NCBI RefSeq assembly: GCF_039555335.1
Contig: NC_092628.1
Span: 77,192,713-77,256,712, forward strand
DNA length: 64,000 nt
Reading direction: 5' to 3'
DNA from: Amphiura filiformis
Taxonomy: Eukaryota; Echinodermata; Ophiuroidea; Amphilepidida; Amphiuridae
In this document: positions 1-64,000 of the stretch, piece by piece
Numbering within the stretch: position 1 is the stretch's first letter
Layout of the letters: each line of letters opens with the position of its first letter
The notes under the pieces: model-generated
The model's database searches: none
The model's input: the letters and a program-made list of their open reading frames with translations, nothing else
What the model was told of the DNA's origin: nothing
Made by a program: the position numbers and the translations under genes

Positions 1-520
1 CGCGTAACTTGCATCCAGTTCTGACTCAAGATTTTCCCCACGTTCTGAGGTTGCTAAATGTTGGTAGAAATCAATGACAGAGCGAACGGTAAAGCTGAGA
101 AAACATCTGTTGGGGAGATCATAATATTATTGATCTCCATGTTAGGTCCAAGTTTTCAAGTTCAAAAGCTTTAGGAAGTTACTTAATAGTTACCCTGTCG
201 AGCAAGAGGTTTTATGTACTTTCGCCAGAAGTTGCGATGATTATCGGTTGTTACGAGTCGGGCAGACTCAAGGACAAAATAAGATTTCCCAGTTCTCACA
301 CAAATGCACAAGATCAAGAGCACACTGTTTGTTTAAGTTATCAACATTTAATTCTTTAATGAAAAGTAGAGTATGATTGGACAATATTCTTGCATATAAA
401 CGTAACACTGACACATGCCGTTATTTTCACCATGTTCACTATTCACTCGCCGGCACTCCAGGAACAGCACTCCGTTTCGTTCCACTTGGCAGACTTTAGA
501 AACTTATCAGTGGGAGTTTT
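1..520. other. No recognisable gene
   Basis: I see no long open frame, splice-site-bounded coding segment or repeat structure here. The composition is ordinary AT-rich intergenic sequence. Confidence 0.5.
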
Positions 521-590
521 TAGCCTAATGGATAGAGCGTCTGTCTAGATATCGGAAGGTCGTGGGTTCGAATCCCATGCCGGCACATTC
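521..590 (+). tRNA. tRNA-like sequence, degenerate (pseudogene or SINE head)
   Basis: The internal Pol III promoter is clear. An A-box-like TAGCCTAATGG lies near 530, followed by TAGAGCG as in Arg-type D arms. A perfect B box, GGTTCGAATCC, lies near 566 inside a paired T arm (TGGG/CCCA). The 3' side ends GCCGGCA, but the 5' side does not supply a matching acceptor strand. The anticodon stem pairs only 4 of 5, with loop CTAGATA (anticodon would read AGA). I therefore favour a tRNA-derived pseudogene or SINE head over a functional tRNA. Confidence 0.55.
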
Positions 591-840
591 CCTTTTTCAA
601 GTTGGGTTGTGTGTCGGTCGGGATTTATTTGTTGTCTTGTTTAATTTGGGTTGGTAAACTGTTATTTCTTGCTTAATAATTATATTCAGTTTCCTCGTCT
701 AGCGAGCAATCGTTCTCCATTGTGTTATTTGTTCTTGTGCAGAATGCGTAGCCTCATTACCTACTTTACCTGCACTGTTGACTTTTTTTCCTGTGGGAAA
801 AATGACTGGTACCCATCTGCTGCTTCCAAATAATACATTA

Positions 841-1303
841 GGGGTGGTGCAATAATTATGTGTACCCCGGGGTGGTGAATTATAGGGGGGGCAAAGATTT
901 TTTGGCAGGCCAAAAGGGGGGGCAAGCATTTTTGGCAGGTCAAAAGTGGGGGTCAAGCGATTTTTGGCAGGTCGAAAGGGGGGGGCAAGCGATTTTTGGC
1001 ACAGATATTTTGGGCACCGTTTCTATATTACGCCCTAAAAGGTGCAGGAAAACGTTAGGAACACGTTCAAATATGCAAAATTTCCTGCTCGCTGCGCTTG
1101 CATTATATGATAAGACAATATAAGGTTTTAAATTCAGGTTCCCCAAAACCTTGCATGTGTAAGGGGGGGCAAAGATTTGTTGGCACATCAAAAGGGGGGG
1201 GCAAAGGTTTTTGGCACGCCAGAGGGGGGGGGGCAAGCGAATTTTGACAGACCATTTTGAGAATTCACCACCCCGGGGGAACACATAATTATTGCACCAC
1301 CCC
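841..1303. mobile_element. 463-bp non-autonomous DNA transposon (MITE), TTA target duplication
   Basis: Terminal inverted repeats of about 40 bp start GGGGTGGTGCAATAATTATG at 841 and return as the reverse complement ending at 1303. The outer flanks are TTA at 838-840 and TTA at 1304-1306. A 3-bp TTA duplication is typical of the PIF/Harbinger superfamily, so that class is inferred. Inside each arm are several short units of the form GGGGGGCAAAG...TTTTTGGCA, then a unique centre that includes AACACGTTCAAATATGC. It has no transposase. A second, broken copy lies inverted at 5727-5985. Confidence 0.75.
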
Positions 1304-1306
1304 TTA

Positions 1307-2575
1307 GATCCCCTTGAAACGAAGTTGTCTTACATTCTCTTAGTGTATATATTAAACATTTAAATAATATTCAAATTTGGTGAACTGTCTTTTGATGTGG
1401 CAGTCTTATCCATATTATCGCTGTAAACTTGATCATTTTGATACAGCCTGTAAACCAATAACTTCAAGCTTTGTTTCATGTCACAGGATATCAGCACAGA
1501 AGCCGCAGTCAAACCTTTTTTCAGGAAACACAAAATATCTGTCTGTCGATCAAACCGTTCAAATGATAAACATGATAAAAGGCGCGCTGACAGTTATTAC
1601 TTCATGAGTAATTTTATAACTGCCTTACATTACATTCCTGTATGTCATTGATAATAATTCGTAAATAAAAAGGTATAAAGATTACATATAATTGTTCGAT
1701 ATATCCGCTTAAAAATCTATAAGTTTCTCACATGGAGAGAACCCGCTCAAATCATCTGGATAGAGACACAAATAAAAGGGCTACAAAAATCATTTGGCAT
1801 CAATAAAATAATCATTCAAATTCCATGACCTTTTTGTCTGTCATGTCTGCTTACTGCGAGGGCTTAAAAACTGAAATTACTACATGTAGTATACATATGC
1901 TATACGTAGGTTAGCAATATAATTATGATCTACAAAAAATGATCATATTGAAAAAACAAATCACATTTAAATTGTGATGTATTACAGAATTATTTTTTTT
2001 TTAAATTTTTTTTTGCAATGCACGAAATGGTGTGTACACGCTCTCTTCATGTGATATATATGTGCAGTCTCCGGTGCACCATATTGCACGTGGGCGCGCA
2101 ACAATTAAAAGCAACTGGTACAAAATGATTTCATTTTAATCCGTTAAATGTCCTATATTGTTTTAATGTTTTAATTTCTGTTCCATGCTATCAATTAATT
2201 AATATTATTTGAATTGACAACAGAATATATAGTTATATAGGCTTATAATAACAGGAATGTGTATATTAATTAATATGAAAATTCAACAGGTATAATAGTA
2301 TATTTAAAATTTACAATATTTCTAATATTAAGATAGAATTTCATACACCCAGTATCCGTCAATTAAGGATTTTACACACATTTCAAATATGTTGACGTAC
2401 AATAGTTGAGATAACTGATAATAGCACAGGTGCAGATAATGAGGAGAAAAATAAAATAAATTCTGAAGTTAATTAGAATTAAAATTGAACAATAACTCAT
2501 GATACACTAAATGAATAAAGAAATAAATTAATTAACACACGTGTCTCAGGACATCGGTGAGCTGAGTGGAATTGT
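1307..2575. other. AT-rich intergenic stretch, no gene seen
   Basis: Short chance frames only. An A/T-rich section with runs of T near 1990-2010 is present. No repeat partner elsewhere in the window was recognised. Confidence 0.45.
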
Positions 2576-2577
2576 TA

Positions 2578-2758
<181 letters not shown>

Positions 2759-2759
2759 A

Positions 2760-3905
2760 TAAACAAATAAATAAAACTCGCTTGGCAAAGAAATATTTGG
2801 GTACATGTATTTCACGTGAACATTCCAGACGACGAGACTGATCAAACCTCTGTGGTTCAACCAACAATCGAAACAATGCACCTTTTTAAGTTTTGTTAAA
2901 ATTTAGCGCTAAATTATGGCTATTGTATATCATTCTGACGGTTTTTATATCATGGGGGACTCTGGAGGCTAATAACAATTGTTGTGGTTGATATGATCAT
3001 GAAAATACCCGTTGTATTTGAACTTGAAATAGAAAGTTTCTTTTATTTCACACCAGAGAAATGCCCTGGGTTATTTTTCTACCCTCGTGAACGGCAGATG
3101 CTATTCACAACTATTCATCAGACCGATGAAGAAACAATGATGTCATGGTCGTGGCGCAATGTTTAAATGTGCATAACTTTAATCGATTTAATTAATCAGT
3201 GATTGGGATTGTACAAGGTGATTCTGTTGGAACTATATGAGCTTCATTGGAACATTTTGTAGCTATATGAAACAATAAGTTCAACAACTTTTTATATTAG
3301 CTATATTATTTAGGCCTATTTAATATTTGCAAGTTTCATTTATCGAACTGTTCTTTAATTAATTATTCTGTTTTTGTAAGCCTATCAGATTATATTGAAA
3401 TCATATTTTTCTATGTTAGCTTCGAAGTTTTTAATAAACTGTATACTAGAAGTTTATATCATCCGCGCATTGATGCAAATGTATCGTGCATAGGGAAGTT
3501 GGCAGCATGACAAATTGGCTCGCTAACAATCACCATGCGAGCAGTAACTGAACATGTGATTCAAAAACGTTTGATAATCGACACCAATATCATCAAACCA
3601 CGCAAACACTCATGCATTGAACGGATGACCACTTCAAACTTCTTTGAAGGATCTATTTTCCCCCTTCTCTGCTATATTTACCCACCCAACAAATACCCCA
3701 CCCCCCTCTCTGGGATCCCAACCGATATAACCCATTAGAGTACCCCACAACACGCACCACGTCGCACGATTACTAGTTTGTTCTATTACTGTCTAATGAA
3801 GATAGCAGACGGATGCATTTAATACTCGCGCTGTGCAATCACAGCAAAAAGGCACTTTAAGAATAGTATTACTACTAATACTAGGTCTGCTATTAATATA
3901 TTCTT
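2760..3905. other. Intergenic, no gene seen
   Basis: Only short open frames (largest 67 codons) without splice context or recognisable domains. Confidence 0.45.
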
Positions 3906-3910
3906 ATTTA

Positions 3911-3957
3911 ACCGGTTTTAGCTATTTGGGAATAGAAGTCAAAATTTGATTAATTTA

Positions 3958-3994
<37 letters not shown>

Positions 3995-4162
3995 CGCTCG
4001 CTTGGTTGATTGACATGCAAAATTAGTGTTTTGCCGGATTTAGCTATTTGGGAATAGAAGTCAAAGTTTGATTAATTTATTACTTGCTTGCTTGCTCGCT
4101 TGCTTGCTTGCGTGCTTACTTGCTTGCTTGATTGGTTGATTGACATGCAAAATTAGTGTTTT
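3911..4162. repeat. Tandem duplication of a ~120-bp unit with a (CTTG)n tract
   Basis: Each unit carries TAGCTATTTGGGAATAGAAG, then a (CTTG/TTGC)n microsatellite (about 3958-4005 and 4082-4130), then GGTTGATTGACATGCAAAAT. The second unit follows the first directly, at about 4033. Confidence 0.85.
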
Positions 4163-4426
4163 TGGTCCATTCGTAGTCGTAGGCCAACTCGTACTTAAAT
4201 TAAGCTGTCAACACGTTCAAGGTAACATCTATGGAAAGAGTTTTCATTTCAAATTGTTTATAATTATAGCTTGTTTTTGTAAAACAAACAGTATGCTGCA
4301 TGCTGTAAGACTGCTGCTGATTTAGGCAATGTATAATTATGTTGACTTCAATAATGACGATGATAGGGAGAAGTTAAAAGGTTGACCCATGACTTTTAGT
4401 GGAAAGGTGTGTGTCCTACTTCCCAC

Positions 4427-4448
4427 GTATATGGGCGGCCGTGAGGGC
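4427..4448 (+). repeat. Outer cap of minisatellite-bearing element, copy A
   Basis: The cap includes ATGGGCGGCCGTGAGGGCC followed by AAAAGGG. The same cap closes the inverted copy at about 9713-9734 and begins another at 8649, so it is a mobile-element-like boundary rather than part of the tandem array. Confidence 0.7.
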
Positions 4449-5296
4449 CAAAAGGGTCTCAAAACTACACAAGGGTCTCAAAAGTACAATAAGGTCTCAA
4501 AAACTCACAAAGGTCTCAGAAATAAACACACAGTAATGTCTCAATAGCACAATACGGTCTCAAAAACAGAGAAAGGTCTCAAAAACAGAAAGGTCGCAAA
4601 AACAGAGTGAGGGCACAAAAAGAGAAAAGTGGTAAAAGCAGAAAAAGGTCTCAAAAACAGAAAGGTCTCAAAAACAGAGAAAGGTCTCAAAAACAGAAAA
4701 AGGTCTCAAAAACAGAGAAAGGTCTCAAACACAGAGAAAGGTTTCAAAAAAAGAGAAAGGTCTCAAAAACAGAGAAAGGTCTCAAAAACAGAGAAAGGTC
4801 TCAAAAACAGAGAAAGGTCTCAAAAACAGAGAAAGGTCTCAAAAACAGAGAAAGGTCTCAAAAACAGAGAAAGGTCTCAAAAACACGTTAAGGTCTCAAA
4901 AACACGTTATGGTCTCAAAAACACGTTATGGTCTCAAAACACGCTATGGTCTCAAAAACACGTTATGGTCTCAAAAACACGTTATGGTCTCAAAACACGT
5001 TATGGTCTCAAAAACACGTTATGGTCTCAAAAACACGTTATGGTCTCAAAAACACGTTATGGTCTCAAAAACACGCTATGGTCTCAAAAACACGTTATGG
5101 TCTCAAAAACACGTTATGGTCTCAAAACACGTTATGGTCTCAAAAACACGTTATGGTCTCAAAAACACGTTATGGTCTCAAAAACACGTTATGGTCTCAA
5201 AAACACGTTATGGTCTCAAAAACACGTTATGGTCTCAAAAACACGTTATGGTCTCAAAAACACGTTATGGTCTCAAAAATACGTCAATGTCTCAAA
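4449..5296 (+). repeat. Minisatellite, GGTCTCAAAAACA-type 17-19 bp units, array A
   Basis: About 45-50 units all contain GGTCTC. There are two clean blocks. To about 4880 the unit is GGTCTCAAAAACAGAGAAA. From 4880 it becomes GGTCTCAAAAACACGTTAT. The sharp switch shows that each block expanded separately. It opens frames of up to 256 codons on the plus strand, which I treat as non-coding. Confidence 0.92.
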
Positions 5297-5520
5297 CCAG
5301 GTATTACAACCGACCGTTATATGTGCAGTACCGCATGCAGTACTATACTGCACACATCAGCAGGCGAAACTACACATTCCGTCACGCACTTCCGCATGAG
5401 GAACTACATATCCCAACTTGCATTTCCGCATGCGGTGATGCAGGTCAGGATGTGCAGTTCCGCATGGGGAACTGCAATATTTTGGTGTATTTCCGCATGG
5501 GGAATTTCGGTATATAGGCC
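5297..5520 (+). repeat. Inner cap of minisatellite-bearing element, copy A
   Basis: Begins CAGGTATTACAACCGACCGT. It then holds diverged short repeats built on TTCCGCATGGGGAACTGCAA and TTTGGTGTATTTCCGCATGG. The matching cap is found inverted at 8350-8527 (copy B) and, abbreviated, at about 8714-8750 (copy C). Confidence 0.7.
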
Positions 5521-5726
5521 TATGGATGGGTCATTTTGTTTTCAAAATTGTCTTAATTTCTTTTGGAAAATAGACCAACTTTGCATCACTGCAGCCAAAA
5601 TGTTTCTCAAATTGCTTGCGGTTGTAAGTTGTAAAAACTAAGATAATTTGTGTTAGACAATTTGTGTTAGATTTGGCCAAAACCTTTGTCCAAATTTCTT
5701 ACAAAATTACAAGTTGGACTTAAAAA

Positions 5727-5985
5727 GTCTTATCATATAATGCGACTGAAAAGAAATTTTGCATATTTGAACACGTTCCTAACGTTTTCCTACACCTTTT
5801 AGGGTGTAATATAGAAACGTTGCCCAAAATATATGTGCCAAAAATTGCTTGCCCCCCCCCCTCCCCCCCCCTTTCGACCTGCCAAAATTACTGACCCGCC
5901 CTTTCGACCTGCCAAAAAATGCTCCCCCCTTTGACATGCCAAAAAATCTTTGCGTCCCCCCCTATAATTCACCACCCGGCCCCGG
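5727..5985 (-). mobile_element. Truncated inverted copy of the MITE at 841-1303
   Basis: Reads, in reverse complement, through the same centre (AACACGTTCAAATATGC), the ACGTTTCTATATTACACCC stretch and the GGCA/GGGGGG units, as far as the TATAATTCACCACCC inner end. The outer half of the terminal repeat is missing. The opposite arm is also missing, so it is a broken copy. Confidence 0.7.
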
Positions 5986-5989
5986 GTTT

Positions 5990-7120
5990 TTTCACAAAAA
6001 CCCTCAGTTTTTGGCAAAAATCAATGCCTGTTTTACACCACAGAAAAAAAGTTTTCTTTGTGCAAGGGGTAAATGTGAAAGATAAAAGGCATCACAAAGA
6101 GAATATTTTGAGGCAATTTATGAATTGTTTTCAGCTCAAAAACATTGACATATTTTGCTTAAAATTGTTTTCCTTATAAATTTGGGTTTTTTTTCTTGTT
6201 TCACCCTTGCCATTAAAAAAAAGCTCAACAATTAATTTGTCTAATATTGATCAGCACATACACCAGTCACCATGAAAACAAACACATAGATACATGTTAA
6301 ATTGTATTCTTATTTATAGTCACTTTATTTTTCTAAACACACACAAGTATTCCAACATGTATGATTCAAACAAAAATACACAAAGTTGTAAAACCTAAAG
6401 CATGTGTTACATTTTTAGAATTATTAATAAATTTGTTGTTTAAAATTATCAAATTTTACTAGCAGTGCACGTATTATTTTGAATATGCATAATTAACATT
6501 AAAAGTTGGGTTGTTTGTCTGTCACTTTTTAATTGATTTAAGGAATATCAACAAGGAATTACAAGAATCATAACAAAGCAGCCATGAAAGTGAAAATTTT
6601 AGCTCTTTTGACTTTGGGAACTCAGGCCTGTACATGGGGGAGTGGGGAGGGGTGCGAACACACCTTCACCCCCAAATTTGCACAAGTATACACAAAGTAC
6701 TAAAATATCACATTTTTGTGAGCATAGCAAGCAAAAAAATCAGGTTTTTTTTACGCTTTTTTGGTCAAAAAAGGTGAAAATTCCACTTTTCACAATATCA
6801 CCCCCCTGAAAAAAGTGCACTTTCTCAAAATCAGCATCTCCAAAAAAATCCTGCGTACTACGGGCCTGACGGAACTGTGACCTCTAAACTTACAGCTAAA
6901 GAGCATTACTTCTTGCCATTTATATAAAGCACTTATGATTTAGAGCTAATAATTCTGTTTGTACTGAATTTATTCCTAAAAATCACGGAATTCACCTTTA
7001 ATGCCGAATTTGAGTACTTTCTACCACTTTTATGAAAGTACATAAAATATTCTGAATCAGCACCCCAAAATTGACTAAGAACACTTCTCAAACCTTGTAT
7101 AGCTCTCTGTGTAGACCCCA
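5990..7120. other. Intergenic with probable decayed repeat
   Basis: The stretch 6620-6870 looks like a decayed dispersed repeat. It has GTACATGGGGGAGTGGGGAG, CACCCCC motifs, and an end CCTGCGTACTACGGGCCTG of the kind seen in other '...GCGTACGC...' elements of this window. No gene was recognised. Confidence 0.4.
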
Positions 7121-7190
7121 GTCCGAAACCCCGTCAGTCCGACACCAGCGCCTTAGACCGCTCGGCTATCAAGGCTTGATGGTGTCATGA
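7120..7190 (-). tRNA. tRNA-like fragment (Leu/Ser-type D arm), pseudogene
   Basis: In reverse complement it reads TAGCCGAGCGGTCTAAGGCG, the A-box/D-arm signature of Leu and Ser tRNAs. It is followed by a loop-like CTGGTGTCGGACTG. No B box or acceptor pairing follows, so it is at most a tRNA-derived pseudogene or SINE piece. Confidence 0.4.
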
Positions 7191-7976
7191 TGAAAATTTA
7201 AAAATATAATCACAACTTCATTACTTCAACATACCACGTGACAAGCAAATACAGAAAACGTACCATATTTTGGAATTTTATTTGTTTAAAAACATTAATG
7301 TGTATTAATAGCGCTCAATTGTTGATAACTGTGTGTTTTATATACAGAAATAGGAATGAGGTAGTATAATCGATTTTGATTCACACGAACTCGCCGTATA
7401 CTAAAAGCATAGATTATCAATGTGGCGTGGCCTACCATTTTTCTTGTAGCTTCTTCGATGTTTTCATCAATTACACAATTAATCCACATTAGACCCATAA
7501 TTTTATTTCAGGAAATAAAAATTAGATTACCATAAAAACGAAACAGTTATCATTGGTTGGGTCTAATGTAATTGATACATGGAATTTTCAGCGTTTTTTC
7601 TATCGCCATTCTCGCTCAATTAAAAAAGTATTTTGGCGTATATAAAATTGAAATAAAATTTTCTGCCTCATAAACGACATCAAATGTGCCACAATTGGGT
7701 ATCACGAATCGTTATATATGATGTGCAGTTAATATTCATATTTTCTTTTATACAGAGGATGCTTCAGTTTTGACAGGAAAAATATTTCACTCGGTTATTT
7801 TAAAAAGGTAACCACGCTTCCCTAGAATGTGCAATAATTAATAATTTTTCTTATTCTAACAGCAAGCGTTTCTAAAATGCAGTATGGCGAAATGTGGTGT
7901 AGATATTTTAACAAACCATCTAACCCAATAAGTATGATAGGGCCTATATTGCGACGAGCTTAGTAACTTAATTTAG

Positions 7977-8310
7977 CATGTGATCCTAGCATCCTTTTTT
8001 ATGACATTTTTCAGTAGATATCCACGAAAAAAGCTGATTCACAAAATTTCAATCCGATTTTGCGTTTGCGAGTTACGCATGATTATGTGTATTATTCCAT
8101 AGGCCACTGTTGTAATTTCGATCTGGTATACCGGTACCAGAACAAAATTCAAATTTTTTGCTAAATGAATTAATCTGCAAGAAATATTTAGTACATAAAC
8201 ATTATGTAGCCAAAATTTCCCAATGGTATAAAAATCTCAACTTTTTTGTTGTTGAAAAAGTGGTTGAATGAGGCTTTGGATCACGAAATGCCCTTTTAAC
8301 TGCATGTCAA
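7977..8310 (-). mobile_element. Diverged copy of the palindrome-centred MITE
   Basis: In reverse complement it carries the same landmarks as the copies at 27934-29606: AAAAGGGCATTTCGTGATCC at its end (about 8281-8300), the CTCAACTTTTT arm, a decayed CTGGTATACC palindrome at 8122-8150, GCAAACGCAAAATCGGA and GGATGCTAGGATCAC. It differs from them by many substitutions. It sits alone outside the satellite and so may represent the element before it was co-amplified. Confidence 0.75.
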
Positions 8311-8339
8311 AGCACGTAGCCATTTGACTTAAACTTTTG

Positions 8340-8615
8340 ATTAATACATCCAATTCGGAAATGTACCAAAAATTGCATTTCTCCATGCGGAAATACACCA
8401 AATATATTGCAATTCCCCATACGGAAATACACCAAAAATATTGCAGTTCCCCATGCGGGACTGCAAGCGGATGTTGCAGTACTGTATGCGGTACTGCATA
8501 TATACGGTCGGTTGTAATACCTGATTTGAGACCTAGACGTGTTTTTGAGACCAAGATGTGTTTTTGAGACCAAGACGTACTTTTGAGACCCTTTTGGCAC
8601 TCACGGCGCGGCCGC
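8340..8615 (-). repeat. Minisatellite-bearing element, minimal copy B
   Basis: Reverse orientation. The inner cap (8350-8527) is followed by only about three GAGACC...ACGTGTTTTT units (8528-8590), then the outer-cap-like GGCACTCACGGCGCGGCCGC. It shows the element in its least expanded form. Confidence 0.7.
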
Positions 8616-8648
8616 CGGGGTCAAAAGGGTCAACGCCGAGGAATACTA

Positions 8649-9734
8649 TGGGCGGCCGTGTGTGCCAAAAAGGGTGTTAAAACACGTTCATGTCTCAAAA
8701 ACTAGGTCTCAAATCAGGTATTACAAAGTCAACCGACCGTTATGTGCAGTCTATGTCTCTGAGGTATATGTCTCTGTTTTGAGACCATAACGTGTTTTTG
8801 AGACCATAACGTGTTTTTGAGACCATAACGTGTTTTTGAGACCATAATGTGTTTTTGAGACCATAACGTGTTTTTGAGACCATAACGTGTTTTGAGACCA
8901 TAACGTGTTTTTGAGACCATAACGTGTTTTTGAGACCATAGCGTGTTTTTGAGACCATAACGTGTTTTTGAGACCATAACGTGTTTTTGAGACCTTAACG
9001 TGTTTTTGAGACCTTTTTCTGTATTTGAGACCTTTCCCTGTTTTTGAGACCTTTCTGTTTTTGAGACCTTTCTCTGTTTTGAGACCTTTCTCTGTTTTGA
9101 GACCTTTCTCTGTATTTGAGACCTTTCTCTGTTTTTGAGACCTTTCTCTGTTTTTGAGACCTTTTCTGTTTTAGAGACCTTTCTCTGTTTTGAGACCTTT
9201 CTCTGTTTTTGTGACCTTTCTTTGATTATGAGACCTTTCTCTGTTTTTGAGACCTTTCTCTGTATTTGAGACCTTTCTCTGTTTTTGAGACCTTTTTCTG
9301 TTTTTGAGATCTTTCTCTGTTTTTGAGACCTTTCTCTGTTTTTGAGACCTTTCCCTGTTTTTGAGACCTTTCTCTGTTTTTGAGACATTTCTCTGTATTT
9401 GAGACCTTTCTCTGTTTTTGAGACCTTTCTCTGTGTTTGAAACCCTTTTCTGTTTTTGAGACCTTTCTCTGTTTTTGAGACCTTATTGTACTATTGAGAC
9501 CTTGTTGTGTGTTTGTTTCTGAGACCTTTCTCTGTTTTTGAGACCTTATTATACTTTTGAGACCTTATTGTGTGTTTATTTCTGAGACCTTTATGTGTTT
9601 TTGAGACCTTATCATGCGTTTGAGACCTTATTGTGTGTTTATTTCTGAGACCTTTGTGTGTTTTTGAGACCTTATTGTACTTTTGAGACCCGTGTGTGAT
9701 TTTGAGACCCTTTTGGCCCTCATGGCCGCCCATA
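8649..9734 (-). repeat. Minisatellite-bearing element, copy C, with inverted outer caps
   Basis: A plus-oriented outer cap (ATGGGCGGCCGTGTGTGCC at about 8650) with one or two units and an inner cap runs straight into a minus-oriented array (about 8775-9713). That array has about 50-55 units of GAGACCATAACGTGTTTTT, then GAGACCTTTCTCTGTTTTT, then GAGACCTTATTGT types. It closes with the outer cap, GGCCCTCATGGCCGCCCAT. The whole thus has inverted ends. The right-hand 250 bp is near-identical, inverted, to 4427-4600. Confidence 0.8.
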
Positions 9735-11040
9735 CACGTACGCCATACCAGTGGTCTGTGGATATGGTGGATAGCGATATCATTTTACCGTCAGCATCAT
9801 CATGACGCTCATACATCTAAATCAATCCGTATACCAAACTGCTGTTTCAAGAACCTCAACCCAAAATACGTATATGAGAATCGACTTTTCACCTTAGAAT
9901 AATAATTTTCCCCGATAGCTATTTTCTACACTTGGACTAATATTACGGATTTGAAGACGAGTCCCGACCTCATGATCCCGCTCATGTGCTGTCTTCAGTA
10001 GATAGCACACGGGCGATTCTCTTTGAATGCATGTATTATGCATGCACTAGCTCTAAATACAGGTCGTTTTTTATACGATTGGAGAGCGTTAAACATAAAT
10101 GAAAAGAATGATCAAAGTTTATTATAAACAGATGCTATTGCTGTTATTTTCAATAAATTGTTTTAAAAATGTTTGGAAATGATATATTTCGTGTAGTATT
10201 GCATAGTAGCCTAAATTACACATGAAATCGCATTTTGCACTGACTGTGGTATATAGCACTTTTAAAGATTATTGTAATGAAAATTATCCTACGGTATTTT
10301 AAGCAATATTTCCAGGGTATATTAAGTGTCAATTTCATTTGACAGCATTTAAGCGATCAATTTATGGAAGCGTATATTTATTGGATGATAAAATTGCCAG
10401 CAATCGAGGGACTGATACTAGGCTCGTCATGTTCATGACGTCAACCGAGTCAAACAACCTGCCTTGTTCCTGGCTCATATCATCATAACATTTGAGTATG
10501 GGCTACGTGCATCTCAGGACATCATATTAATGTGTGCAACATTATAATCTCTGTCATTTTAGTATTTCCTTTAATGTTAATGACATATTGCAATTTATGT
10601 GCATGACATGTTATTTTTGCTTTTAGATTTAAAAAATATGAATCAGGGCAAACATTAAATTGTTACATCTGTCACCCAAGACTATTGTTATTAGCAAATC
10701 TAATCAAAAGGTAGTCTAACTTTGAACATATGTTATTATTAGCATATAAATATGCGTTACCCGGATGCCTTCCCATGATTTCAAATGATCAATTGAAAAC
10801 ATTTGCCAAATTACCGTGCATGACAGCAGCATTTGATTATTCTAGGATTTAAAGCAAAATTCAAAGTCATCATGCAAAAAATATCACCTTTTCGCCCAGA
10901 CACAATCTCAAGCATAAACTGCAGCATGCTTCGATATCTTATTTCAAGTATCTCCTGGACTGAATTGTGAAGAATTGATGGGCTAAAAATAAACTTGAAC
11001 CCTATTACTAGCAACAGTTTATAACACACACGACAGTTCT
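9735..11040. other. Intergenic, no gene seen
   Basis: No splice-bounded coding segment and no recognised repeat partner. Confidence 0.45.
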
Positions 11041-11041
11041 A

Positions 11042-11943
11042 CAGTCTGTCCCAATAAAAATAGTGAAAGTAAAAATGTCTTGATTTGTTCCCTATTGATT
11101 CAATTGTTATATACCATACCATATAGCTAAGATAAGGTTTCCCATACTCGTTATTTCATCCCATTTGGTGTTTTTGTTGGTGAGATATGTCACTTTATAA
11201 ATATGAGCTCGTCCAAACTCCATTTTGTGCCACTTAATTAATCAGGCATGAGAATTTTCCTACTTTTGCAGGATTTCCTGCTTTTTTGTGGTCCAAATTT
11301 ACGCACTTTTCTTTTAATTTCAGCCCGTTTTTGGTCTTTTTAGCCTCATCACGCGTTTTTTCAGGCTTTTTCAAAGTTTCAGGTTTTTTCATGGATGATC
11401 ATTTTCATGCCTGATTAATAGTGTTCGTTTCCTGATTAAAACGTAATTTCCCTTTGGTCTCAAATGGTTGAAACGATGAGACTAAATTTGCATGTAATTT
11501 ATAGAAGCTGGATTTCAGTGAAAATTGTTAACCAAACCATTATAAAAATTGAACAAAAAGTGGCTGAATGCGAATCGTCGCTCACTAAAATAAAAATTAA
11601 ACAAATGAATGAAATCTTGCACTCCTTTTGCAATTAATTCTGTCACCAGTTTTGACTTGTTTCGAGCTTCTGAATTCAGAAGCCTTTTCAAGGCGTCACA
11701 GACGAGTTCAAATAAGATGACATATCTCACCAACGAAAACACCGAATTGGATAAAACAAAAAGTGTTGGAATTTGGAAAGATATATATCTTTGCTATACA
11801 TGGTATTGATCTGAGACGAATATACCTAGGTATATATATTCATCTCATCAGGTATTGACACCATTTGCATCAAACTAAACCTTACGGGAGCAAATCATAT
11901 ACAGTCGTTTTTGCTTGCAGCATTTTTATTGGGACAGTCTGTG
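11042..11943. mobile_element. Tc1/mariner-like non-autonomous element (~0.9 kb)
   Basis: The left end is CAGTCTGTCCCAATAAAAAT after TA (11040-11041). The right end is its approximate reverse complement, ATTTTTATTGGGACAGTCTG, ending near 11941. CAG...TGTCCCAA termini next to TA are usual in Tc1/mariner-type elements. No transposase frame is visible. An internal foldback spans CAGGCATGAGAATTTTC (about 11244) to GATCATTTTCATGCCTG (about 11396). Confidence 0.6.
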
Positions 11944-11944
11944 T

Positions 11945-12265
11945 AAAAATATATGCATGCCTAGCTATGCCTTCTGACTGTAATTTACTCTCATGTCTGG
12001 CACGTGGACTTGGAACAAAGTGTTTTTCAGGGCAGGCCCCATTTTATACGCTGATTCATTTGAAAACTGACGGTTTGAAGGAAAAAACGCACTACATTAA
12101 CAAGAACCAGATATATAATTATAGTATTCGGATTTTATTTTAACATGTATAATTTAAACTGAATCATCGAAATCTTTCGAATTAAGATAGTCTGCGACTA
12201 CGAATTCGATTTTGTGGAAGATTTTTTTATAATAATATCAAGGGGAAAGTATAAACCCTAACACC
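11945..12265. other. Intergenic, no gene seen
   Basis: Contains a 92-codon frame (11865-12143) that overlaps the transposon end. It has no domain signature and I treat it as chance. Confidence 0.4.
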
Positions 12266-12519
12266 CCAGCAAACACACGACGTTTTATACAGAAAAGGTT
12301 AAATTTCGGATTATCTCGAGCGGGTCATTTAAAGGTTATAACAACTTTTTAATATTCATTTTTGAAAACATGATTTACCTGTTGACAAAATATTTTTGCA
12401 AAAAATGTTTGCCCAAAATATTTTATTGTAACTTTAAAAAACCGAATGATCTTTATATAACCCGACATTTAAATATAAAACGTTTTGAATAAACGAACAA
12501 TGATGTGTTTGCTGGGGGA
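12266..12519. mobile_element. MITE, CCCCAGCAAACACA termini
   Basis: The left end CCCCAGCAAACACACGACGT and the right end TGATGTGTTTGCTGGGG are inverted repeats. Inside are AAAAGGTTAAATTTCGG and CCCGACATTTAAATATAAAACG. The same terminal and subterminal pattern (CCAGCAAnCACAAAACGTTTT, ...CGACATTTAAACG) recurs as half-elements at about 31090-31190, 55998-56175, 57880-58040 and 60705-60852, so this is a multi-copy family in the window. Confidence 0.7.
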
Positions 12520-12539
12520 ATGCTGGGGCATAAATGGGA

Positions 12540-13600
12540 TGGTATGATTTTGACCATCTGTGGTCTGCAGTGCAGTGGCGTAGATTTCTTTTTGACATTG
12601 GGGGATGGGGTTGGAAAAAATTCTTGAAGTATAGTGAATCCAGCACTTTTTGGCGACAGAATAAGTTTATGGTTTTTGCCATTTTGAAAAATGTTGCCAT
12701 ATTGAAGCTAAACTGGTTAAATAACTTAAAATAAGTGGAATAAATCCTCGCGAAGCGCGCAAAAAATGGCACTTTTGGGGATGAAATGGTCAAATATGAG
12801 GTTAATTTGGTCAGAAACCCACATGCAGGCGTCAACATTGGGGGGGGGGGGGATTGTTAAATCTGCTAAAGGCAAACGGGACAAGGTTTTTAATAATACA
12901 ATTATTTTAGACTTATGCTAGAGAGTCATAAGCAAACAAATACATTCAACTATAATCTATTGACATAGGGGCCATTTATACATTTTATAAGTACTCTGCG
13001 CAATCTGCGGCTTTTTTCTGCAGCATATGTGACGGTAACAGTTTGTGCTAATTATTATAAATTAAATTTCCCAAAACGTTTGGTCATGATTAATATGACT
13101 GAATGATGACAAAGCAGAGTGGGTTAAATATTTGTCACGATATGTCAAAGAATCGGAAAAGCAAACAAATTTCAACTATTCCAGATTCATGCCAAAATCA
13201 CCCGACTAGGCCTATTTTATTGACGCCCGATTTTAAAAAGTTGAACCACACACATTTTTTTAACCTGGTCATTTGCGGGTAGGCCATGCGCATAGTTTTC
13301 GTGTTTTGGGGGGGGGGGGTGGCGCGAGTAGGGGCGACAAAAAGAAGGAGCGCCAGAAGAAGAAGGGACGGCAAAAAGACTTATTAAAGAAAAAAGGCGG
13401 GGAAAATTATGAAAAGGGTTTAATGGAACTATACACACAAATTTTGTGCCTAAATCCCTTCTTCTTTTTTTTTTTTTTTTTTTTGCTCTTCACTTTGCCA
13501 TTGTAAAAAAAAAGGGTCAACCTTTCCGGGGTTTGATGAAGGGGCGGCAAAATTTACCTTTTTGGCAGTAAGCCGCCACTGTAGGCCTACAGTTCACGAA
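12540..13600. other. Decayed dispersed repeats and homopolymer tracts
   Basis: 12570-12850 holds GCAGTGGCGTAGATTTCTTT, CTCGCGAAGCGCGCAAAAAA and an (G)12 run at about 12840. 13300-13480 holds an (G)11 run, a purine-rich AAGAAG stretch and a (T)20 run. These features are common to decayed invertebrate DNA transposons. No gene is supported. Confidence 0.4.
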
Positions 13601-13989
13601 TCCGCCTTGGTTTAATTTTTATTTTTGCTTTTTTGGGGGTGGTGGAAGCATATGAATTTGTAAGCGCTCTATAAGCAAAGTCGTTGTTCATTGAATCTAC
13701 AACCGTATGGGCGAAACTAGTTAGCTATAGATTGGATTTCAGTTCAAAAAACAAAATGTACATGAACTTCTCACAAAATGACATAAGGCCCCAGACTATC
13801 ATGGCTGTAGAAGTTCGTGGCATTTTTAAAAGTAAACATTTGCTTAAATGCCTTTTATTTTAATTGCATTTCATTTTTGAGGGCGCTATAAGGCTTCCTT
13901 GAACGAGCTGCAGAGAAAGCTGATAATTATCATGTCTAGTGCGTTGTGTTGTGTTGTCAACGCACTGACCCACCAACATCCGTCAAAAG

Positions 13990-15222
13990 CAGTAGCGTAC
14001 GCAGGAATTTTTCAAGGGGGGTGTGATGATAAAAAAAAAGTAATAACATTTAAAAATGGCCGCGTAGCGGACATCGCGTCGCGCTTGCGCGACGGCAGGG
14101 GGGTGTCTGAGGGGGGATGAGCCCCCCTCAGAAGTAGGAAATTTTGCAAAATGAATACCTAATTGAAGTGATTTGGTGGACCATTTTGGTACTATTAGTG
14201 TGTACAATTTTAGTCTGAAAAAGCCGAAAAATTGTGAAATGACAGTCCACAAAGCCTTTTGTGAACAAGTTTTCCCTTTAATTGTAAGCCTATGATTTAT
14301 GTTAAACACAAATTGGTAAATGTCGAAAGCGAATATGGCCACATGTTTATCCACTATGCAGGGGGTGTCTGAGGGGGGATGTGCCCCCCTGAGAAACTTT
14401 TGCAAAGTAAAGACCTAATTGAAGCGATTTGGTGGACCATTTTGGCACTGATTAGTGTGTAAAATATTAGTTTCAAAAAGCCGAAAACTTTTGAAATGAC
14501 GGTCTACATGGTCTATGAAGCCTTTCGTGAACAAGTTTTCCCTCTGATGTTGCAAAATGAAGGTCCAATTGAAGCCATTCGGTGCATAATTTTCCCACTA
14601 TTTCAATGCAAATTACTGTCTAAATATGCTTTATTTTAACTTATTCTTTTGAAAAGCGATTAGATTTCGATTACAAATTTAATCATCTATTGCTTGCCAA
14701 CGGTTTTCAGCATGGCGCGATAACATGGCGCGATAACATGGCGCAATGCGGTGTAAGAGATGCAAAAGCGTGATGATGGGGTTGACAATTAAAACTGTCA
14801 ATTAACAATTTTAATTGTTAAATGACATACATGTTTACACCAACACCCCAGCAACGTAAGTTTTAACCTTAACGTATACGTACGTTGCCAGGGGTGTGAT
14901 GATGATGGGGGGGGGGGGTTGACATGTATCAACAATTAACACATTTACATAATGTTACTGGTCAATACCGGTTATGGGGTGATATAATTTGTGTGGGGGT
15001 TGTTAAGGCTATAGGCCTATGATATTATTGTGATAATATGTCCCCTATGCCTTGCTCATCTCCCACCTCTCCTCCCCCTATCTCCCTCCCTTCCTCTCCC
15101 TCTCTTTCTCTCCCCCCCCCCTCTCTCTCTCTTTCTTTGCCTTTTCTTTTCCCTCATTTTATTTTTTTGACAGATCCAAGGGGTGTTTCACACACGTAAC
15201 ACCCCCCCTGCGTACGCCAATG
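13990..15222. mobile_element. Probable non-autonomous element with GCGTACGCAGG ends and internal ~250-bp tandem repeat
   Basis: The left end is AGTAGCGTACGCAGGAATTT. Near 15200-15222 the right end reads CCCCCTGCGTACGCCAATGG, approximately its reverse complement. Inside, GGTGTCTGAGGGGGGATG occurs at about 14101 and 14364. Each copy is followed by about 190 bp of alignable sequence including GATTTGGTGGACCATTTTGG. CT-rich microsatellite lies at 15055-15150. The outer boundaries are tentative. Confidence 0.45.
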
Positions 15223-15229
15223 GTCAAAA

Positions 15230-16860
15230 GGGTAACTCTTTTAGCTTCTTTTGTGTTACTAAAAATAAATTTATGTCAAAATGTGCTCGAAATTAACCCT
15301 CAATGCTGCACATACTTGTAATTTTTGTATTTAAACCTATTTTATACTTTACAAAAAGAATTGCAAAAAATTAGATAGCATAGCATATTTAAAATAAATC
15401 CTGACATACCAGTAATAACATGTCAGACAATGCTGCATGCTGGTCATTTCTTTCTACAATATAGATTGAAAAATAATCTGAATATTAAATGTGCGCTTCA
15501 AAGTTTTAAATTGTAAGTTGCTCTACAGATAAGGAGGATACATCATAATGAAGACATAAATGAAGGCTAAGAGTAGTTTGACACTTATTTTGTTCAGCAT
15601 CTAACAAGTACATTTGTTAAAGTCCCATTCAGTGATTCCAGCGCAAGTGTCAAAAAATTAAAATTGTTTATAAAATGCTTAAAAATGAAGGATACGTCAT
15701 TCAAATTATCATTTGGTATTTTTGAAATAAAAACATTGGCATAAAACGAAGAAAACAGCAGTATACTGACGAAGTTGAAGCGCATTCAAATACATGTAGC
15801 TAATTTATATGAGTAGGCCTATATATTTACAGATTCACCGATATGCCTTTATTTTTCTTAAATACACGTGTTTAGAAAAGTGCTTACATATAATAAACAC
15901 TGGTTTTTGCAGTGTATTCTGTATACCCCTCTTCAGGACTTTTCTTTCCCCCTTAATCATGTTAATAAACTGCATTGTCTATACACCGCCGTTAACATCA
16001 AATTATAAACTTGTCATTATTGCCAAATTTTATAATTAGGTATGATCAATTAAGATTACTGACTAATTAATTATGTTCCGGTTGGTTAATAGTTACGTAT
16101 GGGCTATATTATGATAATTAGTGGATTGTATTATAAGCAGCAGATTAACCATTATTTCAAAAACTTTTATAGCTTTCAAGCAATCAAATGTTTATTTCCA
16201 TCAAAATAAAAAGAAAATATTATAAAAATACCAAAACGTAAATGAGCAAATCATTGATTAGGCCTAAAGTGGAAGCTAGTGGAGGGCAATGATTTTATAT
16301 AAAGCGAGTCGGAGGGAGTATGAGACAAACTAAGCTGATACACAAAATACATGGTATGGAAAGGAGATCACAAGGCTTGATATGAGGTGTCATTTCGGCA
16401 CAATGTTCATGATTTTTCTCGGGAGGGGGAAAACGCCAAAATGTTTCATATTGGTGATTGGTCGTACCTCAAGAATTGCAAGCTTCTTTGACTTACCCCT
16501 ATCACATCAATGTATTGCTAGTATTAAAGAAGTAAACTGCACTTTGTTATAGTTAAATGACTAAAACTGGAAGAAACTACATGTATGGCTCCTCCCAACC
16601 CACCCACATAATCTTTAAATAGCTTTACTTGTTAATATCCCCACAAGCTAGCCACGAAATACGGTTTCCTTTCTGAGTAAGTGTTTGAAATATTACTATT
16701 AGACTTACAAAATGATAGAAAACGATGTAGTGTAAAAGTGTCAACGTCATAATGATCAGATGATAGGCCTAGGAAAGTTCCGGGGGATATCGTCGGGGTT
16801 TGGTTTTTTTTCTCTGTCTCGACTGCTAATTTCAACTTTGTCAAATACCTTCACAATCCG
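15230..16860. other. Intergenic, no gene seen
   Basis: Only short chance frames. Four TAGGCCTA octamers fall in 15012-16771. Confidence 0.4.
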
Positions 16861-16871
16861 TCTGGACTCTT

Positions 16872-16975
16872 GGTCGATCCTTCGGCATGTAATTATTTCG
16901 TGTAAGCTAATCCTAACCCTAATCCTAACCCTAAACTAACCCTAACCCTAATTTCGTGTATAATTACATGAAAGA
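16872..16975 (-). mobile_element. Telomere-like MITE, copy T1
   Basis: Read in reverse complement, it has CTTTCATGTAATT, then TACACGAAAT, then a degenerate TTAGGG/GGATTA array of about 55 bp, then TTACACGAAAT, then AATTACATG...GAAGGATCGACC. This is the shortest nearly complete copy of the family described at 53524-53719. It carries a small insertion (CC) in the right terminal repeat. Confidence 0.75.
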
Positions 16976-17160
16976 GTACGGTAACCAAGCTTTGACCCTT
17001 GATACCTCGGAATAGCCATGGGTGCCCCCTGCGCATCTATTATTAGATTCTTATTCTATATATACTTTAAACGTAAAAGCAATATAGTGATACCTAACTT
17101 TACTCACAAAATGATACTTCGTGTTTACAGGATCACGATGATATAAATTATTTACTTGTT

Positions 17161-17240
17161 CAAATGCAAGTGGTTCCTTCAACTTGCAAAGTTGCAATTT
17201 TAGTGGCATCTCCAACTTTGTGGTTGACATAGATTCGGCA
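17161..17240 (+). repeat. Dispersed repeat shared with 30015-30105
   Basis: CAAATGCAAGTGGTTCCTTC, a central spacer and GGCATCTCCAACTTTGTGG recur in reverse complement at 30015-30105, with a diverged middle. Confidence 0.65.
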
Positions 17241-17261
17241 CTCGCTGCCGCGCTTCCCGCT

Positions 17262-17325
17262 CGTCCAGTTAGGGGTTAGGGTTAGGATTAGCTTACACGA
17301 AATAATTACATGAAGGATCGACCCA
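17262..17325 (+). mobile_element. Telomere-like MITE, 5'-truncated copy T4
   Basis: Starts abruptly in the array (TTAGGGGTTAGGGTTAGGAT), continues with TTACACGAAAT, AATTACATGAAGGA and TCGACCC. The left terminal repeat and most of the array are missing. Confidence 0.75.
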
Positions 17326-17507
17326 AAGCTTACAAAGGGGTCAAAATTCAAAATTGTTCCGATTTGGATAAAACCTAATTTAAAATCGGGTTTTAAATAT
17401 TCTTTTGGTCATGAGGATTCAAACAATTATTATACTTTGACATTATCTACAACTTATCAGTCTGGGTAATTCATTTAGAATGTTAGCAGTTTTTTTTACG
17501 ACATTTA

Positions 17508-18425
17508 GAAGCTGCTGACGAGGAAGCACCCAGAAGCTGGCCCTTGATCTACTGGCTGGAATTTGGGCAGGAAGAGAATTCCATAATTAGGCTGTATATG
17601 GTAGAACTGATCTTTCATGGCTGAGAAGGTTTTATTTTGGTATTTCCATGGTCATGGGATCTCACAGACCGTCGCAACCTGGGGTCATGGACATGGATAT
17701 CTGGCATCAGCTGGCATAACAACTCAGGGGCCTCCTTGTAGAACATACGATAGAAGAGGATGGCTGCTCGAACTGCCCTGCGGTGGCACAATGACTGAAT
17801 ACGAATTTTTTTTACGATGATCTTCAATCTTCATACTCATTCGTTGGCAGACCAATCATATAGTGACACGCTAGTTGGCTCTATTTTGGATGGAGTCAAG
17901 CTGAGCCAATGAGATGGGGGTTGCACCAATCCAAGCACTGCTAGCATATTCCATTTTTGATCGGGATCATGGCCTTGTAGATGATGACTCTCTGAGCAGG
18001 TAGAATATAAGGCGAGGCTCTTCTGAGGAGTCCCAGTCGCTGACCGGCTGTCTTAGACATTTTGGTGACTACTTGGTTCCAGGACAAGTTGTTATTCAAT
18101 GTACCACGCTGTCAGCTTCTTCAAGAGTAACACCGAAAAAGTTAAGTGGTGGATGGTTGCCATCAGCATCTCTCCGGTTGGAGATGGTAGTGGTTTTACA
18201 TTTGGCAGTAGCACCAAAGGCAAACAGGACATTCCATGTCTTAGCCCATGTCTCTATCTTGGCTAAATCCCGATTGAGAGATGCAGCAGCAGGAAGTCTA
18301 TCCTCACTGGAGTTTGATGGGCTTCATTGTTTTACTTTGTCTGGAGCTTCTATAGCGGGCGTATGGTCCACGATGTATTCGCTAGATATCCAGCTCCAGG
18401 ATGCATTGAATTCTGTGTCAAAATG
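17508..18425 (-). pseudogene. Decayed non-LTR retrotransposon, reverse-transcriptase C-terminal region
   Basis: Translating the minus strand across several frames gives pieces typical of the end of a LINE ORF2. They run in order from high to low coordinate: LAKIETWAKTWNVLF (18235-18280), FFGVTLEEADSVVH, YASSAWIGATPISLAQLDSI (about 17880-17950), SLCHRRAVRAAILFYRMFY (17700-17790), and finally WNSLPAQIPASRSRASFWV (17510-17570). In such elements these correspond to the post-RT thumb/C-terminal section with the 'HRR...LYK' and 'WNSLP' signatures. Frameshifts and stops break it repeatedly, and the catalytic FADD box lies upstream and is missing. Clade (jockey, CR1 or L2-like) cannot be told from this. 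Confidence 0.7.
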
Positions 18426-18429
18426 ATAT

Positions 18430-19770
18430 CTCCATGATCTTGTCCAATTAAATGTTCGGAAGTCTTCATTCATTAGTCATGTTATGTTTTGACAGTAGAG
18501 CGGAAGTAGCTATATCTAACAATATTATAGTCTTTATATATTCATTAATTTTTCGTTGTTAGCGATCGTAAGAATTAAGGCAGAGCAGGCTTATAATTAA
18601 CCCACTCTTCCTGTTTAGCTCTGTTTAGACAACACCAACATTATGGTAAAATCTGACGTTAGCTTTGTATAATAAGAATTATATCATATATATCATCTTT
18701 AATTTAATAGTATATACTTTTCTGGATAAGGTTGCCATGGTCCCGATGATGCAAGTATAGCTATATAATGTATGACTGTGAACATGGTGAAGTACATAGT
18801 CAGTCTATTCTTATAAGTTTTGGCTTTGGTTAAAACAAGAAATGTCTTTAAAAAGACAAAAAGGAAGGTTCGTTATTCCAACAAGAAACATAATGATGCA
18901 GTGGATCATGATGATGGGAGGTGTGTCCAAACATCCAGGTCATTCGCGCTGATCAGCTTTCTGATGACATCACAAAAATTATGTCATGCAGAAAAAATAC
19001 AAGAGAAAATACATCACTCCTTCAAATGTATTTCTAGGAAGATTCTTCAACATTATTATCCATGATTGGGTGTTTTGACATAATCAAATGCATTTTCTTC
19101 CGAGCATCAGCTTCTGTCGATATCATCGAGGAGTGGCAGATATGTCATTCTCCATATCCAATATTCTTCATAGACCGCTTAGTGCATGTGTTTTTGTTAG
19201 TCACTTGTCTATAGCTTTAATATATGATGTTTTTTTATACAAAAAATAAGTAAGAGCCGCTTAAATATTGATAGCTACGGATAGATTCATATAAAGTCTA
19301 TCAGCACCCCTGATTTAAGTGAGTAATTGAAAGTTTAAGTGAGTGATTTTGTGTACATTTTCTATGGCAAGTGCAGTTTCAATTATACCGCAAATCATAT
19401 TATGGGATAGACCTTATAGCTGCTGTGGTCAACAACAACAACAACAATCCAGGCACATACATGCATACCCCAGTGGTAACATTATGTAATATAATTAGGA
19501 CTGAGCAATGCACAGTCTACATTACACATCCATGACATTACAGGTGTTGGGAGTTGAACCATAGACCCTGAACTTTTTTCAAGGGCTATGGTTGAACTGA
19601 CGCGTCGACCAGATTTGAAGTTGAACATCATGCTCTTATCTGGACGGGATGAGCGGAGGAGAGTGGGCATCTCCCCTGTCAATTTTAATTTACGACTAGG
19701 CCTAATAATAGAATAATAATTCAACTAAAACAACTGAATCAAATTATTTTCTTTTTAGAACAAGCAAATA
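18430..19770. other. Intergenic, no gene seen
   Basis: AT-rich. Frames of 80-81 codons at 18820-19065 (+) and 19482-19724 (-) have no recognisable domain or splice support. Confidence 0.4.
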
Positions 19771-19775
19771 CTTAC

Positions 19776-19808
19776 CAATTCTTCTTTGTCTTCGTGAAGG
19801 TGTGGCAT
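19776..19808 (-). CDS. Candidate first coding exon (MPHLHEDKEEL), weak
   Basis: Minus-strand ATG at 19808 opens 11 codons (MPHLHEDKEEL) that end exactly at a strong donor, TTG|GTAAGTATT (GT at 19775-19774, phase 0). Upstream there is no acceptor-like sequence, so it would be an initial exon. No partner exon further along the minus strand could be identified, so the call rests on the donor and the charged, non-repetitive peptide. Confidence 0.25.
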
Positions 19809-20092
19809 TTTGATGAAATATATTTCGGAAGTTAACAGTCCTTTGTTTAGCAAATTATGATCCTCAAAGAAATCAAATCCAATTATTTCCAGAAAAATGA
19901 TAAATATTCACTACGGGCGTGGTTTCTTTTACAACTTTTTAGAAGACAAATACCACTGGCTAATTAAAGTGGTTAAAATCCATGATAAAGCAGGACAAAT
20001 GATTATGTAGACGATGTGGACGACCTGCCAGTATAAACACTGTTCCCATACCAGATGACTGTAAAAAGAACCCGTTGAGTAGATCCCCTTCC

Positions 20093-20100
20093 TATATAAA
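20093..20100 (+). promoter_or_regulatory. Possible TATA box
   Basis: TATATAAA followed by G is a full consensus TATA box on the plus strand. An ATG in a good context (CACCAATGG, ATG at 20140-20145) lies about 45 bp downstream and opens METYLKFPGIYSGV. This could mark a plus-strand promoter, but AT-rich DNA produces such matches by chance. Confidence 0.2.
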
Positions 20101-20681
20101 GTAACGTAATTACCCAGAACCCCGGTTTCCCAGTCACCAATGGAAACTTATTTGAAATTTCCTGGCATCTATAGCGGTGTTTCTAGATTATTTTTAATGA
20201 ACAGAAATACCAATTAAAAATTGAATGCCAAGTTTAATTGTACTTGACAAATGTTAGTATTTAATCACTTTGATACTTTAAATCATCTTTATTTGTATGT
20301 GTTTTTAACGGTTCTAACATTTTGTGCAACGAAAATTTGATTTGTTTTTAAATTAACTTAAAACAAAAACGAACGACTATAAATCTGACTAATTATATAA
20401 TCATCATATTATTTGAGTATTTTCCAGACTCTATTGTTTTAGATAATACGTGTGTACTGAGAATTCCCGTTTTAGAAAGTCGTGTACATGTATTAAAGAA
20501 GTATAGTCCTAAATACCTATAGCTATCCGGGATAGCTATAGTAATATATAGGGCCTACTCAGACCAAATCTGGAGGGATGAACTTAACATATTCTGAATA
20601 TTATTATAATAGGCAGAGTGTTTTTTACTCTTTAAAAATTTCCTGATGATATTATATAAGGAGGAAACAGGAACAGTGATC

Positions 20682-20740
20682 CCGCCCGGGAATTGAACCC
20701 TGGACCTCATACCATTTAGCCGGTTGGCCACGGGAGCGTC
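20682..20740 (-). tRNA. tRNA-derived fragment (A and B boxes, no anticodon arm)
   Basis: In reverse complement: GCTCCCGTGGCCAACCGGCT, then ATGGTATGAGGTCCAGG, then GTTCAATTCCCGGGC. A-box- and B-box-like motifs are present but the spacing is too short for an anticodon arm. This fits a tRNA-derived SINE head or deletion pseudogene. Confidence 0.4.
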
Positions 20741-21076
20741 ATGATTATAGGGAGACTGGAAGTTTTCTTATTCCCGTCTTGTCGATGTATTGATAACATA
20801 ATTCAAAAGCCTACTGGAATGTAATGATAATTTAAGAATTAAAAAGGTGTTCGTAAAACATCTGGGACACCACTTATTCTTGGAAGGATAGCTAGAGCTC
20901 CTCCTTCGCTAGACACCGATGAGGGGTTGGGGTGGGGTGGCTTGGGGTTGATTTTGGTGTGGGGTGGGGTAGAGGAAGAGTGACTCCCATCCTAATTGGG
21001 CACGTACAATCTGACTGTTCAAAATCAAATGTTTGAATAACATGTTATACTTCCAAATTAGCATTTATCGTTTCAG

Positions 21077-21147
21077 ATTCCTGGATGAAACTGACCCCAT
21101 TATTTTGACCGACCGGGACGGATCATTCGATACTTCCCAAATTTTAC
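21077..21147 (+). CDS. Candidate internal exon (FLDETDPIILTDRDGSFD), weak
   Basis: Follows a good acceptor (TTATCGTTTCAG, AG at 21075-21076) and reads FLDETDPIILTDRDGSFD up to a possible donor at 21148 (GTATAC). A later donor, GTTTGT at 21165, would give phase 0 and match the frame of the candidate exon at 21283. Neither donor is strong. No homologue is recognised. Confidence 0.2.
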
Positions 21148-21282
21148 GTATACTATATAATTATGTTTGTAGACTAAAAGTGATTGTTTTATTGAAATAT
21201 CAAATCTCTTGGCAAAGCAATTAGCATGATTAGAGGAAACCTTTAATGAGACGGGCTTTATTTAGTAACGTCTTTTCCACAG

Positions 21283-21402
21283 GATCCCTATCGCAGCAAT
21301 CCAGACTTTACCATGGAGAATAGAGTTGCTGATCACGCCAGCAGCAGGAATTGCGTCTTTACATGGCCTCGCTCCAAGACACAAAGAGGCAGATCTTTCT
21401 AA
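21283..21402 (+). CDS. Candidate terminal exon, 39 codons plus stop
   Basis: A strong polypyrimidine/acceptor (CGTCTTTTCCACAG, AG at 21281-21282) is followed directly by 39 open codons starting DPYRSNPDFTMENRVAD and ending KTQRGRSF, with TAA at 21400-21402. The composition is locally less AT-rich than its surroundings, and the peptide is polar and non-repetitive, as for a small structural or ciliary protein. I do not recognise the family and could not prove an upstream partner, so this is a candidate only. Confidence 0.3.
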   Translation, partial: DPYRSNPDFTMENRVADHASSRNCVFTWPRSKTQRGRSF

Positions 21403-21404
21403 AA

Positions 21405-22560
21405 CCGTTTTCTCGATTTATTTTTAAAACATGTGTGGTACATCATTCTGGCATGAATTCAACAGATTTGGTATTAATACAGCCGGTTTGGTTGAGTCAC
21501 GCAGTATAAGTATTATAAGCTTACGTATATAGGTTTGCAATGCCTACAATACAGCTAGGATAAGCCCTTGAAAAGTTCAAGCCCAAGTTCTGCCCTGAAA
21601 CAGTGCAGGGTTCTGAAACGCGCTTAAGTTCTGATAGGTATGGTATGCCAGAGAAGTTTTTCTCTGGGTATGCGCAAATTGTATACGGTATTAAGCAAGC
21701 CACATATACTTTGTCCCAAATACATTACAAAGTTCACTTGATTTGTTAGGATAGGCTCATTTTCATGAGCTGGCAACCAAGATTTTGAGTGTGTGTCCGC
21801 AAGGATTCTGATATCGCATGAGTTCACAATAATGTTAACCTCAAGTTGATCTATTTAAGTGAATATTAGTCAGCCTTTATCAAGGCGAACATACTTGCTC
21901 GGTTAAATATGAACATAAATAAATAATTATAAGATCAAACGTATGAACAACTTCCGATCAAAAGAAATCAGATGACGTCATCACAGAAACTCAGTCAAAA
22001 ACTGCGCGTCATGGAAAAACAAATGAGGCTTTTAGAATATTGGCCTAATCATGAGTTACATTACATAGTCAATCATGAGCATGCTGTTTAGTGAACCTGA
22101 AAATGAATGTGTTAGGATGTTCAATTATAACATGCCGACGAGTTATCGTCTTCCTTATATGGAACCCGGTGGTGACTGTTACCATAGTGATGGCGTAACA
22201 ATGAACCCAAAAATAGGGTTTTAATGTGTGACGATATGCATGATATGAGGGACATTTAAAGGCACACATTTTTATACTTTAGGCGGGAGCCATATTTTTC
22301 CTGATTTAGTAAAAGTAAAAGACCACAGTGTACTTATTAACATGCTTAATATTAGTAAGTTGATTTTATAAGAAATTAATCACGGAAAGTCGATAATCAT
22401 ATTTATATTACCATAGTATTGTGGTTCTTGAGTTAAGGTCGTAAATACACGTGAGTTGCAAGTGCAAGGAGGAGGAGGAGGACTTTTGCCGAAGTACCGG
22501 CAATATTCTTGCTCAAAATACGGTTTACCGGTATTTCGCTACTGAATTTCATCTACCAAA
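21405..22560. other. Intergenic, no gene seen
   Basis: Short frames only. A small (GGA)4 run lies at 22470-22482, just before the satellite begins. Confidence 0.4.
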
Positions 22561-23130
22561 GAGTATAAACTGAATGTCGACATCAAAGATTCGTGCTTAC
22601 ATGCCGGCATTTTGTCAGTATCAACTGAATTGAGGCATCAAAGACTCGTGCCTATGTTAAATGCCGGCATTTCGTCACTTACTTTTGGCATCAAAGAAAA
22701 TTTCTTGCTTAAATGCCGGTACTTTGTCAGTATTAAGTGAATGTCGGCATCAAAGACTCGTGCTTAAATGCCGGCATTTCGTCAATATTTACTAAATTTT
22801 GGCATCAAAGACTCATGCTTTAAGGTATTTCGTCACTATCTACTATATTTCGGCATCTCGTCACTTACATTTGGCATCAAAGATTCTTAAATGCCAGCAT
22901 TTCGTCAGTATTAACTGAAATTCGGCAGCAAAGATTCTTGCTTTATACACCTGTACTAGCAATTCGTCAGTGTTTACTGCATTTCATCACCCAGAGATTT
23001 GTTCTTATATAAATGCCGGCATTTTGTCAATATTTACTCTATTTCGAAGACTCGTGCATAAAGGCCGGTATTTCGTTAATATTAATACTTAATTTCGGCA
23101 TTAAAGACTCGTGCTTAAAGGCCGTCATTT
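22560..23130 (+). repeat. Diverged edge of the 54/57-bp satellite
   Basis: About ten degenerate monomers with the core ATGCCGGCATTTCGTCA and GGCATCAAAGACTCGTGCTT. They vary in length and sequence, as expected at the old edge of a satellite array. Confidence 0.8.
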
Positions 23131-23134
23131 CGTT

Positions 23135-23460
23135 CAAAGTTCAAAGTTCAAATTTATTTTATCAATCAATATCATACATAGCATAGCATATATAATAATA
23201 ACATTGAGTACAATAGACATAGTTTAATAAATATAATAACAATTAATAATAAGAGTAAATTGCAATAATATTAACAAAAAGATATATTGATAATAATTTG
23301 TGATGGTTAATATAACTTGAATACATAATCTATGTAATATATAATATTACTGTTCATGACGTTAATATACAATATATAATAATATGTTTATATTATTATA
23401 TATATTATTCGTCAGCATTAAAGGTTTTTTGCTTACACTCATATGTGTTTCTTTTTCATT
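23135..23460. repeat. AT-rich non-satellite spacer
   Basis: Starts with three TTCAAAG/TTCAAAT units, then ATTTATTTTATCAATCAAT and long (TA)-rich sequence. The part from 23325 onwards is repeated at 25107, where it lies directly against satellite. Confidence 0.7.
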
Positions 23461-25106
23461 AAAATATATTCTTGCTTAAATTCTGTCATTTCGTCATAAT
23501 TTAATGAACTTCGGTAATCAAAGACTCTTGCCTAAATACGTACCGGTATTTCGGCAATATTTAATTTCAACAATCAAAGGCTCTCGCTTGAATGCCGACA
23601 TTTAAAGTCAGTTTTAACTGGATTTTGGCATCAAATACTCTTGCTTGAATGCCGGCATTTCGTCAGTGTTACTGAATTTTGGCATCAAAGACTCTTGCTT
23701 GAATGCCGACATTTAAAGTCAGTTTTAACTGAATTTTGGCATCAAAGACTCTTGCTTGAATGCCGGCATTTCGTCAGTGTTACTGAATTTTGGCATCAAA
23801 GACTCTTGCTTGAATGCCGGCATTTCGTCAGTGTTACTGAATTTTGGCATCAAAGACTCTTGCTTGAATGCCGGCATTTCGTCAGTGTTACTGAATTTTG
23901 GCATCAAAGACTCTTGCTTGAATGCCGGCATTTCGTCAGTGTTACTGAATTTTGGCATCAAAGACTCTTGCTTGAATGCCGGCATTTCGTCAGTGTTACT
24001 GAATTTTGGCATCAAAGGCTCTTGCTTGAATGCCGGCATTTCGTCAGTGTTACTGAATTTTGGCATCAAAGACTCTTGCTTGAATGCCGACATTTCGTCA
24101 GTGTTACTGAATTTTGGCATCAAATACTCTTGCTTGAATGCTGGCATTTCGTCAGTGTTACTGAATTTTGGCATCAAAGACTCTTGCTTGAATGCCGGCA
24201 TTTCGTCAGTGTTACTGAATTTTGGCATCAAAGACTCTTGCTTGAATGCCGGCATTTCGTCAGTGTTACTGAATTTTGGCATCAAAGACAGTGTTGCTTA
24301 AATTCTGTCATTTCCTCATAATTTAATGAACTTCGGCAATCAAAGACTCTTGCCTAAATACGTACCGGTATTTCGGCAATATTTAGTGAATTTCAAAAAT
24401 CATAGACTCTCGCTTGAATGCCGACATTTAAAGTCAGTTTTAACTGGATTTTGGCATCAAAGACTCTTGCTTGAATGCCGGCATTTCGTCAGTGTTACTG
24501 AATTTTGGCATCAAAGACTCTTGCTTGAATGCTGGCATTTCGTCAGTGTTACTGAATTTTGGCATCAAAGACTCTTGCTTGAATGCCGGCATTTCGTCAG
24601 TGTTACTGAATTTTGGCATCAAAGACTCTTGCTTGAATGCCGGCATTTCGTCAGTGTTACTGAATTTTGGCGTCACAGACTCGCTTAAATGCCGGCATTT
24701 TCGTCAGTATTTAACTGAATTTTGGCATCACAGACTCTCGCTTAAATGCCGGCATTTTCGTCAGTATTTAACTGAATTTCGGCATCAAAGACTCTCGCTT
24801 AAATGCCGGTATTTCATCAATATTTACTGAATTTTGGTATCAAAGACTCTTGTTTGAATGCTGGCATTTCGTCAGTGTTACTGAATTTTGGCGTCAAAGA
24901 CTCGCTTAAATGCCGGCATTTTCGTCAGTATTTAACTGAATTTTGGCATCACAGACTCTCGCTTAAATACCGGCATTTTCGTCAGTATTTTACTGAATTT
25001 CTGCATCAAAGACTCTTTTTTTCGTGGATATCTACTGAAAAATGTCATAAAAAAAAGGATGCTAGAATCACAAAATACTCCTTTAAATGCCGGGATTTTC
25101 GTCAGT
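23325..25106 (+). repeat. Satellite higher-order block 1 (1,782 bp)
   Basis: Holds AT-rich spacer, then 54-bp monomers (TTGCTTGAATGCCGGCATTT...) at 23640-24290, a short spacer, a second run at 24420-24670 and 57-bp TCGCTTAAATGCCGG monomers. It ends with a 70-bp right-end fragment of the palindrome-centred MITE (25016-25086). The next base, 25107, restarts the same block, so this is one unit of a tandem duplication. Confidence 0.88.
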
Positions 25107-26778
25107 ATAATCTATGTAATATATAATATTACTGTTCATGACGTTAATATACAATATATGATAATATGTTTATATTATTATATATATTATTCGTCAGCAT
25201 TAAAGGTTTTTTGCTTACACTCATATGTGTTTCTTTTTCATTAAAATATATTCTTGCTTAAATTCTGTCATTTCGTCATAATTTAATGAACTTCGGTAAT
25301 CAAAGACTCTTGCCTAAATACGTACCGGTATTTCGGCAATATTTAATTTCAACAATCAAAGGCTCTCGCTTGAATGCCGACATTTAAAGTCAGTTTTAAC
25401 TGAATTTTGGCATCAAATACTCTTGCTTGAATGCCGGCATTTCGTCAGTGTTACTGAATTTTGGCATCAAAGACTCTTGCTTGAATGCCGACATTTAAAG
25501 TCAGTTTTAACTGAATTTTGGCATCAAAGACTCTTGCTTGAATGCCGGCATTTCGTCAGTGTTACTGAATTTTGGCATCAAAGGCTCTTGCTTGAATGCC
25601 GGCATTTCGTCAGTGTTACTGAATTTTGGCATCAAAGACTCTTGCTTGAATGCCGACATTTCGTCAGTGTTACTGAATTTTGGCATCAAATACTCTTGCT
25701 TGAATGCTGGCATTTCGTCAGTGTTACTGAATTTTGGCATCAAAGACTCTTGCTTGAATGCCGGCATTTCGTCAGTGTTACTGAATTTTGGCATCAAAGA
25801 CTCTTGCTTGAATGCCGGCATTTCGTCAGTGTTACTGAATTTTGGCATCAAAGACTCTTGCTTGAATGCCGGCATTTCGTCAGTGTTACTGAATTTTGGC
25901 ATCAAAGACAGTGTTGCTTAAATTCTGTCATTTCCTCATAATTTAATGAACTTCGGCAATCAAAGACTCTTGCCTAAATACGTACCGGTATTTCGGCAAT
26001 ATTTAGTAATTTCAAAATCATAGACTCTCGCTTGAATGCCGACATTTAAAGTCAGTTTTAACTGGATTTTGGCATCAAAGACTCTTGCTTGAATGCCGGC
26101 ATTTCGTCAGTGTTACTGAATTTTGGCATCAAAGACTCTTGCTTGAATGCTGGCATTTCGTCAGTGTTACTGAATTTTGGCATCAAAGACTCTTGCTTGA
26201 ATGCCGGCATTTCGTCAGTGTTACTGAATTTTGGCATCAAAGACTCTTGCTTGAATGCTGGCATTTCGTCAGTGTTACTGAATTTTGGCATCAAAGACTC
26301 TTGCTTGAATGCCGGCATTTCGTCAGTGTTACTGAATTTTGGCATCAAAGACTCTTGCTTGAATGCCGGCATTTCGTCAGTGTTACTGAATTTTGGCGTC
26401 ACAGACTCGCTTAAATGCCGGCATTTTCGTCAGTATTTAACTGAATTTCGGCATCAAAGACTCTCGCTTAAATGCCGGTATTTCATCAATATTTACTGAA
26501 TTTTGGTATCAAAGACTCTTGTTTGAATGCTGGCATTTCGTCAGTGTTACTGAATTTTGGCGTCAAAGACTCGCTTAAATGCCGGCATTTTCGTCAGTAT
26601 TTAACTGAATTTTGGCATCACAGACTCTCGCTTAAATACCGGCATTTTCGTCAGTATTTAACTGAATTTTGGCATCAAAGACTCTTTTTTTCGTGCATAT
26701 CTACTGAAAAATGTCACATAAAAAAAGGATGCTAGAATCACAAAATACTCCTTTAAATGCCGGGATTTTCGTCAGTAT
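25107..26778 (+). repeat. Satellite higher-order block 2 (~1,672 bp)
   Basis: Near-identical to block 1 from its AT-rich start, offset 1,782 bp. The first monomer run is shorter and the second longer than in block 1. The same MITE right-end fragment recurs at about 26683-26757. Confidence 0.88.
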
Positions 26779-27395
26779 TTAACTGAATTTCGGCATCAAA
26801 GACTCTCGCTTAAATGCCGGCATTTCGTCAGTGTTACTGAATTTTGGCGTCAAAGACTCTCGCTTAAATGCCGGCATTTTCGTCAGTATTTAACTGAATT
26901 TCGGCATCAAAGACTCTCGCTTAATTGCCGGGATTTTCGTCAGTATTTAACTGAATTTCGGCATCAAAGACTCTCGCTTAAATGCCGGCATTTTCGTCAG
27001 TATTTAACTGAATTTCGGCATCAAAGACTCTCGCTTAAATGCCGGCATTTTCGTCAGTATTTAACTGAATTTCGGCATCAAAGACTCTCGCTTAAATGCC
27101 GGCATTTTCGTCAGTATTTAACTGAATTTCGGCATCAAAGACTCTCGCTTAAATGCCGGGATTTTCGTCAGTATTTAACTGAATTTCGGCATCAAAGACT
27201 CTCGCTTAAATGCCGGCATTTTCGTCAGTATTTAACTGAATTTCGGCATCAAAGACTCTCGCTTAAATGCCGGCATTTTCGTCAGTATTTAACTGAATTT
27301 CGGCATCAAAGACTCTCGCTTAAATGCCGGCATTTTCGTCAGTATTTAACTGAATTTCGGCATCAAAGACTCTCGCTTAAATGCCGGGATGCTCT
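26779..27395 (+). repeat. 57-bp satellite monomers (TCGCTTAAATGCCGG type)
   Basis: About 11 homogeneous 57-bp monomers with TTTCGTCAGTATTTAACTGA and TTCGGCATCAAAGACTC. They differ from the 54-bp type mainly by extra T/TTA positions, which bring in-frame stops. Confidence 0.9.
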
Positions 27396-27590
27396 GGCCA
27401 AAATATGGTATACCAGAACGAAATTACAACACATTGTCTATGGAGCAGTGTATATAATACACATAAATCATGCATAACTCACAAACGCAAAATCGGAATC
27501 AACTGAAAATTTGGGAATAAGTTTTTTTCGTGGATATCTACTGAAAATGTCATAAAAAAAGGATGCTAGGATCACGAAATACTCCTTTAA
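27396..27590 (+). mobile_element. Palindrome-centred MITE, left-truncated copy
   Basis: Begins at GCTCTGGCCAAAATATGG, joins the right half of the palindrome (GGTATACCAGAACGAA) and runs to ACTCCTTTAA at 27590. Confidence 0.8.
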
Positions 27591-27933
27591 GTGCCGGGAT
27601 TTTCGTCAGTATTTAACTGGATTTCGGCATCAAAGACTCTCGCTTAAATGCCGGCATTTTCGTCAGTATTTAACTGAATTTCTGCATCAAAGACTCTCGC
27701 TTAAATGCCGGCATTTTCGTCAGTATTTAACTGAATTTCGGCATCAAAGACTCTCGCTTAAATGCCGGCATTTTCGTCAGTATTTAACTGAATTTCGGCA
27801 ATAAAGACTCTCGCTTAATTGCCGGCATTTTCGTCAGTATTTAACTGAATTTCGGCATCAAAGACTCTCGCTTAAATGCCGGGATTTTCATCAGTATTTA
27901 ACTGAATTTCGGCATCAAAGACTCTCGCTTAAG
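27591..27933 (+). repeat. 57-bp satellite monomers
   Basis: Six monomers, including one with AATAAAGACTC and TTAATTGCCGG variants that also recur before the next two MITE copies. Confidence 0.88.
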
Positions 27934-28283
27934 TTAAAAGGGCATTTCGTGATCCACAGCCTCATCCCCCCACTTTTCTCAAAAAAAGTTGAGATTTTTA
28001 TATTACTGGAAACCTCTGGCTACATAATATAATGTTTGTGTACAAAAATGTCTTGCAGATTAATTCGTTTAGCAAACATATCGTAAAAATTTCGTTCTGG
28101 TATACCAGAACGAAATTACAACACATTGTCTATGGAGCAGTGTATATAATACACATAAATCATGCATAACTCGCAAACGCAAAATCGGAATCAACTGAAA
28201 ATTTGGGAATAAGTTTTTTTCTTGGATATCTACTGAAAAATGTCATAAAAAAAGGATGCTAGAATCACAAAATACTCCTTTAA
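27934..28283 (+). mobile_element. Palindrome-centred MITE, full copy 1
   Basis: Left end TTAAAAGGGCATTTCGTGAT and right end CACAAAATACTCCTTTAA are imperfect inverted repeats ending in TTAA. TTAA also exists in the satellite target (CGCTTAAATGCC), so insertion at TTAA is likely (piggyBac-like, inferred). At the centre is a perfect 30-bp palindrome at 28088-28117, whose right half is TATACCAGAACGAAATT. No coding capacity. Confidence 0.85.
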
Positions 28284-28626
28284 ATGCCGGGATTTTCGTC
28301 AGTATTTAACTGGATTTCGGCATCAAAGACTCTCGCTTAAATGCCGGGATTTTCGTCAGTATTTAACTGAATGTCGGCATCAAAGACTCTCGCTTAAATG
28401 CCGGTATTTTCGTCAGTATTTAACTGAATTTCGGCATCAAAGACTCTCGCTTAAATGCCGGCATTTTCGTCAGTATTTAACTGAATTTCGGCAATAAAGA
28501 CTCTCGCTTAATTGCCGGCATTTTCGTCAGTATTTAACTGAATTTCGGCATCAAAGACTCTCGCTTAAATGCCGGGATTTTCATCAGTATTTAACTGAAT
28601 TTCGGCATCAAAGACTCTCGCTTAAG
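28284..28626 (+). repeat. 57-bp satellite monomers
   Basis: Six monomers in the same variant order as the blocks on either side, the spacer part of the MITE-satellite higher-order repeat. Confidence 0.85.
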
Positions 28627-28974
28627 TTAAAAGGGCATTTCGTGATCCACAGCCTCATCCCCCCACTTTTCTCAAAAAAGTTGAGATTTTTATATTACTG
28701 GAAACCTCTGGCTACATAATATAATGTTTGTGTACAAAAATGTCTTGCAGATTAATTCGTTTAGCAAAGATATCGTAAAAATTTCGTTCTGGTATACCAG
28801 AACGAAATTACAACACATTGTCTATGGAGCAGTGTATATAATACACATAAATCATGCATAACTCGCAAACGCAAAATCGGAATCAACTGAAAATTTGGGA
28901 ATAAGTTTTTTTCTTGGATATCTACTGAAAAATGTCATAAAAAAGGATGCTAGAATCACAAAATACTCCTTTAA
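28627..28974 (+). mobile_element. Palindrome-centred MITE, full copy 2
   Basis: Same ends and same flanking satellite position as copy 1. The perfect palindrome lies at 28780-28809. Confidence 0.85.
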
Positions 28975-29260
28975 ATGCCACGATATTCGTCAGTATTTAA
29001 CTGGATTTCGGCATCAAAGACTCTCGCTTAAATGCCGGGATTTTCGTCAGTATTTAACTGAATGTCGGCATCAAAGACTCTCGCTTAAATGCCGGCATTT
29101 TCGTCAGTATTTAACTGAATTTCGGCAATAAAGACTCTCGCTTAATTGCCGGCATTTTCGTCAGTATTTAACTGAATTTCGGCATCAAAGACTCTCGCTT
29201 AAATGCCGGGATTTTCATCAGTATTTAACTGAATTTCGGCATCAAAGACTCTCGCTTAAG
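28975..29260 (+). repeat. 57-bp satellite monomers
   Basis: Five monomers. One fewer than in the previous block accounts for the 634-bp versus 693-bp spacing of the MITE copies. Confidence 0.85.
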
Positions 29261-29606
29261 TTAAAAGGGCATTTCGTGATCCACAGCCTCATCCCCCCAC
29301 TTTTCTCAAAAAAGTTGAGATTTTTATATTACTGGAAACCTCTGGCTACATAATATAATGTTTGTGTACAAAAATGTCTTGCAGATTAATTCGTTTAGCA
29401 AAGATATCGTAAAATTTCGTTCTGGTATACCAGAACGAAATTACAACACATTGTCTATGGAGCAGTGTATATAATACACATAAATCATGCATAACTCGCA
29501 AACGCAAAATCGGAATCAACTGAAAATTTGGGAATAAGTTTTTTCTTGGATATCTACTGAAAAATGTCATAAAAAAGGATGCTAGAATCACAAAATACTC
29601 CTTTAA
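29261..29606 (+). mobile_element. Palindrome-centred MITE, full copy 3
   Basis: Same ends as copies 1 and 2. The perfect palindrome lies at 29413-29442. Confidence 0.85.
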
Positions 29607-30000
29607 ATGCCGGGATTTTCGTCAGTATTTAACTGGATTTCGGCATCAAAGACTCTCGCTTAAATGCCGGGATTTTCGTCAGTATTTAACTGAATGTCGG
29701 CATCAAAGACTCTCGCTTAAATGCCGGTATTTTCGTCAGTATTTAACTGAATTTCGGCATCAAAGACTCTCGCTTAAATGCCGGCATTTTCGTCAGTATT
29801 TAACTGAATTTCGGCATCAAAGACTCTCGCTTAAATGCCGGAATTTTCGTCAGTATATAACTGAATTTCGGCATCAAAGACTCTCGCTTAAATGCCGGGA
29901 TGCTCTGGCCAAAATATGTCGGTATATTGTCATTACTGAATTTCGGCATCAAAGACTCATTTAAATGCAGGCCTTTAGCTCAGCATTCATGAATTTCGGC
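29607..30000 (+). repeat. 57-bp satellite monomers and decaying right edge
   Basis: Five good monomers, then GGGATGCTCTGGCCAAAATATG at about 29898 (the same junction as at 27388 but without the MITE), then degenerate monomers. Confidence 0.85.
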
Positions 30001-30014
30001 CATAAGAATCCATA

Positions 30015-30105
30015 TTATGTCAACCACAAAGCACACAAGTTGGAGATGCCACACATTTTAAATTTAGACTTTGTCAGTTGAAGGAACCACTTGCATTTGA
30101 ATAAG
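30015..30105 (-). repeat. Dispersed repeat shared with 17161-17240
   Basis: Inverted relative to 17161-17240. It ends AAGGAACCACTTGCATTTG. Confidence 0.65.
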
Positions 30106-30785
30106 TATATTTCGTTCACTGCCACTTTGTATTTCGGTGATCAGCAACCAGAGACTCTTTAGCGACATGCCGGCATTTGGTTAGTTTTACTTCATTTTGG
30201 CAATCAGCAGAGACCATTGCCAAATACCTGTATTTACGATGGAATGAATATCTAGCACGAAGTAACATCGGTTAACACGTGATTCATTTCCACGTATTGA
30301 CAGCCGTCACTTTTCAAAACATAGACGTTCAAAATGTGTCATAAAGAAGTCTTCAATTATGATTATCCGTGACGCAATCACAAAGACAGACTGATAATAA
30401 CGGACTCATAACGGCATACCGTTATATTAAAACAAATACAATTATATAATATAATTCACTAGCATGGTGTGTTTAACAGGAAAATGTGTTATTTCTGACT
30501 AGGACAGAGCGGAAATTTGCCAATTTAATAGCTGCAATCCATACCGCATAATATGACCTGCCAAAGATCTGCTCAATCAAGTGGTCGATGAACGCTGTCT
30601 CATGTAAATATTCGAAAAGATAATTTTCAAAACACAAAATTAATTTGAGACAAAGTGGTAAAAATAGAGAGAGAAAAATTAAAATAAAATGTATGGGTTC
30701 TATTTGGATTGTTGCTGGGAGTTGGCAAAATAAATAATATTAATAAAGAAGAGCATGAATTACGTTTATTATATGAATAAGTACT
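30106..30785. other. Intergenic, no gene seen
   Basis: A few isolated satellite-like words persist to about 30230. No coding evidence. Confidence 0.4.
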
Positions 30786-30788
30786 TAC

Positions 30789-30831
30789 GGCGAGTCGGAG
30801 TGGTGGCTGGGCTAGCGGTGTCTGTGCTCAT
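30789..30831 (-). CDS. Candidate first coding exon (MSTDTASPATTPTR)
   Basis: Minus-strand ATG at 30831 opens 14 codons (MSTDTASPATTPTR) plus one base and ends at a strong donor, CGCC|GTAAGTACT (GT at 30788-30787). The segment is markedly GC-rich against its AT-rich surroundings and is preceded by a T-rich tract. Together these look like a genuine start exon of a minus-strand gene. Its later exons would lie toward or beyond the satellite block, but I could not find them. Confidence 0.35.
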
Positions 30832-31190
30832 ATATTGAAGAAAAAAAACACAATTACAGGGAAAAGTATGGGTTCAATACGTTAGATCCCAAGGCTCATA
30901 ATGGGTTTTATAACATTCAAAAACATTTTGAAAACTTGCTGCGAAACATTCTAACATATATAAATGTGTATATGTGTTGACTAAATATTTTGCAAAAACG
31001 TTTGCAAGCAAATAATTTATAATAACATTTCGGCAACATGTTGTCAGTATTGTTGTATAAGGATACAAAACATTTAAAACGTTTTCATGACATTTATCAG
31101 CTTACCCGACATTTAATGTTATTGAAACGTTTTCATCAAAATCACTTTTTAAAACGTTTTTAGAAATATTGTTGGGTTTGCTCACATTTC
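30832..31190. repeat. Intergenic with half-copy of the CAGCAAACAC MITE family
   Basis: 31090-31190 contains CCCGACATTTAATGTTATTG, AAACGTTTT and TTGTTGGGTTTGCTC, the right half of the family whose complete copy is at 12266-12519. Confidence 0.5.
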
Positions 31191-31196
31191 GGTTAC

Positions 31197-31336
31197 TCCT
31201 TCATGTAATTTTACACGAAATTAGGGTTAGGGTTAAGGTTAGGATTAGGATTAGTTTAGGGTTAGGATTAGGGTTAAAGTTAGGATTAAGGTTAGGATTA
31301 GCGTTATGATTATGATTAGGGTTAGGATTAGGCACA
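31197..31336 (+). mobile_element. Telomere-like MITE, 3'-truncated copy T2
   Basis: TCCTTCATGTAATT, TTACACGAAAT, then about 110 bp of TTAGGG/GGATTA/GGGTTAAGG variants, ending at ATTAGGCACATTTC without the right-hand repeats. Confidence 0.78.
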
Positions 31337-31691
31337 TTTCTCGGAATGCTAAAGGCTACCCATTGGGCACCTGTTGTCGTCTCTTAGGCTCTCATTTAGA
31401 ACACCCTAGATTTCAGGATCTTTGCAACCAAACCGCTGGAGCGATCAAACTCAAAACTTGGAATGAGACTGTGCAAGGTTGAACACCAAACAATCAGAGC
31501 GACCACGCACCTTTAACAACTATTTTATTTGTAACACATATCATTGTTTTTATGTGAAATACTATTGACGTTATAATTAAAGTACGATTTAGTATGATAA
31601 TAAATAGAGCATACATATTAATCATTGTGTTTAAATATTAAAATGGTCCTTGTCAGACATGTTTTTAAATTATTGAAGCTATAAATGCGCT

Positions 31692-31901
31692 AAACCTCGT
31701 CTACAAGTATATATATCGTGTTTTTGGTGAAAGCTAAATTAATATGGAACATCCGTAAATATGGTCTTATAGTACTTGTTTGTATAATTATGCATGTATC
31801 GGTAATTTATTTGCTCAAATTCCATAATGTTATTGTCGATGGATGGCGCCTGAATTAATTTAGCTTTCATTGAGAGCACTCTATGCTTGTAGACGAGGTT
31901 T
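31692..31901. mobile_element. MITE, AAACCTCGTCTACAAG termini
   Basis: Left AAACCTCGTCTACAAGTAT and right ATGCTTGTAGACGAGGTTT are inverted with one mismatch in 19, flanked by TA. A second inner inverted pair (GAAAGCTAAATTAAT / ATTAATTTAGCTTTC) strengthens the foldback. About 210 bp, non-coding. Confidence 0.65.
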
Positions 31902-32215
31902 TACGGTATGGCCACAATTTTATCAGTAAAAACGTCGCGCCGTTGAAATCTTTTTAACAACTTTTACCCCTCCCCAATACTAATACAATCAAAAGTCAAG
32001 GCGAAGTCATCGTGTGGAGTTATGTTCCTAATTCTGTTGATAACATTTTCAATTTAAAATAAGTAAATTCTATAATATGAAAATGAAAGTGCAATTTATT
32101 AAGGCCCATCACATATGAGTGTATGACTGAAATAACATATGCATGTACTTATATATTTTCTGTGATATTTGCAATTACCACTTGTGTCATCATGTATGTC
32201 ATTCACATGTTTCTA

Positions 32216-32402
32216 AAGGCCAGTTTCTCGAAGCATGGCTACTCAAGTTGGCTAGTGGTCAGGCTTCCTAAGCCATCAGGCCAAAGCCCAATATATACAG
32301 TTGCACATCATACATCGCATATATAGGAAGATAAATCAATAAATGAATCCACATTGGCCTGCTGGCTTAGAAGCTGGCTAGCCAAGCTTCGAGGAATCGG
32401 AC
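32216..32402. mobile_element. Probable MITE, CTCGAAGC termini
   Basis: GGCCAGTTTCTCGAAGCATG at the left and AGCTTCGAGGAATCGGACC at the right are imperfect inverted repeats. Between them are GGCTAGTGG and CTGGCTTAGAAGC arms that can also pair. Confidence 0.5.
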
Positions 32403-33500
32403 CCCAATGTCTTGTTTGCAAATTCCAGCCTTGTTTTCCATGATGTTCTAGTCCTGCTCCGTGATTTATTAATTATTTAGAACAGTTCAATATTTACGCC
32501 AGGGGCCTCACTTTACTAGGCCAGTACGCTTGGGGAAACGAGATGTTTTTGCTATTTTTTGTGTGTCAAAACTCCCCTGACGTAATTATATTAAACGGGC
32601 CTGCTTATTAAGTGTAGTATAGGTAGTAAAAATATTTTTCAGATGACCATGTTTTCACACTTTCAAATCACACCCTTTTCGCCAGCCCATTTGGGGCTGG
32701 TACCTGTTTCAGGTTTGGGGTCAGTTTACTCAAGAGATTATATTTTAGTGGTATTGGAATGATTTTTTTTTTACTTTTTGTGGTTAAATTTTTTAAAAAT
32801 ATTTTAATTCGATTTGTTAGGAAAAGTAAGTATGTTTTGCCGTTTCAACGAACGAAAACGAGTGAGTATTACCAAAGTTATGTTTGAACTAATTGTCTCG
32901 AGACAGCAGGAAAGCACAACAACGCAAAGAATAGACTCCGCATTGCCCCCACGATCATGAGGACCATTTAATACACATAAGCTTATTTATAATAATTTCA
33001 CAATCTCATAGAAATTAAGACTATATTGAGATAATAACATATTTCATATCAATTAAACAAATTATATACATTGAGATGATTAATTGCAGCAAGCATTTGG
33101 AATTATTTATCATCTTCATATAAATCAATAAATACACAAATTATTGGAAAATGTGTACAAGCCAACCATACAGGCTGGACAAACAAAAGTTGACTTCTGA
33201 ATCACATTTAACCAAATTTCATCTTAAGCAAATCTTAAGCATATCTTAAACAGATACATCTTTGGATCAAACAGAGGATTGGATTGGAAAACAGCATTTT
33301 AACCGCAATTAAATAATTAGAAATCTCCAAAAGAATAAACAATGCCAACACTAGCAAACGAACATTTTGTATTCAGCAAGATACGGCATCAATGCTTAAA
33401 CCATTTACTGATATATAATCCACTGGTATTGACAACCAAGTAAATAAAGATACTCCAAATAAGCAACAAAGCATTTATAACCCTGGTATAAAAACGCAGC
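32403..33500. other. Intergenic, no gene seen
   Basis: No coding signal or recognised repeat. Confidence 0.4.
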
Positions 33501-33540
33501 AGAAAGGGAGGAAAGCATGAAGGCAACCAATAGCCCACTA

Positions 33541-34975
33541 TAAAACGCAGTAGAAAGTGGAGACAATCTACTGACGAGATTCTTCAGGTTTCGAAGAAAC
33601 TCCGTAACACATTCAAACACCATAAAACGCAGTAGAAAGTGGAGACAATCTACCGACGAGATTCTTCAGGTTTCGAAGAAACTCCGTAACACATTCAAAC
33701 ACCATAAAACGCAGTAGAAAGTGGAGACAATCTACAGACGAGATTCTTCAGGTTTTGAAGAAAATCCTTAACACATCCAGGCACCATTAAACGCAGTAGA
33801 AAGTGGAGACAATCTACTGACGAGATTCTTCAGGTTTCGAAGAAACTCCGTAACACATTCAAACACCATAAAACGCAGTAGAAAGTGGAGACAATCTACA
33901 GACGAGATTCTTCAGGTTTTGAAGAAAATCCTTAACACATCCAGGCACCATTAAACGCAGTAGAAAGTGGAGACAATCTACTGACAAGATTCTTCAGGTT
34001 TCGAAGAAACTCCGTAACACATTCAAACACCATAAAACGCAGTAGAAAGTGGAGACAATCTACAGACGAGATTCTTCAGGTTTTGAAGAAAATCCTTAAC
34101 ACATCCAAGCACCATAAAACGCAGTAGAAAGTGGAGACAATCTACCGACGAGATTCTTCAGGTTTTGAAGAAACTCCATAACACATTCAAACACCATAAA
34201 ACGCAGTAGAAAGTGGAGACAATCTACAGACGAGATTCTTCAGGTTTCGAAGAAACTCCGTAACACATTCAAACACCATAAAACGCAGTAGAAAGTGGAG
34301 ACAATCTACAGACGAGATTCTTCAGGTTTTGAAGAAAATCCTTAACACATCCAGGCACCATTAAACGCAGTAGAAAGTGGAGACAATCTACAGACGAGAT
34401 TCTTCAGGTTTCGAAGAAACTCCGTAACACATTCAAACACCATAAAACGCAGTAGAAAGTGGAGACAATCTACAGACGAGATTCTTCAGGTTTCGAAGAA
34501 ACTCCTTAACACATCCAGGCACCATTAAACGCAGTAGAAAGTGGAGACAATCTACTGACGAGATTCTTCAGGTTTCGAAGAAACTCCGTAACACATTCAA
34601 ACACCATAAAACGCAGTAGAAAGTGGAGACAATCTACAGACGAGATTCTTCAGGTTTTGAAGAAAATCCTTAACACATCCAAGCACCATAAAACGCAGTA
34701 GAAAGTGGAGACAATCTACCGACGAGATTCTTCAGGTTTTGAAGAAACTCCATAACACATTCAAACACCATAAAACGCAGTAGAAAGTGGAGACAATCTA
34801 CAGACGAGATTCTTCAGGTTTTGAAGAAAATCCTTAACACATCCAAGCACCATAAAACGCAGTAGAAAGTGGAGACAATCTACAGACGAGATTCTTCAGG
34901 TTTTGAAGAAACTCCATACAAAGCATTCATTCCCCTTCTATAAAACGCAGTAGAAAGTGGAGACAATCTACTAAT
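33541..34975 (+). repeat. 82-bp minisatellite, ~18 copies
   Basis: Each unit has ACGCAGTAGAAAGTGGAGAC, AATCTAC, GACGAGATTCTTCAGGTTT and a tail. Two tail types alternate irregularly. One reads CGAAGAAACTCCGTAACACA with TTCAAACACC. The other reads TGAAGAAAATCCTTAACACA with TCCAGGCACC. Degenerate half-units flank it from about 33490 and to about 35010. The order of tail types repeats in groups, so multi-unit segments were duplicated together. Confidence 0.92.
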
Positions 34976-34984
34976 GATATTCTT

Positions 34985-36694
34985 CAAGATTTCAAGAAAT
35001 TCCATACAAAGCCTCTATTTTTTAAGCGTAAAGCAGCATATTTGGACATACCATTTTATTGGAGTATCTTTAACCATATTTAGTTACTGAATCACCCTTC
35101 CAGCTTTTGGGAGGGTGGGTGGGATTTTTGGTCCATCAAGATCGAAGGAACAATTGCAAGTGCATCACTAGGAGAACTATGGACATAACAAAGGAATTAA
35201 AAAAATAAGACGGGAGACCTGAATGGCTGCACACCACTAAAGTGACAGCTGACTGGACAGAAAAACTGAGCTTGTTGCTATAACAACATAACAACAACCC
35301 CTAAATTAAAACTGACTTGACCAGATGACCAAAACACTTTAAGTGTACTTGAGAATGCTCAAGTGGGAATAAGAGGATAAGCCTCTACACCTAGATGCAC
35401 ATGACAGCCTAATGTCCCCTGCTGCTGAGACAATCTAGTTTTTTAAAAGATTTGCAACTTTAAAAACGGAATTAATTATGACTTTAAAAGTTTAAAGGCC
35501 TAAATGTAACAATAATAGTTAATATATATAGCATCATATGGTCAGCAGAAGAAAATCTGACATCACCTATGATGTCATATCAGTGTCCTTGACCGGGGGT
35601 CCTTACTCCTTGAATACTGAACAGCGTGATATCATGTTGATAACAGATCTATAGAATCAAAATCTTCATCATATCCTCGGATCATATCACAGATTCTCAA
35701 CAATCTGTGATCATATGGACCATATTGATGTGAAAGTAGTTATCTATCATATCCTGTGTCGTTTTATGGATAAAAATGACTCAAAATGTTATTGATGAAA
35801 TGGTTGCTATCATAAACATCAGTTTTGTCTTTTCAACGGGAAAAATCCGATGCAAAATAAAGTTTTTAGGGCCTAGCTATAATATGGGCATAATTTATGC
35901 ATATAGTATTGAACAATGTACCCCATTTGACATGCACTTATAGATAAATAAATTGTCTTACTTTATTAATTTAATAACTTCTTTATTATAAATAAAATGA
36001 CACATAACTATTTGATTCATAAAATTACATTCAACAAAATGATTGAAGAGAAAACACACAAGGCACTAGGCAGACTGTTATAGAATGGAGTATGTAAGAT
36101 GCCATGTCCATAGCTTCGCAGGAGTTTCCGACTAGCAATCAACATGATCAGCACATTCAGAAAAACACAGTTTAAGAGTGAAGATTGTAGTGAGTAACCA
36201 GTCCTTTATAAATGTGCTGGCCACTATCTATTATAATATAGTAGGCTTAAACTATACATTGCGAATTAATTAAGTTATTTTAAAATAAAATGTACATGTA
36301 AGTTAACTCAAACCGGCAGTATATCGAAAGCAGTGAAATCGGACATTCCTAAGCGAAGATATTGAGTTCGTAAGTTCTGGTATTACAAAATTGGAAATTG
36401 AGATATCGTGGGTAAAAAGCTGAAAAGACAAAAAAAAAAAACCAACGACAACAACAACAACAACAAAACAAACAGACCAGAACAATTTGGAGTACATGTA
36501 ATGAATTAAAAGAGTTGACATGAGATTAGGAATTAATGTTTTCTGCTGTTTCAGTGTGCATGTTCTCATCGTTGATGGTTTGGTGGACTGTCATGTAGAT
36601 GTAAGCGTGATCCTAAAATGCCTTTCACATTGACCAAAACTAATTACAAGACCTCTTCTACATTGAGGCTGGCTTTCCCTTTTAAAGGGAATTT
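34985..36694. other. Intergenic 3' of SLC34, no gene seen
   Basis: Contains an ATCACAGATT...AATCTGTGAT hairpin (about 35687-35713) and (AAC)n near 36445-36470. No coding evidence. Confidence 0.4.
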
Positions 36695-36700
36695 TTATTT
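36695..36700 (-). terminator. Possible polyadenylation signal of the SLC34 gene
   Basis: AATAAA on the minus strand, about 155 bp past the SLC34 stop codon. Position and sequence fit, but AT-rich DNA makes such hexamers common. Confidence 0.3.
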
Positions 36701-36855
36701 CATTCTATTGCTTAATGATTTCAATGTTAGTAAATTTTTAACTGAATCTGAATAAACATACCAACGATAATAATAGATTATATTATATAGGTCTATTAAT
36801 AGTTTACAATAACAATATATATTATATCTATATAAAATGAACTAATAAGTGCCTG

Positions 36856-45157
<8,302 letters not shown>

Positions 45158-45559
45158 ATCAGCCTAAAACATGAAAATAAGTTTTTTACAAAAACTTTCT
45201 TTAAATTAACAGACAATTAACTATATTTTTGCCTGAAAGACGTAAGAATATAGGCCTGTACGTATAACCTTTTTAATGCGTACATTAATGGCGAAGTAGC
45301 AGAATTTAATTACAAAATTTTCAGGGGATTGGGGAAAGATCACCTAAATACCTGAAGAAAGACAACAATCACAATAATCGCATCATTTTCAGGCGAAAAA
45401 AAATCTTCATCTTCGCGTAAACTTCTACGACACTGCCCTGGAAATATGGTTTTCTATTAAGGGATGGGGTATGAACGTTTGGACAGTATTTATTGTGAGA
45501 CATAATTATAGAGCACATCAGACATATCGAATTTTGATTTTTTTGAAATTCGCAATGTA

Positions 45560-46164
45560 CGAGGGGTATCCAAAAGTTTTTGACATCACCCAGAAGCAAA
45601 GGAGCTATATTGATGAAATTTTGTCAGTGTAATTACTGGTCCTTATGTACATTATGGTCCAAAAATGGTCTCATTAGTATGTTTACTTTTTTACAGGTGG
45701 CGCCAGATGGGCAATAGGCGCATAACCTGTAAAATGGTGAAAATTGAGGCACGCAGCGTGATTAAGTTCCTGCATTTGAAGGGTTAGGCCTACAATGGTC
45801 AGAAAATCTATGATGAAATGAAAGCTATCTACGGTGATAATTGCCCATCATATGGCACTGTTGATTTTTGAAAAAGGAATTTCAAAACTGGCCACATGTC
45901 CCTCACAGATGAGCCAAGAAGTGGGCGTCCATCACTTTCGGATGATGCGGTCACAGTGAAAAAATTCAAGAAAGTGGAGGATCTTATCATGAAAAGATTA
46001 TGCGCCTACTGCCCATCTAGCGCCACCTGTAAAAAAAGTAAACATACTTATGAGACCATTTTGGACCATAATGCACATAAGGACCAGTAATTACACTGAC
46101 AAAATTTCATCGATATAGCTCCTTTGCTTCTGGATGATGTCAAAAACTTTTGGATACCCCCTCG
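45560..46164 (+). mobile_element. Mariner-family element, internally deleted (605 bp), with long inverted repeats
   Basis: Starts CGAGGGGTATCCAAAAGTTT and ends with the reverse complement AAACTTTTGGATACCCCCTCG-type sequence, flanked by TA at 45558-45559 and 46165-46166. The inverted repeats run about 165 bp, to GGCGCCAGATGGGCA / TGCCCATCTAGCGCC. Between them lies a transposase N-terminal fragment that reads VKIEARSVIKFLHLKG, MKAIYGDNCPSYGTV and the mariner HTH linker SLTDEPRSGRPS. The fragment has at least two stops, and the catalytic domain is missing. Confidence 0.88.
45735..46000 (+). pseudogene. Mariner transposase fragment (N-terminal HTH only)
   Basis: Corresponds to the first helix-turn-helix and the GRPS motif that precedes the second HTH in mariner transposases. 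In-frame stops (after HLKG and after TVDF) and loss of the DD34D core make it non-functional. Confidence 0.8.
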
Positions 46165-46700
46165 TAATACACATTTTGTGGCAAATGATTAAAAATTGAT
46201 ATTTTTGATACTTAACAGTACTCGAAGTAAACTTTACAAATCTGATGATTTATACTTAAAGTGTATGTAGGTGGGATGAAAAACCGACGATCAATCAAAA
46301 TTTTGACCTTTCGTATTGAAGATATGGATTTTTTTCCCAAAACACCCCAAAAAATGGGTCTTTTTGGGAAAAATCCATATCTTCAATATGAAAGGTCAAC
46401 ATTTTCAATTGATCGTCGGCTTTTCCTCCCAGCTACATACACTTTAAGAATATATCATTAGATTTATAAAATTTACTGAAAGGACTGTTATATATCAAAA
46501 ATGTGGAAATATCAAATTCAATAATTTGTCATAAAATTTGTATCATATCGTGAATTTCAAAAAATGAAAATTATTTGATATCGATCAGAAAGACATTCTC
46601 CGTATTCAGAATGCAATTCGATATGTCTAGCTGATGTGCTCTCATGCATGTTCCACAAAAAATACTGTCGAAACGCTCAAAACGCTCATTCCAGAACCCG

Positions 46701-48030
46701 TAAGTATTAACACACAAATTCCATATGACAAGTGAAGATGATGTTTTTTCATATGGAACATGAAATAATCGTATATACTCGGATCCATCTGTGGTCAAAA
46801 TAGGACATTAACCTGTTAACCACTACACGGAACATACAGTGTCCAAAAATTGCCCCTATCTGTGCGCCTGCAGTGAGTGACTGGGTCATGCAAAGTTCTT
46901 TAGTTCTCATTTGTCTGGTTCTTAACAAGACTCGAATGAGTCTCCTACAGTTTCATGGTAACATGAACCTTAAAATATTACAGGTATATTGCTTAATTGT
47001 AGTAGAAAATTAAACCGGTAAATTATAATTATTTCAAAGAAGTTTAAGATGAAATTGCCGTTCTTGATACATTTTACAATAAGGATGGCGATTAGTATAG
47101 CAAAGATGCCAGAGGGAGTGGGGAACGCTCGGTGAAAATGGGGGATGGGGATGTGCGGCTAGACAATCGGGAGTACCCTGATCGGAACTGACTGTAAGGT
47201 TTTTATAATGGGTCATTTGATTTGATATTGAACTCGGGACCACTTACACCAAGACCTTTTTGATGTTCCCTTGTTTCTCTCCATGTTTAAGAAACAAAAT
47301 GTTAAACGATAGGGCGTATGTGTGGAAAATGTTCAGGCTCAGCTGATATATTTTGCATATTATACAGCCCAGGGATACAAGACCATTGTGTAAATGCGTA
47401 ACATAATATTCTCTTATACTAATTGAACAGGTTGAACTTTAGGCATTGCAAATTTGGCTCAAGCAAATAAATGAAAGAATAATACAAGACGCAGACTACA
47501 GTCCATGGTTTAAATAATATTTGATCTGGCCTCCAGTGGCCGAAGTTAGTGACCAACATCTTTGTTGCCAAATTGCATGTTTTGAAGCAGCTTGACGGTG
47601 AAATATAATGGTAAAATTAAAGACATTTTATGTTTCGAATTTCACAGTAGGTCCGTTTTGTACGATGTAGGCCATAGGCACATACCAACTTGAATAAATG
47701 AAATGTGGGTCACACAGAACCAGTTATTTGGAATACCTCTATCGCAACTTCCGAAACTGCGAAAGTTGTTACTGCTGCATCATTCCATAAAAACACATGT
47801 TAATTGTTATTATTATTAATATTATCATTATTATTATTATTATTATTATAAAAAGGTCTTAACTTTCTACAATACAATCACCGTTTAGATGAACTTCGAG
47901 GAGGAGTTTACATCATTAACTTATCATCAGATCACCATCATCAGCTAACAACAACATAAGCAGCAACAACAGTATAGCATGTCGTTATCATCGACGTACG
48001 CTTTTATCACAAAATATTTCAATAACTTAC
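46701..48030. other. SLC34 upstream region / long first intron
   Basis: No coding signal. (ATT)n microsatellite at 47807-47850. Confidence 0.4.
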
Positions 48031-48150
48031 CATCTTTCAATGAAAATCTGAGTCGGAGTAGATCTAACTGATCAGCTGATTCTCGATCCCCAGTTGTGTC
48101 ATCCAAGTGCGTGACTCGCTACCAGTGATGCAGCCGGCCACGAATGAGGA
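48031..48150 (-). other. Possible non-coding first exon of SLC34
   Basis: Minus strand: a moderately GC-rich stretch ends AAAGATG|GTAAGTTATT, a strong donor with GT at 48030-48029. It lies about 2.9 kb upstream of the acceptor that precedes the SLC34 start codon. It would supply the 5' UTR exon the gene needs. The 5' end is unknown. Confidence 0.3.
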
Positions 48151-48423
48151 CAACAGCGGGAACCGGATATAAAGTATTGCTTCCAACATATCCAAGACAA
48201 GCAACCAATCAGAGAGCGACAGAAAGGTTGAAAAGCCACGAAGAAGTTTGAGTAATTTATTCAAATCAAAAACACGATAGGTTTATGTAATTAGCATTTT
48301 TGGAAGGGGTTCAATGTAGTCCCGACTCCCGAGTTTGCAAGTTATTCTGAAGTGAGTTTGTGGCAATGTTAAATTGCATGTTTAAGGTAAACAAATCGGT
48401 TTCGCATATGCATTAGCATCGAA

Positions 48424-48890
48424 TAACATGATGCAGTCATGTCTACAGTAGAATTCATCTCGACCTTTGCAGGACTTAACCCCATTAAAAGCTATTAAAC
48501 CAAGATAACACTCATTGAAACAGCTCAACTGATTAAATCGGATCTTCTCTGGTTGTGCACAAGTGACTGTTTTCATGTGCGATATCGCAATAAAGCTGGT
48601 ATTCATAGCTTCAGTTGGGTAACCGATTATAAAGGAAACGAAAGGAAACAATGTTATGTGTGGCTTTGTTCACGAAATCAGACAATGTCGTGCTTTTTGT
48701 AAACCAGCATTCTTGAAAATGAGCAACATAATGATTTTTGACTTAACACGGTTTAGAAATAATTTCTTCATATTTTTGGTGTTATCTGTCGTTTACATGT
48801 CCTTCCTAAAACACAAAAGTACGACCCTCTCCAAACACCTAAATTAGCTAAAAATTTAGGACATGTTACAAAACTTTATTTTCTAGAACC
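48424..48890. repeat. Segmental duplication, copy 1
   Basis: About 99% identical to 49465-49935 over the first 400 bp. It contains a minus-strand open frame with six cysteines (48382-48651) and a plus-strand frame with a hydrophobic end, neither of recognised family. Confidence 0.85.
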
Positions 48891-49099
48891 GATTTAGAAT
48901 AATTTAAATGTAGCTTTTACCGTTTTTTTTTTTGTGGCATCCTTCAGAAGTGAGCGGTCCGATACCAATATTTTCGGTCAAATCTCCATTCAAATAACAC
49001 GGGGAGTTGGCTAGCTATGCCTTGCCCTCACTCATATTTTACAAAAGTGCGACCATTTCTGAACATCTAACCTAGCTGTAATTTTAGGTCATGTTAGAG

Positions 49100-49262
49100 A
49101 AATATATTTGCTAGAAGTTTTGGAGAATAAATAAAATATTGGCTGGTTATTTTTCACACAGTGATGTTAACTAGGCAAGTGTCCATTCTCCCAACATACA
49201 TCATTTGTAGGGGTCACGCGTCAATGGTGAAAGCACTGTGTATTGTGTATAGGAAAACGGAC
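49100..49262. repeat. Duplication, downstream homologous part (copy 1)
   Basis: GGTTATTTTTCACACAG, GGTCACGCGTCAATGG and GGAAAACGGACAGTAACTGC recur at 49955-50095. A third, diverged partial unit (ACAAAAGTGCGACCATTTCT) sits at 49028-49100. Confidence 0.75.
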
Positions 49263-49464
49263 AGTAACTGCAGTATGACTCACATCCCAACATAACATTT
49301 CAGTTTAAGTTGCTCGCAGAATTTGTAGTGTATATGTGTCCGTCGTGAGTGGACATACGTAGGGGTGGGGTGGGTGGTATGGACACAGGGGACCGAGTGT
49401 GTATAGGGGTGAGGTACTGGGGTGCACAACATCATATATTTGTTTTTTGTGCTTAGTTTGGGCG

Positions 49465-50095
49465 TAACATGATGCAGTCATGTCTACAGTAGAATTCATC
49501 TCGACCTTTGCAGGACTTAACCCCATTAAAAGCTATTAAACCAAGATAACACTCATTGAAACAGCTCAACTGATTAAATCGGATCTTCTCTGGTTGTGCA
49601 CAAGTGACTGTTTTCATGTGCGATATCACAATAAAGCTGGTATTCATAGCTTCAGTTGGGTAACCGATTATAAAGGAAACGAAAGGAAACACTGTTATGT
49701 GTGGCTTTGTTCACGAAATCAGACAATGTCGTGCTTTTTGTAAACCAGCATTCTTGAAAATGAGCAACATAATGATTTTTGACTTAACACGGTTTAGAAA
49801 TAATTTCTTCATATTTTTGGTGTTATCTGTCGTTTACATATCCTTCCTAAAACACCAAAGTACGAGTATTTCCAAACATCTAAATTTGCTAAAAATTTAG
49901 GACATGTTACAAAACTATATTGTCTAGAACTTTAGAAGAGTACTTTTAATATTGGCCGGTTATTTTTCACACAGCGACGTTAACTAGTCATATCCCCATA
50001 CTGTTAACGTAGGGCTATTTGTAAAGGTCACGCGTCAATGGGAAAGAGCACTGTGTATTGTGTATAGGAAAACGGACAGTAACTGCAGTATGACG
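49465..50095. repeat. Segmental duplication, copy 2
   Basis: Offset 1,041 bp from copy 1. The change points are clean, starting at TAACATGATGCAGTCATG. Confidence 0.85.
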
Positions 50096-50099
50096 TAAC

Positions 50100-52570
50100 A
50101 CCCCTATTAAGGCAGGAATGAACCATTTTGGACATGTAAACATCACATGGGGCGTTTGTAATCACTTACATGTGCCTCTCTGAAACCACGAACCTTCCTC
50201 ATTTTTATATTCAATGTTCAATGGACTATAAATAAAGTATAAAAATTGAAAGTAGGCCTACATTGTATATCAAGAAATACGTCCCCGGTTTATGATAACA
50301 ATTGTGCACAATTTGTGTGACGTCAGGAAATAACGTCTCCGCTTGCATAAAGTCTAAAAACGTCCACATTTGGGATATGGGGAATGGGTATGTGCAATAC
50401 ACCTGCCTTTTTGTGCATTTTTAGCAATTACGTTTATTACCAGATCACTCATCATAAAGGAAGATAAAGTGATGGCACTCATAGGCCAGTCAAATTAAGA
50501 AAAATAAGCGGTTAACCCACCACTAATTGCAACAGAATCCATTTAATCACCATTCATTTTAGAAAAGCATATCATCGAAATACCCAAAAAAATTCAAGAA
50601 GTGGATAAGTGCCTACTTTGCTGAAATTTCAATTTTGGTCAAATCTTGTTAAAAACCATACCAATCTCACCATTGGCATTCAGAAAAAGTATATATAGTT
50701 GATCAGTTTCCGACATATAGTTCTTGAGTTATAGGCTTATTGAAATATGCTCCAATTTTAATCCAACTGGTCTCAGATTGTTCCTTTGGGAAAAATAAAC
50801 CAAAATGACAGAGGTTGCATTGTTTTGGATGTTATGTTTTATAGGTAACAGTCACAAAATAGGTCAAGGTCAACATGGCTCAATGGAATTTGATCTTCTT
50901 TGCCATGTTACCAAGGTAACAAACCACCTGAGATATGGCAAACTATTCTTTTTTTTAAATGTTTCAGCAAGCAGAACAACACTTGACCTTTTCCCCTATA
51001 ACTCAAGAAATGTACATCGGAGATAGGTCAAACTATAGGCCTACTTTTTCTGAATCCTCATGACGAAAGGAATTAATTGGTATTAGTCCGGTATCTACAA
51101 GGTTTTAATGTGCATCCCCCCCCCCCCAGGACTCTACCAAACCAACTTTTTTAGTTTCCTTTTATGGTCCTATAACACATTCAAGATGTTAGCAAAAAAT
51201 ATTTCCCGGCACTCCGGCCATATTCAAGGTTAAAGGTCAACACAGTGGTCAAATTTCAAAGTTGATCAAATCTAAGGCAATCTAATCTAGTCAAATTTGG
51301 GGCGGTGGTCAGTTTTTTTTGGCTACACAGGGGCCCAAAATTAAAAATGCTCCGATTTGAACGAAGTTGGTCTCAAATTACTTGTTATGTAAAAATAAGT
51401 CAAATATGGAATAGTTGTAACCATGTAGGATGTTTCGTTACCTAGGAAACATCACAATATAGGTTGTGGTCAATAGGCTGTAATGAGGATTGACCTTTAA
51501 ATTATAATGGCCAATTTTGTCAATAACGAAGCATTTTAGACAGTGCGGTTAGTGTTCCCTTTTTGACTTGCTTTTGCATGACGAGCAATTTATGTTACAC
51601 TATTCAATATTGCTTTAAGGTGAAAAGAATGTGTGTTTAGTTTGTGACGGGGTGGGGTGAAAATGTGTGTGGGGGAGTGAGAGTGAAATACAGAGAGATG
51701 TAAGAAGGTGTGTAGACAGAAAGCCCGAGTGAAGAAAGGACAATACAGGAGGTAGACAGCGACAGGACAAGCGAGAAATAGATCTAAAGATATGCAAGAA
51801 ATGTAAATGAGATGAGATGGAAGAGAAGAAAGTAATCGCGACAGAAAATAAAGTTGTATGACATGTATGAGGATGAATGAGTAAAAATAAACACAATGTA
51901 CATAGGCCTGTGTAAAATTCTGATATGTATGACAGTTTGCTATATATACACGAAGAGACTATACAACAAGATATGCGCGGTAAATATTTTCCTCATCCTA
52001 GACCTGGTTCATAATTTGGTGGTTATTTCTGGACCGTTTCCTCTAAAGGTGTGTAACCCAGGCGGCATAGGTCACGCGACACGTGACGTTCGAGGCTGGC
52101 GAAAATACAAGGCTGACAGCCCCATTCAAAATACACGGTTAGCATTTATAAATTGAAAAATAACATACGTACAGTGTGGTACATTGTCGTACCCCAACGG
52201 TTTTAGAGTAAGATAATTTTGCTTTGACACCACATAACAAATTTAGAATTGTTTGTGAAGATTTCATGATTATGTGTTAATCCAATGGCGACGTCAAAAG
52301 TGCGATATCGCTTCCACCACCGCCTGGTGTAACCTGATTGACAGTATCGCCCAGGCTCCACTTTAGGCCTACCCCATCATAATGTCGTGTAACATCACTC
52401 TATAGCCTATAGTAACCGGTAACGTATAGGTGACAGCATTAATAATTGCTATCTACTGAAGACAGCAAATCACGTTATTGTTTACTTACTGTATCATCAT
52501 CCCTCCCAAGTGCAATATAACGTCATATTATAGAATTGGCTATCTTAACAAATTCTTAGCCTATACTATA
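50100..52570. other. Intergenic with diverged internal repeat
   Basis: 50750-50930 and 51350-51520 share an order of words (CTGGTCTCAGATTGTTCC / TTGGTCTCAAATTACTTG, GGTAACAGTCACAAAATAGG / GGAAACATCACAATATAGG), an old duplication about 590 bp apart. (C)11 at 51117. Purine-rich stretch at 51610-51860. The part of 52170-52330 that matches 37870-38050 is a dispersed repeat. No gene recognised. Confidence 0.45.
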
Positions 52571-52577
52571 TATGTAC

Positions 52578-52998
52578 AGGGTGTCCCAAAAGTTGCTTTA
52601 TCATTTTAGGCTTTCACATCTCTGGAAAGAAAATCTGACAATGTGGTTCTACTATGATAAGCTTGATAAGAAATCATGAACCTTTATTATATTATAGGGG
52701 TTTTTGTTTGTCATGGGATAACAAACTAGAAAATAAAAGGAAATAAAAGGAGCTTCTGAATGCCCGCAACTACTCAATATAATCCCACATGATGGGTCTT
52801 ACTTCTTTTTTATTTGCACTCAAACACACGCAAGCTTGAAGATCAAGACGCCCCATTTTAGCAGCTATAAAATTATGAAAGTTCTATTGGAACAATTGAA
52901 ATATTTTTGACGCCTCCTTCTTTTCAGCATTCTATTAACCTTTCAAACAATGCAAATCTGCAAATGGTAAATAGACTTAAGGATATAGGACACACTGT
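52578..52998. mobile_element. Possible decayed Tc1/mariner-like element
   Basis: TACAGGGTGTCCCAAAAGTT at 52576 is a typical Tc1/mariner-type end. A weak opposite end, GGACACACTGTA, lies near 52987. The pairing is poor. Confidence 0.35.
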
Positions 52999-53523
52999 AG
53001 CTTGCTAAACACACAGTACGATCATAGACAACAACGATTGAGCTGACGTCATCTATTAATATTTATCAATATTTATCCATTAATATTTATCAATTTTTTT
53101 TTTTTATTTCACCAACTTGCCCAAAACTTTTGTTTTGATATTTTATCGGTTTAAACTCAAGAATGGCAAGACCTGTGAAATTTGGCTTTACCCATTTCCT
53201 ATAAGATCAATACATTAATAGTAAGAAGTACACGGACGGCTAGAATTGGGAAAAAAGCTCCTGCCAAATTCAGACAAATTCTTGTCAACCTCAGTGGTCT
53301 AAAACAATGAAATTGCAAAACCTCAACATGCTCGAAAAGCACGAAGAGTCATGTCATCGGATTTATTTCCGTATTATTGAGGGAATCAAGTATAATGTGG
53401 TTGATCTTTTTTTAAATTGACGATTAAATTCCATACAAATAGAAAATATTGTCAGGCACTACAAATTTTTTTTTTAATTAAGAAGTAAAACAAAACCAAC
53501 CCAGTGTGCCTTTATTTGGTTAT

Positions 53524-53719
53524 TCCTTCATGTAATTTTACACGAAATTAGGGTTAGGGTTAGGGTTAGAGTTAGGGTTAGTTTAGGGTTAGGATTAGGG
53601 TTAGGATTAGGGTTAGGGTTAGGGTTAGGATTAGGGTTATGATTAGGATTAGATTTAGGGTTAGGGTTATGATTAGGGTTAGAGTTAGGATTAGATTACA
53701 CGAAATAATTACATGAAGG
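53524..53719 (+). mobile_element. Telomere-like MITE, complete copy T3
   Basis: TCCTTCATGTAATT (outer inverted repeat), TTACACGAAAT (inner direct repeat), then about 145 bp of degenerate TTAGGG units (TTAGGG, GGATTAG, GTTAGAG, GTTATGA), then TTACACGAAAT and AATTACATGAAGGA. It is flanked on the right by TCGACCC, as in copies T1 and T4. Confidence 0.88.
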
Positions 53720-53729
53720 ATCGACCCTT

Positions 53730-54236
53730 TATTTTCAATATTGTTACCATTGTCAATGCATAAGAATTCATTCACTACATGCATACATAATATAGTGTGT
53801 ACAGAATTTTAGGAACAAAATAAGTCACGTCATTATCATGGAACAAAATCAATTTTTTTTTCGTTTTCACTTAATATTCCTTTTTATTTAACATGCTAAG
53901 CTTTCCTGAGAATTTTACAGAAAGGAAGGCATTTACTTGCAGAAAATAATTGAACGGTTAATTTGTTATCCGACCGCGCCTTATCTGAAAATCAGCCATT
54001 TTAGGGACAAAATGACTCGTTTTGCATGATCGCATCACATAATCGCGTCTGTGATACTCAATCGCTTGATGATTTGCCAAAGGCAATTTGTGATATTTAG
54101 GTTTTACATATTTGTGGCTCTTGAATTAGGGTCAAAATATGAGAAAACAAATTTTGACAGATCTTGAAAATACAGCTGAAGGATTCCCGGTCAACAGAGA
54201 GTGACTTTAAAAAAAACTTAAAAAACTTAAAAGAAT
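53730..54236. other. Intergenic, no gene seen
   Basis: No coding signal or recognised repeat. Confidence 0.4.
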
Positions 54237-54479
54237 AATTCGAGGGTTGACAAACAGAAGGCCTTAACTCAAAAAGTGCATTTTGGAGAAAAATGAGTAA
54301 AATAATATTTTTGCATTGAGATGCGACCAAGTATTATTGTGCTATAGATGCATTAGAAAGTTGAATTGAGTTAAAGCTTATGATTTTAAGAATCTGTGGG
54401 TATTACAGATTATTTTGGTACCAAAATCTCAACATGGGCAATAGTGAGTTAAGGCCTTCTGTTTGTCAACCCTCGAATT
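54237..54479. mobile_element. MITE with perfect 35-bp terminal inverted repeats
   Basis: 54237-54271 and 54445-54479 are exact reverse complements (left begins AATTCGAGGGTTGACAAACA). Total length 243 bp, no coding capacity. AATT at both ends may be a palindromic target duplication. The perfect identity suggests recent activity. Confidence 0.85.
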
Positions 54480-54916
54480 GCCTTTTATACTCTGCAGAGG
54501 TCATTGTCCATTTGCCCATCCCCATTATACATATACATTGCGCTAGAATTGAAACTTCGTCGTCAATGTTATTGTTGGCTGCCACAAAATACATATTTTT
54601 TCAATCCTTAATATGCATTATGGGATACGAAAAAATATATTACAAAATTAATGTGGACTTTTGATGAAAATCCAAATAAATGACGCAACCAATGTCTCAT
54701 GCAGCTTGTTGGATAGGCTTTTACGACGGGAAGTTTTTAGCGGGTTCGCCGTCGGACAAGTTTAGAACTGTAAAGCTTTCGTCAGGAGTAGCTCTGACTT
54801 CTTCAGGACAAAGTACCTAAGAATGAGACATGTAGACCACCCCTTGCCTACTGGTGGCTCTGAAAAGAGCCGTTCACTGAAGACTGCCCCTTGTCTCATC
54901 ATCACGGCGTTCACAT
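54480..54916. other. 3' flank of glycosyltransferase gene 1
   Basis: No other gene seen. The polyadenylation signal could not be fixed. Confidence 0.35.
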
Positions 54917-55788
54917 TTATGTTATTTGAACATCAGTTCTGTTTGAAACATACCATAGCCGTGCATCTTTGAACCATTTTATCTTTTCATCACGACCACC
55001 TTTCCAATTATTGTGGACCACCACAGGCTTGTGCATCTCTCGCCATTCAGCGAAGTCAAGATAATAATTTAAAATACCATTTGGAAATTTACTCGCATCT
55101 AACATTTTAACCTTTAATTTAGGTATGATATTCTCATTGATGATATCAGTTAATAGGATTTGCTCTGAAGTATTATTATTGTTTTTGTCAATCCTATTAA
55201 CGAGTTCTTTAATTAGTAGCAATGATGGGTTAGTTGCACGGTAATACACGAATCCAGTACTGAGAACGTTTTTCTTATCGTGGTGATCTTTTTCCAAATA
55301 GATATCGTAATTCCCATCAAAATATGGAAATGGATCATCTATCCAAACTATATCAACATCATTAAATAAAACGTTCAGTCCTCGCTGAAGAAATTTCTTG
55401 ATATGAGTTGGTCTTTGATTGACGAACTTTCTGTGTAGTGGCGACTGGATGGGAAGATCATGGGACGTTTTGTATTGATTTAACAGTACCCGTATATCAT
55501 TTCGTTTTTTCAACAGTTCATACGCAACGTTATCCTCGGCTATGATAGATATATCTGGCCATATTCCAGTTTTGCGGATACTCGCCAACCAGTTTTCAGC
55601 AATATTTACAAAAGCGGCATTTACAGTTGTAAGGACCACTGTATTAGCTGGACCACTAGGAACAGTAGGGGGCGCTGGACCGAATTGTGGTGCGGGCGCT
55701 TCTTGGATTATTTCAGCTATCGGTTTAACGTCATCATCTGAACTAATTGTCCCATCTTCATTCCAAAGTCGCATGTTCAGTAATGAGT
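54917..55788 (-). CDS. Glycosyltransferase gene 1, exon 3 (catalytic domain)
   Basis: Acceptor TATTTTAG (AG at 55790-55789). It encodes residue 35 to the end, with the stem and the whole GT77-like domain. Confidence 0.92.
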
Positions 55789-58700
55789 CTAAAATACAAA
55801 ACAGTTGTTCGAAATAAAATCATCAGTCATAACTATCAGTTGAATGATCAATCACTGTGACTAATCAATCAATCAATCAAGTAAGCAAGCAATCAATTCA
55901 GTTCCATTAATTGTTAATTGATTAATTGATCGATCACACAAAACCTTTTGGAAAAAGTTGCCATAAAACGTCAAATGTAGGGTAAAAGCAATCAAGTAGT
56001 CTTCCCAGCAATCACAAAACGTTTTGTAAAAGGTTAGAAAATTTTGACAGAAAATGTTTAAATTTCGGGTTTGAATGTTTTGATAGGCCTATAATATTTT
56101 AAAAAGATGTAACAATATCATTTGACAACATTTTCAGTGATAGCTTAGATAGTGTTTTTTCAAATGTTCTAAAAAACAAGTTTGGTTGATCTATAGATAT
56201 CTATTACACATCCAAAGTGATCGACGACAGGCCGATTTCTGCGTGGATCATATTAATTTCCTTTGAAATGGTTTGATTTTTGTTTTAGTAGTTTCTACTC
56301 ACCATTTAAAATGCTAATACACGCCAGCACTGCAATTATAAGAATGCAGCTCTTGATGGAAATCTTGGACCAAAACCTGGTAAACAATAATGGGAAAAGT
56401 TACATAACATAACATAACATAACATAACATAACATAACATAACATAACATAACATAACATAACATAACATAACATAACATCTATTAACCATTTTACCATC
56501 TTTACATATAAGCGGGAAGCGGCCATTTTGGATTTATGCAAATTAGGCCCTGTTTCACTACTTGAATTTCAGGGACATTTGATATGTTTTGGTGAGCTTT
56601 TGGGATATGGGTGCATGTGAAATGGATTGTGTTGCAATTAGTATAGTGGCTTAAGGGCTGGGGTATGAACGTTTGGACAGTATTTATTTTGGGACATCAG
56701 AGCACATCAGACATATCGAATTGCATTCTGAATACGAAGAATGTCATTCTGATATCAAATAATTTTGATTTTTGAAATTCGCAATTTAATACACATTTTA
56801 TGGCAAATCATTAAAATTGATATTTTGATATTTAACAGTACTTGAGTAAACTTTATAAATCTGATGATTTATACTTAAAGTGTATGTAGGTGGGATGAAA
56901 AGCCGACGATCAATTGAAAATTTTGACCTTTCGTATTGAAGATATGGATTTTTTTCCCAAAACACCAAAAAAATTAGGTCTTTTTGGGAAAAAATTCATA
57001 TCTTCAATATGAAAGGTCAAAATTTTCAATTGACCGTCGGCTTTTCCTCCCTGCTACATACACTTTAAAATATATCATTAGATTTATATAATTTACTTCG
57101 AGGACTGTTATATATCAAAATTTGAAAAATATCAAATTTTTATAATTTGTCATAAAATTTGTATTATATTGTGATTTTCAAAAATGAAAATTATTTGATA
57201 TCAGAAAGACATGCTTCGTATTCAGAATGCAATTCGATAGCTCTGAGGTGCTCTCATGTCCCACAAAAAATACTGTCAAAACGCAATAAACGCTCATTTT
57301 AGATCCCTTAATCCATATCTAACACTTAGACTAGGTTAATTCAAACCGCGTTTTACTTGACGAAGGTTAACGTATAGCGCACTTGAATATCAAATATATG
57401 ATAAAAATGTTTGGGTGTGGTAACAAACTGTTACCATGGTTACATATAGTAACATTTAATGTCTTTTATTTAAATGTTCGATTTGCAATTGATTTTGGTA
57501 AGCATTTGTTGCTCCAACTAGTGTAAACTTCGTAGGGCGTGTTATGCTACTGAACAAGTGACCTAGAACGAAGCCATTCATTCATTTAATATTTGCCTAA
57601 CCTATATGACCTATTGCAAGTACAATTTCAGTGAAGTTCACACACGTACACCTACATATATCAATTGTTATAATGCTTTCATCCATATACGAACAAACCC
57701 AATATTTCAGCGAATCTGTATAAAATGAGCTATGGACAAGTACATGATGTCCCAATAAAAACGCAACCCAACTTTGACCAATTTTTCTCAGGTTTATTTA
57801 TAGTAAATCAATATAGTCTATTGTCTATGAAAATGTTTTGAGCAAAAATCGTAAAATTCACATGCGTCGTTGACCCAGCAATCACAAAACGTTTTCGACA
57901 TTGTTCGCAAAAGGTTAGAAAAGGTTGTCAGAAAACGTTTAAATGTCGGGTTAAAAAAGGTATACAAAGGGTATAAAACGTTTTCATATCATTTAAAAAC
58001 ATTTTTTTGATAACTTACTGCAAATATTCTTACATAATATTTGAGAAAAATCCTTGGAAATACGAAGGTTCTGACCGTATGGTTAAGAAATGTAACATAC
58101 GTTACCAGAAAGTACATCATTAAAACAAACAAGTGACTATAAACTTAAGCAAATTACTGAAGCAGGTGATACTTGATCAACTTCATTAATTTTATTTCAT
58201 TAACGCAATTCCAACATACTTGTCTGGCACTTTGAAGTTAAAATGTAACCCACGAGACAAACACACGTTACCATTAATTTTAACACCCTATCAAAATTAA
58301 CTAAAACTGCGCCCAATTACCCCTGGATTGTTTTTTAATAGTGCCACCATATGCATTATAGGTAGGCCTACTTTAAAAACTTGGCATTACAGAAAATATG
58401 CTCAATGAAAAGTATCCTAATTGTAACATAAATTTCATCTAAAATGTCACGTAGATTTCTACTCTTTTTCAACTCTTTTTGAGGCAATTAATTCTCCTCT
58501 AACAAACATTTAAACTTAAAGGCGACATTTCATTGTTTTATGCCAACACATTTAGTTCATGCACTGTCAAAAAAACGTATACTCCTTTCAATCTAATGGT
58601 ATAATGTAGGTTTCGTGACTCACTTTCTTTGAAGTTCGTTGAATTCTTTGAATTTTGCATATTAAATAAAAGCATCAAGAATTGATGACAGCAAGAATGA

Positions 58701-59419
58701 TCTTATATTCAATTGTTTTATTGTTAGTATATTTAATGAACCTTAGTAGTAACTTAAGTTACCAATAGAAAACCCATGGGCATTATTGAAATTGATGTTA
58801 AAGTAAAAGTTCACAAGATTTGATCTTCATATTTTCCAGAATGAAACTTAAATGAATAATAAGGAAAAGTTTAGGGATACTTTATTTTGCCGATTTTGTA
58901 AGTATTTAATTAATAATTATGTGCCACTGTACAATAGTAGATCTAATTGTTTCTGCGTAGTATATTTTATTATATTCAAATTGAAATTGTGAGATCTTAT
59001 AATAGTGATTGATTGTCTATAGTGCATCATAATAAAGGCACAATGACAATAAAAGAAACAGCAAAAAATTTCAATCAATACAATGTTTTGTCAAATGTCA
59101 ACTCAGACGTCCATAATTATATTTCGGGGACAAACTTAATTTGGACTAATTTTCCCTAAAATGTGTTATATCTTAACAATGCAAGATGCCATTTTTCCCG
59201 CGAATGAATGTGTAAAAAATCTGACTATTGACCATGAAACCTGAGAAAAAGGGCGTGCTGTGTTTAGCTGCGTTTTTATTGGGACACCCTGTACAATGGT
59301 CTATAGTCTAATGGAGCTTAAAGTATAATTTGATTGAAATATTATGGTTAGTATATAGCTATATGATTGTTTGAAATATAATTTACTTACAAGAGACATA
59401 TTCTTGAAGTAGAGTTCAT
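54917..59419 (-). CDS. Type II membrane glycosyltransferase, GT77-like (nucleotide-diphospho-sugar transferase), gene 1, 324 aa
   Basis: Predicted Golgi-lumen enzyme transferring a sugar from a nucleotide-sugar. Exons on the minus strand: 59419-59391, 56376-56303, 55788-54917. The lengths 29+74+872 = 975 nt close exactly to 324 codons plus stop. The starting peptide MNSTSRICL is followed by a signal anchor (about residues 20-38: CILIIAVLACISILN), a Pro-rich stem (about 60-83), then the catalytic domain. Family signatures are VVLTTVNAAF, a metal/nucleotide-binding DxD motif at 178-180 (FNDVDIVWIDDPFPYF), STGFVYYRAT, SEQILL and HNNW at 293-296. Animal proteins of this family are usually named 'UDP-D-xylose:L-fucose alpha-1,3-xylosyltransferase-like', after the plant members. 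Donor and acceptor in this animal are unknown. The start depends on a 29-bp coding exon, the least certain part. Confidence 0.88.
55998..56175. repeat. Half-copy of the CAGCAAACAC MITE family (intron 2 of gene 1)
   Basis: CCCAGCAATCACAAAACGTT, GGTTAGAAAATTTTGACAG and TTTAAATTTCGGGTT match the left part of the family. The right end is not visible. Confidence 0.55.
56303..56376 (-). CDS. Glycosyltransferase gene 1, exon 2 (signal anchor)
   Basis: 74 bp. Acceptor TTTACCAG (AG at 56378-56377), donor AATG|GTGAGTA. It encodes FWSKISIKSCILIIAVLACI and onward, a basic patch followed by one membrane span, as expected for a type II protein. Confidence 0.85.
56405..56480. repeat. (AACAT)n microsatellite
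   Basis: About 15 perfect ATAAC/AACAT units. Confidence 0.95.
56655..57307. mobile_element. Foldback MITE, uninterrupted copy
   Basis: Flanked by TTAA at 56651-56654 and 57308-57311. Almost the entire 653 bp folds on itself: GGGCTGGGGTATGAACGTTT against AACGCTCATTTTAGATCCC, then CATTCTGAATACGAAGAATG against its counterpart, down to the centre near 56985. It corresponds base for base to 45461-46700 without the mariner insertion. Confidence 0.85.
57743..59291. mobile_element. Tc1/mariner-like non-autonomous element (1,549 bp)
   Basis: Left CATGATGTCCCAATAAAAAC and right GTTTTTATTGGGACACCCTG are inverted repeats, flanked by TA at 57741-57742 and 59292-59293. Further subterminal pairing (CCTGAGAAAAAG / TTTTTCTCAGG) is seen. 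No transposase. A half-copy of the CAGCAAACAC family lies inside at 57880-58040. It sits in intron 1 of glycosyltransferase gene 1, ending 100 bp from its first exon. Confidence 0.75.
59391..59419 (-). CDS. Glycosyltransferase gene 1, exon 1 (start codon)
   Basis: ATG at 59419 opens MNSTSRICL plus two bases, then donor CTT|GTAAGTAAA (GT at 59390-59389). The phase (2) is the one needed by exon 2, which itself lacks ATG. A second ATG (59397) is in a frame that would stop early in exon 2. Confidence 0.65.
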
Positions 59420-60170
59420 AGTGTTCAATCGCAAACTTGATTGGTACCACCTTGATGCCGTATGTTCTTCAATCCTTTATACGGGTATTGTAGTTGTGCT
59501 ACCTCAGTCTGATAAATCTGTCCATTTTCCATGCAGTGCTTCATCAAGTCTACCCTTTTGCTGAAAAACCTTCAAATTTTCATTTTTTTCTTAACACACG
59601 TTCTTATTATCTGACAATTCTTATTAACCTCCACAATCAGTCGAATCATCACATAAAATACGATGTATTAAATCTGAATCAAACTCCGGATTAAACTACG
59701 TTGGGTTTGGCGTCACCAAATACCAATCATACAGGTAACTAAAATTAGTAGGGCAAGTACGATTGATGGCGCTGTTCCTGAATTTTGTCAGCACTTCGGT
59801 AAGGCCAGGGCACAAGGACTGCCAAGGCTTCACTATCATAACTATTTCGGCGGTTTTCAAAACAAAGATATTCAATTCAATACCTTTATTCAGAATTACC
59901 TAGAAACAAAGTATTTCGATAAGCGAGGCATGGTTGTGTTGTCAACTCCATGTAAGCTGTGTTGTGAAAGTGCACCACACATAGGATTCGAACCGGATTC
60001 CAATACCAGCATTCACGTCACTGATTGTCGAAATTTGTTGAGGTTTCTGTTTTTCATTTTGGTAATTGCAAATTATTGGTTTTTACCTGGGCCGTCTCTT
60101 GCAAAAATTCAGGCACCTCAGTAACAGATAGTTCTTTCTGCGTTGACATGACAAAATCGGGAAAGTGTCA
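59420..60170. other. Intergenic between the two glycosyltransferase genes
   Basis: A B-box-like word (GGATTCGAACCGGATTCC, near 59988) occurs without tRNA structure. No gene recognised. Confidence 0.4.
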
Positions 60171-60174
60171 TTTA

Positions 60175-60559
60175 GGCCGTGTAAAATTAATATTTTGGTT
60201 CTCGTCCCCTCCTCCTCAATTTCTGGGATTTGTCAGATTTTTTTTTTTTAGATTTTTCACTTTTTTCGACTTTGGAATGATTTATGAAATCTTCATACAT
60301 ATAAATAAGTTTATTAGAGAACAAGCATCACTTCCAAGTCTTTTGTGGTACTCTAGGGGTTTATCCTCAGAATCTCACATTTGAAAAAAAAAAAAAAAAA
60401 AAGGCCTCATCGTTTCCTCGAGCACTGTTGGAGAAGACCGAAAACTACTGACAATGCTAATTTTACATTGGAAAAAAAAAAAAAAAAAAAAACACCTCCC
60501 TCCTCATCAATTCATGAAAATCCTCTGGACGAGAACCAAAACATTAATTTTATACGGCC
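60175..60559. mobile_element. MITE with ~34-bp inverted repeats and TTA target duplication
   Basis: The left GGCCGTGTAAAATTAATATT and the reverse complement of the right (GGCCGTATAAAATTAATGTT) continue to GGTTCTCGTCC, with two mismatches. TTA stands on both sides (60172-60174, 60560-60562), as for PIF/Harbinger-type elements. Inside are inverted (T)/(A) runs and two poly-A tracts (60383-60402, 60472-60491). Confidence 0.75.
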
Positions 60560-60704
60560 TTAAGATCGTATAGCTCAAATGAAGACTTCCCGATTTGTTG
60601 ACATAAATCATATCGAGTAGGGACAAAACATAAGCGAAACAATGAAGTATTGCTTAATACTAGCATGTGTTATCATAAGTAAAACACTGTAGTTTTAAGA
60701 CACC

Positions 60705-60852
60705 GTATATATTTGCAAATATTTTGTTAACACTTAATATAACATTATGTTTTTCATGAAAGTTTTCAGAAATGTTCTTTGAATGTTATTATAACGTTTT
60801 TATATAAGCCGACATTTAAACGTTTTCTGTGAAACGTTTTGTGTTTGCTGGA
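60705..60852. repeat. Half-copy of the CAGCAAACAC MITE family
   Basis: GCCGACATTTAAACGTTTTC, GAAACGTTTTGTGTTTGCTGG, the right end of the family, 40 bp from the 3' end of glycosyltransferase gene 2. Confidence 0.6.
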
Positions 60853-60894
60853 TCTAGCACAGTCAAAAGCCAAATGTACCATAATTCACAGCTC

Positions 60895-62615
<1,721 letters not shown>

Positions 62616-62619
62616 TCTG

Positions 62620-64000
62620 TATAGTATAATCAAGCAATAAACAAAAACACAACCACTGACCATTGTTGCTTGGATTTGGAAGTTCAAAAAGGAGTAAATA
62701 CCAATTTATAAAGTTAAGGTTACGGGAACTTTTTAAGGTGACGGCGTGACGCTGCGTTTTAAAGTCAGGTTTTGGGCTACTATACATGTTTTATAGAATT
62801 CCAGTCCATAATAGTACTAATGTGGAAACAAATATACGGATCTTATTTAATTGAAAGATTCTAAGGAAATTAAAGATTTACCTCCCAACTCCCCAGTCCT
62901 GTCTGTACCTTGAGATATGATAGAATGCTTCTAAAAAGAAACTCTTTCCAGTTTCAGTTTTATTTACAATCAAATCAAAAAAGTATTTTGGTCTGAAAGT
63001 GGATGATCCATAAAACGGCAGGCTTGACATAAATGGCTACCCAAACTTATTCAATGGTTTCATGAGTTGATAGTTGACGTTTGACGGTAACTGGCCCTTA
63101 CTGAATTAAGAGCCGCAAAACCTTTTAATACTTTGTGAATTCCTTGTTAGCTTCCCTCTAAAAATACACATGGCTGACAATTTGTTTGGGCACCCAAGAC
63201 GTCGAGATGGGATCATGTTTTTCATTTTACTATTTAGACCATTTCGGACCAAGATGCACCTTTTCAAAATAAACCGACTTTAGGCGTTCGTAAATAGGCT
63301 GTCTCAAAATTGTGGAGACGTTCTTATCTTTACCATGTGAAGGTAAAGTTTAGCAATAGCACTGTCACAAGAATAGGTAATATTTATTTTGTGAATCGCT
63401 GTAACATAAGACATACCTGCCATTTAATGTCAGAATTTGTGTTTTGCACTTACCGATACATTAAGTTGGTACGCTTCATCGCTATCGTACACGAAGTAGG
63501 CATCACTCATTATGTATTCCTGCAGTTTGCGACCATGACTTACATCACTAGAATTACTTTGTTTTTCAGGTTGAAAATACCACATTATATATCAGTGGAC
63601 ATGGTGGGTACCACTAAAATTAGGCCTACTCTCCTCATCATAGACGACAGGAAAGGGTCAAATATGAATTGAACCCGTTTCCATTATGTTTATGTAGAGA
63701 ATAATGTTTTATGTTGCTGTCCCAGTCACGATAGATGAAACGTCCACCATGTTGTTTATATTGGTAATATTTATTGGATTCTGCTCGAATAGGCCTACAT
63801 GAATCAATCGAACAATTGATCACATGAGGTCAGGGAAATTTTGTCTGAGTAACGTGGTTGACGTGTGCCAATGAAAAGCATAAAAATAATCAATTAAAAA
63901 TTATTCGATAAATGAATGACCCGGGATGAATGATATGGGCATGCAGGAGGTAAAATTCGAAGTTTGTTGGCCAACTGCCACTGTTGGTCCCACCATTTAT
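62620..64000. other. 5' flank of glycosyltransferase gene 2, no gene proven
   Basis: Possible minus-strand donors (for example ATCG|GTAAGTG at about 63451) could end the missing 5' UTR exon of gene 2, but none is favoured. A 120-codon plus-strand frame (63310-63672) has no domain signature and I treat it as chance. Confidence 0.35.

What the first reader, a model, noticed from the sequence alone, without database searches (positions are those of the whole stretch)
53524..53719. Telomere-like arrays packaged in a mobile element with nested inverted and direct repeats
Seen: in the complete copy (53524-53719) a degenerate TTAGGG array of about 145 bp is bracketed on both sides by the 11-bp direct repeat TTACACGAAAT, and outside that by a 14-bp inverted repeat (TCCTTCATGTAATT / AATTACATGAAGGA). 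The same architecture recurs at 16872-16975 (short, inverted), 17262-17325 (left-truncated) and 31197-31336 (right-truncated), each with the same outer flank TCGACC where that end survives. Array length differs among copies (about 55 to 145 bp). Known: interstitial telomeric repeats are usually explained by fusions or break repair. Inference: here they are cargo spread by a transposable element, possibly a MITE whose short internal repeat expanded.
Basis: partly seen in the sequence, partly recalled or inferred. Interest (0 to 1): 0.7.

Follow-up and report, generated by a model that had tools for sequence, protein, structure and literature searches.

The report
Telomere-like repeats inside tiny transposons
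Four stretches of telomere-like TTAGGG repeat in this animal-like DNA are the inner cargo of one family of very small jumping elements, which suggests that telomere repeats in the middle of chromosomes can be spread by transposons as well as by chromosome fusion or break repair.

Summary
A degenerate TTAGGG array lies between 11-bp direct repeats (TTACACGAAAT), inside terminal inverted repeats. Exact 8-bp direct repeats abut the ends of A (53518-53726, CTTTATTT) and of B (31191-31332, CACATTTC), although B lacks a right terminus. At 16.9-17.3 kb CAAAGCTT abuts the left end of C and the right end of D in inverted orientation; undoing one inversion gives a complete element with an 8-bp duplication. 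A fourth junction pair (D left/C right) shows none. Arrays A, B and C share an irregular 26-mer, so they descend from one array. All three TTAGGG arrays that TRF called lie in this family. Best reading: a small non-autonomous cut-and-paste transposon with Merlin-like ends whose inherited cargo is a telomere-like array. Tandem-repeat-carrying MITEs are known; no TTAGGG-carrying one appeared in the listings of ten answered paper searches. Species, true telomere, genome-wide copies and transposase could not be tested.

The parts
53518..53726 (+). Copy A: complete element, 209 bp (left terminus, direct repeat, TTAGGG-like array, direct repeat, right terminus)
53510..53517 (+). Left 8-bp target duplication of A, CTTTATTT
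53727..53734 (+). Right 8-bp target duplication of A, CTTTATTT
53518..53537 (+). Left 20-bp terminus of A, GGTTATTCCTTCATGTAATT
53707..53726 (-). Right 20-bp terminus of A; reverse complement GGTCGATCCTTCATGTAATT, 17 of 20 identical to the left one
53538..53548 (+). Left inner direct repeat TTACACGAAAT of A
53696..53706 (+). Right inner direct repeat TTACACGAAAT of A
53549..53694 (+). Degenerate TTAGGG array of A (10 of 25 units are exactly TTAGGG)
31191..31332 (+). Copy B: left terminus (31191-31210), direct repeat (31211-31221) and array (31222-31332); no right terminus
31183..31190 (+). 8-bp direct repeat CACATTTC abutting the left end of B
31333..31340 (+). 8-bp direct repeat CACATTTC abutting the array end of B
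16872..16986 (-). Copy C, minus strand: right terminus (16872-16894), direct repeat (16895-16905), array (16907-16950), direct repeat with 1 mismatch (16951-16961), left terminus with extra bases (16962-16986)
16987..16994 (-). CAAAGCTT (minus strand) abutting the left end of C; partner of 17324-17331
17268..17323 (+). Copy D: array (17268-17291), direct repeat (17293-17303), right terminus (17304-17323); no left terminus
17324..17331 (+). CAAAGCTT abutting the right end of D; with 16987-16994 probably the 8-bp duplication of one element split by an inversion
16886..17312 (.). Inverted arms 16886-16925 / 17273-17312 (40 nt, 98% complementary) with 347 nt between them: the likely substrate of the inversion

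Best explanation
This is a family of very small (115-209 bp here) non-autonomous cut-and-paste DNA transposons (MITEs). SHOWN: imperfect terminal inverted repeats beginning with GG (20 bp in A); exact 8-bp direct repeats at the ends in 3 of 4 junction pairs; no room for a gene; several copies in 64 kb; arrays in the same orientation relative to the distinguishable ends in all four copies; one common ancestral array for A, B and C. INFERRED: a transposase encoded elsewhere, probably of the Merlin/IS1016 kind, binds the ends and moves the element with its TTAGGG-like cargo. Unit gain and loss, and copying that stops inside the array during repair of transposase-made gaps, change array length and leave one-ended copies such as B. 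Inverted copies close together recombine, as at C/D. The 11-bp direct repeats around the array suggest that it entered a roughly 51-bp palindromic element once, as a patch flanked by a short duplication or microhomology, and was then multiplied by transposition.
For: Exact 8-bp repeats at the element ends: A CTTTATTT, B CACATTTC (within 40 nt on either side the only shared 7-mers are those inside these repeats). C-left/D-right CAAAGCTT in inverted orientation, made direct by undoing one inversion, for 54 of 54 breakpoint pairs tried inside the two arrays. Two random positions in the window show an exact 8-bp repeat with frequency 0.00013 in 200,000 draws, 0.0017 in 100,000 if both boundaries may slide by 2. 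A general scan for an 8-bp duplication plus a 14-bp inverted repeat, with thresholds set after A had been seen, gives A among 16 rows; ten first-order Markov sequences gave 2 rows in all. The longest string common to arrays A, B and C is 26 bp, at the same offset (29) in A and B: 13 of 5000 unit shuffles had any common string as long, 0 of 5000 this one. Array alignments A-B, A-C and B-C were equalled or beaten by 9, 17 and 57 of 2000 unit shuffles. The three TTAGGG arrays called by TRF all lie in this family. Merlin elements have 5'-GG ends and 8- or 9-bp duplications (PMC8101967, passages read).
Against: Four partial or complete copies, from one window; no genome is held, and no exact junction was found in the viral or prokaryotic collections, which are not expected to hold this organism. 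Only A is complete with both ends and its own direct duplication; B lacks the right terminus; C and D match only crosswise and need an inversion, and several pairings of their flanks were tried. The left-over pair D-left/C-right has no common string longer than 5 bases in 40 nt and 1 of 8 positions equal at the junction. The B-C array alignment is only weakly better than shuffles. The 20-bp termini are shorter than the 24-462 bp given for Merlin, and no six-frame search for a transposase was made. The capture step and the gap-repair step are inference.
Confidence: 0.85

Rival explanations
1. Break repair: each TTAGGG stretch was made at its own locus by telomerase during double-strand break repair, and the flanking repeats are incidental.
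For: [quoted passage not shown] The inner direct repeats around the array look like such a duplication.
Against: Different loci share the same termini, the same inner repeats and the same irregular 26-mer within the array, which independent events would not give. It remains a good account of a single founding event.
Confidence: 0.05
2. Chromosome fusion or segmental duplication relics: the arrays are old telomeres or copies of one duplicated segment.
For: TTAGGG arrays are the classic mark of fusions (general knowledge).
Against: Arrays of only about 24-146 bp, exact 8-bp repeats at the element ends in 3 of 4 junction pairs, and in a self-comparison of the window (matches over 60 nt, E up to 1e-6, some satellite pairs left out) the similarity between A, B and C ends within 3 nt of the element.
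Confidence: 0.03
3. Same transposon, but the array is an ordinary hexanucleotide microsatellite grown from a chance seed inside the element, with no telomeric origin.
For: Arrays are degenerate (A has 10 of 25 units exactly TTAGGG, B 3 of 19), with TTAGGA common. MITEs with another microsatellite are listed in PMC6947457 (table entry). The junction GAAAT|TAGGG offers a seed.
Against: The unit is exactly the commonest animal telomere repeat; the sharp 11-bp direct repeats on both sides suggest a discrete insertion or capture.
Confidence: 0.35
4. Same anatomy, but the mobilising transposase is hAT-type or another 8-bp family rather than Merlin.
For: hAT elements also make 8-bp duplications (recalled).
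Against: Ends begin with GG, not the CAG/TAG usual in hAT (recalled), and 0 of 3 duplications, on either strand, fit the hAT target consensus nTnnnnAn (consensus recalled; tested).
Confidence: 0.3

Closest known systems
Xenopus miDNA4 (Tc1/mariner MITE carrying a satellite; Scalvenzi and Pollet, as described in the review PMC12628747, passages read)
   Same: A MITE with an internal tandem array of variable copy number, flanked by short direct repeats; capture of a pre-existing tandem repeat is proposed.
   Different: Other transposon superfamily; the array is a satellite there, telomere-like hexamers here; the direct repeats are AT-rich and 5 bp or more there, one 11-bp sequence here. Original paper not read.
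MITEs with hitchhiking (GTCY)n microsatellites in insects (Coates et al. 2011; title and table entry seen in PMC6947457)
   Same: A microsatellite carried by a MITE.
   Different: Different repeat, unrelated to telomeres; original paper not read.
Merlin DNA transposons (PMC8101967, passages read)
   Same: 5'-GG ends, 8-bp duplications, imperfect inverted repeats; tandem repeats reported inside some copies.
   Different: 20-bp termini here against 24-462 bp; no transposase known for this family; the TTAGGG cargo.
Short interstitial telomeric sequences from telomerase-linked break repair (PMC2246262, passages read)
   Same: TTAGGG array, sometimes with a target duplication.
   Different: Here the array sits inside a multi-copy transposon and is inherited by the copies.
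Interstitial telomeric sequences flanked by mobile elements (review PMC6410037, passages read)
   Different: There a proposal, supported by neighbouring mobile elements; here the array lies between the element's ends and target duplications.

Membership tests
MITE (small non-autonomous TIR transposon) | Terminal inverted repeats at the exact ends | tested here: met
   20 bp, 17 of 20 identical in A; B and D have one terminus each, C two imperfect ones
MITE (small non-autonomous TIR transposon) | Target duplication of fixed length | tested here: met
   Exact 8 bp in 3 of 4 junction pairs: A, B, and C-left/D-right after undoing an inversion; the pair D-left/C-right has none
MITE (small non-autonomous TIR transposon) | Short and without coding capacity | tested here: met
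   A 209 bp (array 146), B 142 bp (array 111), C 115 bp (array 44)
MITE (small non-autonomous TIR transposon) | Multiple dispersed copies in the genome | tested here: inconclusive
   Four copies or fragments in 64 kb; no genome held
Merlin/IS1016 | Termini begin 5'-GG | tested here: met
   3 of 3 surviving left ends and 3 of 3 surviving right ends; criterion from PMC8101967
Merlin/IS1016 | 8- or 9-bp target duplication | tested here: met
   8 bp in 3 of 4 junction pairs
Merlin/IS1016 | Inverted repeats of 24-462 bp | tested here: not met
   20 bp; the range is that given for the first described families, and a non-autonomous derivative may fall outside it
Merlin/IS1016 | DDE_Tnp_IS1595 transposase | not tested
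   Only 10 of 41 listed ORFs were scanned against Pfam (no transposase among the hits); no six-frame scan, no genome
hAT | 8-bp duplication with consensus nTnnnnAn (recalled) | tested here: not met
   Length fits; consensus 0 of 3, either strand
hAT | Termini beginning CAG/TAG (recalled) | tested here: not met
   GG at all six surviving ends
Helitron/Helentron-type element with a tandem core | No target duplication (recalled) | tested here: not met
   8-bp duplications present in 3 of 4 junction pairs
Telomerase-made interstitial telomeric sequence | Array made independently at each locus | tested here: not met
   Arrays A, B and C share a 26-mer, at the same offset in A and B

The most novel reading that the evidence does not exclude
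A GG-ended, probably Merlin-type MITE captured a telomerase-made TTAGGG patch once and is now the main source of interstitial telomeric repeats in this genome; the array serves as a weak point where gap repair stops and inverted copies recombine, so the element scatters telomere sequence and rearrangement sites together.
Probability: 0.3. Interest if true: 0.68.

Novelty: new variant of a known kind. Interest (0 to 1): 0.5.

Why it matters
Interstitial telomeric repeats are commonly read as scars of chromosome fusion or of break repair and are used to infer karyotype history. If a transposon spreads them, with recognisable ends and 8-bp duplications, such sites say nothing about fusions, and the classes can be told apart by sequence alone. 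It also gives a clean case of repeat cargo inherited through transposition, with arrays that can be aligned unit by unit.

Tried and rejected
Own-genome search: no genome is held. Exact scans for element strings returned nothing: viral collection with a 25-base left junction, a 25-base right junction, a 20-base and a 19-base string; prokaryotic collection with a 21-base junction. These collections are not expected to hold an animal-like genome, so this says little.

Species: not identified. Ten selected ORFs of 41 listed were scanned against Pfam; 4 of 10 matched above the curated cut-off (two Na/phosphate cotransporter pieces, two nucleotide-diphospho-sugar transferases), which suggests an animal (inference) but does not name it. 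One of these, searched against solved-structure sequences, gave 2 weak hits (E 0.0043 and 0.65). Rfam gave one tRNA (tRNA-Asn).

Rejected: separate insertions for C and D, each with its own duplication (neither has matching flanks at its own ends, while the crossed pair C-left/D-right matches exactly). Rejected: copy B as a chance deletion with unrelated flanks (exact 8-bp repeat at both ends). Considered for B: a surrogate end within the array used by the transposase; by eye the array does not resemble the right terminus in the needed orientation, so interrupted gap repair is preferred, without proof. A resemblance between TGGTCCTTATGTAC at 45637 and the element's terminus was looked at and dropped: it lies inside the long inverted repeats of a mariner-like element. 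The same scan with 9-bp duplications gave 63 rows, nearly all in satellites, and none at this family.

Script slips: the right boundary of B and the boundaries of D were off by one or more bases, the unit split of D was wrong, and MAFFT misplaced part of the array of C. One search used the right boundaries for B and for the right end of D, but its D left flank stopped six bases short of the array; one search repeated that comparison with the right boundary (longest common string 5 bases). In one search the inversion breakpoints were picked by me; one search tried 54 pairs with the same outcome.

In the listings (titles and starts of abstracts) I saw no MITE or other DNA transposon with a TTAGGG cargo; most listed papers were not opened, so a mention in their text could have been missed. 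Passages found by term were read in seven papers: PMC8101967, PMC6947457, PMC12628747, PMC9659126, PMC6410037, PMC2246262 and PMC9498494. A paper on tandem-repeat-containing MITEs of a clam is not held. Repbase and Dfam were not available.

Full report
Observation. The complete copy is real. Reading outward from the TTAGGG array, each side has TTACACGAAAT as a direct repeat, then an inverted repeat. Copy A is thus 53518-53726, 209 bp.

Target duplications. Immediately outside A lie CTTTATTT and CTTTATTT (53510-53517, 53727-53734). Copy B starts at 31191 with GGTTACTCC and runs into its array, which ends at 31332; CACATTTC abuts both ends (31183-31190, 31333-31340) although the right terminus is missing. 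Copies C (minus strand, 16872-16986) and D (plus strand, 17268-17323) have no matching flanks at their own ends, but CAAAGCTT abuts the left end of C and the right end of D in inverted orientation. Turning round the stretch between breakpoints in their arrays makes one complete element with an 8-bp direct duplication (54 of 54 breakpoint pairs). It leaves a right-end-only fragment next to it whose junctions (D left, C right) share no 8-bp repeat: 1 of 8 positions equal, longest common string 5 bases. So 3 of 4 junction pairs show an exact 8-bp repeat. The two copies offer 40-nt arms that are 98% complementary, a plausible substrate for such an inversion. Two random positions in the window show an exact 8-bp repeat in 0.00013 of 200,000 draws, and 0.0017 of 100,000 if both boundaries may slide by 2. 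If the right boundary of B were allowed anywhere in 200 bp the figure would be 0.016, but the repeat sits exactly at the array's end. A general scan for an 8-bp duplication plus a 14-bp inverted repeat, with thresholds set after A had been seen, gave A among 16 rows; most other rows lie in satellites or palindromes, and ten Markov controls gave 2 rows in all.

One array, inherited. The longest string shared by arrays A, B and C is the 26-mer TTAGTTTAGGGTTAGGATTAGGGTTA, containing an irregular TTAG-TTTAGGG junction; it begins at offset 29 in both A and B and at offset 11 in C. With units shuffled inside each array (first unit kept), 13 of 5000 trials had any common string as long and 0 of 5000 had this one in all three; the first figure is the fairer, since the string was picked after seeing it. 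Pairwise alignments were equalled or beaten by 9 (A-B), 17 (A-C) and 57 (B-C) of 2000 shuffles; the last is weak. So the array was most likely present in a common ancestor of the copies and carried along, not made afresh at each place. The TTAGGG arrays that TRF calls in the window, 3 of 3 loci (16907-16951, 31221-31332, 53548-53694), lie in this family, and so does the short array of D. The array has the same orientation relative to the distinguishable ends in all four copies.

How it works. Shown: a small element with defined ends, 8-bp direct repeats at those ends, and the array inside. Inferred: a transposase from an autonomous relative moves it. GG ends and 8-bp duplications are those given for Merlin elements (PMC8101967, passages); the hAT target consensus fails in 3 of 3 duplications (consensus recalled). 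I do not file it as Merlin, since the termini are 20 bp against the stated 24-462 bp and no transposase was seen or fully sought; 'Merlin-like ends' is what the evidence allows. For B, I favour interrupted gap repair: after excision, copying from the sister begins at the left, falls off inside the array and is joined to the uncopied duplication on the right. This would explain why the broken end abuts the duplication exactly, but it is not proven. For the origin of the array, the 11-bp direct repeats on either side resemble either a target duplication around a break-repair patch (duplication occurs in 6 of 130 rodent and 4 of 25 primate telomeric insertions, PMC2246262) or the short direct repeats flanking the captured array of the Xenopus MITE miDNA4 (as reviewed in PMC12628747). 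Growth from a chance seed within the element cannot be excluded.

What is known. Tandem-repeat-carrying MITEs are an established kind (PMC6947457, PMC12628747; passages). Transposition by mobile elements has been named as a possible source of interstitial telomeric sequence (PMC6410037, passage). I saw no report of TTAGGG arrays as internal cargo of a target-duplicating DNA transposon in the listings of ten answered searches, in a library that lacks most subscription papers; most listed papers were not opened, and Repbase and Dfam were not available. I therefore call it a new variant of a known kind.

Limits. One window, four copies or fragments, no genome, species and true telomere unknown, no array-free copy, no autonomous partner. 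The main claim, that these arrays travel inside a transposon, rests on the anatomy and is strong; the wider claims are proposals.

Noticed in passing
45557-46167: A mariner-like element with inverted arms of about 173 nt (94%) and remnants that read like a mariner transposase N-terminus (by eye, recalled). It interrupts a repeat whose second copy at 56651-57311 looks like the empty site with a TA target (by eye).
   Followed up: partly
13982-15230: A candidate hAT-like element: 8-bp repeat GTCAAAAG around ends CAGTAGCGTACGCA / CATTGGCGTACGCA.
   Followed up: no
11041-11942: Candidate element with a 9-bp repeat ACAGTCTGT around CCCAATAAAAATAG / CCCAATAAAAATGC ends.
   Followed up: no
4425-5296 and 8797-9739: Related 19-bp satellite (GGTCTCAAAAACACGTTAT type) in two inverted blocks about 81% alike.
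   Followed up: no
22562-29901: Long 54-57-bp satellite blocks, the later ones separated by spacers that match 7979-8301 at about 80% on the other strand.
   Followed up: no
33536-35003: An 82-bp satellite, 17.8 copies, 91% matches.
   Followed up: no
36856-37923, 43368-43787, 54917-55819, 60895-61740 (all minus): Host genes: two Na/phosphate cotransporter pieces and two nucleotide-diphospho-sugar transferase ORFs.
   Followed up: partly
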